From Liolophura sinensis (lineage: Eukaryota; Mollusca; Polyplacophora; Chitonida; Chitonidae): DNA of 64,000 nucleotides. The stretch spans positions 32,410,402-32,474,401 of the forward strand of contig NC_088301.1 of NCBI RefSeq assembly GCF_032854445.1, in the 5' to 3' direction. Shown in pieces: positions 1-64,000 of this stretch (its first letter is position 1; each line of letters starts with the position of its first letter). The notes under the pieces are model-generated. The model had not been told where the DNA came from. It saw nothing but the letters and a program-made list of their open reading frames with translations, and ran no database searches. Position numbers and translations under genes: made by a program.

Positions 1-73
1 AAGGCTATATGGGTGATTTAAACTCTTCTTAACATGCGGATATCTTAATATATTATTATTCTGAAACACTTAC

Positions 74-132
74 CCCATGACAGATTCCCTTTGCACTTCC
101 CCTTTAATTGTCTTCAATGTGCCTGTCATGAT
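74..132 (-). CDS. Probable further FYB-like exon
   Basis: Between CTCTTCAG and GTAAGTG, this minus-strand segment reads IMTGTLKTIKGEVQRESVMG without a stop. It starts in the phase left by the previous exon (phase 0) and ends in phase 2. It is assigned to the FYB-like gene only by phase and strand; the peptide is not recognised. The gene would continue left of the window. Confidence 0.5.
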
Positions 133-3100
133 CTGAAGAGAAATAATCAGTAATACATAATACATACACCAATACATCAACCCTTCTAAAAGCTGGGAAA
201 TTCAAACATCTACCTTCTTTAAATTTATATAATCTTTGCACAAAGTTCTTTTTTTACATTTAGATGTACACTGAAGGTATGAACATTTTCTTTTTTATTT
301 ACTTGATTGGAACCTGCAGACGGTTGTATTTCCCCTTTGTCCTGCCCAGTTTCCTCCCACTATAATGCCGATCGCCTTCAGTTAAGCGAAATATTTTTGA
401 GTACGGCATAAAACACCAATTAGATAAATAAAGTTACTTGATTGGCTTTTTACACTGTAGTCAAGAATGTTTTACTTATATGGTGGTGGTCTGAGGTGTA
501 GGAGCAAGGAAAACCAAAGTGTCTGTAGTAAACCACAGCCTTGTACACATGTAGTCTTCATCATACATGACAAACCTGCTTATCACATAGACATATTCAA
601 GTATTTCGATATCGCAGACAGTAAATGCTTAAAACAGGGTACACAAATGGAAGGACTTACAAAGCACATTTTCACAGAGGCACAAATTGAAAAGACAAAT
701 GAAAACGAATGGACAATATTATCACTTTTGCAAAACAATGACAACCCAAAATCTATTTTGAACAAAGTACATTTAAATATTTTGTTTACAGTTCATTATA
801 GATAATTTCTTTACTTTAGGATGGCAAGAAAGATATGACAAGAAGAGAGCACTGATCAGAATACATTATAAGTGGTTAAGTTTAGAGATAATATTAAGAA
901 TAGGGGCCAGCTGCCAAAGGAGGATAAAACTTTACTGCTGTGTAAATACATGTAGCATGGCGACCAGTAGTAGACGGAATGCCACCATGGTAGTTAAGGT
1001 CAAAAGTTATTTGTGCAAGCAAACTCATACATCTTACAGTTAATGTGAGAAATACAATAAAGTGTGTAGTTTTAGGCATTGATGCACTTTATTGCAGTTA
1101 ATCGCACTCAAAGCAAATCCAAATTCAATAAATACTTCAGTGTATATAATTGAGGCTGACAGTTTAGCACAGCCTGGTATACTGTCATGACTGTATGTAG
1201 GATTGTCTAATTAACAACCATTAAATGACTGTCTACTAAGACCTCCAGTTTCCCTCCATGCTGCTCACAGCTGTTGTCATACCCAGATCATTAAGAGTGT
1301 ACCTGATTATCTAATGAATTTTAGTTACCAGTATCCTACATGTAATTTAATACAATGTAGACTAGTTGCAACGCACTAAGTGGTCATAATATTGTCTGAT
1401 AACATGTTGGAAGACATGAAACAAACAGTATCTAAGGGGCAAGAAAAAACATCCTAACCTACATATACATGTATACATTTTTAGAAGCACCAGCCTGTAA
1501 AGGTGAGGATGTCATACCTTTTGGCTTTAACATTATAGTTAGGTCAGGCCCCCATAGCCTGGAAGATCATAGTGACACTATACAGGTCAATCGGGACACT
1601 CTATGCTGTAACATTCTATTTAGGTCAGGATCCACATAGCCTGTAAGATCATAGTGACACTATATAGGTCAATCAAGATCCCATATGCTGCAACATTACA
1701 ATGTCATTAGCCTGTAAAGGTTGGCCAGGACACCATGCCTTCTAACATTATAGTGACACTAGCATTTGAAGCTCAATAAGGCATTATACCCTTCAACATT
1801 ATAAAGACACCAGCCTTAACAATTACAAGCAAGACACCATGCCCTCTAACATGATGGGGTCACTAATCTCAACAAGACAAGACAGAACACCATGGCCTCT
1901 AACATTATGGTGACACTAACCTTAACACTGCAGCACATGACACCATGTCCTCTAACATAACGGTGACACTAGCCTTAACATGGCAGCACAGGCCACCATG
2001 CCCTCTAACATAACGGTGATACCAGCTGGAACATGACAAAACAGGACACCATGCCCTCTAACATTATGGGGACACTAGCCTTAACATGACAGGACAGGAC
2101 ACCATGACCTCTAACATTATGGGGACACTAGCCTTAACATGACACCATGACCTCTAACATTATAGGGACACTAGCCTTAACAAGACAGGACACCATGACC
2201 TCTCACGTTATGGGGACACTAGCCTGATCATGGCAGCACAGGACACCATGACCTCTAACATTATGGGGACACAGCCCTTAATAGAACTAATTGCATTCAC
2301 AAGGCATAACAGCAAAACTACACCAAGGTAACCTATTTACTTTATACTAGTGGTGAAGTTGCTAAAGAGCCAGCAAAGAAAGAAGTGCCATTCTTTCAGG
2401 AGTTCTTCAGCTTAGAAAGCTAACATGAGTTATAGTGCAATTTTAGTATGCAGTCATTGCTCCGTGGTTTTAAAGTACAAGTATAAGCAATCTACTTTAG
2501 GTTTTGGCTTGATTTAGTAATACAACTATATAGCCATATATAATGAGCTGACAAAAAACTCAACACCAGACAGAATATTTCAAAGTGTGTCAATGAGGCA
2601 TGAATATATCAGTAGGCAAAAAGCACAGGAGCTTGAAATAATCAAAGCAGACTACAAGACGACAACAAGTCCAAATAGACTCATACAGAAATTTGTTGGC
2701 AAAAAGTATCTATTAAGAAAGTTAAAGGACTGCAAGCAGTGTAGTAAGTTGAGTGGACTTTCATACTAAGATGCCTAACATCACAAAATTAGCACTCTGG
2801 CTTCTCGGCATCAGCTACATCAGTTGAATATTCATACGAATATAATTACCTTCATACCTAAATATCATCCTGAAAAAAAGGTCTGTCTAGCGCAAAAGGA
2901 GAATTAATCTGAAGTCAGGCAGTAGGTGTGTCAATGCTATCCTAAGCTAAACACTCATTCAAGAAAAATACTCTTGGTTTATTTATTTTCTTGATTTAGT
3001 ATTTTTCAACCATAATAAAGACAGATCAGCTGACAAACCTCCTGAACTGAAGCAGCAGCCTAACTACCCAGAACTATTTTTCAGATGGACACCTCTTTGG

Positions 3101-6100
3101 TCAGGTGCTGATCTGCTGCTTTAAGAATGTTTTAAACAAATTATATATCCTTGTAAAGTGCTGATTTGTTGATCCCACATGTTGTGTTTCCTGAACTGTG
3201 ACAGCATATTTAATGAACCTTGACTTACATGTATGTTACACAAACCTAGGATCACTCATGAACTTAAAGGCAAAGAAAACACTAAGATGAAGTTGCCTTT
3301 TCTGGCAATATTGCGACCAATGACATCACATCATGTTTTTTACCGCTTAACATACAGGCTGAAAAGATTTCATCCTTAAAAGTACATAACCATACATGTA
3401 TAGACTTGCATGTACAAATACATTTACTGAATGGACCTTGAATCAAGCCAAGAAATATGGATGTGACATCACTGATACCTTCTGGGTCACTACGGACCAC
3501 CATAGAACCTGATGTTTTTCAACCATATTCCTTGGTTGGCAAAATTCTAAAAAAATGAATCAAGCTATTTTCCTGGACAGTGTTTCATGGTCTTTCATCT
3601 GATGTATACATGTACTTCATTTTAGTGTTGCTCTGCAGTGAGGGTTGCATGAACATAGGCATTAAAAGTATATTCATTTATTGAAGTATATTATTAAGAA
3701 AATTTAGGTTTATTTATTTATTTCATTGTTGTTTCACAACATATTAAAAAATCTATATCTGGAGTAGTTATTACACTCAATTCATCAAATATGACATAAT
3801 GTAAACATGGATTTAGCTGGTTTCCAAACTTATCCAAGGGTCCACAAAATGAACCGGAACATAATATTGCATCAATGAATGATGGACAGATGGATGGACG
3901 GACAAGACAGTGGGACACAAAGGCTTACATGCATACTAATATAACTTGATTATCTCTCGCTGAAGTGTGGGATAAAGAGCCTAGACAGTTCATAAACATC
4001 ATAGCAATGCTATGGGTATGTTTAACAAATTTTCAGATGTATGGTCAATGAACCTGTCAAGATGTACATGTATGTTTAACTGTATGATTTTGTTGCAAGG
4101 CTGCCATAGAGTTTGCCTGTAGGAGAGGTAACAAGCTAGGCTTACAGACTGTACTGTGAAGGAATGATGTAGTAGTAGCTGAAGCATTAGAAGAAGCAGA
4201 GAAAGCTTACATGTCGAATACCCTGTGTATCTACCTCAATGTTGGAGATGTCCACGTAGCCAACTGAAACGAGAAAACATACACAAACACACTGAATAAT
4301 GGCATTTAATGGCAAACAAAAACGGTTTCAATTTCTATCATTATCCTGTTCATATTCCAGTGCTTTCATGAATTTAGCCACATCGGCAACATTTCAGCCA
4401 TATTGTGACCACTGGCTGAAGAGTAACACACAGCACCTAATATTAAGTCAATTGTTTAAAAACTGTGAGAACAATTCCTTCACAATGGGCATTTTGGACT
4501 ATTCTTTAAGAAGTCCTCACACAGACAAGTTCAGTATCTACCAAACCATAACTTTAGTGAGTTGTCTTTCTAAGGATAAATTTCATAACATACACAAATT
4601 CAGTCTTTACCAAGCCATATAACTCAGACCAATTGATTTTACCATGCTCTAACCTAGATAAATTCAGTCTTTACCACGCCATATAACACACACCAAATGA
4701 CTTTACCATGCCTCAATGCAGATAAATTCTGTCTTTACCATGCCATATAACACAGACCAATTGATTTAACCATGCTTCAACCCATATAAATTCAGTCTTT
4801 ACCATGCCATATAACACAGACCAGTTAATATAACCATGCCTCAATGCATATGAATTCAGTTTTTACCATGCCACATAACAATGACCAACTGATTTCACCA
4901 TGCCTTAACACAGATAAATTCTCCCTTTACCAAGCCATATAACACAGACTAATTTATTCTACCATGCCTCAATGCAGATAAATTCTGTATTTACCATGCC
5001 ATAGCACAAACAAACTGAGTCTTTACCATGCTTTGGCATGGACAAATTCAGTCTTTACCATGCTTTAACATGGACATGCAAATTCAGTCTTTACCATACA
5101 TCAACAAGACTAAATTCCACCTTTATCATGCTCTAAAATCACGCACAAATTCTACTTAACTATAGCTTAAGACAGTCAACTTCTGTCTTTACAATGTCAT
5201 CAGCACGCGCAATTCCCCAATCACACAAGAAGACAATATGCCCTCCAGACAGAGACTATAAGCTTAAATAAAAAGCTGTTGTAAATGTACCGGTATGTAC
5301 ATGTACATGTAGATATACCTGTTAAGTAAACCCTTCAGTCACGTGGACATCACACATCAACAAGCAGGTTTACCTGATCACAACCAGCCTTATCCAGAAA
5401 GCCATGCTATGATGCCATAAGTACCACAGTACTGAATTTCACTTTTAGCACTTTTCAAATACCTAAGAGTTTTTGGTGAAGTCTGAATAATTTCTGATCA
5501 GAAAAATTTAAGTGTTGGTATCATTAGCGGGATTTTTAATAAAGGCCTTTATATGCTTCTGAAAATGCATTTTTATATGTAAGACATTAGGTGAAATACT
5601 GTGCTTTAAATTATTTTTATAGTCAATTCTGTGAGGACTGTGAGAATTTTAAAATTAAAATATTTTCTTGGAGTTATATCCCTTTGGTAATGCTGATGCA
5701 GTGTTGATGCAAGGACATTTGTAAATCTTACCCTATAACATGATATGGTAAGCTTATAGCATGTTTTTTTCAATGTTCTCTTTCCACAATATAACAATAA
5801 ATGTTTAATAATTCCGAAGATTAATGTCACCCAGCTGTACAATAAATCAACAATAACTTTCTTTTTTAGCGATTTTCTTCTACCTTGGTGGCAATTTTAT
5901 CATTAACAGACAAACTAAGACTAACATTCCAGTACTGACTACTCACTTTTTCCGTCCTGGGATTTAGCCAGCCATTTGTACTGCGGACAATCAGTCATAC
6001 GTATAATGTTCACGTTCTGTCCCTTCTTCACAGCCAAATTATCACGCCCTCCTTTGGAGTTCTCCAGAACTTTACCGTCTGCTACAGGAACTTCATTCCC

Positions 6101-9100
6101 AGTTATCTTCAATCAAATAATATTCGAAAACTGAAATACCCTTCCAACATTCAAATGAGACGATTCACTTTTCTCCCCAAAATGACATATCCAAGTTCAA
6201 ATATAAGATTCGAATAGATTTATTTGGAATTTGCTCATCTATAATGCTGATGTATTCACTGGATTTGACTGGAAACTGGTAGTTATGTATTCATTTCAAT
6301 TATGTTGCTTATGGAATTGCTTGACTCTACCTCTCCTTGAAATGTACATTCACAGCAATGTTTAAGACTATCACTGGAAACTACAAGAATGTATCTCTCC
6401 TTCCCTTATACATTCACAGCAATGTTTAAGAAATCACTGGGAAGTGTTACACTGTATCTTTCCTTCCCATATACATTCACAGAAATGTGTAGGACTATCA
6501 CTGGAAATTGCTAGAGTGTATCCCCCCTTCCCATGCACATTCACAGCAATGTTTAAGACTATCACTGGGAAGTGTTACACTGTATCTCTCCTTCCCATGT
6601 ACATTCACAGCAATGTTTAAGACTATCACTGGAAATTGCTAGAATGTATCTCCCCTTCCCATGTACATTCACAGAAATGTTTAGGACTATCACTGGAAAT
6701 TGCTTGACTATCTCTCCTTCCCAGGTACATTCAGAGCAATGTTTAAGACTATCACTTGAAACCGCTTGACTGTACATGTACGCTTAGAATAGCAATGTTT
6801 TAGATGATCAATAAAAAACTCCTTAAATTTGTGCCAATCTACTACAGCATGGTGGTAAACCACGTTAAACAACTTAATCACACACCTTCAATCTGTTCCA
6901 AAGGTCTTTCTCCTTTTTCTTCTCTTTCTCAATCTTTTTCTGTCTTTCCTTTAAAAAAAAATTTTTTTTTTCATCATTATATATCCTTTATTATTACATT
7001 ATTGTATATACAGTATTATTATATACATGTGAAGATTCAGAACCAGTTTGACTCAAACTGCATGATTTTTCTTCAGACACCTATCAATGTGCTATTATCT
7101 TTACAACAAATACAAAGAATGTGTACTAACTTTTTCATCCTTTTCTCGTTTTTCTCTCTCTCGTTTTTCTTTTCTTTCTCGTTCTTTTGTCTTTTCATCT
7201 TTTTTGTCATCTTTAGCAGTTGATATCGCCCTGTAAAACAATGACACATCAGGACTATGTAAAGCTAAGGCTACAGAGCCTAACTTATTCATTTTATTTT
7301 ATTCAATACAAGAGCAGTCAATTTTATGGATGCAGAATACTAGAGTGGACAAACCACGTAGTTTACCGCATGCAACAAAAATTGTTTACTGTCATCATGG
7401 GCTTGGGAGTTGATTAAGTGTTGGCATCTAAAGTATCATTTTACGGTCTTCATGTGCTGCTGAAATGCATTTTAACTTATCAAACTTAAGGTGAAATACA
7501 CTAATCACATATTTCAAAGCCTGTAACAATCATGTGATAACTTGATCCTTGGAAACATGAATGCTTGTATTATATACATTGACAGTAGGGATTTCTTACT
7601 AGTTTCCTTGCAAAACAACTTGGCACATATGTCAACTTTGAATGTCAGACAGGAAAAGGAAAAGCAAATGTATTATTACTTTGCCTGAAAGTCATCCAGG
7701 GCTTCATATAGTTCATCCATTTCTCCCTCTATATGAACAGCACCCTGTAAAAAGTGACATTAGAAATATGGTTACACAACTTCTGCCACCATGAAAGCTG
7801 TTTGGGAAATTTTACAAAAATATTACAAAGACATTCTTCTGTACAACTAACCATATGCGGTAACAGATGATCATTAAGTTTCACCTATGAGCAAAAAATG
7901 TGTAACGGACATATTAAACCTATCAAATTAGAATTATATACATCAATGTACATGTAAGTCTACAATGTCATGTACATACACTCTCCCAGCAGTCTAATCC
8001 TGCCAAATGCCTTTTGCAAAGAACAAAGCCATCAACAAGTTGATTCATAAATTAAATAGGAGAAGATTAAGTTTCCCAGAATATCTATTCATTCATCACT
8101 CTGTTAAAAACAATACTGCCTTGTTTTACGAAAAGAGCAGTGGACAACTAAAACTTAAACTTACCTCGACAGCACAGTCATCGTATGTCTCTCCTTCTGT
8201 TAAAACACAAGACTCTCACTAAAAATTTTTATTTATATCATTGGCACTTTAATTCTATGCTCAGGAACTTTCCCCTCTAAAAATGCTGGTCAGATTTATG
8301 GGAGGGAAGAACCAACTGCCCACTGTAAACCAGCAACTTTTACTAGCTTGACATGAATCAAATAGCTGAACTAGCGGGAGTTGGATTTGAACCTAGGACC
8401 CCACTGATCAGGGGAGGAATAGCTGTAGGAACAAGCAATCATTTACAGAAACAGAAATCCATTCAAAAGAGGAAAAATCTCAGGGCTAACTTATGGCTGT
8501 AAAAAGACAGCAAAGGGCCCCCTAAAAAATTCTATACACAATCATTCTATTAGACATGCCGAAAAAATGCATCTGTAATAAGGCTTTCTATATATATGTA
8601 TATACATTCGTCCTATGGAATATTATATTACACCAGGTTAAAATATGGTACATGCACTTGTTATCAATTTGTCAGTAAATGAAATAGATCCTAAACAATT
8701 CCACACGCAGAATCTCTCTACAATCTTAAACAGTTCAATTGTGATTGGTTGTGATTGGAAGCTGTTCCAGTCAGTTGTGGTAGTCTCACATATCTCATGA
8801 CTTGGCAGACAGTTGATAAGTTTTCTCTATCAATCAAACCGCTGGACTGATTTTGGGTGGTTACAACCAAAATATTTTATTTTTCTAACATGTACATCAT
8901 TCTCCCCTCCAGTGAGATTACTTTCATCTCACATACATTTTTTGTTTAATTCTGTCTGAGCAGTGTGCCAGTAACAGGATATATGAGACATGCATTTCTT
9001 GCCTTGGGTCATCATAACAGAGTTGCTTTTATGGCACCCCATGGCTACTTGTCTATTTTATATCATGACTGTTTATTAATTATTAATTAATGTATTTGTA

Positions 9101-12100
9101 TTTCGTAATTGCTACTACTGCATATACTGACCAATGTTACCAAAATTTTGCAGATTTACTTTACCTTGCTATTAAGCAGCTGCTTAGACCCACAAAGGGA
9201 CATCACTCTGCTGTCATAAGTTAATTTCAAAACCCCATAATGTATGCGGCCTATTCTGATGTGGGTTGGCCTGACATTTGATTTACTATTTACACGTGTC
9301 TATTTGGTTGTTGTTTCAAGTCATTTTCATCAAGACTGTTTTTCACCAAGACAACAAACCTCTTGGGTGGAGGAAACCAGGCAGAGCCCTTAGCCAGGTA
9401 CATGTACCTGGCAAATCCCATGACTTAAGATCAGGTAAGAACTGCCAGGAGTTAGATTCCAGTTTGACACTACCCCCTACACCTCACACCAAGTCCGTGT
9501 ACCTGAGAAAGAGTTTGATAGGGAAGGTTTCTGTGGCAGGCTGTGTACTGGAGGAGGTGGAGCAATGCCCACATCGTCATAGGTTTCCTGGTTTACATGG
9601 CCACCACTCACATCTCCCAGCTCTTCTTCCTCTGTGTACTCTTTTCTGTCAACAAATAACATACTGATTCATATGTGTACTTAGGTGTCAACAAGCGATG
9701 TGTAATTTTCCGTAAACAAATAACTCATTAATTCATATATATATATGTGTAACTTTCTGTCAACAAATATCATATTGATTCATACGTATTCTTTTTCTAT
9801 CAATGCATACCATACTGATTTATTTGTGTACTTATCTGTCAACAAGTGACATCTTGATTTATAGGTGTGCCTATATTACCATGTGAATCTTCTGTCAGCA
9901 GATCATATACTGACTCAATGTGGCCTTTTTTTCACTTATTTAACTACACGCATATTAATAAACTAACTTTATGGAGAAACCTGCTGGCTACAATTGCACA
10001 TGTAAATGTATATATTTACCGAAGATTTCATTAATGACATGAATTCTACAACCAACAGAACATCTAGAATTTTATAGGCACGAATCACCGACTTAAATGA
10101 TAGTCTAACATTGGCTATGCTGCACATTATCTTTCACAAACCTCATGGTAATATTCCGCTGTAGATATAACATCATGAGCAATTACAGCTAAACAAAATC
10201 GATTTACGAGGGTTGAGACAGGGGAATCCACCTAATGAAAATGAAAGGCTTGATTAACTTCTGTTACACTATGAATGCATGTCGTACTTAACAATTTTTC
10301 AGTCATGTGACCACGAGGAGTCAACACATGCGTGCACATATACTGTGTCTTCTTGTGCCATGGTGAGTCCATGCCGCCAAAGTGCTGCCTTCACTGACGT
10401 ATCATGCTGAAGACGCCAGACATGACACCCCACCCAATCACATTATACTGACACCATTCCTGTTTCCTTGCAGAGCACCAAGCGAGGTAGCAACAAGTAC
10501 TATTCTTAATGTCTTGGTATGAGCTGACCCAGGTTTGATCCAGAGGTCTCCGGACTGAGGCAGACACTCGAACCATGAAGCCACCAAAGCGGTCTTGGAG
10601 TTACACATATATAGTCCATTACAGAAGTTTTATACGGTGTACCTAATGTCTTAATACCATGATTTAATAACTTACATATCCGATACAGGTCTAACCGTAG
10701 TTTGTACCACATTATCCACATCATCGTAGACTTCATCGAAATTGCCATCTGCTGATGATTTGGGAGCTGCTTTTGGTACAGGTCCTGTAATGAGAGCCCA
10801 AAATCCTGTGTCAGGCACATAATGCATTTTACAATACATCTTTAAATGTTTTCTGTTGGGTTAAACCCAACCATATCACAAAAAAAGGGGTTGTTTATAC
10901 GGAATTCTTTTATTTTTTATAAATTCTGTCTAATGAATGAAAAGGCTTTTAAAGAAATTAAAATGAATAGCAAAATGTACAAAAAAAAATCTGTACCAGG
11001 ATTCAAATTCCAAATATTGACCACAAATGCCTGTAGTTTCATGCTCCAAGCCTGTAGCTTCTGCCTGAGAACAAAGCTATTTGCGTCATGACAATGTCTT
11101 AACAGTTGCTCAGTAACATAATCATGCTGCTACAGTGTATCTTAAGATACACAGTTAATTTGTTAAAGTAAAAACTATTTTAAAGGGAGCTAGGGTTCGT
11201 TCACTGTCACACATGCACGTCTATGCTTTCTAAAAGTGTTAATAACTGAAATAATAACCCATATATATACATGATTATATTTTAAAATGTGATTCTTGGT
11301 GGTTCATGCATTTCTATGTGAATGTACTAGTTTATGGTTTTATTACTTGTGTGGTACATCATATACCTATATTCATTTGTAGACACCTGAGCTAGTCATA
11401 CACTGTTGTTTTACAAAAGACAAATATTAAACTTTTTAAATAGTAGGCAATCCCTCCATGCAGAGGTGCCTTGAAACTGTTCTCTAAATCCATCAGATAA
11501 ATGTTATATCTATATTCATCATGCCTTTGTAGGCCAATGTGCACCTTGTGTTTCTGAAATAACAGTTTTTCATACACCTAAAAAAAATTCAGATAAATCG
11601 TAAATGAATAAAATGCCTGGATACTGCGTGGATATCAAAAAACAAAACGGATGGAGTGTCATTGTGTTAGTCATGTTTGTTGTGACATGGGGTCATGAGT
11701 ACATTGGTGACTACTGATATACAAAGGTCTATACATTTATGGTACTTGTACATCACAATCTTGATAACTTACTTACAAACGTATATGCTAATGAGTTCAT
11801 CAGTGGCATATCTGGGGCATGCATTCGAGAGTTAGACAAAATATCACAAACACACTTCAAAATGTATTTACACTATTGAATATGCCTAGTGATGTGGCTC
11901 CAGATTCTTTCCACCTTCTGGTGAACTCACTCGTGTCATATAAATGAAACATTGAGTACAGATTAAAACTCCAATCAAATAAATAAACAAAGCCATACTC
12001 AAAAATTTATTACTTATATGTCCTATGGTAGGAGGAAATCAGAATGCCTGGAGTAAACCACTGACCTTTCAGAAGGAAGTTACTGACAGGTTTTCCCACA

Positions 12101-13192
12101 CAGGAAACAAGTGTACAGACCCCCAACACCATACTGGTGCAAAAAACAAATGGTGCTTAATATTGTCACCAAGGTCTTACAAGCAGTGTGAGTGTCCAAT
12201 GCATATGGTTTACAAGAATAGTGTATAATATGTTACCAACAGTGGATAAAATTGACTAAAAGCGAGTCTAAGCATCACTTGAAGGTGAGCTGCAACTTCT
12301 TCACTTTTCACAAAATTTGTTATCAGCATGCTTCTCCTGCTATTGAACATGTATAAGATCGTATCAGTTCCTTTGTAAAAAGTATTTTTTAAGTATTTTA
12401 AATCAAAATCTTTTCATGTGTTTTTAATACATGTACTTACATACAAAACCTTCTGTGGTACTTACTTTGGGGAAGAGCTGGCGGCTGGGAACTTTTCACT
12501 TTTGACAAATCCACATGTTTTAACTTGGATGGTTTGATGGGAGGACTTCCAATCACCTTTGGCATGACTTTCAGTCGGAACTTACAGTTATCATCTGATA
12601 CTAGTATACATAAATCTGTTTTTGGTTGGGATGATTTGGCACTGGGCGACACGGAAGGTGATTTTGGTGTCTTGGTTACCGGTGGTTTGCTTATCGGCGT
12701 TTCAGTTGATGACTTTGGAACGAAAGGTGGGGACTTTTTTGCCGTTGCAGAAATCACAGACGTGCTCGGCTTCTCTGAAGTACTAGTATTATTAGCCTTA
12801 GGACCTCCTACAGGTTTCAAACTGTTCCTTAAACCAGCCAATGTAGCATTGGATGAAGCTGAACCATTAGATGATGAACTAAATGCCCCAGGAACGGCCA
12901 CTTTGCCTCCAGGTTTTGTTGTGTTGGTGGTCTTGTTGTTCACTTCACCATTTGAATTTGAGAAAGGTTTGGGGCCTGTCCTTAAGGGTACTTTTGAGGG
13001 GCCTGTTTCTGTTTTGGACGGGGTCACAACTGCCACTGGCTTCCCACTGTTTTTGGCCCCTACAGATGGCTTTGGGCCCGCAGGGCCTCCACCCCCGAAC
13101 ATAGCTGCAATGTTTTTCACACTTGGCTTTTCCATGACGGCAGGTTTGACAGGCGTGACACAGTCATCATAGATCTCTTGGTCAACATCCGC
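74..13192 (-). CDS. FYB1-like: FYB/ADAP-like adaptor protein, partial at both ends
   Basis: Exons in transcript order: 13192-12466, 10784-10676, 9645-9503, 8196-8165, 7744-7680, 7230-7131, 6948-6886, 6106-5947, 4263-4211 and probably 132-74. All phases agree, giving about 484 codons before the last exon. The order is that of FYB1 (ADAP): a Lys/Pro/Ser/Thr-rich N-terminal part with PxKP-type strings, YDD motifs, a charged Lys/Glu helix, then a helically extended SH3 domain (around ITGNEVPVADGK to DISNIEVD). Human FYB1 scaffolds SLP-76, SKAP and Ena/VASP in lymphocytes; SLP-76 SH2 binds its YDDV sites. The role in an invertebrate is inferred, perhaps hemocyte adhesion. A second SH3, present in human FYB1, may lie beyond the left edge. 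Initiator exon(s) right of 13192 are not identified. FYB1 versus FYB2 orthology is undecided. Confidence 0.8.
315..432 (+). mobile_element. SINE family C, 3' part
   Basis: Contains the family C body (GTTTCCTCCCACTATAATGC) and tail (CATAAAACACCAATTAGATA) ending in AAATAAA. The tRNA-like head is missing. Confidence 0.75.
1500..2285. repeat. Degenerate minisatellite, unit about 50-60 bp
   Basis: Repeated core reads ACACCATGACCTCTAACAT then TATGGGGACACTAGCCTTAA, with ACAGGACAGG spacers. At least ten units are visible, the right-hand ones most alike. It lies in an intron of the FYB-like gene. Confidence 0.85.
4211..4263 (-). CDS. FYB1-like: FYB-like exon: last strand of the SH3 domain
   Basis: Acceptor GTTTCAG, donor CAT/GTAAGC. 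The split codon A plus TT makes Ile, then GYVDISNIEVDTQGIRH, matching YGYIKTTAVEIDYD of human FYB1. Confidence 0.8.
4530..5185. repeat. Minisatellite, unit about 64 bp
   Basis: TTCAGTCTTTACCATGCC followed by ATATAACACAGACCAATTGA recurs at intervals of 63 to 65 bases (for example 4601, 4665, 4730, 4793, 4858), about nine units, decaying to the right. Located in the intron before the last SH3 exon. Confidence 0.9.
5947..6106 (-). CDS. FYB1-like: FYB-like exon: helically extended SH3 domain
   Basis: Encodes ITGNEVPVADGKVL, then GGRDNLAVKKGQNVNIIRM and TDCPQYKWLAKSQDGK. The pattern agrees with human FYB1 hSH3 (KLTG, GGKNELSFKQGEQIEIIRITD, GKWLGR). Phase 0 start after GATTGAAG, end phase 1 at AAAAA/GTGAGT. 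Confidence 0.85.
6340..6770. repeat. Minisatellite, unit about 62 bp
   Basis: Seven units of TCTCTCCTTCCCATGTACAT then TCACAGCAATGTTTAAGACT and ATCACTGGAAATTGC. The unit length keeps both strands open (65 and 71 codons); these are repeat artefacts, not genes. It sits in the intron between the helix and SH3 exons. Confidence 0.9.
6886..6948 (-). CDS. FYB1-like: FYB-like exon: charged helix, part 2
   Basis: Twenty-one codons from GAAAGACAG to AAG/GTGTGT, encoding ERQKKIEKEKKKEK then DLWNRLK. It corresponds to the N-terminal helix packed on the SH3 fold in FYB1 (human KKKFKLTG). The acceptor follows a poly-T run. Confidence 0.75.
7131..7230 (-). CDS. FYB1-like: FYB-like exon: charged Lys/Glu/Arg helix, part 1
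   Basis: Acceptor TTTTACAG, donor AAA/GTTAGT. It encodes AISTAKDDKKDEKTKE and a run of RE, KE and KR repeats (33 residues). This matches the basic/acidic helix that precedes the extended SH3 domain of FYB1. Confidence 0.75.
7680..7744 (-). CDS. FYB1-like: FYB-like exon with ELYEALDDF
   Basis: Acceptor TTTTTACAG, donor AAA/GTAATA. It encodes HIEGEMDELYEALDDFQA and a split Lys. It is an acidic exon with one tyrosine, leading into the charged helix. Confidence 0.75.
8165..8196 (-). CDS. FYB1-like: FYB-like 32-base micro-exon, EGETYDDC
   Basis: Acceptor AACAG, donor GTCGAG/GTAAG. The G left by the previous exon plus AA makes Glu, giving EGETYDDCAVE. Human FYB1 has EGETYED just before its charged helix, so this tiny exon is well supported despite its size. 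Confidence 0.78.
9503..9645 (-). CDS. FYB1-like: FYB-like exon with QETYDDV and polyproline
   Basis: Acceptor TTGACAG, donor TCAG/GTACAC. It encodes KEYTEEEELGD, then QETYDDVGIAPPPPVHSLPQ, a tyrosine motif next to a PPPP run that could bind SH3 or EVH1 domains. Junction codons are in frame on both sides. Confidence 0.8.
10285..10600 (-). mobile_element. SINE family B copy
   Basis: Read on the minus strand it has the family B body (GTGTCATGTCTGGCGTCTTC, then CAGTGAAGGCAGCACTTTGG) and the tail reading GACTGAAAAATTGTTAAG. It lies just left of the EVYDDV exon in an intron. Confidence 0.7.
10676..10784 (-). CDS. FYB1-like: FYB-like exon with EVYDDV motif
   Basis: Acceptor TTACAG, donor GATAT/GTAAG. 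The A left by the previous exon plus GA makes Arg, and AT plus the next A makes Ile, so both junctions are in frame. It carries FDEVYDDVDNVV, a typical FYB SH2-binding tyrosine in an acidic setting. Confidence 0.8.
12010..12115. mobile_element. SINE-like fragment, family D
   Basis: GGCATGCCTGGAGTAAACC-like text followed by CTGACCTTTCAGAAGGAAGT and TACTGACAGG recurs at about 21690-21760 and 32340-32420 with shared order. Only the body is seen; no tRNA-like head is evident. Confidence 0.5.
12466..13192 (-). CDS. FYB1-like: FYB-like exon: Lys/Pro/Ser-rich N-terminal part
   Basis: Encodes 242 residues plus one base. It starts in phase 0 after TTTTTGCAG and ends CAA A before GTAAGT. It opens with QEIYDDC, then KNIAAMFGG, which resembles the KNLF segment near the human FYB1 N-terminus. 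A long low-complexity Pro/Ser/Thr/Lys stretch follows, then KHVDLSKVKSSQPPALPQ, the counterpart of the human NVDLTKF segment. It is likely disordered. The opposite strand is open for 215 codons, only a reflection of this composition. Confidence 0.82.
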
Positions 13193-14754
13193 CTGCAAAA
13201 ACAGATATATGATAACATGTAGGGGAGTAATGATGCAGTTACATTTTGAATATTATCAAGAGATGCATGTAAAGATGTAAGGACACAGGAATATGCAGAA
13301 ATAAAGTATGGTAATATAGGGTACAATACAGTATTAAAGGATTAGTGTCCAGATTTAACTACTGGATCTGATCATAAAGATTATAACCTGTTTCCACAGC
13401 ATGTTAGCCAGAGGGCTCCTGAGAAACATAATAATCACTTTACATTCACCAAAAACAATAGATTTGCTGCCCTAGCTGATTACCAGACAGCCGCCCCGTA
13501 CTGATCAGTGGATGGCCTCACAGATGGCCAACCTGGGCCTAGCTGGCCTAAATAACCTGGCGATTCGTATCAAAACGATGTCATTTTTTAGATGGATTCT
13601 AGCTACTCTGAAGCAAATATACTGCTGTATCAATTTTAACCCACAGTGGACGATGTTGAAATTCTGATTTATGACACTGACATCTCTGCGCAGACTTCAG
13701 ATTCTGAGTTTTCAGACTCTGAATTTGATCTTTGTCCAGGCATTTCCAACCGCACTGGTAAGCTATAGCTGTACATTTCATGCATTTATTTTAAGATTTA
13801 ATATTTATTTACTCTTCTTTCCCTCTGTGGGCTTCACAATAAATATCATTCTATCATTTCCCGAGAGATTCAAAATTCATACCTATATGCGATGACAACT
13901 ACCGGTACATGTTATTGTCAGCATTCCGAATAGAGTCATGCACAATATAAATACAGGTAGGATGTAGACGTTGCTATTCCTTGTTGGCCTACAAAGATTT
14001 CCTATCTATCAGTTTTCAGTTCTTTTAACAGTATTTTGTAAGTACTGTGTTCAGGTGCCGTTGTGGAAATTCAGTTGTATTCCTGTCACAGCTTTCAGCA
14101 GTAAAATGGTGAGAGCAGATACGGCTGTTTTCGGTGGGTCCAAAATTCCTTCTTGTGTCCTTCCCGTGTTATAGTGAAGGTGATCAAATATAGTTGCCTA
14201 ACATTTTGGACGGGTCAACTCATACAGTTGGACTTTTTCTACCTTCAAATATAAAAGAGTTCAAACTCAAAACTCCCCAACCAAATGGATGAAAATTTAC
14301 ACTATTGTTGATTGTGTCTGAGGTTAAAGTAAAGAGTAAGGTGAAAAACAGAAAGCAGAGCACTCCAAGCTTTGCCATCAATGCTCACTATTTATAAAGA
14401 AAGCAAATGCTATCAATTTAAAATTTCAGAAAAAAAATTAATTAGAATAGATTTTTTTCCAAACCTGGGAATTTGTTTCTTTTGTTTCATAGGGGAGGAG
14501 TGGAAATACAATTTGTCTTGAATTCTACAAATTCTTGTAAATGCCCTATGGAAATGAAAATTATCTGGTAACTTTGGCGAAAAATAATAAATCTACCCCT
14601 GTTTGCGTAATACAAAAAGATGCTATAACATGCAAAGATACATGTGCACTTATAAAACTAGTACATGTATGGAGAAAATTACTGTGAAAATTACATGTTA
14701 AGATATACATGTACCCACTTGAAGAAATAGTGTATCATGTAAAGATACCAAAAC

Positions 14755-14885
14755 AAATACAGGCTTCCCCCAGATTATGCCCGGTTTCCTTCCACCATAA
14801 TGCTGTCCGCCGTCATATAAGTGAAATACTCTTGAGTACAGCATTTATAAAACACCAATCAAAGAGCATAAATCGAAAAATAAAT
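14755..14885 (+). mobile_element. SINE family C, 3' part
   Basis: CCCGGTTTCCTTCCACCATA, AGTGAAATACTCTTGAGTAC and AAACACCAATCAAAGAGCAT in family order, with an A-rich end. Confidence 0.75.
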
Positions 14886-15429
14886 CAAAACAATTACAGT
14901 AACCAGTAAAAGCGCAGAGACGAACATCCAAAAATCCATATAACAATATCTACTATTTTTCCTTATTAAACATAGTCTGGCCCCAAGCAGTGTAAATATC
15001 TGAATAAAATGAGGCACATTTACACACTTGCAAAACAGGGATAAATTAAATTTACCTATATCATATCCAGAACCCAATGAGACATCCACAACATGTAAGT
15101 CACTGTGTACTGAGAGGTCATGACTACACTAACAAACATACAGGTGTCACTCACCCTTACCCCTCACCCACGGATCCAAACATAAACAATAAATCAATCA
15201 CTACTCCCTGAGATGCCTGATTTAGAATGGTTGATAAAAAGGGTCAAGAAGTACTTCATGTATGGGCAATGGTAATATACTGATACTGTTCAGTTCATAC
15301 ATACATGTATATCACACAGAATGTAGGTTGTTCTAAAGCAATTGCTGGTCAGTCCAGACAATCATATTAAAGAAAAAATGAAAAGTTGCCATAAAACAAA
15401 AGTTATGGTTTTAAGTATAATGTCAAAAA

Positions 15430-15680
15430 AATGAGAATTTTTTCAAGGCGTATTTTATATTTCTGAATAACCTGTTTATTTTAAGCATATTCTCTGTCAA
15501 TGGTCGGAAATGACATCAACAATGAATATATTGGAAACACAGGATCAGCTTAGCGCCCCCATTTCAAGCTCTATCCCAACAAAGCTGTCCTCACTGACAT
15601 CACGACAGCAGGCTACTTAATTTCCAGCCTGTCCACTAAGGCCTTATGAAAAACTCTAGTTTCAAACCATTTTTACGTCC
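15430..15680. repeat. Dispersed repeat, family E
   Basis: Shares ordered text with 43875-44130: TTTATATTTCTGAATAACC, TCTGTCAATGG, ACATCAACAATGA, GGAAACACAGGATCAGC, CTTAATTTCCAG. It is non-coding; the element type is not known. Confidence 0.6.
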
Positions 15681-16948
15681 CAAGAATAAACTTTTTTTTG
15701 TAGTTTAATATGTTATATATGTATATACACAGTGCAATAAGCATTTTGTGTATCTTTTAAGTACAGAGTTTTAGTCTTCAAGAGATGCTTTAATACTATC
15801 AGTGCAGCTGTCTGTCATGAACTTAATCCAGAGTAACTTAATTTAAAATAGCGGTTTATGTAAATGTGATGGTGAAGATATTCAGGATTTATAAAATCAG
15901 ATACATGTCCAAACTTCCTGTACAACTTAACTGTATTATTTGATATTCAACATATCATTTATTCTAATCTTACAGTTACCGCAAGAATGCTGATGTTATG
16001 ATTGATGTTGAGTTCTATTTACCTGCCACGTGTACGTGATAAGAAGGCTGGCTAATTCACTTCCTCCTCAACTCTTAAGTGTTGCCTTATCTTACTACTC
16101 ATACCTTTAGAAAGCTATCAGCTTTCTAGTACATGTGAATGCCGAAGCCTGCAGTCCTGTTTCACCAAGTAATTTCAGGGTTAACTGTAATCCAAACTAG
16201 ACTCTTAAAAATATGCATCAAATTGATAAAAATGTGATCAGTGATTCAGTTCTGTTGTAGTACAATTTCAGGCCAGTTTGAGAAATCAGCTCACAAGAAG
16301 ATTAAAAGTTTTGGATTCTAGCCCAAAACAGATGCGTGAAACAGACGGCTGTTGGCTAGGGGAAAATCAACTTGTCAGTTTAGAACACATCGACAATGCA
16401 TATCACTGGAAATTTTATTCAGCCTAATTAAAAACGAAATCGGAAAAAATACAAACTTCTCAGGGTCCATTAAATTGTACTTTAACAGTCAGCTGCCCAC
16501 AAAAGTGTACAGCTCTTGCGACTTTGGAGGTAAATCTAGTGGGTCTCTAAATCTGATGGAGTGGAAAAAATAATCAGCTGGGCATGACAGCAATGCTCTC
16601 ATATCTTTGGTATGAGCCAACACACGAAACTAACTACATGTACATGTAGAAATCCCTGAATATTTTGACCAACTATTCTAGCGTTTATCATATAATGTGT
16701 ATATAAGGACTTCATTTTACATGCAGCCAGATTGAAGAAGGCATTTTGGCATAATATCTAAAATAATTACATCAAAACAGGGATAATTTTAGTTTAATTA
16801 TAGACAATTTTCAATTCTAATCTGCAGATATGTGATTGCAACATATTATTAAATGCTTGCATTGATGAAAAATGTGTAGGGTATTACAAGGATATTAAAT
16901 AAACAGGCATATGTGTACATGCGGCCAAATTCAACATATTTAACTTAC

Positions 16949-17016
16949 ATGTATGATCTGCTATCCTCCTTGCCAGCCAGTCTGTGTTTATTCCATTTTC
17001 ACCCTCATACATAGAG
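16949..17016 (-). CDS. Candidate coding exon, unidentified
   Basis: Between AAAATACAG and CATACAT/GTAAGTT the minus strand reads SMYEGENGINTDWLARRIAD then HT, 22 codons with no stop. Both splice signals are good and the peptide looks like real coding sequence. It could be the first coding exon of the FYB-like gene (it has an ATG at its second codon), but its end phase does not fit the 13192 acceptor directly, so another exon would be needed. It may instead be the 3' part of the unidentified upstream gene. Confidence 0.35.
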
Positions 17017-17029
17017 CTGTATTTTAATA

Positions 17030-17145
17030 GTTATCATGTTCAGTTGAGGGGGGATACAAGGTATTTACATGGAGAGTATGGAAATTGCTATCAACTTCAA
17101 TACTCACCATGTAAATACTTTGTATTCCCAATCAAACATGATAAC
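17030..17145. repeat. Hairpin-forming inverted repeat, 116 bp
   Basis: Left arm GTTATCATGTTCAGTTG and GGATACAAGGTATTTACATGG pairs with the right arm CCATGTAAATACTTTGTATTCC and CAATCAAACATGATAAC, with a loop of about 22 bases. It resembles a miniature inverted-repeat element. Confidence 0.75.
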
Positions 17146-18464
17146 AAATTTATTATTCCAAAAAGCTTTTAAGAGGTACTGAATTTATGGGGAGAAAATA
17201 AAACAGTATGTTAGTCAGTGTTTTTCTCTACTGCTTGGATGCCTCGAACAGGCCCGATACAAATCTTGTCTATTTACAGCCTATGTGAGCTACGTCACAC
17301 TACAACATGCATCCTCATTTGCATATTGACATTTTGACCGTTCGCTTTTTGGCGGGGTAACTTTTGATTAAAGATGGTAGACATGATGACAAAAAACAAG
17401 TGTAAAGTAGCAAGAGGTAATATTTACAACAAAAATGCTCCAAGTTTCAGTGGTATTATTACATTAATAAGGAGTCCTTAAGACACCAGTTCCATTGTCA
17501 CTATTACGAAGATGGTGTCAGAGCCTATTTTACAACTACAACATAAATGCTGATGTGTAGTCGAAAGATGTTGCGACCTACGTGATGAGTAAAGGATCCT
17601 ATTATATTTTGATGTCAGAATCAAGAATATTTTTGTGAAAAGACTGGCGAGGTACATGTATGGGTGTTGACGTCGGTGATCGCTGTCGCCGGCAGTGTAA
17701 GGCTCAACATGACAGGCCGGTACTGACACGGCTGACGGACTGGAGGAAACAGGTAGTGATACTTCTCTTTATGTTTATTTTCGAGATGTTTCCCAGTGCA
17801 CTATCTGTGCTACACTGAAACGAAGTAGGCCTATATGTCACTTTTCGTGCACTTCCATAGAAACTATCCTATCCTAACGAGGTTTTGCTGTATCGGGTCG
17901 GTAGGACACCTGATACCTGTCCTGATTGGAAGGTAACCAACCAATCAGATAGCCAATAAACTACTTTGGGGGATAATACTACATGAGAGGTACTGGCTTG
18001 ATAGGCCTGTATACATGTACGTAACTTATAAATCATACAACACAACAGTTTGTGAGTGGATACACGAGTGCCAGGATATCCTCTCACATGCACTTCATAC
18101 CATACACTCATACACATGTACATGTAGACATGCTTACAGTACATCACACAGTAAACATCACCTTACATGTACATTGTCTTTAACTGGTTACATCCTGTTA
18201 CAGATTTTGGCAGTCTGTCACTAAATAATGTTATCTGACTGACTGATATACATGCACATGTATCTGAACACATATCCTACATGTATACATTAAATTTATG
18301 TGAGTAAGCATACTGAGTCTGCACAAAATCTAACAGAAAAGACAACACTACACCAAACACATCGATACATCGATAAAGTATCCTGAATAAGGTTTAAAAG
18401 CGTATCTTTATATTTTTGCGATGTTGTATATACCCAGACTAGGAAGTTCAATGTGCGTTAAAAC

Positions 18465-18610
18465 AGGCACATTTACTTCCAAGTTACAAATTTTAACCAA
18501 TATGGTGCAAGTTATTTCTGTAGCCCGAAAACGCAGATGTTTCGCTGAGGTCACGTTAACCCTGTTTTGCCTCAACAGTCATATGCCTTTGCGCTTAGCG
18601 TTAATAAGTA
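18465..18610. repeat. Dispersed repeat, family G
   Basis: Shares with 56595-56700 the ordered words AATTTTAACCAAT, GGTGCAAGTT, TTTCTGTA and TCACGTTAACCCT. Type unknown. Confidence 0.5.
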
Positions 18611-18659
18611 AGGTATATTATTTGTAGTGTTTTCTTTTCATGCAGAATCATGATTCAGC

Positions 18660-18785
18660 TATCAACAACAATTATTTATTTATTTATTTGATTGGTGTTT
18701 TACGCCGTACTCAAGAATATTTCACTAATACAACGGCGGCCAGCATTATGGTGGGTGGAAACCGGGCAGAGCCCGGGGGAAAACA
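18660..18785 (-). mobile_element. SINE family C fragment
   Basis: Reads TTTATTTGATTGGTGTTTTA, CGCCGTACTCAAGAATATT and CGGCGGCCAGCATTATGGTG, so the tail lies at the left. The tRNA-like head is missing. Confidence 0.85.
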
Positions 18786-19230
18786 ACAATTAAGATTGCT
18801 TCATACACATCATGGAGAATATACACACGACAACATTCTGTGTTTTATATCCATAAACAGACCCTTTTTGTGTGTTTGCAACCAATACAAGGCACCATAC
18901 ACATCAGTACGGACAAGAATGTCTTGTGGGATAGTCTTACTTTATTCTGCCGTTAATCATAAGGAAACTGTTCCCATACATGCACCACTGCTTCCATCTC
19001 TGACAGTGAAACGGAGTAAAATTTCTGAATGAAATATGTGCAAGGGTGTAGAATTTACTGAAAAGCAAATCTTACACCCATAACATATGTCTGCAAATTT
19101 AGGTGGAAACAGCAAAACAGGTTCTTCAAACGCTTACAGCTAATGTAATTGTATGCGCATAATGCGAAACCTCAATCTCAATTCGGAAACTTTCAGAGGT
19201 ACATTCATCTACATATATACAGCTGTCTTT

Positions 19231-19413
19231 GTATAGACTGACAGAGGCATTACTTATGGATAACAACTCCTGGATTTTTTGTGTTGGTGATGTTTCGATG
19301 TAGGTTCTTACATCATATGGTTTGATAACGATGTAAGAACCTACATCGAAACGTCACCAACACAATAAATCCAGGAGCTGTTATCCATAAGTAATGCCTC
19401 TGTCAATCTATAC
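19231..19413. repeat. Near-perfect inverted repeat, 84 bp arms, 15 bp loop
   Basis: The left arm 19231-19314 and the reverse complement of 19330-19413 differ at only four positions by eye. The arms end in GTATAGACTGACAGAGGCAT and CGATGTAGGTTCTTACATC. It is long enough to make a stable double-stranded RNA stem if transcribed. Confidence 0.93.
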
Positions 19414-21639
19414 CATCTCAATTCCTAAATGCCTCTGAAAGAAGCTGTCATTGTAGATGATTTTTCAAGGGTGGAACTATATCAGACCTACCTGAGCCCA
19501 GGTACTCATACATGTACAATGTGGCAAATAAAATTACAGTAATAATAAAGAAAATGAGAACAAATACATTTAACCATGACAACATAAAATGCAGTCGTAA
19601 ACAGGGGCTATTTAAATCATGGTCAAAAGCTAGCCAACAGACAGCCAGCGTGGTCAGTGTTTGGCAGGTTGGTCCAAATCAAGTACATTCAAGTTTGCCA
19701 TTTACTGTATTTGTACAAACATAGTCTACATACATGTACAATATAATACAAGGTTAAAGAGACTTGCTACTGCACATACAGCTGCAGAAATAGACTAACA
19801 ACCAAATCTACATGTATACAGTGTGTAGAGCATGTATTGGTATGGAAATGCATATAAACTAGACAAATACAGTAGAGTAGGTGCTTACTTCACAAAGCTC
19901 ACAGTGCAGGGTGCATACATGTATTTCTGAAAGACTAAGACATACACGTACACACACAGTCACACCTGGTGTGTACAATAACATGGTAATGTGTATACCA
20001 GCAAATGTAATGCAATACTGGTTGCAGTAAATCTTCCACTTCTTCGGAATAATCTCATAAACACACATGTACTTGTATGCATTATATGTTTACATGTAAT
20101 CTGCGTATGTCAGTCGTCCGAAACAGTCATTCTCATACCCTATTTCTTCTCATTTTTGGGACACCTGATCTGCTCTTTCTAGCCAGTATACATGTAATTC
20201 TATCAGGAATATTTAGTTTCTTTTTTCTCACATGGTTAGTCCATCTAATGAACAACATAGTCATATCTTTACTTTTCCAAAAAGCTGGGAAAGAAATATA
20301 ATATTCTGCTTTCAGCACTACAAATATCTGTCCCAAAAATTAGAAGAATTAGGGTACATTCATTTTGCAGCAATTTCATAAAATGCTACAGGTCTAAATA
20401 TGAGTATGAATTCTGATCTACATGAACTTCAGTTCACTTTTGAATATTTGAATACATTTGTAATCTTTTAGTACATTTGAATATTTACCATTTTTACAGT
20501 AATTTTGTGAACACTTGATGGCTACATGTAAGCCGTGGGTGACGCTCACACAGAGGAAGCCTTAGACATGCATGATAGTGCACTTGTCTACATACACTGT
20601 GCACATACATGCATAGAGACTATCCCTACATAACAGGATGCAGCCACACAAAACTCTCAAAGCTTGCAACTGTGGTAGTATCTCTAAAAACAGGACTACC
20701 AAAATAGTATTTAGAATTAGTTCATTTATTTCATTGTTGATTACTACCATATGTTAAAATTATAGGAACATAGGAAGTGCACTGTTTGCAACAAAGTATA
20801 ACACTGATATCCTGCATTATAAAATGGGCTCAATATCTGCTCTAGCCTCCAGTTTTGATTTTGGAATTATGAGCACGAGCCGGGATGTCTGTCAGGCAAC
20901 TGCTGAATGCCAGCAGTTTACTCCAATTGCTCTGCACACTTTATCTCCATTCCTTCACTCATAAATCCAACCCCTTGTAAAAAGTGAGAAAATCTTGAGA
21001 ATGGCATTAAACATTAATCATATACACAGTGTAAAAGGGCACACCTTTACATGTTTAAAAGTTTGAAGAAGCATTATACTTCAATTTACAGAACCACGAA
21101 AGATCAGAATACCACTGGTCAGGATTTTACAAAACCTGCAGTTCAAAACTGTTTGCTTGTGGCACCATACAAATCAACAGGGAATTATACATTTCTGCAC
21201 AACTTTCTTTCTACCTACTATTAGCTGAATACATGCAATAAGGTTCATTAACCGTTTTAGTATAGAGGATTTTTTAGGTCACTTTGGTATGTGTTAAATT
21301 AAGGGTAAGCCCAGCCACTGAATGGTTCAGCAAACATCCTCTTTCTCCTCTTCTATCCCACCCCCCTCCCCTCGCCCATACTCCACCACCACCATGATCC
21401 ACAACCTTCTCCAGGGACCTTTAGCTGCCTTACATTCACAGGTGTTAACTATTTAACATGGCCAAATTAACTTCTGCTTAAAGTTGGGACTTTTTCTACG
21501 ACAATGACATGCCTGAAATGCCACAGCCTGATCACTGTTCCCAAAATACAAATGCAAATGCCTTGTGACTATCAAATCAATCCTTAATTTTCTTACAGAA
21601 ACAATAATTACCCTTTTTGTACTTGCGTGCATAAATTTA

Positions 21640-21760
21640 ATTTATAGTTCATTGGGGTTTAATGTCATGTATAGTATGTCATTTCTGTTATGTGTGGAGG
21701 AATCCTGGAGTGCCTAGAGTAAACCCCCGTCTTTTGGCAGATACCTCACAAACCGACTGA
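21640..21760. mobile_element. SINE-like fragment, family D
   Basis: GGAATCCTGGAGTGCCTAGA, GTAAACCCCCG and GCAGATACCTCACAAACCGA follow the same order as the fragments near 12050 and 32350. Confidence 0.45.
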
Positions 21761-22534
21761 CACAAAGGACCCATTTTTTCAAGTTCATTTTCTCTTTCAG
21801 GAGAAGAAAAGAATACAGGCGGAAAAGGGATTTTTCCTACTTGTTGTGCTTTTAAATCCTTTTCTTCCACACAACAGTTCACCTTGTATACAATTTCCTT
21901 TTTCTTATTTGTTTATAGGCATAACAACCTAAATCCACATTACCACAATACAAAATTATCATACTGGGGGTGAGAACATAGAGAAGTATTAACTCCTTGT
22001 TCATCACGTCCGCCTCTCCATTCTCAACCACTTTTGCCAACATGTTCGCAACATAGGTTTCTTAGCCTATGATGAATTTCTAACGTTTTTCTCCCTGAAA
22101 CAACATTCAGAAAACTATACAAACGTAACCATCCAATATTTTCTTTCACCAAATATAATTTCTTAATTGTTATAATATACCTTATATTTCTACATGTCAA
22201 GGCAAGGTGAGTACTGATCACGTGACTGAAAGGACAGGCAATACTTGCCTCAGCACTGTTAAGATAATCTATCAGTTAGCAGATGCTCCATGCAAAACCA
22301 TATAAAAACTGTAAGATTCCCACAGCATATAGAATCAATTATATACATAAAAGCACCTGCATGTACAAGTTCACAAGTGGAAATGTGTGAAGCTATTTTA
22401 CCATATACAGTCGAGTGTAGAAACGAATCTCTAATCATGTAAACACAATGGAAAAAATTCACAACACTGTAAATACACAGTGTAATTTTTTCGATGTGTA
22501 AGTTTGTATAAATCTTAACATTTTCTATGGGTTT

Positions 22535-22865
22535 CACGTAACAGCCTGAATGTGTAACTTTCAACGACCTTAATGTAACAATCTCAACAACCTGGATGTG
22601 TATCAATGGCATGGATTATAGCTTTCAACAGCCTGAATGTGTAACTTTCAACGACCTTAATGTAACAATCTCAACAACCTGGATGTGTATCAATGGCATG
22701 GATTATAACTTTCAACAGCCTGAATGTGTAACTTTCAATGACCTTAATGTAACACTCCTCAACAACCTGGATGTGTATCAATGGCATGGATTGTAGCTTT
22801 CCTGAATGTAATACTCTCAAAAACCTGGATTTGTATCAACAACTTGGATGTTATACTTTCAACTA
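22535..22865. repeat. Minisatellite with 87 bp higher-order unit
   Basis: CAGCCTGAATGTGTAACTTT starts at 22542, 22629 and 22716, an 87-base period. Each unit holds several diverged sub-units of the type CAACCTGGATGTG. The array continues beyond a SINE at 23222. Confidence 0.9.
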
Positions 22866-23233
22866 CCTCAGGCTGGAGTGAGTGAGTGCTAATGTCATAC
22901 TCAACAATTTTTCAGTCATATGACGAAGGAATCCTTAAAATGCATGTAATGTGCCTCCTTGTCGCAGGACAGATCTTCACCGCTCTTTTATCTAGTGCTG
23001 CTTCACTGAGATGTCTTACCCAAGGCAAGAAAGCCGCCCCGCCCGAGCCATTGTACTGATATGGGTCAACCAGTAGTTGCACTATCCCCTTCATGCTGAA
23101 CGCCAAGCGAGGAAACTGCAACTTCCTCTTTTAAAGACATACGTGTGACTCGACCAGGATTGACCCTGGATTTACTGCTCCCGAAGCAGACCCTCTACCA
23201 ACTATGCTAGTGAGGCCGGTCCCTCAGGCTGGA
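22866..23233 (-). mobile_element. Full-length tRNA-derived SINE, family A, with TSD
   Basis: The element occupies about 22878-23221 with its tRNA-like head at the right (minus strand CATAGTTGGTAGAGGGTCTG, then GGTCAATCCTGGTCGAGTC). The tail at the left contains the TTTTTCAGTCATATGACGA shared by families A and B. A perfect 12-base target-site duplication, CCTCAGGCTGGA, lies at 22866-22877 and 23222-23233. The SINE splits a minisatellite. Confidence 0.92.
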
Positions 23234-23760
23234 TGTAACACTCCAAAAACCTGGATGTGTATGAACAACCTGAACTTAAAACTCTCACAAACCTGGATGT
23301 GTAATAACGGCCTGGATGTAACACTCTCAAAAACCTGGATGTGTATCAACAACCTGAACATAAAACTCTCAAAAACCTGGATGTGTATCAACACCCTGAA
23401 CGTAAAACTCTCAAAAACCTGGATGTTTAATAACGGCCTGGATGTGTAATAACGGCCTGGATGTAACACTCTCAAAAACCTGGATGTATTAACAACCTGA
23501 ACATAAAACTCTCAAATACCTGGATGTGTAATAACGGCCTGGATGTAACACTCTCAAAAACCTGGATGTGTATCAACAACCTGAATGGAAAACTCTCAAA
23601 AACCTGGATGTGTATCAATGACCTGGGTGTACAATTCTCATCACCAAGGTGTGTACATCGCCAAAGTCCAGAACTAAAAACCCTCCACAACATGCTTGTA
23701 AAACGCTAACCAAGGACCTGGGTGTCGAACTTTCAACAGCCTGGATGTAAATCTCTCAAC
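23234..23760. repeat. Minisatellite, unit about 41 bp
   Basis: AAAAACCTGGATGTGTATCA followed by ACAACCTGAACATAAAACTC alternates with variants (GTAATAACGGCCTGGATGTA), at least ten half-units. Same family as 22535-22865. Open frames on both strands are repeat artefacts. Confidence 0.9.
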
Positions 23761-24210
23761 CAATACATGTTTTTTTAGTAAGAAAAACTATGCTGAAAAT
23801 ACACGTACCTTTATTACTTCTTACCTGATCCTGCAAAGTGAAGGCAAAATAGTAACACAGACTGTGAACACCAATTACAAACCACCACCTTGCACAAACT
23901 TTAGCCAGCACAGAAATGACAACATTCAGTTTCTACCCTCAAACTTACAGGAAATAAACCTCATCATATCAACAGGTTACGCTTCACTTCTTATATGTTC
24001 TGGTTTTCTTTACAAATATTCTGTACTTTACTTCTTACAATGTATTTGTATGCAATGAATACTTAAAGGCCTGAGTATCATAGCATTTTGCTGAATGCTT
24101 TCAGAAAGCAGCTCACTATGCAGTTCAAACCATGAAACTGTAACAACCCCCATGCGGACTGTTGGGTAAATAACTTAGCTTTGGTAGCAAGGCAAGGCTA
24201 GCAGAGAGAA

Positions 24211-24720
24211 TTTTGTAATTGACGGTAATTAATATGCACACAGAGAATCTGCAATAGAACATCATCTGGCGTTATTGTGTTTTATATGCATGTAAAACTT
24301 TAGGTCAATACATGCACTACTATTTGAGACACCACTCTTAATTTTAATACACAATACACTAAGTCACCAATTTTGTTAAAAATTCGGGGATTAATATATA
24401 CAGAGCAAATCAACGATGGAACATCCCCTTTATATTAATGTGCTCTACATGACTGAAAAACCTCAGATCAAAACATGCAGTGTCTTTTAAGACACCTCCC
24501 CGCTATAACATTGTCAGACAGATTCTCATAAACATACACCAAGTCATGAATTTTGTAATTTACGGTATTTACACATAATACGCACACAGTGCATGAAGAT
24601 GCAACATCGCCTTCATGTTATTGTGCTCTGCACATGCGCAAAACCTGAGCTCAATACACACAGCATTAAAGACACCACCCTTAACATATTGTTTAACATT
24701 GCATTCACCATTATACGACG
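24211..24720. repeat. Three-copy tandem repeat, unit about 160-180 bp
   Basis: Units start at TTTTGTAATT (24211), TTTTGTTAAA (24371) and TTTTGTAATT (24551). Each is followed by ACACAG-GA, a variant of ATGGAACATC, ATTGTG or AATGTGCTCT, and GACACCAC. They are clearly diverged. Confidence 0.8.
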
Positions 24721-25344
24721 CCAACACTTATCCTCAGGGTATGACATAAGTTATACCTGTACATTAAACACATTATATCCCAACAAGTATATGCTCAAGT
24801 GTATGTAAGGTCACATACAGGGGCGTACCAGATTGATACCAGGTTCATACCAGATTGGGTTGGGATGCAGAAGTGGATAGGGATTAAACAAGGTTAGTTT
24901 GGTAAATCAAAAAACAAACTGATCACAAAACAAATAAAGACAGGTGATTTAATAAAAAGCTTAGAGTTTAATGGAAATTGGTGATGTACTATTATTCTTT
25001 AATTAAATGACACATTCAATGAGGATTCCATTTCTTTGTAGACAATCTTAGGTGTGTTAAAAATCCATGGGTAAAATGCATTTGACGCAATGCACTGGTA
25101 CTGTCACCAAAACTTATATTATTTATTTCCATATAGTCAAATAATTGTAGAGTTCCTTCTAAAATGACCAATCTTCAAAAACTATTATGAAAGGTGGTAG
25201 AAAAAAACAGCACCAAAAAGGTGAAGCTTTGAGCACCTAAATCATTTTACGAGATTCTCTAAAACCTTTTTCTCAATCGTTATAGCAATAAGGCCAAAGA
25301 CAAAACAATACCATTCTTAGCAGTCCCAAAATAAAAACTAGGGA

Positions 25345-25610
25345 GTTTGTGTGTCCAACAGGTTAGTGTGCTAGCGTGGCACAATAATTCAGATGCCTAA
25401 CCAATGTGGGCGCCGTGATTTCAAGTCCAGCTCATGCTGGCTTGCACTTTGGTCATACAAAGGAGGGTATGTCAACAACCTGCAGATGGTGGTGGGTTTC
25501 CAACAGGTAAAGCTTGGTTTCCTCCCACCATGTTGCTGGATGCCATTGTATAAGGCGAACATTCTAGAGTACAACTTAAAACATCAATCAAATAAATAAA
25601 ATAAATAAAC
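25345..25610 (+). mobile_element. SINE family C, near full length
   Basis: The tRNA-like head (GGTTAGTGTGCTAGCGTGGC, then GATTTCAAGTCCAGCTCATG) is followed by the body (GTTTCCTCCCACCATGTTGC) and the tail (AAACATCAATCAAATAAATA). Confidence 0.85.
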
Positions 25611-25810
25611 CTCAAGAAACATATAAAGTCAGCACTTATTTGATTATACAAAACAATATGCCTTTACAGGTGCAAATTAAGTGGCGATATCCCCCGAGAA
25701 ATCGATGTTGTCAAACGGTCAGGCCCTTTCTTAAAGAATACATGAAAAGGTAATATAAAAAGAAGAGTATATGGTTTTAAGGAACATGAAGAAAAATATG
25801 TAACAAGTTG
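25611..25810. repeat. Dispersed repeat, family X
   Basis: Directly follows a SINE C tail here and again at 43673-43875. Shared words: TTATTTGATTATACA, GCGATATCCC, CGAGAAATC, CAGGCCCTTTCTTAA, ACATGAAAAGGT, AAAAGAAGAGTATATGGTTT. Confidence 0.8.
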
Positions 25811-26482
25811 AGAAATAAATATCAACTGCCTATGATAAACTGATATGTCAAACAAACAAGTCTGAATGAGTTACATGGCAACGTTACGGGTACATGTACA
25901 TTTCAAATTCATTGTTTGGCAAATGACCCCAGTTAAGAGATAGCATGTCAAACATTTGACTGCCTGACTGATAGACCAACTGAGCTGCTTTTCGCAGCAA
26001 AAAGCAAAAGAGCATGTACACCTACATGTAGCATGTATGATAAATAAACCTTCCTTAATACTCAATACTAAATTAGTGAGAGTCTGAGGAGTGTAATACT
26101 TTCACATGTTTGATCCAAAGCTTTAGAGAGTAAATAAAAACTGTTATTGTCTCTTGCAATAAGGGGCTGTTATTACACAAGCTTAACCTCAATACTCCTG
26201 ATGCCCTAAATAAACAATATCACAATGATCTCCATATTCTCTAAAATTATTCCTTGACCTTTTTCACTTTCACACCCCATTCACTTTAGACTAAATGTGT
26301 GCAGGAAACTGATGTAAATATATCTCAATTTGAAGAATGCCAAAAATGTTATTCCTGGATTGCAGAGAGCATCATTTTATTTTTGTATAAGGAGTATAAG
26401 GTTAACAATATGGACAGAGAAATTCTTTAAAAATCAACCAAAATTTTTAATTCAATGAACTGTTTGAGAACACAATACTCAC

Positions 26483-26851
26483 CTAAGGTTTTAGGTTTAA
26501 AAGAACCCCTTTCTGTAGAAAGAGTGTTTTTAACCCCTTGCTCTTTCTCACTATACTCAGGTACATGTGAACACACTCGGCATAAGACAGGAATGGCACA
26601 GATCACGTGTATAAAAGCTGACTCCCCTATAACTGCATCACTCAGCCACAGCCAGGCCCTAGCTCCTCCAGCAGAATTCAGGGAATTAACAGGAAAAATC
26701 CCAGTCCAAAATTCTGACAATTGTTGTTCTGTTTTCCACAGCTGGAGAAGATACATGAATTTCTCAGGCATGTCAGGGGTAAATAACCACACTGTTTGAT
26801 ACTCCTGTGGATGGTGAGTCGTAACATCACCAAGCTTCCCAACAAGCTGAC
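26483..26851 (-). CDS. Unidentified coding exon, second of a phase-matched pair
   Basis: About 123 codons free of stops, with a strong donor (TTAG/GTGAGT). Tryptophan- and cysteine-rich, ending STERGSFKPKTLG. The plus strand is also open, as a mirror. Confidence 0.55.
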
Positions 26852-27658
26852 CTGATGCCATATTTGTTTATTATGAGAGAAAGCCTCCTATGAACTGGTA
26901 CCAGGATTGCACAACAAAGTCTGTCATCAACCTCAAAATATGTTTGTTACTTGTAGCTTCTACAAGCTGGCTATAGTAATACATACACAGGAGCAGCTTA
27001 TATTAGATACTTGCACATATGTGTGACTCTTAAGACTTCTCCTGAACTGGTTCAAATCAAAGACTTCTCTTCACATGTTGGAGATAATTATAGGTTAATC
27101 TCTAACATAATATTAATACAATTATCTCATTCAATTTACATGTAGCTGTGCAAGGAAATCTTTTACCTTAACACTGTAAGCTCCTTAGTTAGCATAACAG
27201 CATCTTACTTTAGAACTGACTTACATGTTCATATATAAAATATGTTTTATTTGAGGGAAACATTTAAATTATAGCGGACATATTCCAAGTTTTACACATA
27301 TCAATTTTTCATCTTTAAATGCAGAACAGCACACCCCATTGATGGTTAAATCTCTACCTTGAGACCCACTAAACAAACACTAAAACAAGTAAAACCATGC
27401 ATGTAGTAAGAGATTTAAGGCCTGACGTTTTCTGCTAACTGACATGTTCCTCTAATTGTTTCTCACTCACCGAAAGAAGTGACTGCATGTTTGTATGTAT
27501 GACAACATATTATTATGTTAATTTCTAAGCTTACCTTTCCATAGGTTGGATAGAAAGGCAAAACGCTGTTTGAGGTATTCCCCATGTTTGTCACCAACCA
27601 CACAGCACAGCACAGAGACAGACTGTATCAATTCAATGTCCAGAATTGTGTAGTGGAT
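26483..27658 (-). CDS. Two exons of an unidentified protein, weakly RUN-like
   Basis: Exon 27658-27535 (acceptor GTGTAG, donor GGAAAG/GTAAGC) reads IHYTILDIELIQSVSVLCCV, VGDKHGEYLKQRFAFLSNLW and K. Exon 26851-26483 (acceptor GGCATCAG, donor CCTTAG/GTGAGT) joins it in frame (G plus GT) and reads QLVGKLGDVTTHHPQEYQTV, WLFTPDMPEKFMYLLQLWKT and so on, about 164 codons together. The part EFWTGIFP to ARAWLWL recalls blocks of RUN domains (FW, then GRAWLRLAL), but the match is weak. An ATG at 26861 with stops upstream could also start the second exon alone. Neighbouring exons are not located. It may be a separate gene or a 5' part of the FYB-like locus. Confidence 0.55.
27535..27658 (-). CDS. Unidentified coding exon, first of a phase-matched pair
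   Basis: Forty-one codons plus one base. The peptide is amphipathic and mostly helical in look. TAG lies directly before the first codon as part of the acceptor. Confidence 0.5.
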
Positions 27659-28493
27659 CTACACCTGAGAGCAGCAATGATCGGCTTCTCGTACATGGAG
27701 TTTCCAGCTAGTTAAATAACAGCACTTACTGACTCAGGGCCTCCAGCTTCCATATATTTACAGATCATGGTTAATTCTGTCTATAAATACCTGCATACCA
27801 TAATTAATCATGCTTCCATGTTGTTTAACCCTTCACTAATGAGCACACTGGACATGTAATGCAAGTGCTATAATGATTTCTGTTTGATGATATTTTCATG
27901 CATAAATTAAAAAGAAGAATGCTTCAACAAACACGAACGTACTCCTCAAATTTCATATTTTAACATCATAACAATTCCAATGTTCAATACCCAAGTATAT
28001 ATTCTGGCTATGAATTTTTCATTATTGACATGAAATATCATGACTTGCTTGAAGGCTATTAAGGGTTAGCATTGAAGAACAATGACATGTTGTATTGCTG
28101 AGAAGTGCTAACAATTAGTCTTTTGCTCAATGTAATGAGCTGGATCATCAATATTCATATTATGGGCTGCACATTCAAGTGCAAAGGTTGTTTGTCTAAA
28201 GACATAGTGTGATATTTTGTGCAGCTTCTATAATTTTTCTCAGTCGTTGGTTGGATGTGGGCTTTATTTAAATTTAAGAGGCTATGGCTTAGATCACACA
28301 CATCTAATTCCTCAACCCATATTCCCATCACATAAATGAAGCGTTTTATGGAGTTAAACACCAATCAAATAAATAAAAGAATAATGACTCATTCTACATC
28401 ATTAGGGTAAATAAACCGATTAATCAGTCTGGCAGACAAATTCACACATGTAAATGTACAAGTGTAATAATTTCAAAACTTACACACATTTTA

Positions 28494-28690
28494 ATTTATT
28501 AGATTGGTGTTTTACACCATACTCAAAAATATTTCACTTATACGACGTCGGCCAGCATCCACAGGTTACTGGCAGATCTTCCCACATTCATCCGGAAAGG
28601 AAGCCAGCAAGAGCTGGACTTGAACTCTCAACGACCCCATTGGTCAGAGGCTCTTGGGCCACTGCACTGCACTGGCATGCTAACCACCTC
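28494..28690 (-). mobile_element. SINE family C
   Basis: Reads TTTATTAGATTGGTGTTTTA, CACCATACTCAAAAATATTT, CTTATACGACGTCGGCCAGC, then GAGCTGGACTTGAACTCTCA and CATGCTAACCACCTCGGC. The central body is partly deleted. Confidence 0.8.
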
Positions 28691-28794
28691 GGCAATAGTT
28701 TTAAATTAACTTTAAGTATGGTACTATTAAGCCTGAACAAAAAAACTGTCAGTGAGATCCCAATGATCCATTCAGAAACAGATTAAAGTGGAGC

Positions 28795-28935
28795 ATAAGC
28801 TCAGTTGATAGAGTGCTGCATTTTTGGACATGGAGTTCAAATTCCGGCTCGACCACAAGCGCAAATCCTTTGACCATTACTAGTACATAAGCATACATGG
28901 CATATGTGAAAGTTCATGTACCCCTACATGTAGCT
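28795..28935 (+). mobile_element. tRNA-like SINE head
   Basis: AAGCTCAGTTGATAGAGTGC resembles a tRNA A box region and GGAGTTCAAATTCCGGC a B box. No tRNA fold or acceptor stem could be confirmed, so it is taken as SINE-derived. Confidence 0.5.
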
Positions 28936-31035
28936 CATAGTCTTATACCCCTTAAGATGTTGTTCTGTATTACTGATGATAGTCTCTGTATTTGTTTGAT
29001 TCCTTGGTGTTTAACTGTGTTACCAGAGTATTTTTATAACATAATCATCCTTTTACGTCAAAATATTTGAAATGCTGCCTTACTGTCATCTCATGGACCC
29101 AAACTCTCCCAGTACCAGTCTTTACTAGGTGTAAGCCTCAACTGATCCCAGTCTGATCCATGGCTATGTAAAGCACGAATAAGCAGTACACACATTTTAA
29201 GCATTGTGTCAAGGACAAGAAGGAATTAAAATAAAGAAGAAACTTCATTAACTTTATATGTCACATTTCATAAGTTGGCTGCCTGGTTGCATCACCGGTA
29301 TGCAAACAAACATCACAGACAAATAGTAAAGCCAAGGATCATGTAGATTTTATATAAAGACTTTACACACCATGGTTCGGGTGCATGTAAATATGATAAA
29401 GTTTCAACGCATAGATCCAGACAGTGATGTGCATTATGCCATGCACCCTTGAGTATCCAAGGGCATAAAGCAATTATAAGCTAGATTCCAGGCACAAATT
29501 TTGCACAAAATTTGTCCTGTACATGGAGACACAATGACAAAATAAAATAAATACAATTACCGCCTGAAGGCAGACATCTGAGAAGCTTGTGTTTTGTTCT
29601 CATTCTTTTAAAGGGAATCATATTTACCTGTACTTTTAGTGTATGCATTCATCCATTTACAATATTTAAAATATCTATGGTATCTGGTATATGCTCTAAT
29701 CATTATTTCATAACATTCCTAGGCAACTAAGAGGTGTAGAGAAATAATTTACATAGTTTAATGAAGCTTGCATCATTATTGACACAAACACATCGTTTTT
29801 AGTGTTATTTTCATTTTATTATGCATAAATTCCACAGGTCGAATAAGTTGAAGATTTACAGTAATTAACTGTTTTAACAATATCTGCCCTACAGCAAAGT
29901 TTTGTGTTTTATGAAAAATAGTTGATACTTCAGTAGTAATACCATTTACAATGGCAAAGGAAGTAAATAAAAATAAATAAAGTTCATATATTACATGAAC
30001 TTACACAACATAATTTTTTTTTGTGTGAAGGGCATTGTTAATTTTCTGTGTATATGAAAACCAGCCTGTATGGGGTCCCTGCTCTATAAAGCTAGGTCCA
30101 CCTGGAAGAGCCAAAGGGTGGAGGGAGAGAGAAATAGATTGACACAGGAGATAAGGTTAGTGGGGTTTAGGCCGAAGTTCAGTCACACAAGCTTACATTC
30201 AGTAAGGAAGACAGTGAGAAAATGAAACCAAAATCACAGACTTCCTCAATTTGCAAATTCTAGTTAGCAACAGTTATTGAATTTTACATTTAGTCTTGGT
30301 AGCAGTCGTGACCTGAATTATTTATGCTGGTCACTATGTAACCAAATTTCCTGTCAATCTCCTCGTGCCAATTTCAGCCAAGAATATTTATCAACAAAAT
30401 TTTCAATTGGAAAGATCCACAGAATGAGCTAAAATTTTAATGAATGCAGATTTTTGATTTGCAATTATTTTGGAATAGTAATCAAATAATCAGTATCGTC
30501 TGTGCATGTCTTACCAATCAAATGAGCAATAATGTACCTAAAATTTATAAAGCCTGTCACATTATAATTTGTAATCATGTTAACGCTATAAATAAGTACA
30601 GGATCCTGTCTGATATTTACTGAAAAGTGATAAATTTGAGCTATTCTTGATATTGACTTTTTTGCCAAAATTTTTTTGGCCATTTTAATGCTTTCCGCAA
30701 CACCATTTTGAAGGTTAAATATGCAAACTCCAAGGAGAAAAGAATTTTATTTGAGTCAGACTCATGGTATGATGGTTACTGTGACTACTATACCTCTGTC
30801 ATAAGCATAACATGTGAAACCTCTCTGGAGACATTGCTCCGACAAGACTACAGGGCAATGCTCATTAGAAAGACAAGCACTTACACCTACTGTGCACATC
30901 CTGCTGAGCTAAGTATGTGTGCTAATTTAGAAAAATATGGCACCTCTTCAACAAAGAAGCCATGCAGATTGATGAACAAAAAGGTGTACCCAGTCCTGAA
31001 GATATATATCAGTTTCACCTTGAAGACAACAAATG

Positions 31036-31130
31036 CAATTTATTTATTTGATTGGTGTTTTACGCTGTACAATGGCCGCCAGCATTATGGTGGGAGGAAA
31101 CAGGGCAGAGCCTGTGGAAAACTAACAGCG
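31036..31130 (-). mobile_element. SINE family C fragment
   Basis: TTTATTTATTTGATTGGTGT, TTTACGCTGTACAATGGCCG and CCAGCATTATGGTGGGAGGA in order; truncated at the right and internally shortened. Confidence 0.8.
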
Positions 31131-32054
31131 ACCGCATAAAATTATTTCCAGTAAGAACAACAGCATCAGAAGTGCAATCAAGATTATCCAGAATCCCAGA
31201 GATCACTACCACTATAATAAAACCTGTGCAATCCAAGAGAACGATCAAGGAAAGAGGTAGAATTGTCATTTTTGAAGTATGTGCTTATAAGCTGACCTGA
31301 CTTAGAGGCTTAAAGTACAATCTGATGACACATTTCAAGATTATCCAGAATCCAAGAGATTACTACATGTACCACTATAAACCTGTGTAATCCCAAAAAA
31401 GATCAAATAAAGAAGGCAGAATTACCATTTTTGAAGTCTGTGCTTATAAACTGGACAGTTTGGAAATGATTCTGGACTGCTTGCACATCAAATGCTCTGA
31501 CCACTGTACAAGGAGCAGGGCAGGGTTTGACTGGAAAACACAACACAATACTGTTACCATTGGCATACAAATATTTTAGGTCATGGTGCACCAACTGTCC
31601 AAAAAAAAAAAAACAAAAAAAAAAATTACTTCCTGGTTGGTTAGTGCACTGTGTACAATGTTGGCCATAAACTTCCTTTTCTCATATCTTGTGCCAGACT
31701 AATCAGATAACACCAACCTGTAACAAAGTTGGCAAAACAAGTGGAATTCAATGGTCACATATTTAAAAGAATCACAAACCAAATGACCTTGGACAGTACA
31801 TGTACATTTAAGTTTGTGAATGTGAGGTGTACGTTATCTTTTAGAAACGATTTTATTTCAGTAGTATTGTAATTCCTCAACCTTTTAGCATATGAAAAAG
31901 CAAATTTCTGTGCACATTTTTAATTTTACTTTGGAGACAAAACTTTACTGGTCGGACTGGCCACTTTCAGGGCGTCTCAAAAAGTACTATTTTATCAGTC
32001 AATACAGAATAATGCCTTCCGAATATGTGTGAGTAAATATCTTACAAACATGCA

Positions 32055-32285
32055 AAAAAGGTCTGACTGGCTCAGGTGGTTAAAGCAATGGCACACTGCC
32101 ACTTTTAGGGCCATGAGCAGAGATGTCCCGTGTTCAAAATGAAATCAAACTTCATACTCTCTTTCAGCTGTGGCTTTAAGTCAAGAAGTTAGCCAGGTAT
32201 GTGGACAAGGTTTGACTAGAAAACAACGGTTACCACCAACCTGGTAAAATTCACCACTGAAATATGGTACTGAATTATTTACTTG
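32055..32285 (+). mobile_element. tRNA-like SINE copy
   Basis: TGGCTCAGGTGGTTAAAGC is A-box-like and CCGTGTTCAAAATG B-box-like, followed by SINE-type body text (TTTCAGCTGTGGCTTTAAG). Not a functional tRNA. Confidence 0.45.
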
Positions 32286-32423
32286 AATGGAGCATGCCAT
32301 GCTCAATGAAGTTTTCACTTATATGTCGGCAATCATGTTTATGGGTAGGGGAAAGCAGAGTGTCTGAAGTAAACACCCTGCACCATGTACATTCACCAGG
32401 CAACTGACAAACCTCTTGACCTA

Positions 32424-32620
32424 ATTTATTATTCACTGGTGTTTTATGCCCTGCTGAAGACTATTTCACATATATAGGACTGGCGGCATTATGGTGGGAG
32501 GAAACCGAGACTTTTGAACTAAAGCCATAGCCAAAACAGCATTGAGCTGGATTTGAGGACTAGACCCGTCAGGTCACGGGAGTGTTAGTGGACGAAAATC
32601 AGTGCTTTAACATGTTGATC
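32424..32620 (-). mobile_element. SINE family C, diverged
   Basis: TTATTCACTGGTGTTTTATG, CATATATAGGACTGGCGGCA and TTATGGTGGGAGGAAACCGA occur in family order; the remainder is eroded. A family D fragment adjoins on the left (32320-32423). Confidence 0.7.
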
Positions 32621-32639
32621 TGAGCCAGTGAATGAATGT

Positions 32640-32840
32640 TTGAGGTTTAATGTTGTACTTGATTTTTCAGTCATATGACAAGGAGTGGTTAGATGAGTGT
32701 ACCGCTAAAGTGCTGCCACCACTAAAGTATCATGCCTAAAACACCAGATATGACACTACACCCTGTCATATTATACTGAGTCAACCAGTCCTTTTTTCTT
32801 GCTTTACCCTCTCAATGCTGAGTGGATAAGGATATTTTAT
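32640..32840 (-). mobile_element. SINE family B copy
   Basis: Left end carries the shared tail (ATTTTTCAGTCATATGACAA); the body reads CACCAGATATGACACTACAC and CATATTATACTGAGTCAACC. Confidence 0.7.
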
Positions 32841-34484
32841 ACGGATACCTGACTCAGATCTCAACATATTTTGAACGACGACAATATCCTTCACCCAAAG
32901 TTAGCTGAGGGCTAAAAAAAAAAAAAAAAGGCAAAATTCACAATCAATAATTGCTAGGCTCATTTCAAATACTATCATTACATGTTATCTAATAGCCCGA
33001 ACCTTAGATATAAATACAATGTCCTTGGCTTGTAAAGATGTAAAGTGATAACACAAACATTGTAAGATAAGACAACATTATATAGCCGTGAGAAAGCCAA
33101 GTCGTCCTCAGTGTCAGGGCTCAGGGATGTGTGAACCAGCTATTTGCACACCTCCCAGTTACTTAACCATTCGTATAACCAAATAAAGCACAGATATACT
33201 CGCACACATGTAGGTGAAAAGGTCTTTTACTGTAATATGAGAGTCACCACATAAACAATAGTATAACAGAAAGACACCTTACTTTTGACGGCCTCAAGGG
33301 GCATTGAGATTTTACACTTTCCACTTTCTAATAGTGCATAAAAAAAAAACACACACACAAGAGCATTATAGCTCACAGAGCCATCTCAGCCCACCAGTGT
33401 GAGATGGTTTGGTTGCTGCTCAACAGGTAAGTGGAATATTCTTCAAAACCGCATAAAAAGAAGGCAAACTTTAATAGTACAAGTAGCCTACTAGATTAAA
33501 ACTTATAAGTGACAAGGAAGAAAAAACATAGTTCAATTCTCTTAATCAAAAACAAGATTTATGCCCTAATGTGTTATTGGTATAACGAATATGACCTAAG
33601 ACTGCGCCAAAAATGTTCATCTTCACAGGCTAATAACAGTCATAATATATTCCTTAGCACAATGTTTAAGTCATGTGATACATTCAAATTTTGACCTCAA
33701 AACCAAAATATTAGTAGAATGATTGACACCACAGATATCATTCTCTAATTAGACAGTGCTAAAGATCTTGACATTAATTCAACAAGAAAGAATTTTTATA
33801 CAGTCACAGCTATATGACTGTTTATCATTTACGTAAAGATTGCAAATTAGAGACTTCATATGTTATGGAGTTGTAGATCATTGTAATGATAAAGGACATT
33901 GTGGGGAGTTAAATTCGCAAACAAATTCCCCCCAGAGGCCTTTGATACGCAATCCATGTACTGAGGTTGACAACTGCAACCCTGTGACAGGCTGAGGAAA
34001 TGTTGAGCTATGAGGTGAAAAACTTCCCTCGTTTTTCACATGCAAACTGCTACTGACGATTGGCTATCTTTGAACTATGGGTGGTCCCTGCAACCCAATG
34101 ATTGGCCAAAACTTTAACCAAACTGGATACCGACACCACCACTGACAGCATCTGATCCCCCTCTCACTATGCCGCTCCTTACTTCGTATAGGTATGCCAA
34201 AAATGATCAACCCTATAGCCATGTATGAAATTTTAGGTTATTTACAGTCTGTCTAATGTTGTCCCTGGTACATATGTCCTCGAGACAGAACATGATCTTT
34301 ACAGATATCCATGATGAAACATGATTCTGTCCCCATGTACTGTACCAGAATGAAACCTAACCCTACACTAAAATCATATATGCTGTAGCTACCTGCTTAA
34401 ATTTCAGCCTGGGCGATGGTTGCCAACGTTCACCCTTTGTGCATAATGTTCTTTATATCCTTCTTCAAAAATGTTATCCACAGG

Positions 34485-34695
34485 TGCCTTATGGCTCAGT
34501 TAACAAAAGTGTTCTTCTCACTACAGAGAAGTTTTACTGGTTCAGATGTGCCTTCAACTCCGGAGGTTAATTTGTAAGCTACATGTATTTTGCAAAGACT
34601 AATGGTTTAATCTGGGCACACCTAATCAGGTACTGCCATCATAGTATTGAATACTTCTGAAGTGTAATGCTTAACACCAATCATAAACAAAATTA
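34485..34695 (+). mobile_element. tRNA-like SINE copy
   Basis: TTATGGCTCAGTTAACAAAA and CTTCAACTCCGGAGG are in A- and B-box-like positions. The right end (GTAATGCTTAACACCAATCA) resembles a SINE tail. Confidence 0.45.
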
Positions 34696-35675
34696 TTAAT
34701 AACTGTAATTGTCCATTGCCTGTTTTTTTTTTGTTTTTTTTTTTTTCAAATCAGAAACTCTCACAGATTCATACACATGCCAGAGTACATGTACAGTACA
34801 TGTATTGTAAATGAGCATCACAAATTTACGTTCCGAGCAGGTCAGTTATTGTACATGTACATATATACATGCTACATGTAGTTCAGTAAAACTTTCTTAC
34901 CGGAGACTTAACCGAGAGTGCAATCACGATAAATCATCCCTGTTTTTTGTATATCATTCATTTTTTAACAACTACACAATTCCCAAAAAGACTAAAGAGT
35001 GTATCTGACAGAGCAAACAGATGACAGAATGGGACTAGCAGAAACCCTAACTGAAGTTCTGGTATACAATTCCGTCAGTTAAGTCAGATTTAACATACTG
35101 ATCATTTGCTTTTGACCACTGTGCAACGTCATACTACACAGTGTAACTCTGCATAAACCATGCAGTGACAATCACATGGTTTGACAAATAACGCAGGTCT
35201 ATCCACATATATGTACGCATGCATATCAAATATCAAGAATTAGTCTCAATACATGTACTTTCTTGCACTTAAAAGTTAATACTACAGTTTTCAAATGACA
35301 CATGTACATTAACACAAAACTGGCCAGTCGTGCATGACTGCACACACAGCTGGAACATAAAAAAGTTTCAACCAAATGTATTCACTAAATGTGAAACTTG
35401 ACAATATTTGGTGACCACGAAATAAAGCATAAGGCTTGGATGAAAATTTCAGCCAAGTCATTTGCTTAAGTTTAAAATGTGCTCTCAAATTATTAAATTT
35501 AACCCACAAAAATTCTGTTGGGGAAGGGGTTTTTACGTCTGAAGGTTTATCAGGCACATGTATGTGCCCAGGGCATGCTTAACTTCCATCAGGCAAGGTT
35601 TTCTGGGTGACAGTATAAAGACAAATAACTAAATAAAACCACACCTAACTGTCAAGATACAACAGTCATCAAAAC

Positions 35676-35925
35676 ATGCTAGTGTGCTAGTGCAGCACAA
35701 TGACCAGGAGCCTCTCATCAATGTGGCCGTTATGAGTTCAAGTCCAGCTCAAGCTGACTTCCTCTCTGATCGTACTTGGTGGTACTTCAGAAGGTCTTAC
35801 AATAGCCTGTCGATGGCCAAGGGGTTTACTTCTGGCTCTGCCTTTTTTTCCCACCATACCGCTGTTGGAGCACTTACAAATTTTGATGAACCAAGTTTGG
35901 TAATCTACAAGCTGCTAATGTGAAG
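35676..35925 (+). mobile_element. SINE family C, head and body
   Basis: TGTGCTAGTGCAGCACAATG, AGTTCAAGTCCAGCTCAAGC and TCCCACCATACCGCTG in family order; the tail is replaced. Confidence 0.8.
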
Positions 35926-36225
35926 TGGTCTTCAACCAACGTAAACTCCTGAAAATAGGTTCCTAACATTTTGAATGAATGATTATGGATCATCATAAAC
36001 AGACACTATCTTTTCTGAAAATTTTAGTGTCACAGTTTGGTGTCATCAATAAAGTATGAACATCTCAAAATTTATTTCAGTTCATTTGCATTTAGTACAT
36101 CAGTGAAATTCACCATTTTTCAGCAGATTTCTGATCTGAGAACAAAATATTTTAGTTTCTTCTGGCCACTGGCTGATTTTGTGTAAGCCTCATAGTGTCT
36201 GATTTTGCTTAGGCCTCATAAAAAA

Positions 36226-36640
36226 CATCCTGGATGGGGTGTCAGTATAACTGGGGTGTCAGTACAATATAACTAGGCAGGGTGTCAGTATAATGTGAAC
36301 AGGTGGTGTGTCAGTATAATGTGAACCGGTGGGGTGTCTGTATAATGTGATTGGGAGGCGTGTCAGTATAATGTGAATGAGTGGAGTGTCATGTCTGGCG
36401 TCGTCACTAAGGTACTTCATTGGCAGCAGCACTCTGGCTGCATTGACTCACCTTGCCACAAGGCGACCAAGTATATTGACACACAGCTAAAGACTTTGTC
36501 TTCATATGAGTGAAAAATTGTTAAGTATGACATGAAGAAGCAAGCATAAATACATGTACATACACACCTACATGCACACTTAAAATATTTACATGCAACA
36601 GTAATGCACTGAAGGACAGGGCTGTACACCCTAATAACTA
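36226..36640 (+). mobile_element. SINE family B copy with internal tandem expansion
   Basis: The body from GTGTCATGTCTGGCGTCGTC to AGTGAAAAATTGTTAAGTAT matches other B copies. Near its left end the segment GTGTCAGTATAATGTGAAC is repeated (see 36233-36390). Confidence 0.75.
36233..36390. repeat. Tandem array inside a SINE, unit about 26 bp
   Basis: Six units of GGGGTGTCAGTATAATGTG plus AACCGGT-type ends, with point changes. Other family B copies have this segment once. Confidence 0.85.
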
Positions 36641-38571
36641 ACTTTTCATCATGAGGTTGAAGAGAAGAAACAGGTCGCTTTTAATAATCTGCCCTTAACA
36701 ATTCTTACTTATCCCTTATTTTAATAATCATGTTAAATTAGGCCACCCATTATTCTGAAGGCCTCTAGCAAAAAAAACGTTCACCAAAGGCTTAGATAAT
36801 AATCTGGTCATCAGTAACGCATCTTAATAGCATGGTACATCCACATTCCACAATACAAATGAATACAAGTAAAAATGCACATCCTCTTTTTGCTTTTATC
36901 TAACTGATATGAACCTCATTGCTACACAAGCAGTAACATACATGTAGACAGCGATTTATCACATACGAGTATGTACTCTAGCCTAGCTTATGTTCGTCTG
37001 TCAGAATTAATGTTAGCATGCAAAAATATGCATATACTTCAATGCATATCAATGCACTTATACCCTAAATCCTCAACAAATTTGACATGTAAAGGCTAAC
37101 TTTAGATGCAAGTTGAAAACATAACTCAAAGATTTTGAAGACTAAACTGTATTGTTTAGATAGGGGTACATATAGATTTCACAGGAATTAATAAATAGAA
37201 TAACCTGATCAGATGAAACAAAATTTTCTAATACATCAAAACATGTCCTGTGTATGTGGTCGAATTTGTGGCGAATTTAGGGTAGTCACTAATAGGTTTT
37301 GACAGGTAAGGACAGTGTAAGAAGTTAAAAATGTAATTGACATGTACCACATTCAAAAAGCTAGGGACTACACAGCACAACATATCATTTAAGTATATGT
37401 CACACATTTACTCTTACTGGATGTTTTTGCAAATTTAAAATGACAAGCTGAACACATGCATTTTTTAATGACACCTAACTAGTCTGGTTCAGCCAGAATT
37501 TCGGCAACCTGAATTACACAATAACGATTTGGTTTGGTGTTCTTAAATATCTCTGATTTGTGTACAGTTAGGTGAACTTCTTCAAAATATGTTCTTTTTA
37601 CACTCATAAAAAAATAACAATATAGGGTCTATACGCTGATCATTGAGATCAAACCAATAGTTGTCTTGACAAATTCCGAGTGCACATCCATAGAAAGGGA
37701 AGTTTGCCATTTTACTTGTGCCTGCATGCCTTGCTTGTGCAAACACAGCGATGAAAACACTGTCTAATTAACATGGAGATTAATGCATAACTCAGCTGAC
37801 AAGCATTTGTTGACGTTCAAATTTACATATGCTATACAGATTATTTTGTTAAATAACATACTACAATTTAAGGTTATTATCCACTCAGCAAAAACTTTCA
37901 GAATATCACCCATAGTTGTTCACTTCCCAATACCTTCCAATGTTTATATCTTTCACCTCAATGTCTGGTAGTCACAGCCCCTGGCAAGTGAAGTGCCAGG
38001 ATGTGCATGGTCTTAATTAGAATACTTTACTGGTATACATTTGAACTAGCTTTTACACTTGTACACAATCTGAAACTGAATAAAATGCAACTCCAGTATC
38101 ATATACCTATACTTCTTGAAAATCACATGTGTGTACATCTATGATACGGCAGGCTTTCCCAGGCAGCCAATTCCCACAATCTGAAGGTAGGCCCTAATGA
38201 CACAAATTTGGCATGTACTGACAGAGCCTTTAAGAATCTCTTAGGTTGCATAGGTGCAACCTAACTCCCCGAGGAGAATTTCACAAACTTAAACATGTTC
38301 TAATATTTGGCATATTAATGCCTAAATGTCTGGATTAAGATTAAAAGATGGTTCACAAAGGCTGGCTTTGACACATCCTCAGTTCGAATGGCATATGGAA
38401 TCTGGGCATACCAAACATCAGGAAGCATTCAAGCTGTTATTTTTTGTCAAATTCCCAGTGTGAAAGTATAACTTGCACCGATGCTGTGAGCTGTACATTA
38501 GTAGTGTCTCAAGCAGCTCAGGCTATTGGGAAATTAGGCGATTTATGGGATAGTTTTTCTGCAATAGGCAT

Positions 38572-38765
38572 TCATAGCTGCCTCTGTAACCTCTCATCAT
38601 GTTTTTCTTCCCATCCTGGTTCATCATAGGCTGTAAGCCTACATCTACCAAATATAGTTTTGGTTTTGGGCCTATTGATATCAAATTTATATAATTTTGA
38701 TTTTGGTCCTACTGGCATCATTGGTTTAAAAATAAATTTTTCAGTAAGTTCAGTAACACACACAG
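38572..38765 (-). CDS. Coding-like block, unidentified, ending at TGA
   Basis: After CATTCAG the minus strand stays open for 63 codons: VCVTELTEKFIFKPMMPVGP, KSKLYKFDINRPKTKTIFGR, CRLTAYDEPGWEEKHDERLQ, RQL, then TGA. The composition looks like coding sequence. No family is recognised. It could be a terminal exon, an exon ending at a weak donor (GAGAG/GTTACA), or a decayed transposon piece. Confidence 0.3.
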
Positions 38766-38901
38766 CTGAATGAGACTGATGTGGTGGACTGTAAAGTGCG
38801 TATTATTAAATAACAGAACATATAAGAACTTTTCAAAAAGGATTTAAACTAAGTTTTTAACTACCTATACCGTATATTCCACAATGCAAATATATACTCA
38901 C

Positions 38902-38907
38902 CGACAT
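38902..38907 (-). CDS. Possible initiating mini-exon (Met-Ser)
   Basis: The minus strand reads GACAATCAAGATGTCG then GTGAGT: a start codon with A at -3, one more codon, and a consensus donor. If real, a minus-strand gene begins here, head to head with RIMOC1. Only two codons are involved, so the support is slight. Confidence 0.25.
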
Positions 38908-38910
38908 CTT

Positions 38911-39752
38911 GATTGTCTTGCCCTTATATCTCTGTAGAGGTTAGATGGAAAATGGTGCTAAAAGGACAGTGCAGAGGTGATCAGCCTATTTATATGAATT
39001 TCAGTTTCTTTGATCTTTTGCATTCACTGATTGAGTTCATTGGCATTGCCGGGATGGAGAGTCCGTGCCTGACGTCCACCGTCACAAACTTTTAACCTCA
39101 CGATTTCCACATTTAACTTGCTTCATCATACGCAAAATTCTAAGAACTGATTAGCTCATGCCACTTTTTCAACCAAACTACCTTCCTCTGATGTTCCCTG
39201 TATCTCCAATGAATTCCTATTACTGATTACTGCCCCCTTACTACAGCGGGAACATGTTTATTTTTACTTCCTCTTTGTCACGTGATCACATCTCATACTC
39301 ATATCTGCAGCCCTTTGATCTCTGCCACACTTGACTGAGTTTGACCTTTGATACAACAAGAAAACATTTGCACAATGTTCCTGGAATGGCATGCAGCCTT
39401 TTTTCGTAAGATAGTTTTACTACCACACAAACAAAATGCCATTAAGTGCACTTTCAAGATACAAAAATTCATATTAATGTCCAGAAAGTGCGCGTATGAA
39501 TCCGTCTAGTCAGGCAGAGATAATAGCTTGCCCTGCTTGGAGTTTAACTTACCCTGTATGGAGTGTGGCTAATAGACTGGCCACGTTCTGCACACAACCA
39601 GGCATCGGTGCAACATCAACGAAAGAAATTTTGGCTGCAAAGGTCACTAAAGGAGATCAGATCTTGTGTCTGGTCAGATGTAGGCGTCTGCACAAAGGAT
39701 GTCTTCCTGTTCAACCATGTGATAGCACTTAAACCATCTGAAAGCTGTCAAA
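38911..39752. other. Probable divergent promoter interval
   Basis: Lies between the possible minus-strand start (38907) and the RIMOC1 start codon (39753). SINE-free and richer in CpG than the flanks. Contains the E-box at 39277. No TATA box placed with confidence. Confidence 0.4.
39277..39286 (+). promoter_or_regulatory. CLEAR-like E-box GTCACGTGAT
   Basis: One base off the palindromic CLEAR consensus GTCACGTGAC bound by TFEB-type factors in vertebrates, 470 bases upstream of the RIMOC1 start codon. Plausible for a Rab7/mitophagy gene, but other CACGTG sites occur by chance in the window. Confidence 0.3.
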
Positions 39753-39837
39753 ATGGCTTCGTGTGCGTTAGACATCGTAGCAGAAGCCTTAAAAACTTTG
39801 GAGGAAAAATGCTCAGTGTTGCTACAAACTGATAAAG
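39753..39837 (+). CDS. RIMOC1: RIMOC1 exon 1
   Basis: MASCALDIVAEALKTLEEKC then SVLLQTDK; donor AAAG/GTAACA, phase 1. The opposite strand is open only because the exon is AT/purine-biased. Confidence 0.82.
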
Positions 39838-42800
39838 GTAACAGGAAAGAGAAAATATATATATATTTGAAAAAAGGAGAGAGAGAGACCAAAAAAAGAA
39901 AAAAGAAAGAAATACAGAAGAGAAAAATGGTATGCTGACGCGACGCTTCAACTTTGTCAGTTTGGTGTCACAGAGAACAGTAAATAAGTCCTGACTCATA
40001 TGACGACACGCAATGATGCTTTCAGTGTATAGAAACTTTGTGACAGCCAAAAGAAAAGGATTATATATATTGATGTTCAAGTACCAGTAAAAAGCTATGT
40101 ATATTTGTATCTACAAGTACTATCGTCCACAGGTATTTTATGTTCATGTATGTGCTTCAGATGTTATGCTGGACAGTTATAGACAACAAAATGATGTGTA
40201 GATTTTAACCAAACTGCATGTAAAGTGTTATCCAGTCCTCCTTGTTGTCCATTAATAGGTCACACTGTACATAATCAAATTACTTAAAACAAAGACCTTA
40301 TCTTGTTTGATGCTTCTTATGAGATTCTCGCTGGGGTCTGGCTGAAATATTGCCAGTGTGGTGTTAAGCAGTAAGCATTCAGTGTTAAAAGACTCAAGTC
40401 ATAAAAAGACTTCAGTATCACCAAGACATTGGGTAAGTTTTGATGCATGCAAATAGTTTGGATCTGGTGTAGGCTTGTCTGCCAGCCCTCTGTCACTGAA
40501 ACAGCTATCATGTATTAAAGACCATCAAGGTCATAGATTTAAGCATAAATCAGGGTGTCTGACATTAAATAGTTCGTGTAACCTTGTAACCCCAGTTAAA
40601 AGACAGGATGTCAAAAATTTGATCGAGACCTGGAATCAAACCCGGGTTGGGTCATATTAAAGAGTTTAAGAATGGTACGTGTTGGTGCCTCACTTGGCGC
40701 TCAGCACTGAGAGGTTAGAGCCAGGAAAGCGGTCTAGTCTGCCAGGTGTCAGTATGATGTGACCAGGTGGGGTATCATGTTTGGTGTCTTCGGCAAGATA
40801 CTTCAGTGGCTGGAGCACTTTGGCGACATGGACTCGCCTGGCCACAAGGAAACTCATTATATATACACACACCTAATGGCTCTTTGTCATCATGTAACTG
40901 AAAAATTGTCCACTATGACATAAAACCACAAGCATTCATTCATTCAAAAATCAAAAAGCCGAATGATTTAATAACTAATAGACAGTCCTCATCAAAGCTA
41001 GTATAAGTAATGAACATATGATTCTTTTTTACAGGAAATGAGCTTCTGATTTCTTCTAAAGTTGCCTGTCAAAAGCTTCTTCAGCAAATAAACAGCAAAG
41101 ACACTGTAACCCTCACAGACTGCTTACAAGGATATGCCCAGGTAATTAACTATAATGTGTACATTTGTAGATGTATGGATCCAGGGTATGGATAGCTCAT
41201 AGTTTCCAACAGTGTAATCCCTAATGAGCTATTTGCAAAATGCACGTGTTACTTCACTTTTTCAAGGATTTACCTCCCCTAACGATGAGTATCAGTTCAA
41301 TTATCCATTGCTGCTAGTATTTGGTAGCACCAGTGAGAGGGAATTGAATTAACCACTGGGATTAACTGTGACTAATCCGCCTATGACTAATCCGTGACTA
41401 ATTTCGTATAAGGTTAATTACTTTTTAATCATTGTCGTTTGTTTCTGTGCATTGGGAAACTGACAAAATAAACAAAAATATTTTGCATAGTTCCATATCC
41501 TTTAGTACTTAAATAAAAGACAGATACCGTCAGTGAAGGTACCGGCCCTGATGGCTCAGTTGGTATAGTGTCCACTTCGGGGGAGGTACATGTAGATCCC
41601 GGGTCAATCCTTGGTCAGGTCACACCTAGACCTTAAAAGAGGAGGTTGTGGCTTCCTGGATTGGTGTTCAGCATGAAGGGGATAGTGCAACAACTGGTTG
41701 CCTCATATCAGTACTATGGCTCGGGCAGGGCAGCTTACTTGCCTTCGATAAGTCATCTCAGTGAAGCAGCACTAGATAAAAGAGCAGTGGAAATCCGTCC
41801 TGCAACAAGGAGGCACATTACAGACACTAAGGATTTCTTCATCATCATATGACAGAAAAATTGTACGACGTTAAACCCTAAACACTCACTCATTCACCCT
41901 CTATGAAGGGAGGTAATTCCTGGAAAAGGGAAGTGACCTACTCCATGTACATATATTAATAAAATATAGAATAGCTAATGTGTTGTGTTGTTGTGTGATG
42001 TAGGAATGTGAAAATTAACTATACATTTAATATGATAGCATACCTCTGATCTCAGTTTGGAATGTCAGGAAATGCTGATATTTTACCTTTACGTAAATCA
42101 TCAGAGCAAATCTAACAAGTAGAGAAGTCCAGATCCTTTCAGTAGCACAAGTAAAGGGCATGACAATATTATTGTGTGAAACATTTGAGGTTCATCTCTG
42201 ATTAATGTATATTTGCACGCTGCCAGCAATCGTCAGCGGGGTAGAATTGCTAATCAAATCAAATTTTCTGTATTTACAAATATAGCTCATATTATATTCT
42301 GTAAATATCAGGCTTGTACCTGTTTACTATGTTAAAATGATCATTTGATTCTGAAGTTTAAAAAATTATAAAGGAACCCACGTTATAAATTTTATCAACT
42401 TTATTTCTGATTTTGAATGGTAACGTGTATGTATTTTAGGTTGATATTTTGTGAAGGGTAGTAATTTGGAACCACTGATTAATTTCTTCTACTGGTAATA
42501 GAGAATAAAGGTATCTGCAAAGAAAGTCAAAAGATTGTGGAAAACCCTCCAAACCACTCAACCTGAGTTGATGATGGCACAAATGTATATTGAAATATAG
42601 ATCTGTTCCTATAAAAAGCGTGACTTTCTTAAAGTTAACTTTATTCTCTAGTTATTTGGGCTGTTCCAAAACAGTAGCAAAAATTGCATTGGATTTGCGC
42701 TCCTACATGTATGTTTTTTCAGCTGTGCAGGTACTCATAGCGTTAATAAAATCAATAGAAATTAGAAATGAACTTGTATTAGATTCACATAAAAGTTGGT

Positions 42801-45800
42801 TAGTTTTAGGTTAACAGTTCTACTTTCATTCTATTACTTACCTTTACTATGACATTATTTTCTGTTTCTTCACAGGCAAGTCTTGATTTTACCTATGTTG
42901 ATGAAAATCTGCTGGTTGAAGAAGAATTCTCTCAGTCTTCCTCTGATGAAAGAATTAGGAAAGTCTTTGGTAAGTTTTCATGAAAAGTTATCCAGGGTAT
43001 TGGCAAGTTCATTAATCAGACACTTTTTCAGGTTATAAACAAATTATTCTAAACATGTCATTATCATCATTACTTTATAATAAATCGATCCCGTGATTGC
43101 AGGAGTTTTAATGCTGAGTTATGCCCCTTGATTATCCTGAGCTGTAGGGATTTACAATTGCTTCAGCTGTTTGTTATTAACTAGCATATATATTTTATTT
43201 TATTTCCAGATCAATTCGACAATGTCATAAAGCTGGCAACTGAATTGACCCCTAGTCAAAATGTGAGATTTTATCCAACTTCTTTAACATTTACTGAATG
43301 TTTTTGATGTGACAAGATGTACAAATGCATGTATGCAAATAGTATTGGCTATGGGTGTCAAATTACCATGGGTAAAGAATGATGATGTATTTGCAGGTGC
43401 TTTTGGTGGCATTGTTATTTTAGCATCAGTGTTTGGGCATCCAGACTGACCTGCTACTTGGATACACTTTTGTGACATGACCAAAATAATGTTGAAAGAA
43501 GCATTAAACCTCAAGGTTTTCTTCTCCAAATGTACATGGGAAGGTTTGACAGTAACCTGCAGATGGTTGTGGCTTCTGGTTTCCTACCAACCATCATGCT
43601 GGTCACAGTTGTTTAAGTAAAATATTATTGAGTATGGCTTAAAACACCAATCAAATAAATTAAAAAAATGAATTAACCTCCAGGAAACAAGGAAAGTCAA
43701 CACTTATTTGATTATACAGAGCAATACACCTTAACACGTACAAGTTAAACTGCGATATCCCACGAGAAATCAATGGTGTTTAACAGCCAGGCCCTTTCTT
43801 AACAATTACATGAAAAGGTTATGTAAAAAGAAGAGTATATGGTTTCAACGAACATGAAGAAAGATATGTAACAATTTTTTATTTTTATTTTTGAGGCATA
43901 CTTTATATTTCTTAATAATCCCTCTATTCAATGCATGTTTTCCGTCAGTGGACAAAAATAGTCTGAAACTATGTCATCAATAAGCATACCTGGAACACCG
44001 GGCCAGCATATCACCCCTCAATTTGGGCTCTCCCCCGAGCAGAGTTGTTTTGACAGCTATCACCATTCACCTCTCTTCAGCTGCTTAATTTCTGGGGCCT
44101 TGAGAAAACTGTTGTTCAAAGCCATTTTTTATGTCCTAACAAGAAAGCAGATATGCTTTTTGGTAGTTTCATATCGTAGGCCACATTATATACTATGTAT
44201 TAAGAATAAAATCCAAGCTTTTCATTTATCCTTTAAAATGAATGATCCATGTCAAAAATTTGACCTGACACACCTACAGAGATGCATGTTGCAATTACAC
44301 GTAAAATATGTAGGCACATTTACATGTACTTCCATCACTACACTTCAACTTAATTGTGTTTTTGAATTCAGCTCTATATGGCTTGGATAAAACCTTAATT
44401 CAGGCCATTTGTCGGGAACCTAGCAATTTTTGTTCCTTTATATTGTATTCTGTCATTCATTTGTAAACTTATGGCATCCTATAGGTAAAATGTTCTTCAC
44501 ATGGTTTGGTGCAAAAACAAAAAAAAAAATACTTAAAAGGCTAACAAATTATTGATTCAGTCATTTTTATCTTGCTGTTACAAAGTAAGGGCATGTATCA
44601 AGTATCATGAAACTTAATAGGCTCAATGGACATACTTTGGAGAAGTACGTCTTAATTTTTAAATTTTTTTGGATTTTTTTTAGTTTTCAATTTCAATTTT
44701 AGCAATCAATTTCTATGTAATTACATTTAGCCCAAGAGTGAGTTTTTATGTTTGGATAAGTTAGTAAAACAGTTTTATCTGCATCTTCCTGAAACTAAAT
44801 AGGCTTGTTGAACGTGATTTGAAGTAGTAGATATCTTAATTTTGGGATTGTATTGAAAAAATTTTTCTCAAATTATAAGATTGTGGACTTCCTGTACATG
44901 TGGTACCACTAAGGTACAACCAATGTTATAGTGTTCATTACACCTTAGGCTTTATGGATATGCCTTAAAGATGTGCATCTTTTCTTAAACCTGAAACAAT
45001 ATATGGATTTTGTCAAAAATGCCTGAGTATTTGTCTTGCTTTCTTCTGTTTGAGGTGGATAAAAGAGTTAATCATTTGATTGAGGGTTACAGATTTGTAT
45101 GTCACTGCATGGATGGAAATGTCAAATCAACTAGGCTGCCTATGTAACTGATGACTTAATTGTCGAGCTGCCAGCTCTCTCTTATTCCTTGTTAGGGCGT
45201 ATATCCTGCAGCTTTATATTCATGTAAGGTGTTGGTTCAATCCCAGGCTTGGACGGGAAATCCCTGAGTTTATCCACCTTTACTGGGGCATCAGTGTCAA
45301 CAAGCAGATGCCAGTACTCAGACCATAGGGCTCATCTGGCCACACGTATGGTCTAACATGAACTTCCATAAAGCTCATATGCCTCTCAGCTGTGCGACAT
45401 ACATCAAGCTCGGCCGGTAAAAATGTGTGCTTCATATGTTGGGAAGTCAGTCAGCTATTTTCCAAAGGCCTGGAGTTTATGCTGGGCACTTTGGTTTCTG
45501 CTGGGCACTTTGGTTTCCGCCACCCAAGAAAAAATGATGTGGTGTTGTGTTAGTGAAATACTCACCAGTTTGGTGTTAAACTCCATATCAAATAAACAAA
45601 TGTAATACATGTAAAGGGGGAATGGTCAAGTGGTTAAAGGTAACGGTGTTCGCCAGCCTTCTACAAAGGGAAGCAAATCTTGTAGCTGATAAAACAGCAG
45701 TGCCCTGTATCTATTTGAATGACACTGTCAGCTTTTATTTTTCATGATTACTGGTGATGGTATTGAAATCAGTGGTATTGTCATTTATGTAGGTAGGAGG

Positions 45801-48629
45801 GCACTGCTGTTTTATCAGTTACAAAACTTGCTTCCCTTATACAGGGCTGGCGGACCCCATTGCCTTTTCATTTTCTGGGACACATGAGGTATGGGCTCAA
45901 AACCGGCCTGGACAGGGAATTTGTAAATTCTTCTGGTCAAGGTGGTTAGAATGCCAGCACGGTGCAATGACCCAGGAGCCTCTCACTAATGTGGTCGCTG
46001 TGAGTTTAAGTCCAGCTCATGCTGGCTTCCTCTCTACATGGGAAGGCCTACCAGCAACGTGCGGACGGTCATGGGTTTCCCCCTAGGTTCCGCCCAGTTT
46101 CCTCCAACCATGATGCTGGCCGCCATCATATAAGTAAAATATTCCAGCGTAAAACACCAATCAAATAAATGAATTCTCCTGAAGGCACTACACATTGGGC
46201 CTTTTGGACAATAATCAGTGGACGTCACTTGTTAAGTCGTGTGATTGTTGCAAGCCACTTGTATTTCACATGCCAAAAGTCAGTGGTTTTATATGGGCAT
46301 TCCACCAACCACCACGAACCAACATCACATAAGTGAAAAATTCTTCAGTATGGCATGCAACCCCATATCATATAAACAGAAAAATATAATACATGTGAGG
46401 TTATGATGCAATCAGTCTGTTTTTGTCTTTGTGTCTTAATAATTTTTGCAACGAGGCATTTTCCTGTATTTTAAAGTTTTCTGTTCACTATGTTGCCAGC
46501 TTGTTGATGTGCTTACCCCAGACTTGTATGAGTGCATCCTGTGGAGGAAGGGGGCACTATTGTACATGTACTGTTCCTGCGTGGAGAAGGATGAGACTCG
46601 TGCACAGTCATCAGAATTCATGGAGGTAACTCTTAGCAACCAGTTTCTAACCAGGATTTCTAGTCCTTTATGTACTCGGGTCTCCAATTTTCCATTTTCT
46701 TCCCAACTTTCACAATTCTTTATGGACAACATCGTGATGTAACTGAAAAAATTGTTAAGTATGACGTTAAACCCCAAGCATACAATATACAATATACATG
46801 TTTTAGTATGATGCCTAGGATAACCTAGTAGGATACAATCTTACATTTTAAACAAACATATTTCTAGGATGAAAAGGAGCACTAACTTAGTCATGGTCGA
46901 AAGTTGAGGTCAAGCACTTTGTTGTTTTTTTTGTTATTTGATTATTCATTAGTACTTCATGTCACAAATATTTCATAGTTTACAGGAACATACAAACATT
47001 CGTCAATATCAGGGAATGAATTTGTGAAATGCAACGTTTTTCACCTGAAATTTGTACTTCAGTGCAGATTAATAAACAAGATATTTTATCTGTCTTGCAG
47101 AACTTGCAGAAAGGTGTTGGATTTCTTCAAGAGATGCTCAAAGTTAGAATTCCTCTGACAGAAAGTAGGGAGGAAATTGAGTTTAATGACATAGAAACTC
47201 TGCAGCTCTTGCAATCAGGTAAAATACTGATCAGTGACAAGACAAACTATACACGTTTTGTGTTACAGGTACAATATGACAGGACACAAACACATGCTTA
47301 GCATTCACAGAAATGGTTGAGTTCTCAAAGTCAGGCTTGTGACCTCATTTCCGTATGTGATGCGGAGGCAGAGGATTGACCAAGCTACCTACCATGTGCA
47401 TTACAAATGCTCTGCCCACATAAATTTATTTATTTATTTCATTGGTGTTTTATGCCATACTCGAAAATATTTCACTTATACGACAGCGGCCAACATTGTG
47501 GTGGGGGGAAACCGGGCAGAGCCCTGGGGAAACCCATGACCATCCGCAGGTTGCTGATAGACCTTCCCACGTACGGCCAGAGAGGAAGCAAGCATGAGCA
47601 TGAGACTCCTGGGCCATTACGCTGCGTTAGCACGCTAACCAACTGAGCCACAGAGGCCCCCTGCCCACATAAACGTTTGTGCTCTAGTGTAAGAAGTGCA
47701 TGAAGGAAGCTACAGCTTGAAATCGTGTAATCAAGTGTGGCGGTGCACCACTAGGGAAGTCATCCTTTTCATATATTGATTCTCGGAACATAGGTTAAAG
47801 GTTAAACCACTAATCCTTAACCAATGAGGAAGTAGCTTGTACAAAAATATTTTCCGTTGACTGAGCTGCAGCATTACGTTACAATTTGTCACTGACTTGA
47901 TGAGTTGATATGGTTTACCCATGACAGCTTCCTTAATACATAAACCTGCTATCATGTAAGTGACAGCAACACAAACCATAGAAGGTCTAACTTAAACTGT
48001 ATACCTGAAGGAATAATGGTATTAGTATTGTTCCTCTTCAGCCGGCCTGGAAATAATGGTAAGGTCGGCTCTGGACATAATGGCAAACCCTCCCTTTTCA
48101 CATTATTAAAAAAAGTGTTATTTTGTCCTGCACCAAACAGTTGGTCCTTGTCAAAATACTATTTGGTACAGAGCATTGCCCTTATCCTGCTAACTTTACA
48201 CTCTCTCTTCAAACTTTAATACAAAGTAAGAAAATAAATGACTGCATTTTTTTAAGACTGCTCAGTGATGTACATGTGCTTCTGTCTCCAAACTTACTAA
48301 GTCAGAAAACCAAATATTTTGCATTTTTGGGGCTGTGAAGTACAAACATGTATACTTCTCTCTCCAAACTTACAAAGTAAAAAAAATCATTATTTTGCAT
48401 TTTAGGGCTGTTCAGCGATGTACATGTGCTTGCTCTCATGTACTGTGGCGAGATGTGCTTTTGGTATCACACCTATGCCAAGAGTGCCACCGCAACAGAT
48501 TTTGATGCCAAATCCACTGGAGTGAAGCTTTTGAGAGACTACATCAATGCTGTTAAGGGTCCCCTCAGTGGGAAAGGTTGGAACTGTGACCGGGCTGAAC
48601 AGTTACTTAAGGTGCTCCAGGATACTTGA
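39753..48629 (+). CDS. RIMOC1: RAB7A-interacting MON1-CCZ1 complex subunit 1
   Basis: Seven coding exons: 39753-39837, 41035-41141, 42876-42969, 43210-43262, 46500-46625, 47101-47218, 48406-48629. They total 807 bases, 268 residues, against about 294 in human C5orf51. All GT-AG junctions agree in phase. Signature stretches are ECILWRKGALLYMYC (human ECLSWRRGALLYMYC) and GLFSDVHVLALMYCGEMCFW (human GIFSDIHLLAMMYSGEMCYW). In human cells the protein binds RAB7A and the MON1-CCZ1 exchange factor, stabilises RAB7A and supports mitophagy. No domain of known fold is obvious. The start codon (TCAAA ATG G) is the first in frame and follows upstream stops. The gene is convergent with DPH2. Exon 7 opens within a tandem repeat. 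Confidence 0.88.
40612..40945 (+). mobile_element. SINE family B copy
   Basis: In RIMOC1 intron 1. Head ATCGAGACCTGGAATCAAAC, body GTGTCAGTATGATGTGACCA and GGTATCATGTTTGGTGTCTT, tail AACTGAAAAATTGTCCACTA and AAGCATTCATTCATTCA. Confidence 0.8.
41035..41141 (+). CDS. RIMOC1: RIMOC1 exon 2
   Basis: After TTTTTTACAG: GNELLISSKVACQKLLQQIN and SKDTVTLTDCLQGYAQ, donor CAG/GTAATT. Human counterpart ends LLELYTQA. Confidence 0.85.
41540..41895 (+). mobile_element. tRNA-derived SINE family A, full length
   Basis: In RIMOC1 intron 2. Head GATGGCTCAGTTGGTATAGT and CGGGTCAATCCTTGGTC are A- and B-box-like. The body matches 22878-23221 and 51861-52218; the tail reads ACGACGTTAAACCCTAAACA then CTCACTCATTC. 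Confidence 0.9.
42876..42969 (+). CDS. RIMOC1: RIMOC1 exon 3
   Basis: After TTCTTCACAG: ASLDFTYVDENLLVEEEF then SQSSSDERIRKVF. Human counterpart AILDMTYFEENKLVDEDF. Donor TTTG/GTAAGT. Confidence 0.88.
43210..43262 (+). CDS. RIMOC1: RIMOC1 exon 4
   Basis: After TATTTCCAG: split Asp then QFDNVIKLATELTPSQN; donor AAT/GTGAGA. The least conserved exon, accepted on phase agreement. Confidence 0.75.
43535..43672 (+). mobile_element. SINE family C, 3' part
   Basis: In RIMOC1 intron 4. AAGGTTTGACAGTAACCTGC, TGGCTTCTGGTTTCCTACCA, TTAAAACACCAATCAAATAA. Followed directly by dispersed families X and E. Confidence 0.8.
43673..43875. repeat. Dispersed repeat, family X
   Basis: Second copy of the sequence at 25611-25810, again directly after a SINE C tail. 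Confidence 0.8.
43876..44130. repeat. Dispersed repeat, family E
   Basis: Second copy of 15430-15680. Shared ordered words: TTTATATTTC, TCATCAATAA, CTGCTTAATTTC. Confidence 0.6.
44131..45636. other. RIMOC1 intron 4, middle part
   Basis: No exon. The first part (about 44140-44400) may belong to the preceding repeat. A tRNA-like SINE with B-box-like GTTGGTTCAATCCCAG lies at about 45155-45420. Confidence 0.4.
45637..45870. repeat. Fold-back repeat, arms about 75-100 bp
   Basis: AAGGGAAGCAAATCTTGTAG then CTGATAAAACAGCAGTGCCC on the left is matched in reverse complement by GGGCACTGCTGTTTTATCAG then TTACAAAACTTGCTTCCCTT on the right. The outer parts also pair (CGCCAGCC with GGCTGGCG). The arms are moderately diverged. 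Confidence 0.85.
45945..46175 (+). mobile_element. SINE family C, full length
   Basis: In RIMOC1 intron 4. Head AAGGTGGTTAGAATGCCAGC and GTGAGTTTAAGTCCAGCTCA, body CAGTTTCCTCCAACCATGAT, tail GTAAAACACCAATCAAATAA. Confidence 0.88.
46500..46625 (+). CDS. RIMOC1: RIMOC1 exon 5, family signature
   Basis: After GTTGCCAG: LVDVLTPDLYECILWRKGAL then LYMYCSCVEKDETRAQSSEF and ME; donor GAG/GTAACT. The most conserved part of the protein. Confidence 0.9.
46705..46800 (+). mobile_element. SINE A/B tail remnant
   Basis: TGTAACTGAAAAAATTGTTA then ATGACGTTAAACCCCAAGCA, the tail shared by families A and B. Confidence 0.7.
47101..47218 (+). CDS. RIMOC1: RIMOC1 exon 6
   Basis: After GTCTTGCAG: NLQKGVGFLQEMLKVRIPLT then FNDIETLQLLQS; donor TCAG/GTAAAA. 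Human counterpart DGISYLLQMLNYRCPIQ and FQDLDTAKLLSA. Confidence 0.88.
47427..47664 (-). mobile_element. SINE family C, full length
   Basis: In RIMOC1 intron 6. The tail is at the left (TTTATTTCATTGGTGTTTTA); the tRNA-like head at the right reads GCTCAGTTGGTTAGCGTGCT on the minus strand. Confidence 0.92.
48180..48440. repeat. Tandem repeat, unit about 75 bp, spanning an intron-exon border
   Basis: Units start near 48180, 48255, 48330 and 48405. They share TCTCTCCAAACTTACAAAGT and ATTATTTTGCATTTT. The last unit is the true acceptor and the first about 35 bases of RIMOC1 exon 7. Confidence 0.85.
48406..48629 (+). CDS. RIMOC1: RIMOC1 exon 7, C-terminal
   Basis: After GCATTTTAG: GLFSDVHVLALMYCGEMCFW, a variable stretch, then VKLLRDYINAVKGPL, KGWNCDRAEQLLKVLQDT and TGA. 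Human counterpart KKYVSVCEGPL and EWNTTNAKQIL. It is shorter than human in the variable linker. Confidence 0.9.
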
Positions 48630-49046
48630 TATACTGCCATTTTATTAATATATATATATACACATATATACGCTATTATGTAACTTTTGTATGTCTCTAT
48701 TTTAATTTATTAATTTTCAAACATTTATATTTTTTGTTGCTTACCAGTAAATATAAATGGCTAAATTAAGAATCATGCTGTGCTGATTTCCATTGAGTTT
48801 ACTTCAATTTTACAACCTTTTCTGGCACCTCTGCAACCAGTATTTTGAAACATTCTGAGAGAACTGTGGGGTGTAGAGAAGTAATTTGCACTTTTATGAA
48901 GCTTGCATCTTTGTTGACACAAACAGACCATTTTTAGTGTCAATGGCAGGCACTGGCTCTTGTGGCCTGTTAACCCTTTATCTCCTTAAGAGGAAGAGTT
49001 TGAAACTAGCTGATGCCTTGTTAGCGATATATTTTTCTTGCCTTTT

Positions 49047-49272
49047 TTATTTATTTATATATCTATTTGATTGGTGTTTTATGCCATACTCAAGAATATT
49101 TAACTTATATGACGACAGCCAGCATTATGGTGGGAGGAAACCAGGCAGAGCCCTGGGGAAACCCACAACCATCGGCAGGTTGCTGAAGTGTGATCAAAGA
49201 GGAAGCAAGCATGAGCAACCGCATTGTGTGCGAGGCTCCTGGGTCATTGTGGCACTCTTGCACGCTAACCAC
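49047..49272 (-). mobile_element. SINE family C, near full length
   Basis: ATCTATTTGATTGGTGTTTT, CCAGCATTATGGTGGGAGGA, CCATCGGCAGGTTGCTG and CTTGCACGCTAACCACGTC in family order. Confidence 0.9.
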
Positions 49273-49794
49273 GTCTTGCTGTTAAAATCAGGAATTGTCA
49301 TTGTTTGCATCTCTTGAAATCAATCTCATGAAACCTGTTGGAATACAATTTTAAAATGCCTTTGATTCTTTAAGCATAAGTAAGCACAGTACAGATGTAC
49401 ACCATCAAAAATATTATGAGAACAATATCGTCTTTATTTAACAAAGGATGCTTGATCCAGATTTTTGGTGGGGACTGTGGCAGTTTTACCACTATGTGCA
49501 GACTGTTGTCCGTTTTTTGTCCTGAAGACTTCACAAACACTGAGTGGGGGGATTGTGAAAATTATCTGTCAAAGACCAGGTTTGAACCTGACCCTCGAGT
49601 GCCCTTGCGATTGAAAGGCAAGCAACCTACATGGCCACAGCCTGCTTCATGCTTCTTCACTGGATGAAGTTGGAGATGGAGTAGTCAGCGATCAGTCAAT
49701 ACCCATAAGGTGATCTTTCTTGAGTAATGCAGTTAAAGGATCAAATCCATCTCTCCTCAAACAGCTGTGGCTTTTACTTTGATGATTTCCTCTT

Positions 49795-49950
49795 TGGGTA
49801 CAAGTGGGAAGGTCTGCAGCAACCTACGGTTGGTCATGGGTTTCCCTCCAGCTCAGCCTGGTTTTCCCCCACCATAATGCTGGCAGCCGTTGTATAAGTA
49901 AAATATACTTCAGTATGGCGTAAAACACCAATCACATAAATAAATACTTT
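49795..49950 (+). mobile_element. SINE family C, 3' part
   Basis: AAGTGGGAAGGTCTGCAGCA, CCCACCATAATGCTGGCAGC and GTAAAACACCAATCACATAA. Confidence 0.85.
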
Positions 49951-51175
49951 GAAGATTAGTTAGGTACCGTGTAAAAGGCAGTGGTTTGTTTAGGGCATTC
50001 TGGTTTCCTTCAACAGTAAACCTGTTGACTGCTGGTGTATAACTGAAAAATTGTAGAGAAACGGCATTAAATACCAAATTTATTATTTATGCTTAAGTAA
50101 ATATATTTATTTGATTGTTTTTATGAAATACTTGATGTGGGTAATTTTGATGATTTATTTACTTGATTGGTGTTTTACGCCATACCCTTACTCCGAATAC
50201 TTCAGTGAATTGAAGGCAAATAAGACACTAAATGAAGTATATAGGAGATGAAAGGCCATTAAATAGTGTCCAGGAAAAGAGTTGATCTTTTCGAAATATT
50301 GCCAAGTAAAATCCTTTTTACATCAGACTCTACAGCGGTCTGTTGTGACTCAAAGGAGATCCATGATACATCAGTGTCCATATTTTTGACATGCAATACA
50401 TGTAGTTTGTTTCAAGCTCCATTTGGCGAATGCATTCATTAATGGATATGTACATGCATTTTGAATGATGAAATCAAGCATGTTTGAGGTGCCAAAAACT
50501 TAATGTGGCGTCATTGGTCCGAGTATGGTCAGAAAAAAACACCACAGAATACAAAGTTGCAAATGCTTTTTTATTAATAGGTTGCAAAAATTCTCAAAAA
50601 GTCAATCAACATACTTTTCTGAACAGTATTCATCACCTTCGTATTTTCTTTGCCTTTATGGACCAAGTTTCCTTCAAGCCACTCATTAAAATTATCATCA
50701 ACATTTTTGTCAACACTACAGTCAACATACAGGGAATATTGTAAATTCACCATTCAACACACATAAGTTAACTTGACAAGGAATTTTTTTCATATCCTGT
50801 CAAGGCAACTTATTGCAGTCTACTATTTGAATTATCCAACACGTCACCAAACATTTGACATTGAAACATAGCAAACTCGGCCAATTGAGCGTACCTTAGG
50901 GTGATCAAATTCAATCATGAAAAGATCCCTTCCACTGCTCCAACTGGAATCAGTACCTTACTGGCACTTCTGATTTTTTTAATGTAATTCTGTGTTTTAG
51001 GGTATAAAGTCTTTTTTCACTGCCAGCCTGCCTTTTTTGGTGTACAGGTTCATGCTTGGTATCAAAATGATGGAAACTCTCTAAGCTTTGGGCAGGTAGG
51101 AGTTATAATGATGAAAGTTTGAAACTCTGGGCGAGAGGACACAAGGAGACAGGTGCTGATGAGGCTGCGAGTGAC

Positions 51176-51205
51176 GTCCCGTCCCGTTCCGTTCCGTTCC
51201 GTTGG
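51176..51205. repeat. Short pentanucleotide microsatellite
   Basis: GTCCC units turning into GTTCC units, about six in all. Confidence 0.8.
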
Positions 51206-51235
51206 GGTTGCTAGGCATCAAAGGTCCAGATTTTG

Positions 51236-51392
51236 ATTTATTTATTTCTTTGATTGTTGTTTTACACCATATTCAAGAACATTTCACTTATACGACGGCA
51301 GCCAGCATAATGGTGGGAGGAAACCTGGCAGAGCCCGGGGGAAACCCAGCACCATCCACAGGTTGCTGGCAGACCTTCCCACATACGCAGAT
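51236..51392 (-). mobile_element. SINE family C, tail and body
   Basis: TTTATTTCTTTGATTGTTGT, TCACTTATACGACGGCAGCC, CATAATGGTGGGAGGAAACC, ACCATCCACAGGTTGCTGGC; the tRNA-like head is absent. Confidence 0.88.
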
Positions 51393-51714
51393 TTTGATGA
51401 TTAACCTTTGTCAAGATTTTTATTGCTGCTTTCTACTCACAGCATGAACCGTGTATGCACCAAAGCTTATTTTGCCACAGAATGTTTGAGACTGAGTTAG
51501 AGCACTACACTTTGACATTGTCGTTTATGGAAAATTAATAGGGGTCTGAGGCTAATCATTAATTCTCAAAGTTGGTGCATAGCTTACCCAACAACCAAGG
51601 AGGAAAATATAATAAGCTCAGGAGATTATATGCATATTAATTACCTTAATAAGCAGTTTAAGTGAAACTGTGCAAATGGACATCTAACATAAGACAAGGT
51701 GAATGAATGAGATT

Positions 51715-52430
51715 ACTCACTATCGTTTTTAAGATGTAATGGTGAGAGAATCCGCCTTAAACCCTTGGGATCAAAGCCTGGTCTCGTCATACCAAAGACA
51801 AATAAAAATGGTACTTTTTGCTGCCTGGCTTGACGCTCATCACTGAAAGGATAGAGCAGGGAGTGAGCAAGTGAGTGCTTGGGGTTTAATGTCGTACTTA
51901 ATTTTTCAGTCATATGACGACAAAGGAATCCTTAGGGTGTATGTAATGTACCTCCTTGTTGCAGGACAGATTTCCACAGCTCTTTTACCTAGTGCTGCTT
52001 CACTTAGATGACTTAACATAGGCCAGTAAGCCACCCCGCCCGAGCCATTATACCAGTACGGGTCAACCAGTCGTTGCACTATCCCCTTCACCCTGAACGC
52101 CAAGCGAGGAAGCTGTAACGTCCTATTTAAAAGTCATAGGTGTGACTCGACCCAGTACTGACCCTGGATCTACTGCTCCCGAAGCAGAGGCTCTGCAAAC
52201 TGTGCTAGTGGGGCCAGTGGATAGAGCAAGGAAACAAAACTGGTAGGCCCAGTGTCAGTATAATGTGACTGGATAGGGTGTCATGTCTGATGTCTTTGGC
52301 ATGATACTCCAGCAGTGGCAGCACTTTGGCTGTATGGAATTGCCCTGCTATCCTCTGCACCAAATGACTCCTGATCATTATATCACTGAACCAAAAAAAA
52401 CCCAGGCAAACATACACACATACCCTTCAT
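51715..52430 (+). mobile_element. SINE family B copy split by a SINE A
   Basis: The left part (GGGATCAAAGCCTGGTCTCG, then CTTGACGCTCATCACTGAAA) and the right part (CCAGTGTCAGTATAATGTGA, then GTGTCATGTCTGATGTCTTT) together match the uninterrupted copy at 40612-40945. Confidence 0.85.
51861..52218 (-). mobile_element. SINE family A nested in SINE B
   Basis: Minus-orientation copy with tail TTTTTCAGTCATATGACGAC at the left. Flanked by GGATAGAGCAGG (51849) and GGATAGAGCAAG (52219), a 12-base target-site duplication with one change. Confidence 0.9.
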
Positions 52431-52999
52431 TTTAAGGTCTGCAATAACATAAAATATCACATATCACAGCAGTTAAGAGAACTTTACCAAATTAAATGAT
52501 CTTTGTATTTATTCATTTCACTGTTTCTATGTTCAACTGATCATTAAAATAAATTTTTTAAATACCAGTACAAATTTATTAGTATTGCAAAATACTGTAA
52601 TAATAATAACAACAATAAGCGTATTCGTCCATAATAGATTTAAATGACACAAGTAGGAATTTATTACCAGTAAAGTGGTACACAGAGGGACAGAATATAC
52701 AAATATACTGTGACAGCACAGATGCACTGTCATTTCATACATAATTTCAACTCCATTTCAGCACTTGGTTTGGCAAACATATTAGCAACACTACAGAAAA
52801 TGTCGAACTTACGCATTCATTTAATCTGCACCATTCAATATCATTGGAATGATATGTACATTGATGGTCGCACAGTTCTACGAGAGCGAACCCAGTAACT
52901 ACATTCTTCCATTTATCAAAGTCACTTCACGTATCTGATTTCATTGAAACCAATATATTTTTGCACACAAAGAACAAAAACAAATCGACTAGCACCAGT

Positions 53000-53005
53000 T
53001 TTATT
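53000..53005 (-). promoter_or_regulatory. DPH2: Possible DPH2 polyadenylation signal
   Basis: AATAAA on the minus strand, 14 bases after the DPH2 stop codon. This would give a very short 3' UTR; later signals may be used instead. Confidence 0.35.
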
Positions 53006-53018
53006 GTATAGGGTGTTG

Positions 53019-53152
53019 TTATGATGAGTAATGTGGCGTTTCATTTTCATAACTTGCTGCTATGCCACTCTGGCCGATCACAGCCTTGCTGACAGGGGTC
53101 TCACCTAGCTTCCTCTCCAGCCCTTTCCACTGTCTCCCAGAAAGAAAATCAG
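53019..53152 (-). CDS. DPH2: DPH2 last exon
   Basis: After TATTTTTCAG: split Ala then DFLSGRQWKGLERKLGETPV, SKAVIGQSGIAASYENE and stop TAA. An earlier acceptor (TTTCCCAG at 53290) would add 45 unmatched residues; the nearer one fits the human sequence PAASFLSSRSW. Confidence 0.9.
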
Positions 53153-56100
53153 CTGAAAAATACAGCAGGCTATTCATACTGTGATCCAAGTTTACTCTGT
53201 AGTCTAACAATAACATTTTTTCTTGGGAAATTTTCTTGGATTTTGCCAAGACGTCTCCAGACAAAAATAAGGTCCTCAGGCCGTGAGAGCTGGGAAATCC
53301 ACATCACAGTACAGCAAAGAAACTGCAAAGAACATGGTTTCTTTTGGCAATACTTCTTTCAGTTTTAATTTAAGATATCAACACAAGTGGATTTACTAAC
53401 CCAGCAACCTGCAGATGGTCGTGTGTTCCCCTGGACTCCACATGGTTTCCTCCCACCATGATGATGGCTATCGTGAAATATTACTGAATATTAAGAAATC
53501 AATAAACAAATAAATAAAATCAATAAATAAATAAATTTACCAACCTGCTGTGTTGGAAACAGCTACATGTAAAGCTTCCTCTCTTGGCAACACTGCTGAT
53601 GAAGTATTCTCTTCATTTTCTGCTTCACCAAGATGACGCAGATTTCCAGTAATCAAGGAAACATCATATCGGTCTTCTTGAGAAATTTCTGCAGGAATTT
53701 CCACATGATCAGAGCCACCTGAAATGTGCAGAGCCGATTTTATACCTCATATTCATAAGAGAATTTTTTTTGGTTTTTTTCTTCATTCAAATTAAATAGT
53801 AAATTTTCAGGACCGAGATGGATTGCTAGTTTTCATCACTATACGTTGGGTCATTCCAAGAGTCATAAGGGGAAGATAACTTTACCTGGAAGAAGTTGCC
53901 TAAAGTCCGTGTAATATTCCCCAGTCCATTCTCTATTTGTATTACAGGCCACCTCCATTTCCATCGGTGTCACAACTGGTTTGTAAAACTCCGACGAATC
54001 AATTAGAGTACTCTCTGTACATGCGAGTAATACAAATACATCAACCTCCATGAAATTGGCCAATTTGGCCACATTCAGTTTGCCAACAACAAACGTGTAA
54101 GTCTTCTTTCCTGCCTTCTTTAAAAGTTCCTTCATTCGATTCAAGGCCTGGAGATAATCCGTCACACCTAAAGTTCCAACAACTATACCCACAATTCTCG
54201 CATCTTTTGCTCGCTCTATCATGTAATATCTTTTCATTAACGCCTTATTAACATTCACAGTCTCTTTTCGAACAGTTCTGTCCTCGGGATCATAAGTATA
54301 AAATTGACATCGATTGAAATTCATTAACAAATTGGTCAATGTCAAGCTTTCTTTGCCTATATACAACACTGCGTATTGTTCTAACTGGCTCTCTTTTGGA
54401 ATGTCGACCTTTCGCCTACACCGGCAAATTGTTTCCAACGTATCCACATTGTCGCCATCTTTTTCACTGTGTTCTTTGGTCGAGTTCTTCCCATAGTCGG
54501 CTGGAATTTGAAGCTTTGAGCAAATGACATCTGCAAACTTTTCATGAAGCCCTGCCAAAATATTTTCTGAAAAACAATAAAATAAATAATATAATTAAAA
54601 AATGCATAAAATAATAAAATAGTAAACGGATGGTGAAAAAAGTGAAAGTATAATGCTCAAAAAAAAGAGAAAACAAGGCTGAATAAAATATTATTTATTC
54701 CAATCGACGATTGCCACAGAAATTAATACTGGCATGTAGGGCTGAGAATTGAGCAGAGAAGGGCAAGAACACTGCCAAAACTGTAACCAAAAACAAATCG
54801 CTTACCATGAAATCACATATCGATGCTGACAAGACAGGAGAACTGACAGAACCCGTGAACTTTTTTCTGAGTGAACTGGCTAAAATGTGGGTGCTTATAT
54901 GCCCAGATGCACCCTGAACTTGCAGCCATGTTGTACTTACAATTGAAAACAGTACCCACGTCCATAACCAACATCTCTTCTTTATATATGTACACGTATG
55001 TCCAAGGGTGCTTTTCCAGCATTAAATGTGAGGCAGTACAATGTTCCATGAAATCTTTAGATTTAAATTATCTGACTGGTGGTGAGCATCACATCATGAT
55101 ATATTTGCCTACATATGTAATTATAAATACTGCGGTCACCCGCCAAGCCTGCCAAAGTAGCTGACAAAGATTTTGGTAAATAGTGACTGCTGAAACAACT
55201 GGCATGAACACAAAACCTTCATCACTTGAGTTCACTGGCCCAATGACAGCCCATCAGTACATATGCATCAAGCTAGACAACATATTCAAAAATGGTATTT
55301 TCAATACAAAAAAAGAGCTAAATTCCTCAATATCATATAGCTTTCATAAGTACATGTATGTGTAAAAATTTACTTTTAGAGGGTTGAATTTTTTTATTTC
55401 TAACAACATGAGCTGTATTTGAACCTACAACATTAATGGTGTGTCCCAAGTTATAAATATCATACCTGCAGCATGGTAAAAGATGACATCATACATTAAA
55501 ATCAGCTTTGGCTTTGTATCTGCAAACAGGGAGGCAATCTTCTGTATACAGTCTTGTACATTAATGCTTCCTTTCCCAAACACAAACAAAACTGGCAGTC
55601 TGTCTGTGGGGCTGAGGCACGAGCGGCCGTAGTGTATGATAGAGTCTGAGCTGTAGTGCTGGGCTGCTACTTCATCAACACAGCAGCTGTAACAAGGGTA
55701 TTACACATATAGCATGTCATTTACACCCAAACAAAGGGTCAACAAAGAAGTCCAGCCTCAGTATGAGGATGAACGAAAAAAAGAAATGAAATACTGCTAT
55801 TTTGCCAGTCCTCTTTCATTTCGTTTATAGCATTTAGTAAAAAAAAGGGAGCGAAAAAATTTCTCAGCCTTCTTTGCAAGACTTCAATAGGGCTTTAACA
55901 ATAAGGCTTTGTCAAATGTAAGTAGTGAGCCTATCATGCCTGTGCAGCCAACTGGTGCTGACTTATGTGCATCTACTGCAGTCTAAGAGCTATAGTGCAG
56001 TTGTTTCCCACCTCAGAGATTTTTCCACACTCATATAAAAAGCTAACATTGCATACAAATAAAAATAATGTTTAGTACTAGTAATACAACAGCTACACAA

Positions 56101-56309
56101 CTTCACTTCAAACAGAACACCTTTCTATTATAAATCAAAATGTCAGAATCAAACAAATATAACAAGCTTTTTAAGTTCTACAAAAGGATACCGTACCTTC
56201 CATACGAAGTGTCACCAAGAATAAAAACATCTGCCAATGTAGCATCTTTCAGATATTCAGCTACTTTTGCTGAATCTACCAGCAACTCATCAGGAAATTG
56301 AAGTGCAAC
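53019..56309 (-). CDS. DPH2: Diphthamide biosynthesis protein 2, lacking first exon(s)
   Basis: Exons in transcript order: 56309-56197, 55686-55466, 54566-53886, 53718-53545, 53152-53019; phases agree throughout, giving 440 residues. Human DPH2 has 489, and the missing 48 or so match the N-terminus before VALQFPDELL. DPH2 partners DPH1 in the radical-SAM [4Fe-4S] enzyme that moves 3-amino-3-carboxypropyl from SAM to a histidine of elongation factor 2, in the cytosol. Three cysteine positions used for clusters in the family are present: GDTSYGSCCVDEVAA, IIHYGRSCLS and VFVLLACTES. Other matches are RAKDARIVGIVVGTLGV, KLANFMEVDVFVLLAC, DVSLITGNLR and FLSGRQWKGLERKLGETPV. The first coding exon should lie between 56310 and the SMC2 promoter but I could not place it. 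Confidence 0.95.
53400..53537 (+). mobile_element. SINE family C, 3' part
   Basis: In the last DPH2 intron. CAGCAACCTGCAGATGGTCG, GGTTTCCTCCCACCATGATG and an AAATAAATAAAT tail. Confidence 0.8.
53545..53718 (-). CDS. DPH2: DPH2 exon with DVSLITGNLR
   Basis: Acceptor ATTTCAG, donor GCAG/GTTGGT. A competing donor four bases on (TTG/GTAAAT) would break the join to the next exon as chosen. Reads GSDHVEIPAEISQEDRYDVS then LITGNLRHLG. Confidence 0.88.
53886..54566 (-). CDS. DPH2: DPH2 central exon
   Basis: After TTTTTCAG: split Glu then NILAGLHEKFADVI. Includes LEQYAVLYIGKES, KALMKRYYMIERAKDARIVG, FVLLACTES with the third cysteine, TPMEMEVACN and FRQLLPG. It has no ATG start of its own. Confidence 0.95.
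55466..55686 (-). CDS. DPH2: DPH2 exon with CCVDEVAA cysteines
   Basis: After GTTACAG: CCVDEVAAQHYSSDSIIHYG then RSCLSPTDRLPVLFVFGKGS and YDVIFYHAA. Holds the first two cluster cysteine positions. Donor CAG/GTATGA. Confidence 0.95.
56197..56309 (-). CDS. DPH2: DPH2 exon: VALQFPDELL to GDTSYG
   Basis: After ACTTTAG: VALQFPDELLVDSAKVAEYL then ADVFILGDTSYG, ending AG/GTACGG in the split Ser codon. Phase 0 at the start. Confidence 0.93.
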
Positions 56310-58754
56310 CTAAAGTAAGAAAAAAACAATCTTTACTCATTTTGTCCACAAACATGCACTAGCAAATGCAAGTGATGGCGATATTGTCCTTTCAGAAATG
56401 ACAGTGGCGGTATTTAAAAGCTAAGTCAACAGTACACTAGACAAAATGTATACATCACGATCCATCAATGAAGTATCCCACATGACGTTTACAACACATA
56501 CGTTTTTAATGTTGTGATATGGCATGCCTGATATATCAGTGCAAAGTAAGTAAAATCAAGTGTACTGAGAAAATTGAAAGTGCCACCATCTTATCAATTT
56601 TAACCAATCAGGTGCAAGTTTTTTCTATAACCCTAGGATGTTCCGCTTAGATCACCTGAACCCTCTTTCGCCTTTTAACCACATGTGGGTGGTTACAAGT
56701 GACAGTTGCTCTAACGAAATACACTCAAATAACAACCTCTCACCCTTTTCAGCTGATGAGTTTTAATCCATCTTTCACATCTGTCAAGCTCATAAAACTC
56801 TCTTATGTCTCATCTTTCCGCAACTGGCATGTTTCTGATGTAATGTTCCGTTTGATTGGCTCAGCAGCATCAGAGCTAAAAGCAACAGCAGCCATTTTGC
56901 TGTAAACAAAGTGTGAAATCAGCGTTATTTCCAGTTGATACCAAGCCAAGTTCATCATGGTCCTGTCACAGTTAGAAAAGCAAAGAGCTCTGTATCACCT
57001 TTGTCTCTAGACTTGTCCTACAAAATTTCCAACTTCCCTCTGATATATTTTGATGCCACTGCATCGTACATTTATATATTTACTTTTCCTGGAGTAGTGC
57101 CAGACTTCTGCCACCCCATACCTCAAACACTTATCATGTGTCCTCCAGTTAAAGTACTGACCTCCACAATTATGTGCGCTACAATTTTGGCAGCCTTAAT
57201 TTATTCCTTAGAAGCCTGCCAGACTCAAAGCTCATTGCCCATAAAGGCCACCTTCTCCGAGATTGCTCTTTTCGGTGAAGGATGGCCCCAAACAGAGCGC
57301 TCTCCATACCCATCAAATACATCCCACAGTCTGAATTTGAAGACGCTTATGTTCGTTATCTTTTCGTCTGTCTTGTGGATTGTATCGCAAGCACAACGTT
57401 GATCACTTATTTCACTGGTCATGCAGTCCCTGAGATTCCTTGGTGATGCTCAAAATGACTCGCTGTTCTGCCAGCTCTAACATATTTGACAAGGGCAGGT
57501 CATTGCATTAGGTTTTTAAATAGAGCGTCCTCTGATGTTGGTTTGGGGGCCATACTAGGTTAAAACAAAATTTGGCCAAACATAACTTCAAAGCAATCTT
57601 GGACCTAGCCCCACTTATGTGGGTCAATTGATCAGATGATGCACTAAACATACCAAGCAGTACAGAGCCACACTCATACCTGGCAAAAATCAGACGTGAT
57701 TAAGTAACCCATTCTCATTTTCACGTGACTTGGGAATTCCTGCGAGATACATCATCAGTTGTCGGGCTATAAATACATAGGTGTCTTATCTAGTACCTCA
57801 GTCATATTCAGGTAACCCAACAACACAGACTATAAATAGACTCTCAACATGGAACACTTTTATGGAAAATTTGGACATTTTGAAGAACCGAGCAAACATG
57901 ATAACTTATAGCTGCTAGATGAAGTCATTCAGTTAGAACTGTCAGCAGTACAACTTTCCAAGCTTGGTCATTTAATGTGAACATCTTAATTGGTCTTAAT
58001 TGCGTGTAAAATTTGGCTTCCCTTGTGTGGGAAGACCACAGAGCAAACGTTATGTGACATTACACCAGATTGCACAATTATGTCGAATACAAACAATGCT
58101 CTCGTTCCCCCGAAATAGAGACCCTGGCTATGAAACACAAGGATTTCCTATGTATCATAACCAGAACCTACAAAACGAAGATGCAAAAATGCTCAGATGA
58201 GATAAGTAAACTATTGTTGAGTACAGTGTAAAACATCAATCTAATAAAAAAATAAATCAGTGCTTGATATAACATTTTTCCTAAGCTTTCTGGCAGAAGC
58301 AAGTCTTCTGCTTCCCGCACACCGTCGATTTCATAAGATGAGTGTGTGAAACTGGCCTACTAACTACGTTAGAGCATCGTTAAATCAGGTGTCTGTTTCA
58401 CTCGTGGAACTATCTTGGATCAGGCGTCCTTTTCTTGTTGTTTACTTTTAAAAATTTGTGCACAAAATATAACTTTTCAAAGAAATCTAAATGTGTAACT
58501 GGGAGATCATTGGTGACACTGCCACACGCCGTTCCAGGAAGAAACAGTAGACCGCTGACTAAGCCTAACGCCAATTAGAATCAGTGACAACGTGATAACC
58601 TGGCACCACACCTGTTAAAAAATAATTCTGTCGTGCAAAAATGTATTTCCCACTTATTAACTTCCACGCTTACTGTTTTATCTGCGTGTCACTTTTCTCA
58701 GCTTGTTACGCTTTTACGTGGTATTGAACCAGATTGCCAACCCAACCTGTGGGA
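56310..58754. other. DPH2 5' intron(s) and unplaced first exon
   Basis: No exon recognised on either strand. Contains dispersed repeat G (56595-56700) and a SINE C tail at 58211-58258. A 155-codon plus-strand open frame (56935-57402) has no recognisable family. Confidence 0.45.
56595..56700. repeat. Dispersed repeat, family G
   Basis: Second copy of 18465-18610, in the 5' intron of DPH2. Confidence 0.5.
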
Positions 58755-58766
58755 GCCGCCATCTTG
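58755..58766 (-). promoter_or_regulatory. YY1-like site in DPH2/SMC2 divergent promoter
   Basis: GCCGCCATCTTG, which reads CAAGATGGCGGC on the minus strand and matches the YY1 consensus found near the start of many housekeeping genes. The ATG within it could also be a minus-strand start codon (ATGGCGGCTCCC). Confidence 0.45.
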
Positions 58767-58787
58767 TACAAGCCGGATGTTTATATG

Positions 58788-58797
58788 ACGCATGCGC
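58788..58797. promoter_or_regulatory. NRF1-like site
   Basis: ACGCATGCGC resembles the palindromic NRF1 consensus GCGCATGCGC with one change. It lies 87 bases before the SMC2 start codon. Confidence 0.4.
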
Positions 58798-58883
58798 TCT
58801 TACATTTCTACGATTTAAGCGCCAGATTCAGTTGTAAAATCGAACGATAATGAAAAGTTAGTGCTTGTCTTATACGACTAAAA

Positions 58884-59050
58884 ATGCACATCAAGTCAAT
58901 AGTCATCGATGGATTCAAGTCCTACGCCCAGCGTACCGAAGTCAATGGATTCGACCCCTTGTTCAACGCAATTACTGGATTAAATGGGAGCGGAAATCCA
59001 ATATTTTGGATTCGATCTGTTTCCTGCTGGGAATATCAAATCTAACACAG
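58884..59050 (+). CDS. SMC2: SMC2 exon 1, frame broken in Walker A
   Basis: Frame 1 reads from the ATG to GLNGSG (58994). The expected AAA TCC is AA TCC, so the frame shifts by one and [19 protein letters not shown] continues in another frame to the donor CAG/GTAGGC. Length 167, one less than a multiple of three, while the other four exons are exact multiples. Confidence 0.93.
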
Positions 59051-62000
59051 GTAGGCCTACTGTACATCTGAATCGCACTGTGAACATCAAAGATACTGAT
59101 ATGTTATACTATGTAGAACTTACATAGTATAGTGAACCGTAAAGACACGATATATCAAACTAAAACATTTGTTAAATTTAATTAAACGTCGAGGCAGGTC
59201 AGTATGTCAGAAATCGTTGAAAATAGACCTCAGTGTTTAATTTAATTGAACTAACTAAACCAGTATTTATCTAAAGTAAGAGTATGTCTATTTAAAAAAT
59301 TTCAGACCATCTAATCATATTCATATACTCCAATTACGTATTACATTTACAACACATACTATAATGATATAGTACTTGTGTTGAGAGATCATACAAGTAC
59401 ATCGGAGTTCCTCTGGGGCCGAGGAGGATAGTGTGCCAGAGCGGCGCAATGACCCAGGAGTCTCACCAAGTCAGGTCATGTTGGCTTCCTCTCCGGCCAT
59501 ATGTGGGATGGTATGTTAGCAACCTCTGGATAGTTGTGGGTTTAATTCCCCTGGGCTCTGCCCGCTTTTCTCCCACTGTAATGCTGGCCACCGTTGTATG
59601 AGTGAAATATTATTGAAGGACGTAAAACACCAATCAAATAAATAAATTCAGAGGGAAAAGCATTTTTTAGTCTCATGTAGTCATGCACTTGCCCAATTAA
59701 TATTTTAGCAAAACAAGTGTTTGAAATGGACATTGTTTTGCTGGGAGTGGGGTTGTTGAGCCAAGGTTGCTTATTATATCACATGGCAAAGCTATAAAGT
59801 CATTCCATTGAAGAATCTGCCTTTCACAATGAACATTTGGGTTAAGAGACGGCAATCTGATGCCTAAATCACTTGTGTCTCCCAAAAGCCATACAAGTTT
59901 TATGACTATCTATCTATGAAAGTGTTCTTTGTTGTGATGACAGGCCCTGTTACCGTCCAATATCAAAATTGTCACAACCAAGATTTCTTGTCTAAGAAGG
60001 GGGTCCATTGATTAACAATGCATAACCACCTCAGCCTTACAAGATTAGCCTTCAGCTTTACAGCTCTGGTCCAAAAGTCAGACATGAACTTGTTTAATCT
60101 GCATTCTGAAGGTGCATTTTATTGACTTGTTTATTTATTTATTTACTTTTACTTATTTTTTGCATTAAAGAATGTTGTATGTGTGTTAAAAGGTACGAGC
60201 AAGCAGTCTGCAAGAATTGGTGTATAAAAGTGGCCAAGCTGGAATAACCAAAGCAACCGTTAGCATCACATTTGATAACAAAGACAAGAAGCAAAGTCCA
60301 CTGGGCTATGAACAACATGAAGAAATCACTGTTACACGACAGGTGAGTTTCAGAGTGCTTTGCCTAAATTAAGGGAATCCGGGTCTTTCTGAGATGTTAC
60401 AAACCACATACAAAAAAATATTCAAAATAGCACTGATTGTCTTCCAGGGCCTAATCTCGCCTCAGAAGGGCAAGGGGTGGAACCACCGGTGAAGGGCACC
60501 ACATTGTTGATTATTTTGATTCTCACACATTTTTAAGGCCTGGGTTAATAGGGTTGACCTCCACTCCACGTGCACACCACAACCCGTACCTAACCTGAAA
60601 ATTCAGTGTAAGGATAGCTTGTATTTACTGATATGTGGAGAACTCTGCTATCCCGGATGACATGTGCATCTGATCATCACATTGTATCATAGCTACCCCA
60701 GACCATAATTAGAAAGTTGTTTGTTGCAGGTAACAAACCCCTGTTTTTTGAAGACGAGTTGGGTTGGTCGACATATTTTTTTTTTTTTTGAAAGTAAATT
60801 AGAAGTAATAATCTGAATGCTAAAAATTCTGAATTGAATATCGCCGGGTCCAGTTTTCATCACCTGCTTTAGGGCATACAGGGGGATGTTAACTGCCCTT
60901 TAAACACTTTGTTGTTTTCATAACCAAGTTCTTTCACACTAAAGTCAAATATTCCTTCTTGATTCTGGACCCAACATTAAACTTGAGTAAATTTACCGAA
61001 CTTTAAACCTAAACATCTGAAGTTGAAAGGCATCCATTGCTTTCTCCACTGTGGCAAAAGGAAGACACAGAAATTATACTCGCCAAAAGTAGTGTGGCAA
61101 ATGTCTAGCCAAAGCCTAGCGACTAAGTAGATAGTCCAAGTCTTATAATGAATACGGGCTGTTTCGTTTTTTTTCCTAAATTTCTTTTTTTTGACACAAA
61201 GGGCACTTCAAGGGAACGGCAGTGCCAATAATTGGACGCTGAGTAGGCCTGGATTAGGCCCTGTCTTCAGACTTATACATCTATATTTTTGTTTTCTATT
61301 CACTTTACGCTATCGGCATACTAAGGTGAGCAGGCTGTTACCCTGTAATTTGGATAATTACCTTAAGCCCTTTCGGTCGAAAGGAACACACAAGGTGTGG
61401 GTTCAAATCCAGCCTTGGACGGTGAATTTTTATGTCACTGTCTGTGGGTGCGTAGTAAGATTTGTCATTGACTTGTTTACTCTGGTTTTCTTGGCCGAAA
61501 AACTGAAAATAAGAAATGAATGTAATGCTGAATGGATTATGACGGCATATGTCTGTCTGTCTGTCTGTCCATTTAAACAACATAATAACAATAGAGGTTA
61601 AACTGCATGAGATAAGAATCTCATATTTTGTATGCCGACTCATATTGAAGTTAACTAGGTTCCATTCTTTAACCGGCACTGTTTCGATCAAATTTCTGTT
61701 TTCCATGGCAACTGGATAGAAACGGAAAGGCTGAATGCTGTGTTATCACAATAGTAGTTACTCTGTTAACATGGAGATTCCAATTTTCATAGATAGCTTC
61801 AAATTGCGTGAATTTATGAATAAGTTCCTATTTAAACTTGTGGTTTTTCCATCAAATTTTTGGAAACAGACCTGTCAGGTTATCTTGCACTCATGTCCCT
61901 CACTGAGTGATTAGGCCATGTTGAGAGATATGATATCAAAATCTGACAGATGACAGCTGGTGATTTTGTAAAATTGAAGTTCCTTTTGAGTAAACTGTTT

Positions 62001-63733
62001 ATCTGTTTGAGTGGCCTAAGACAGGGGGTTTGCTCAGAATTTCATTTTTCTCTCTTATATTTCAGGTTGTGGTTGAAGGACGGAACAAATACCTAATTAA
62101 TGGCAGTAATGCCAACAATACCAGGGTACAGGACTTGTTCCGCTCTGTACAGCTCAACGTCAACAATCCTCACTTCCTGATCATGCAGGGTAGGATCACC
62201 AAGGTCATCAACATGAAGCCTCCAGAGGTAAATCACTTGTCTGAATCAAGTGTTGTACAAACAAACAGTACATGTAGAATATCTGTTAAAACTATTATCA
62301 GCATTAAGTGTTATATCAACAAGTGGCATGTGGTATTTTTAGTGTGTTAGAATTGTGTTTTGTATAAAAAGATGGATCAGATTATGATAACGACCTCAAT
62401 AGATAAAGCCTTGGAAAAAGAGATCTAAGCAAAAAAAATAGTTCATTTGCCTACTAGAGTAAGCTACAGCACTTCGCCAGTTATGAAATAAAGCTTCTGA
62501 TTTAAGACTGCAGCTGAACCAGCTAGTGCTGGATTTGAACACATGACCTCATTGGTCAAGAGCCTGGTATGAACATAATCATTAGAGGACAAAATTATTT
62601 AACTTACGCCAGAGACATTGAGTAATACAGGTAAAGAAATCTAACTACTGGTACCTGTCAATGGTGTTAAGATTTGTAGGAATGGATGTGTGTGAATCTT
62701 TATATATATCTAATATATATCTCCATTACCATTTCCTCATATCAGATTTTGTCTATGATCGAAGAAGCAACAGGCACCAGGCTGTACGAAAGTAAAAAGG
62801 AAGCCGCCCAGAAAACAATTGAGAAGAAAGACATGAAACTGAAGGAGATTGACACTGTAAGAATTACTGTGCATATTGTAGAATTCAAATACTTTAATAT
62901 TATTATGCAGTTACAGGATTTTTTAATCATTTCATGGAGAACTGTGATGATTTTACACAAAGTAAAATATTGAATTTTTTCTACCTGTGACACATATGCC
63001 TGTCCAAAAGTATCTCCACCTGGACAGGCGTCTTAATACATGTATATCTGCCTTTGAAACTAAAGAGGGCATCGCCCAAGGAAAATAAAGGGATGGATCC
63101 AACACATCCGATGTCTCCCCACCCATTCTCATGACAACGTTACTTTTTATTCTATTCCCAGTGAAAGCGATTGTGACGTCATAACCAATGTGTGGGACAT
63201 TCGGTTGACCCTTTGCAACAATACTGTTTATGATTGGTCAAGTGTATGTTCTTGATTGACAGTTTGAAAAGGTCTAGATCATCCACAGATAGCTGGCCAT
63301 AGAAAAATGATGATACTTACAGTATAATCTGTTCAAGCATGTATTTTTTTGATGGGTATTTTTGGTATAAATATCAGATATGTTATGTAGTTCTTTTAAT
63401 ATTTGCAACAATTAGTTAAACCATCTCTTTCATGGATATTTCCCAATAAATATGTCAAAGCATATAAATGTTAAAGTCAAAGATGCAGTTTATGGTAAGC
63501 AGTTGATAGCCCATGCTATTTGTTGTTTCATTTTGAACAAATAACATCTACATCATAAATCTGTGGCTGTGGCTACTGTTTCCTTTACACCACAGATATT
63601 GAAGGAAGAAATTTCACCTACACTGACCAAACTGAAGGAAGAGAGATCCTCATATTTGGAGTACCAGAAAGTAATACGAGAGTTGGAGCACCTTAACAAA
63701 CTGGACATTGCCTACAGATTTGTTCGTGCTGAG
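58884..63733 (+). CDS. SMC2: Structural maintenance of chromosomes 2, N-terminal part
   Basis: Exons 58884-59050, 60193-60342, 62066-62227, 62746-62856 and 63596-63733 encode about 243 residues; the gene leaves the window at the right. SMC2 pairs with SMC4 as the ATPase core of condensin I and II. Seen: [20 protein letters not shown] at the start, the Walker A loop (frameshifted, see exon 1), [20 protein letters not shown] across exons 2-3, [18 protein letters not shown] with the Q-loop, [20 protein letters not shown], then the first coiled-coil helix [20 protein letters not shown]. Identity to human is very high by eye. All four introns lie in phase 0. One base is missing in exon 1 relative to the expected frame; the rest is intact, so a sequence error is the simplest reading. 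Confidence 0.96.
59415..59655 (+). mobile_element. SINE family C, near full length
   Basis: In SMC2 intron 1. CGGCGCAATGACCCAGGAGT, TTGGCTTCCTCTCCGGCCAT, CTGTAATGCTGGCCACCGTT and GTAAAACACCAATCAAATAA. Confidence 0.88.
60193..60342 (+). CDS. SMC2: SMC2 exon 2
   Basis: [20 protein letters not shown] then [20 protein letters not shown] and [10 protein letters not shown]; 50 codons, donor CAG/GTGAGT. Confidence 0.96.
60343..62065 (+). other. SMC2: SMC2 intron 2
   Basis: No exon. Holds a poly-T run near 60778 and a tRNA-like SINE segment at about 61340-61440 with B-box-like GTGGGTTCAAATCCAGC. A short TCTG run occurs at 61553. Confidence 0.5.
62066..62227 (+). CDS. SMC2: SMC2 exon 3
   Basis: [20 protein letters not shown] then [20 protein letters not shown] and [14 protein letters not shown]; 54 codons, donor GAG/GTAAAT. 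Confidence 0.96.
62746..62856 (+). CDS. SMC2: SMC2 exon 4
   Basis: [20 protein letters not shown] then [17 protein letters not shown]; 37 codons, acceptor CATATCAG, donor ACT/GTAAGA. Confidence 0.96.
62857..63595 (+). other. SMC2: SMC2 intron 4
   Basis: No exon and no repeat that I could name. Confidence 0.5.
63596..63733 (+). CDS. SMC2: SMC2 exon 5
   Basis: [20 protein letters not shown] then [20 protein letters not shown] and RFVRAE; 46 codons, donor GAG/GTAAGG. Start of the coiled-coil arm. Confidence 0.96.
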
Positions 63734-64000
63734 GTAAGGTTATGTATGTTTGTTTTCAGAGGAGAAAACTACTAACTGTACTCTAAATTATATCCACTTT
63801 TGTTAAGACAGCTGTAAGAATAATGAGTGATAAGTAGCTTAAAGGCTACTTGAAACGTTGACCATTTATTTCTTAAAATGCTTCTTCAGTCACAAGAGAA
63901 AACCGGGTGAAAATATTAAAATTATATGAAAAATACCCTGTGGGACGGAGCTGTGAGGATAACTAACTTAAAAGATACATGAAACATCCAGAATTTATTT

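Follow-up and report, generated by a model that had tools for sequence, protein, structure and literature searches.

A single-base frame break in the Walker A loop of an SMC2 gene, probably a consensus error in the assembled sequence

An SMC2 gene begins on the plus strand near the right end of the window, i.e. the whole 64,000-nt stretch of DNA that was analyzed. Its first five coding exons lie inside, and the gene continues beyond position 64000, where its hinge and C-terminal half, with the signature motif and Walker B, would be located. The reading frame of its first exon is interrupted in the Walker A loop. This raises the question of whether the break belongs to the DNA of the organism or was introduced into the assembled sequence. 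The features of the gene are as follows, with the type of evidence in brackets.

58884-59050, plus strand: SMC2 coding exon 1, frame broken in the Walker A loop (frame translations, chain matches, exon borders)
58992-58999, plus strand: site where the frame breaks, GGAAATCC, with SMC2 residues 37 and 38 on either side (chain matches of both frames)
59043-59045, plus strand: TAA that ends frame 0 of SMC2 after 53 codons (frame reading)
60193-60342, plus strand: SMC2 exon 2, intact (chain match, exon borders)
62066-62227, plus strand: SMC2 exon 3, intact (chain match, exon borders)
62746-62856, plus strand: SMC2 exon 4, intact (chain match, exon borders)
63596-63733, plus strand: SMC2 exon 5, intact, the gene extending past the window (chain match, exon borders)

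Exons 2-5 were used to determine the identity of the gene. They are 150, 162, 111, and 138 nt long, i.e. multiples of three next to a first exon of 167 nt, exactly as an earlier sequence-only reading had stated, and all of them have AG/GT borders, are in phase and free of stops. Their translation (187 aa) matches residues 57-243 of the PDB chain 9f5w_A, which we take to be human SMC2, with an E value of 1.9e-94 and 154 of 187 identical residues. Four of the six best sequences are named SMC2, and the other two (6qj0 and 6qj1) are named just SMC protein. The E values for other kinds of SMC proteins were 4.4e-19 for prokaryotic Smc, 4e-15 for SMC3, 7.1e-06 for SMC4, and 0.00062 for SMC1, showing that exons 2-5 are closer to SMC2 than to any of these. 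Counting all three compared stretches, i.e. residues 1-37, 38-56, and 57-243, 206 of 243 residues are identical to 9f5w_A, and this chain was the best match each time. Judged by these similarities, the gene at 58884 onward is SMC2, the core ATPase of condensin; unlike known SMC2, it has a frame break within the Walker A loop, after residue 37 and before residue 38. A search of genome_contigs for relatives returned six prokaryotic SMC loci with 26-31% identity, which were of no use here, and none were found in viral_contigs.

Exon 1 starts with the ATG at 58884 and ends at the donor GTAGGC. The claim that its first 37 codons encode SMC2 up to NGSG was borne out: frame 0 from the ATG yields residues 1-37, ending in NGSG, with 34 of 37 residues identical to 9f5w_A, the best match (E 3.7e-18). 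The rest of the exon is SMC2 in the next frame, where 19 codons match 9f5w_A again, at residues 38-56 (E 2e-5). The sequence-only reading had called this second part perfect; the match in the shifted frame stands, but it is not perfect, as 18 of 19 residues are identical and a single T/S mismatch is present. Two adjoining SMC2 stretches that are in register and split by one frame step constitute a match far exceeding chance. The one-base break that had been proposed for the Walker A loop is thus confirmed. The P-loop (Walker A) motif is GxxGxGKS, and the break lies between its glycine and its lysine, so that frame 0 reads NGSGNP, the K-S are found in the adjacent frame, and the start-codon frame has no intact Walker A motif.

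A functional gene could carry such a break if it were recoded. If ribosomes slipped by −1 at the glycine codon that precedes the break, they would return to the SMC2 frame, and arithmetically such a step rejoins it ahead of the frame-0 stop. However, programmed −1 frameshifting uses a slippery heptamer of the form X XXY YYZ, and frame 0 of exon 1 contains none up to its stop; the local heptamer is C GGA AAT. In addition, the neighboring gene DPH2 (see below) would require a recoding site of its own. We know of no precedent for recoding in SMC2, and we give this explanation hardly any probability.

To obtain an indel rate from other genes, translated frames, with stops written as X, were scanned against Pfam. 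The scans covered the plus strand up to 49000 and the minus strand up to 58700, the latter in one frame over 1-9000, in pieces separated by gaps of ~10 bases, and only DPH2 and RIMC1 were found in them.

53019-56309, minus strand: exons 2-6 of DPH2, joined as an open frame of 1323 nt, serving as a control (Pfam, frame joining, NCBIfam profile)
56744-56895, minus strand: DPH2 exon 1, apparent one-base frame break (inferred from exon phase, stops, DPH2 profile)
39753-48629, plus strand: RIMC1, seven exons, control without a break (Pfam, frame joining)

The seven exons of RIMC1, which lies 10 kb away, join as a single open frame of 807 nt that is unbroken. DPH2 (53019-56895, minus strand) is adjacent to SMC2, and its exons 2-6 also form one open frame. 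The situation is different for its first exon, which is 152 nt long, i.e. a multiple of three plus two, whereas the junction with exon 2 needs phase 0. The ATG frame of exon 1 closes after 30 codons at a stop at 56803-56805. In the frame leading on into exon 2, a stop lies immediately upstream, and exon 1 offers no ATG. Exons 2-6, extended by the end of exon 1 that is in frame with them, match the NCBIfam DPH2 model with an E value of 4.9e-109, starting at model position 32, and the length of the piece in the ATG frame fits the 31 unmatched model positions. When this N-terminal piece of 30 residues was searched alone against NCBIfam, no family was matched; to our eyes it resembles the N-termini of DPH2 proteins. 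Taken together, the exon phase, the stops, the start of the profile match at position 32, and the length of the piece lead us to read exon 1 as broken. With good, but not complete, certainty DPH2 would thus also carry an apparent one-base loss, ~2.2 kb from the break in SMC2.

A micro-intron or a different acceptor site was considered as an explanation for the DPH2 break and was rejected. As judged by eye, a TGA directly precedes the first usable codon in the continuing frame, and the only AG that would avoid this TGA (GATGAG) has no upstream pyrimidine tract.

DPH2 and SMC2 are arranged head to head, with start codons ~2.0 kb apart (56895 and 58884), and a shared promoter region is possible. 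The remainder of the window was also surveyed. A scan of codon usage yielded 25 segments, among which no additional gene was recognized, and scans of the window with Rfam (gathering scores) and for tRNAs returned nothing. The minus strand contains an open stretch of 271 codons from stop to stop at 12437-13252, where S, T, P, and K appear abundant by eye; it has no Pfam match in the covering frames and no NCBIfam match, and is possibly an exon of some gene. An interspersed repeat of roughly 240 bases is located at 59401-59660 and is matched in part at 14 other places in the window; it resembles the SINE-like elements of molluscs, and the repeats suggest that the animal is a mollusc.

Apparent breaks in two adjacent genes could indicate a recent segmental duplicate of DPH2-SMC2 that is decaying while working copies are present elsewhere in the genome. 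The SMC2 gene has introns and therefore is not a retrocopy, the introns of the broken genes are kept, and early decay would produce one or two lesions. However, the three genes, 3010 coding nt in all, showed no lesion beyond the two breaks, which speaks against an old duplicate, and RIMC1 is intact. A second copy of SMC2 exon 1 is not present within the 64-kb window, in which all other matches comprise only 11-12 bases with E values of at least 1. An unprocessed pseudogene would be recognized by several lesions or relaxed conservation, while SMC2 has one lesion in 728 nt, and its conservation is as high behind the break as in front of it (18/19 vs 34/37), without any sign of decay. A decaying duplicate therefore appears quite improbable.

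Alternatively, the individual may have been heterozygous for a loss of function, with one null SMC2 haplotype that was kept by the assembly and another haplotype that sustains life. A recent null allele would appear otherwise intact, as is observed here. If the animal is a mollusc, a high genetic load is plausible: load is reported to be high in oysters, and an estimate for wild stocks of the Pacific oyster, cited in a passage of one paper, is 11-19 deleterious mutations that leave more than 95% of the larval progeny inviable (PMC8477599). However, a null SMC2 haplotype would need an independent second null in the adjacent DPH2, or an unrelated error there. We regard a real null allele as unlikely. 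A related case is the haplotype assembly of Trypanosoma brucei, for which two things are described: indel errors introduced by the collapsing of alleles, and premature stops that are real and specific to one allele (PMC8445201). The organism here is a different one, and the present sequence is unphased.

The explanation that fits best is a consensus error. SMC2 would then be an ordinary, probably functional gene, from which the assembled sequence would have dropped one base in a short run of A in exon 1. Under-polishing of a long-read assembly would have left this single-base error in the consensus, and a similar apparent error would be present in the adjacent DPH2. This explanation is favored because each of two adjacent and otherwise intact conserved genes has an apparent one-base loss; in the visible part of SMC2, everything apart from the break is intact, the start codon included.

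To put the explanation in numbers, the coding sequences of SMC2 (728 nt), DPH2 (1475 nt), and RIMC1 (807 nt) were checked, in total 3010 nt. Two breaks in 3010 nt correspond to a 95% interval of Q26-Q41 for the error rate. SMC2 was picked for being broken, and as an ascertained gene it was then omitted from the rate; this leaves one break, a small number, in 2282 coding nt, corresponding to Q33.6 with a 95% interval of Q26-Q49.5. For comparison, a passage in the Vertebrate Genomes (VGP) paper gives Q30-35 for CLR assemblies before polishing, and names short indels, which lead to amino acid frameshifts, as the commonest errors of unpolished CLR assemblies (PMC8081667). A further apparent single-base frame break was found in one of the two other conserved genes nearby (exon 1 of DPH2, in part by inference; none in RIMC1). 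The probability of at least one further break is 0.68 at Q33, 0.20 at Q40, and 0.02 at Q50, while under real loss-of-function frameshifts, assumed to affect 0.1-1% of gene copies, it is 0.002-0.02.

Some observations stand against a consensus error. The run of A at the break is short, a mild homopolymer, and RIMC1 is unbroken. The run-length table of homopolymers in the window, which reaches 16 A and 14 T, shows no visible compression of long runs, although it is not discriminating. All in all, we think it likely that the frame break in SMC2 stems from a one-base error that insufficient polishing left in the consensus of a long-read assembly. We infer an unbroken frame in the organism's own DNA and a sequencing platform prone to indels. 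The sequence-only reading had listed an assembly error, a broken allele or duplicate, and a rare variant and had chosen none of them; this reading is supported, and the apparent break in the neighboring DPH2, a gene that it does not mention, now favors the error. Frameshift-type consensus errors of long-read assemblies likewise break the frame by a single base in conserved genes that are intact otherwise, the difference being that here the error is deduced from the assembled sequence.

On present evidence, the break is most likely no biological novelty and has an ordinary cause. There is a very slight probability that it is real and fixed, so that either the P-loop is recoded or a second SMC2 copy is used while this one and DPH2 are lost. 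A true break would be remarkable, as an essential condensin ATPase would have a broken P-loop. In budding yeast, ATP binding by Smc2 was disrupted by mutating its Walker A lysine, K38, in a section whose heading describes the ATPase of condensin as essential for the yeast cell (PMC5986713). As K38 is the residue mutated there for this purpose, a non-functional SMC2 would not be credible in an animal without another copy. If the break is an error, the SMC2 and DPH2 gene models of the assembly may be truncated or mis-spliced, and no loss of conserved genes should be inferred from the assembled sequence.
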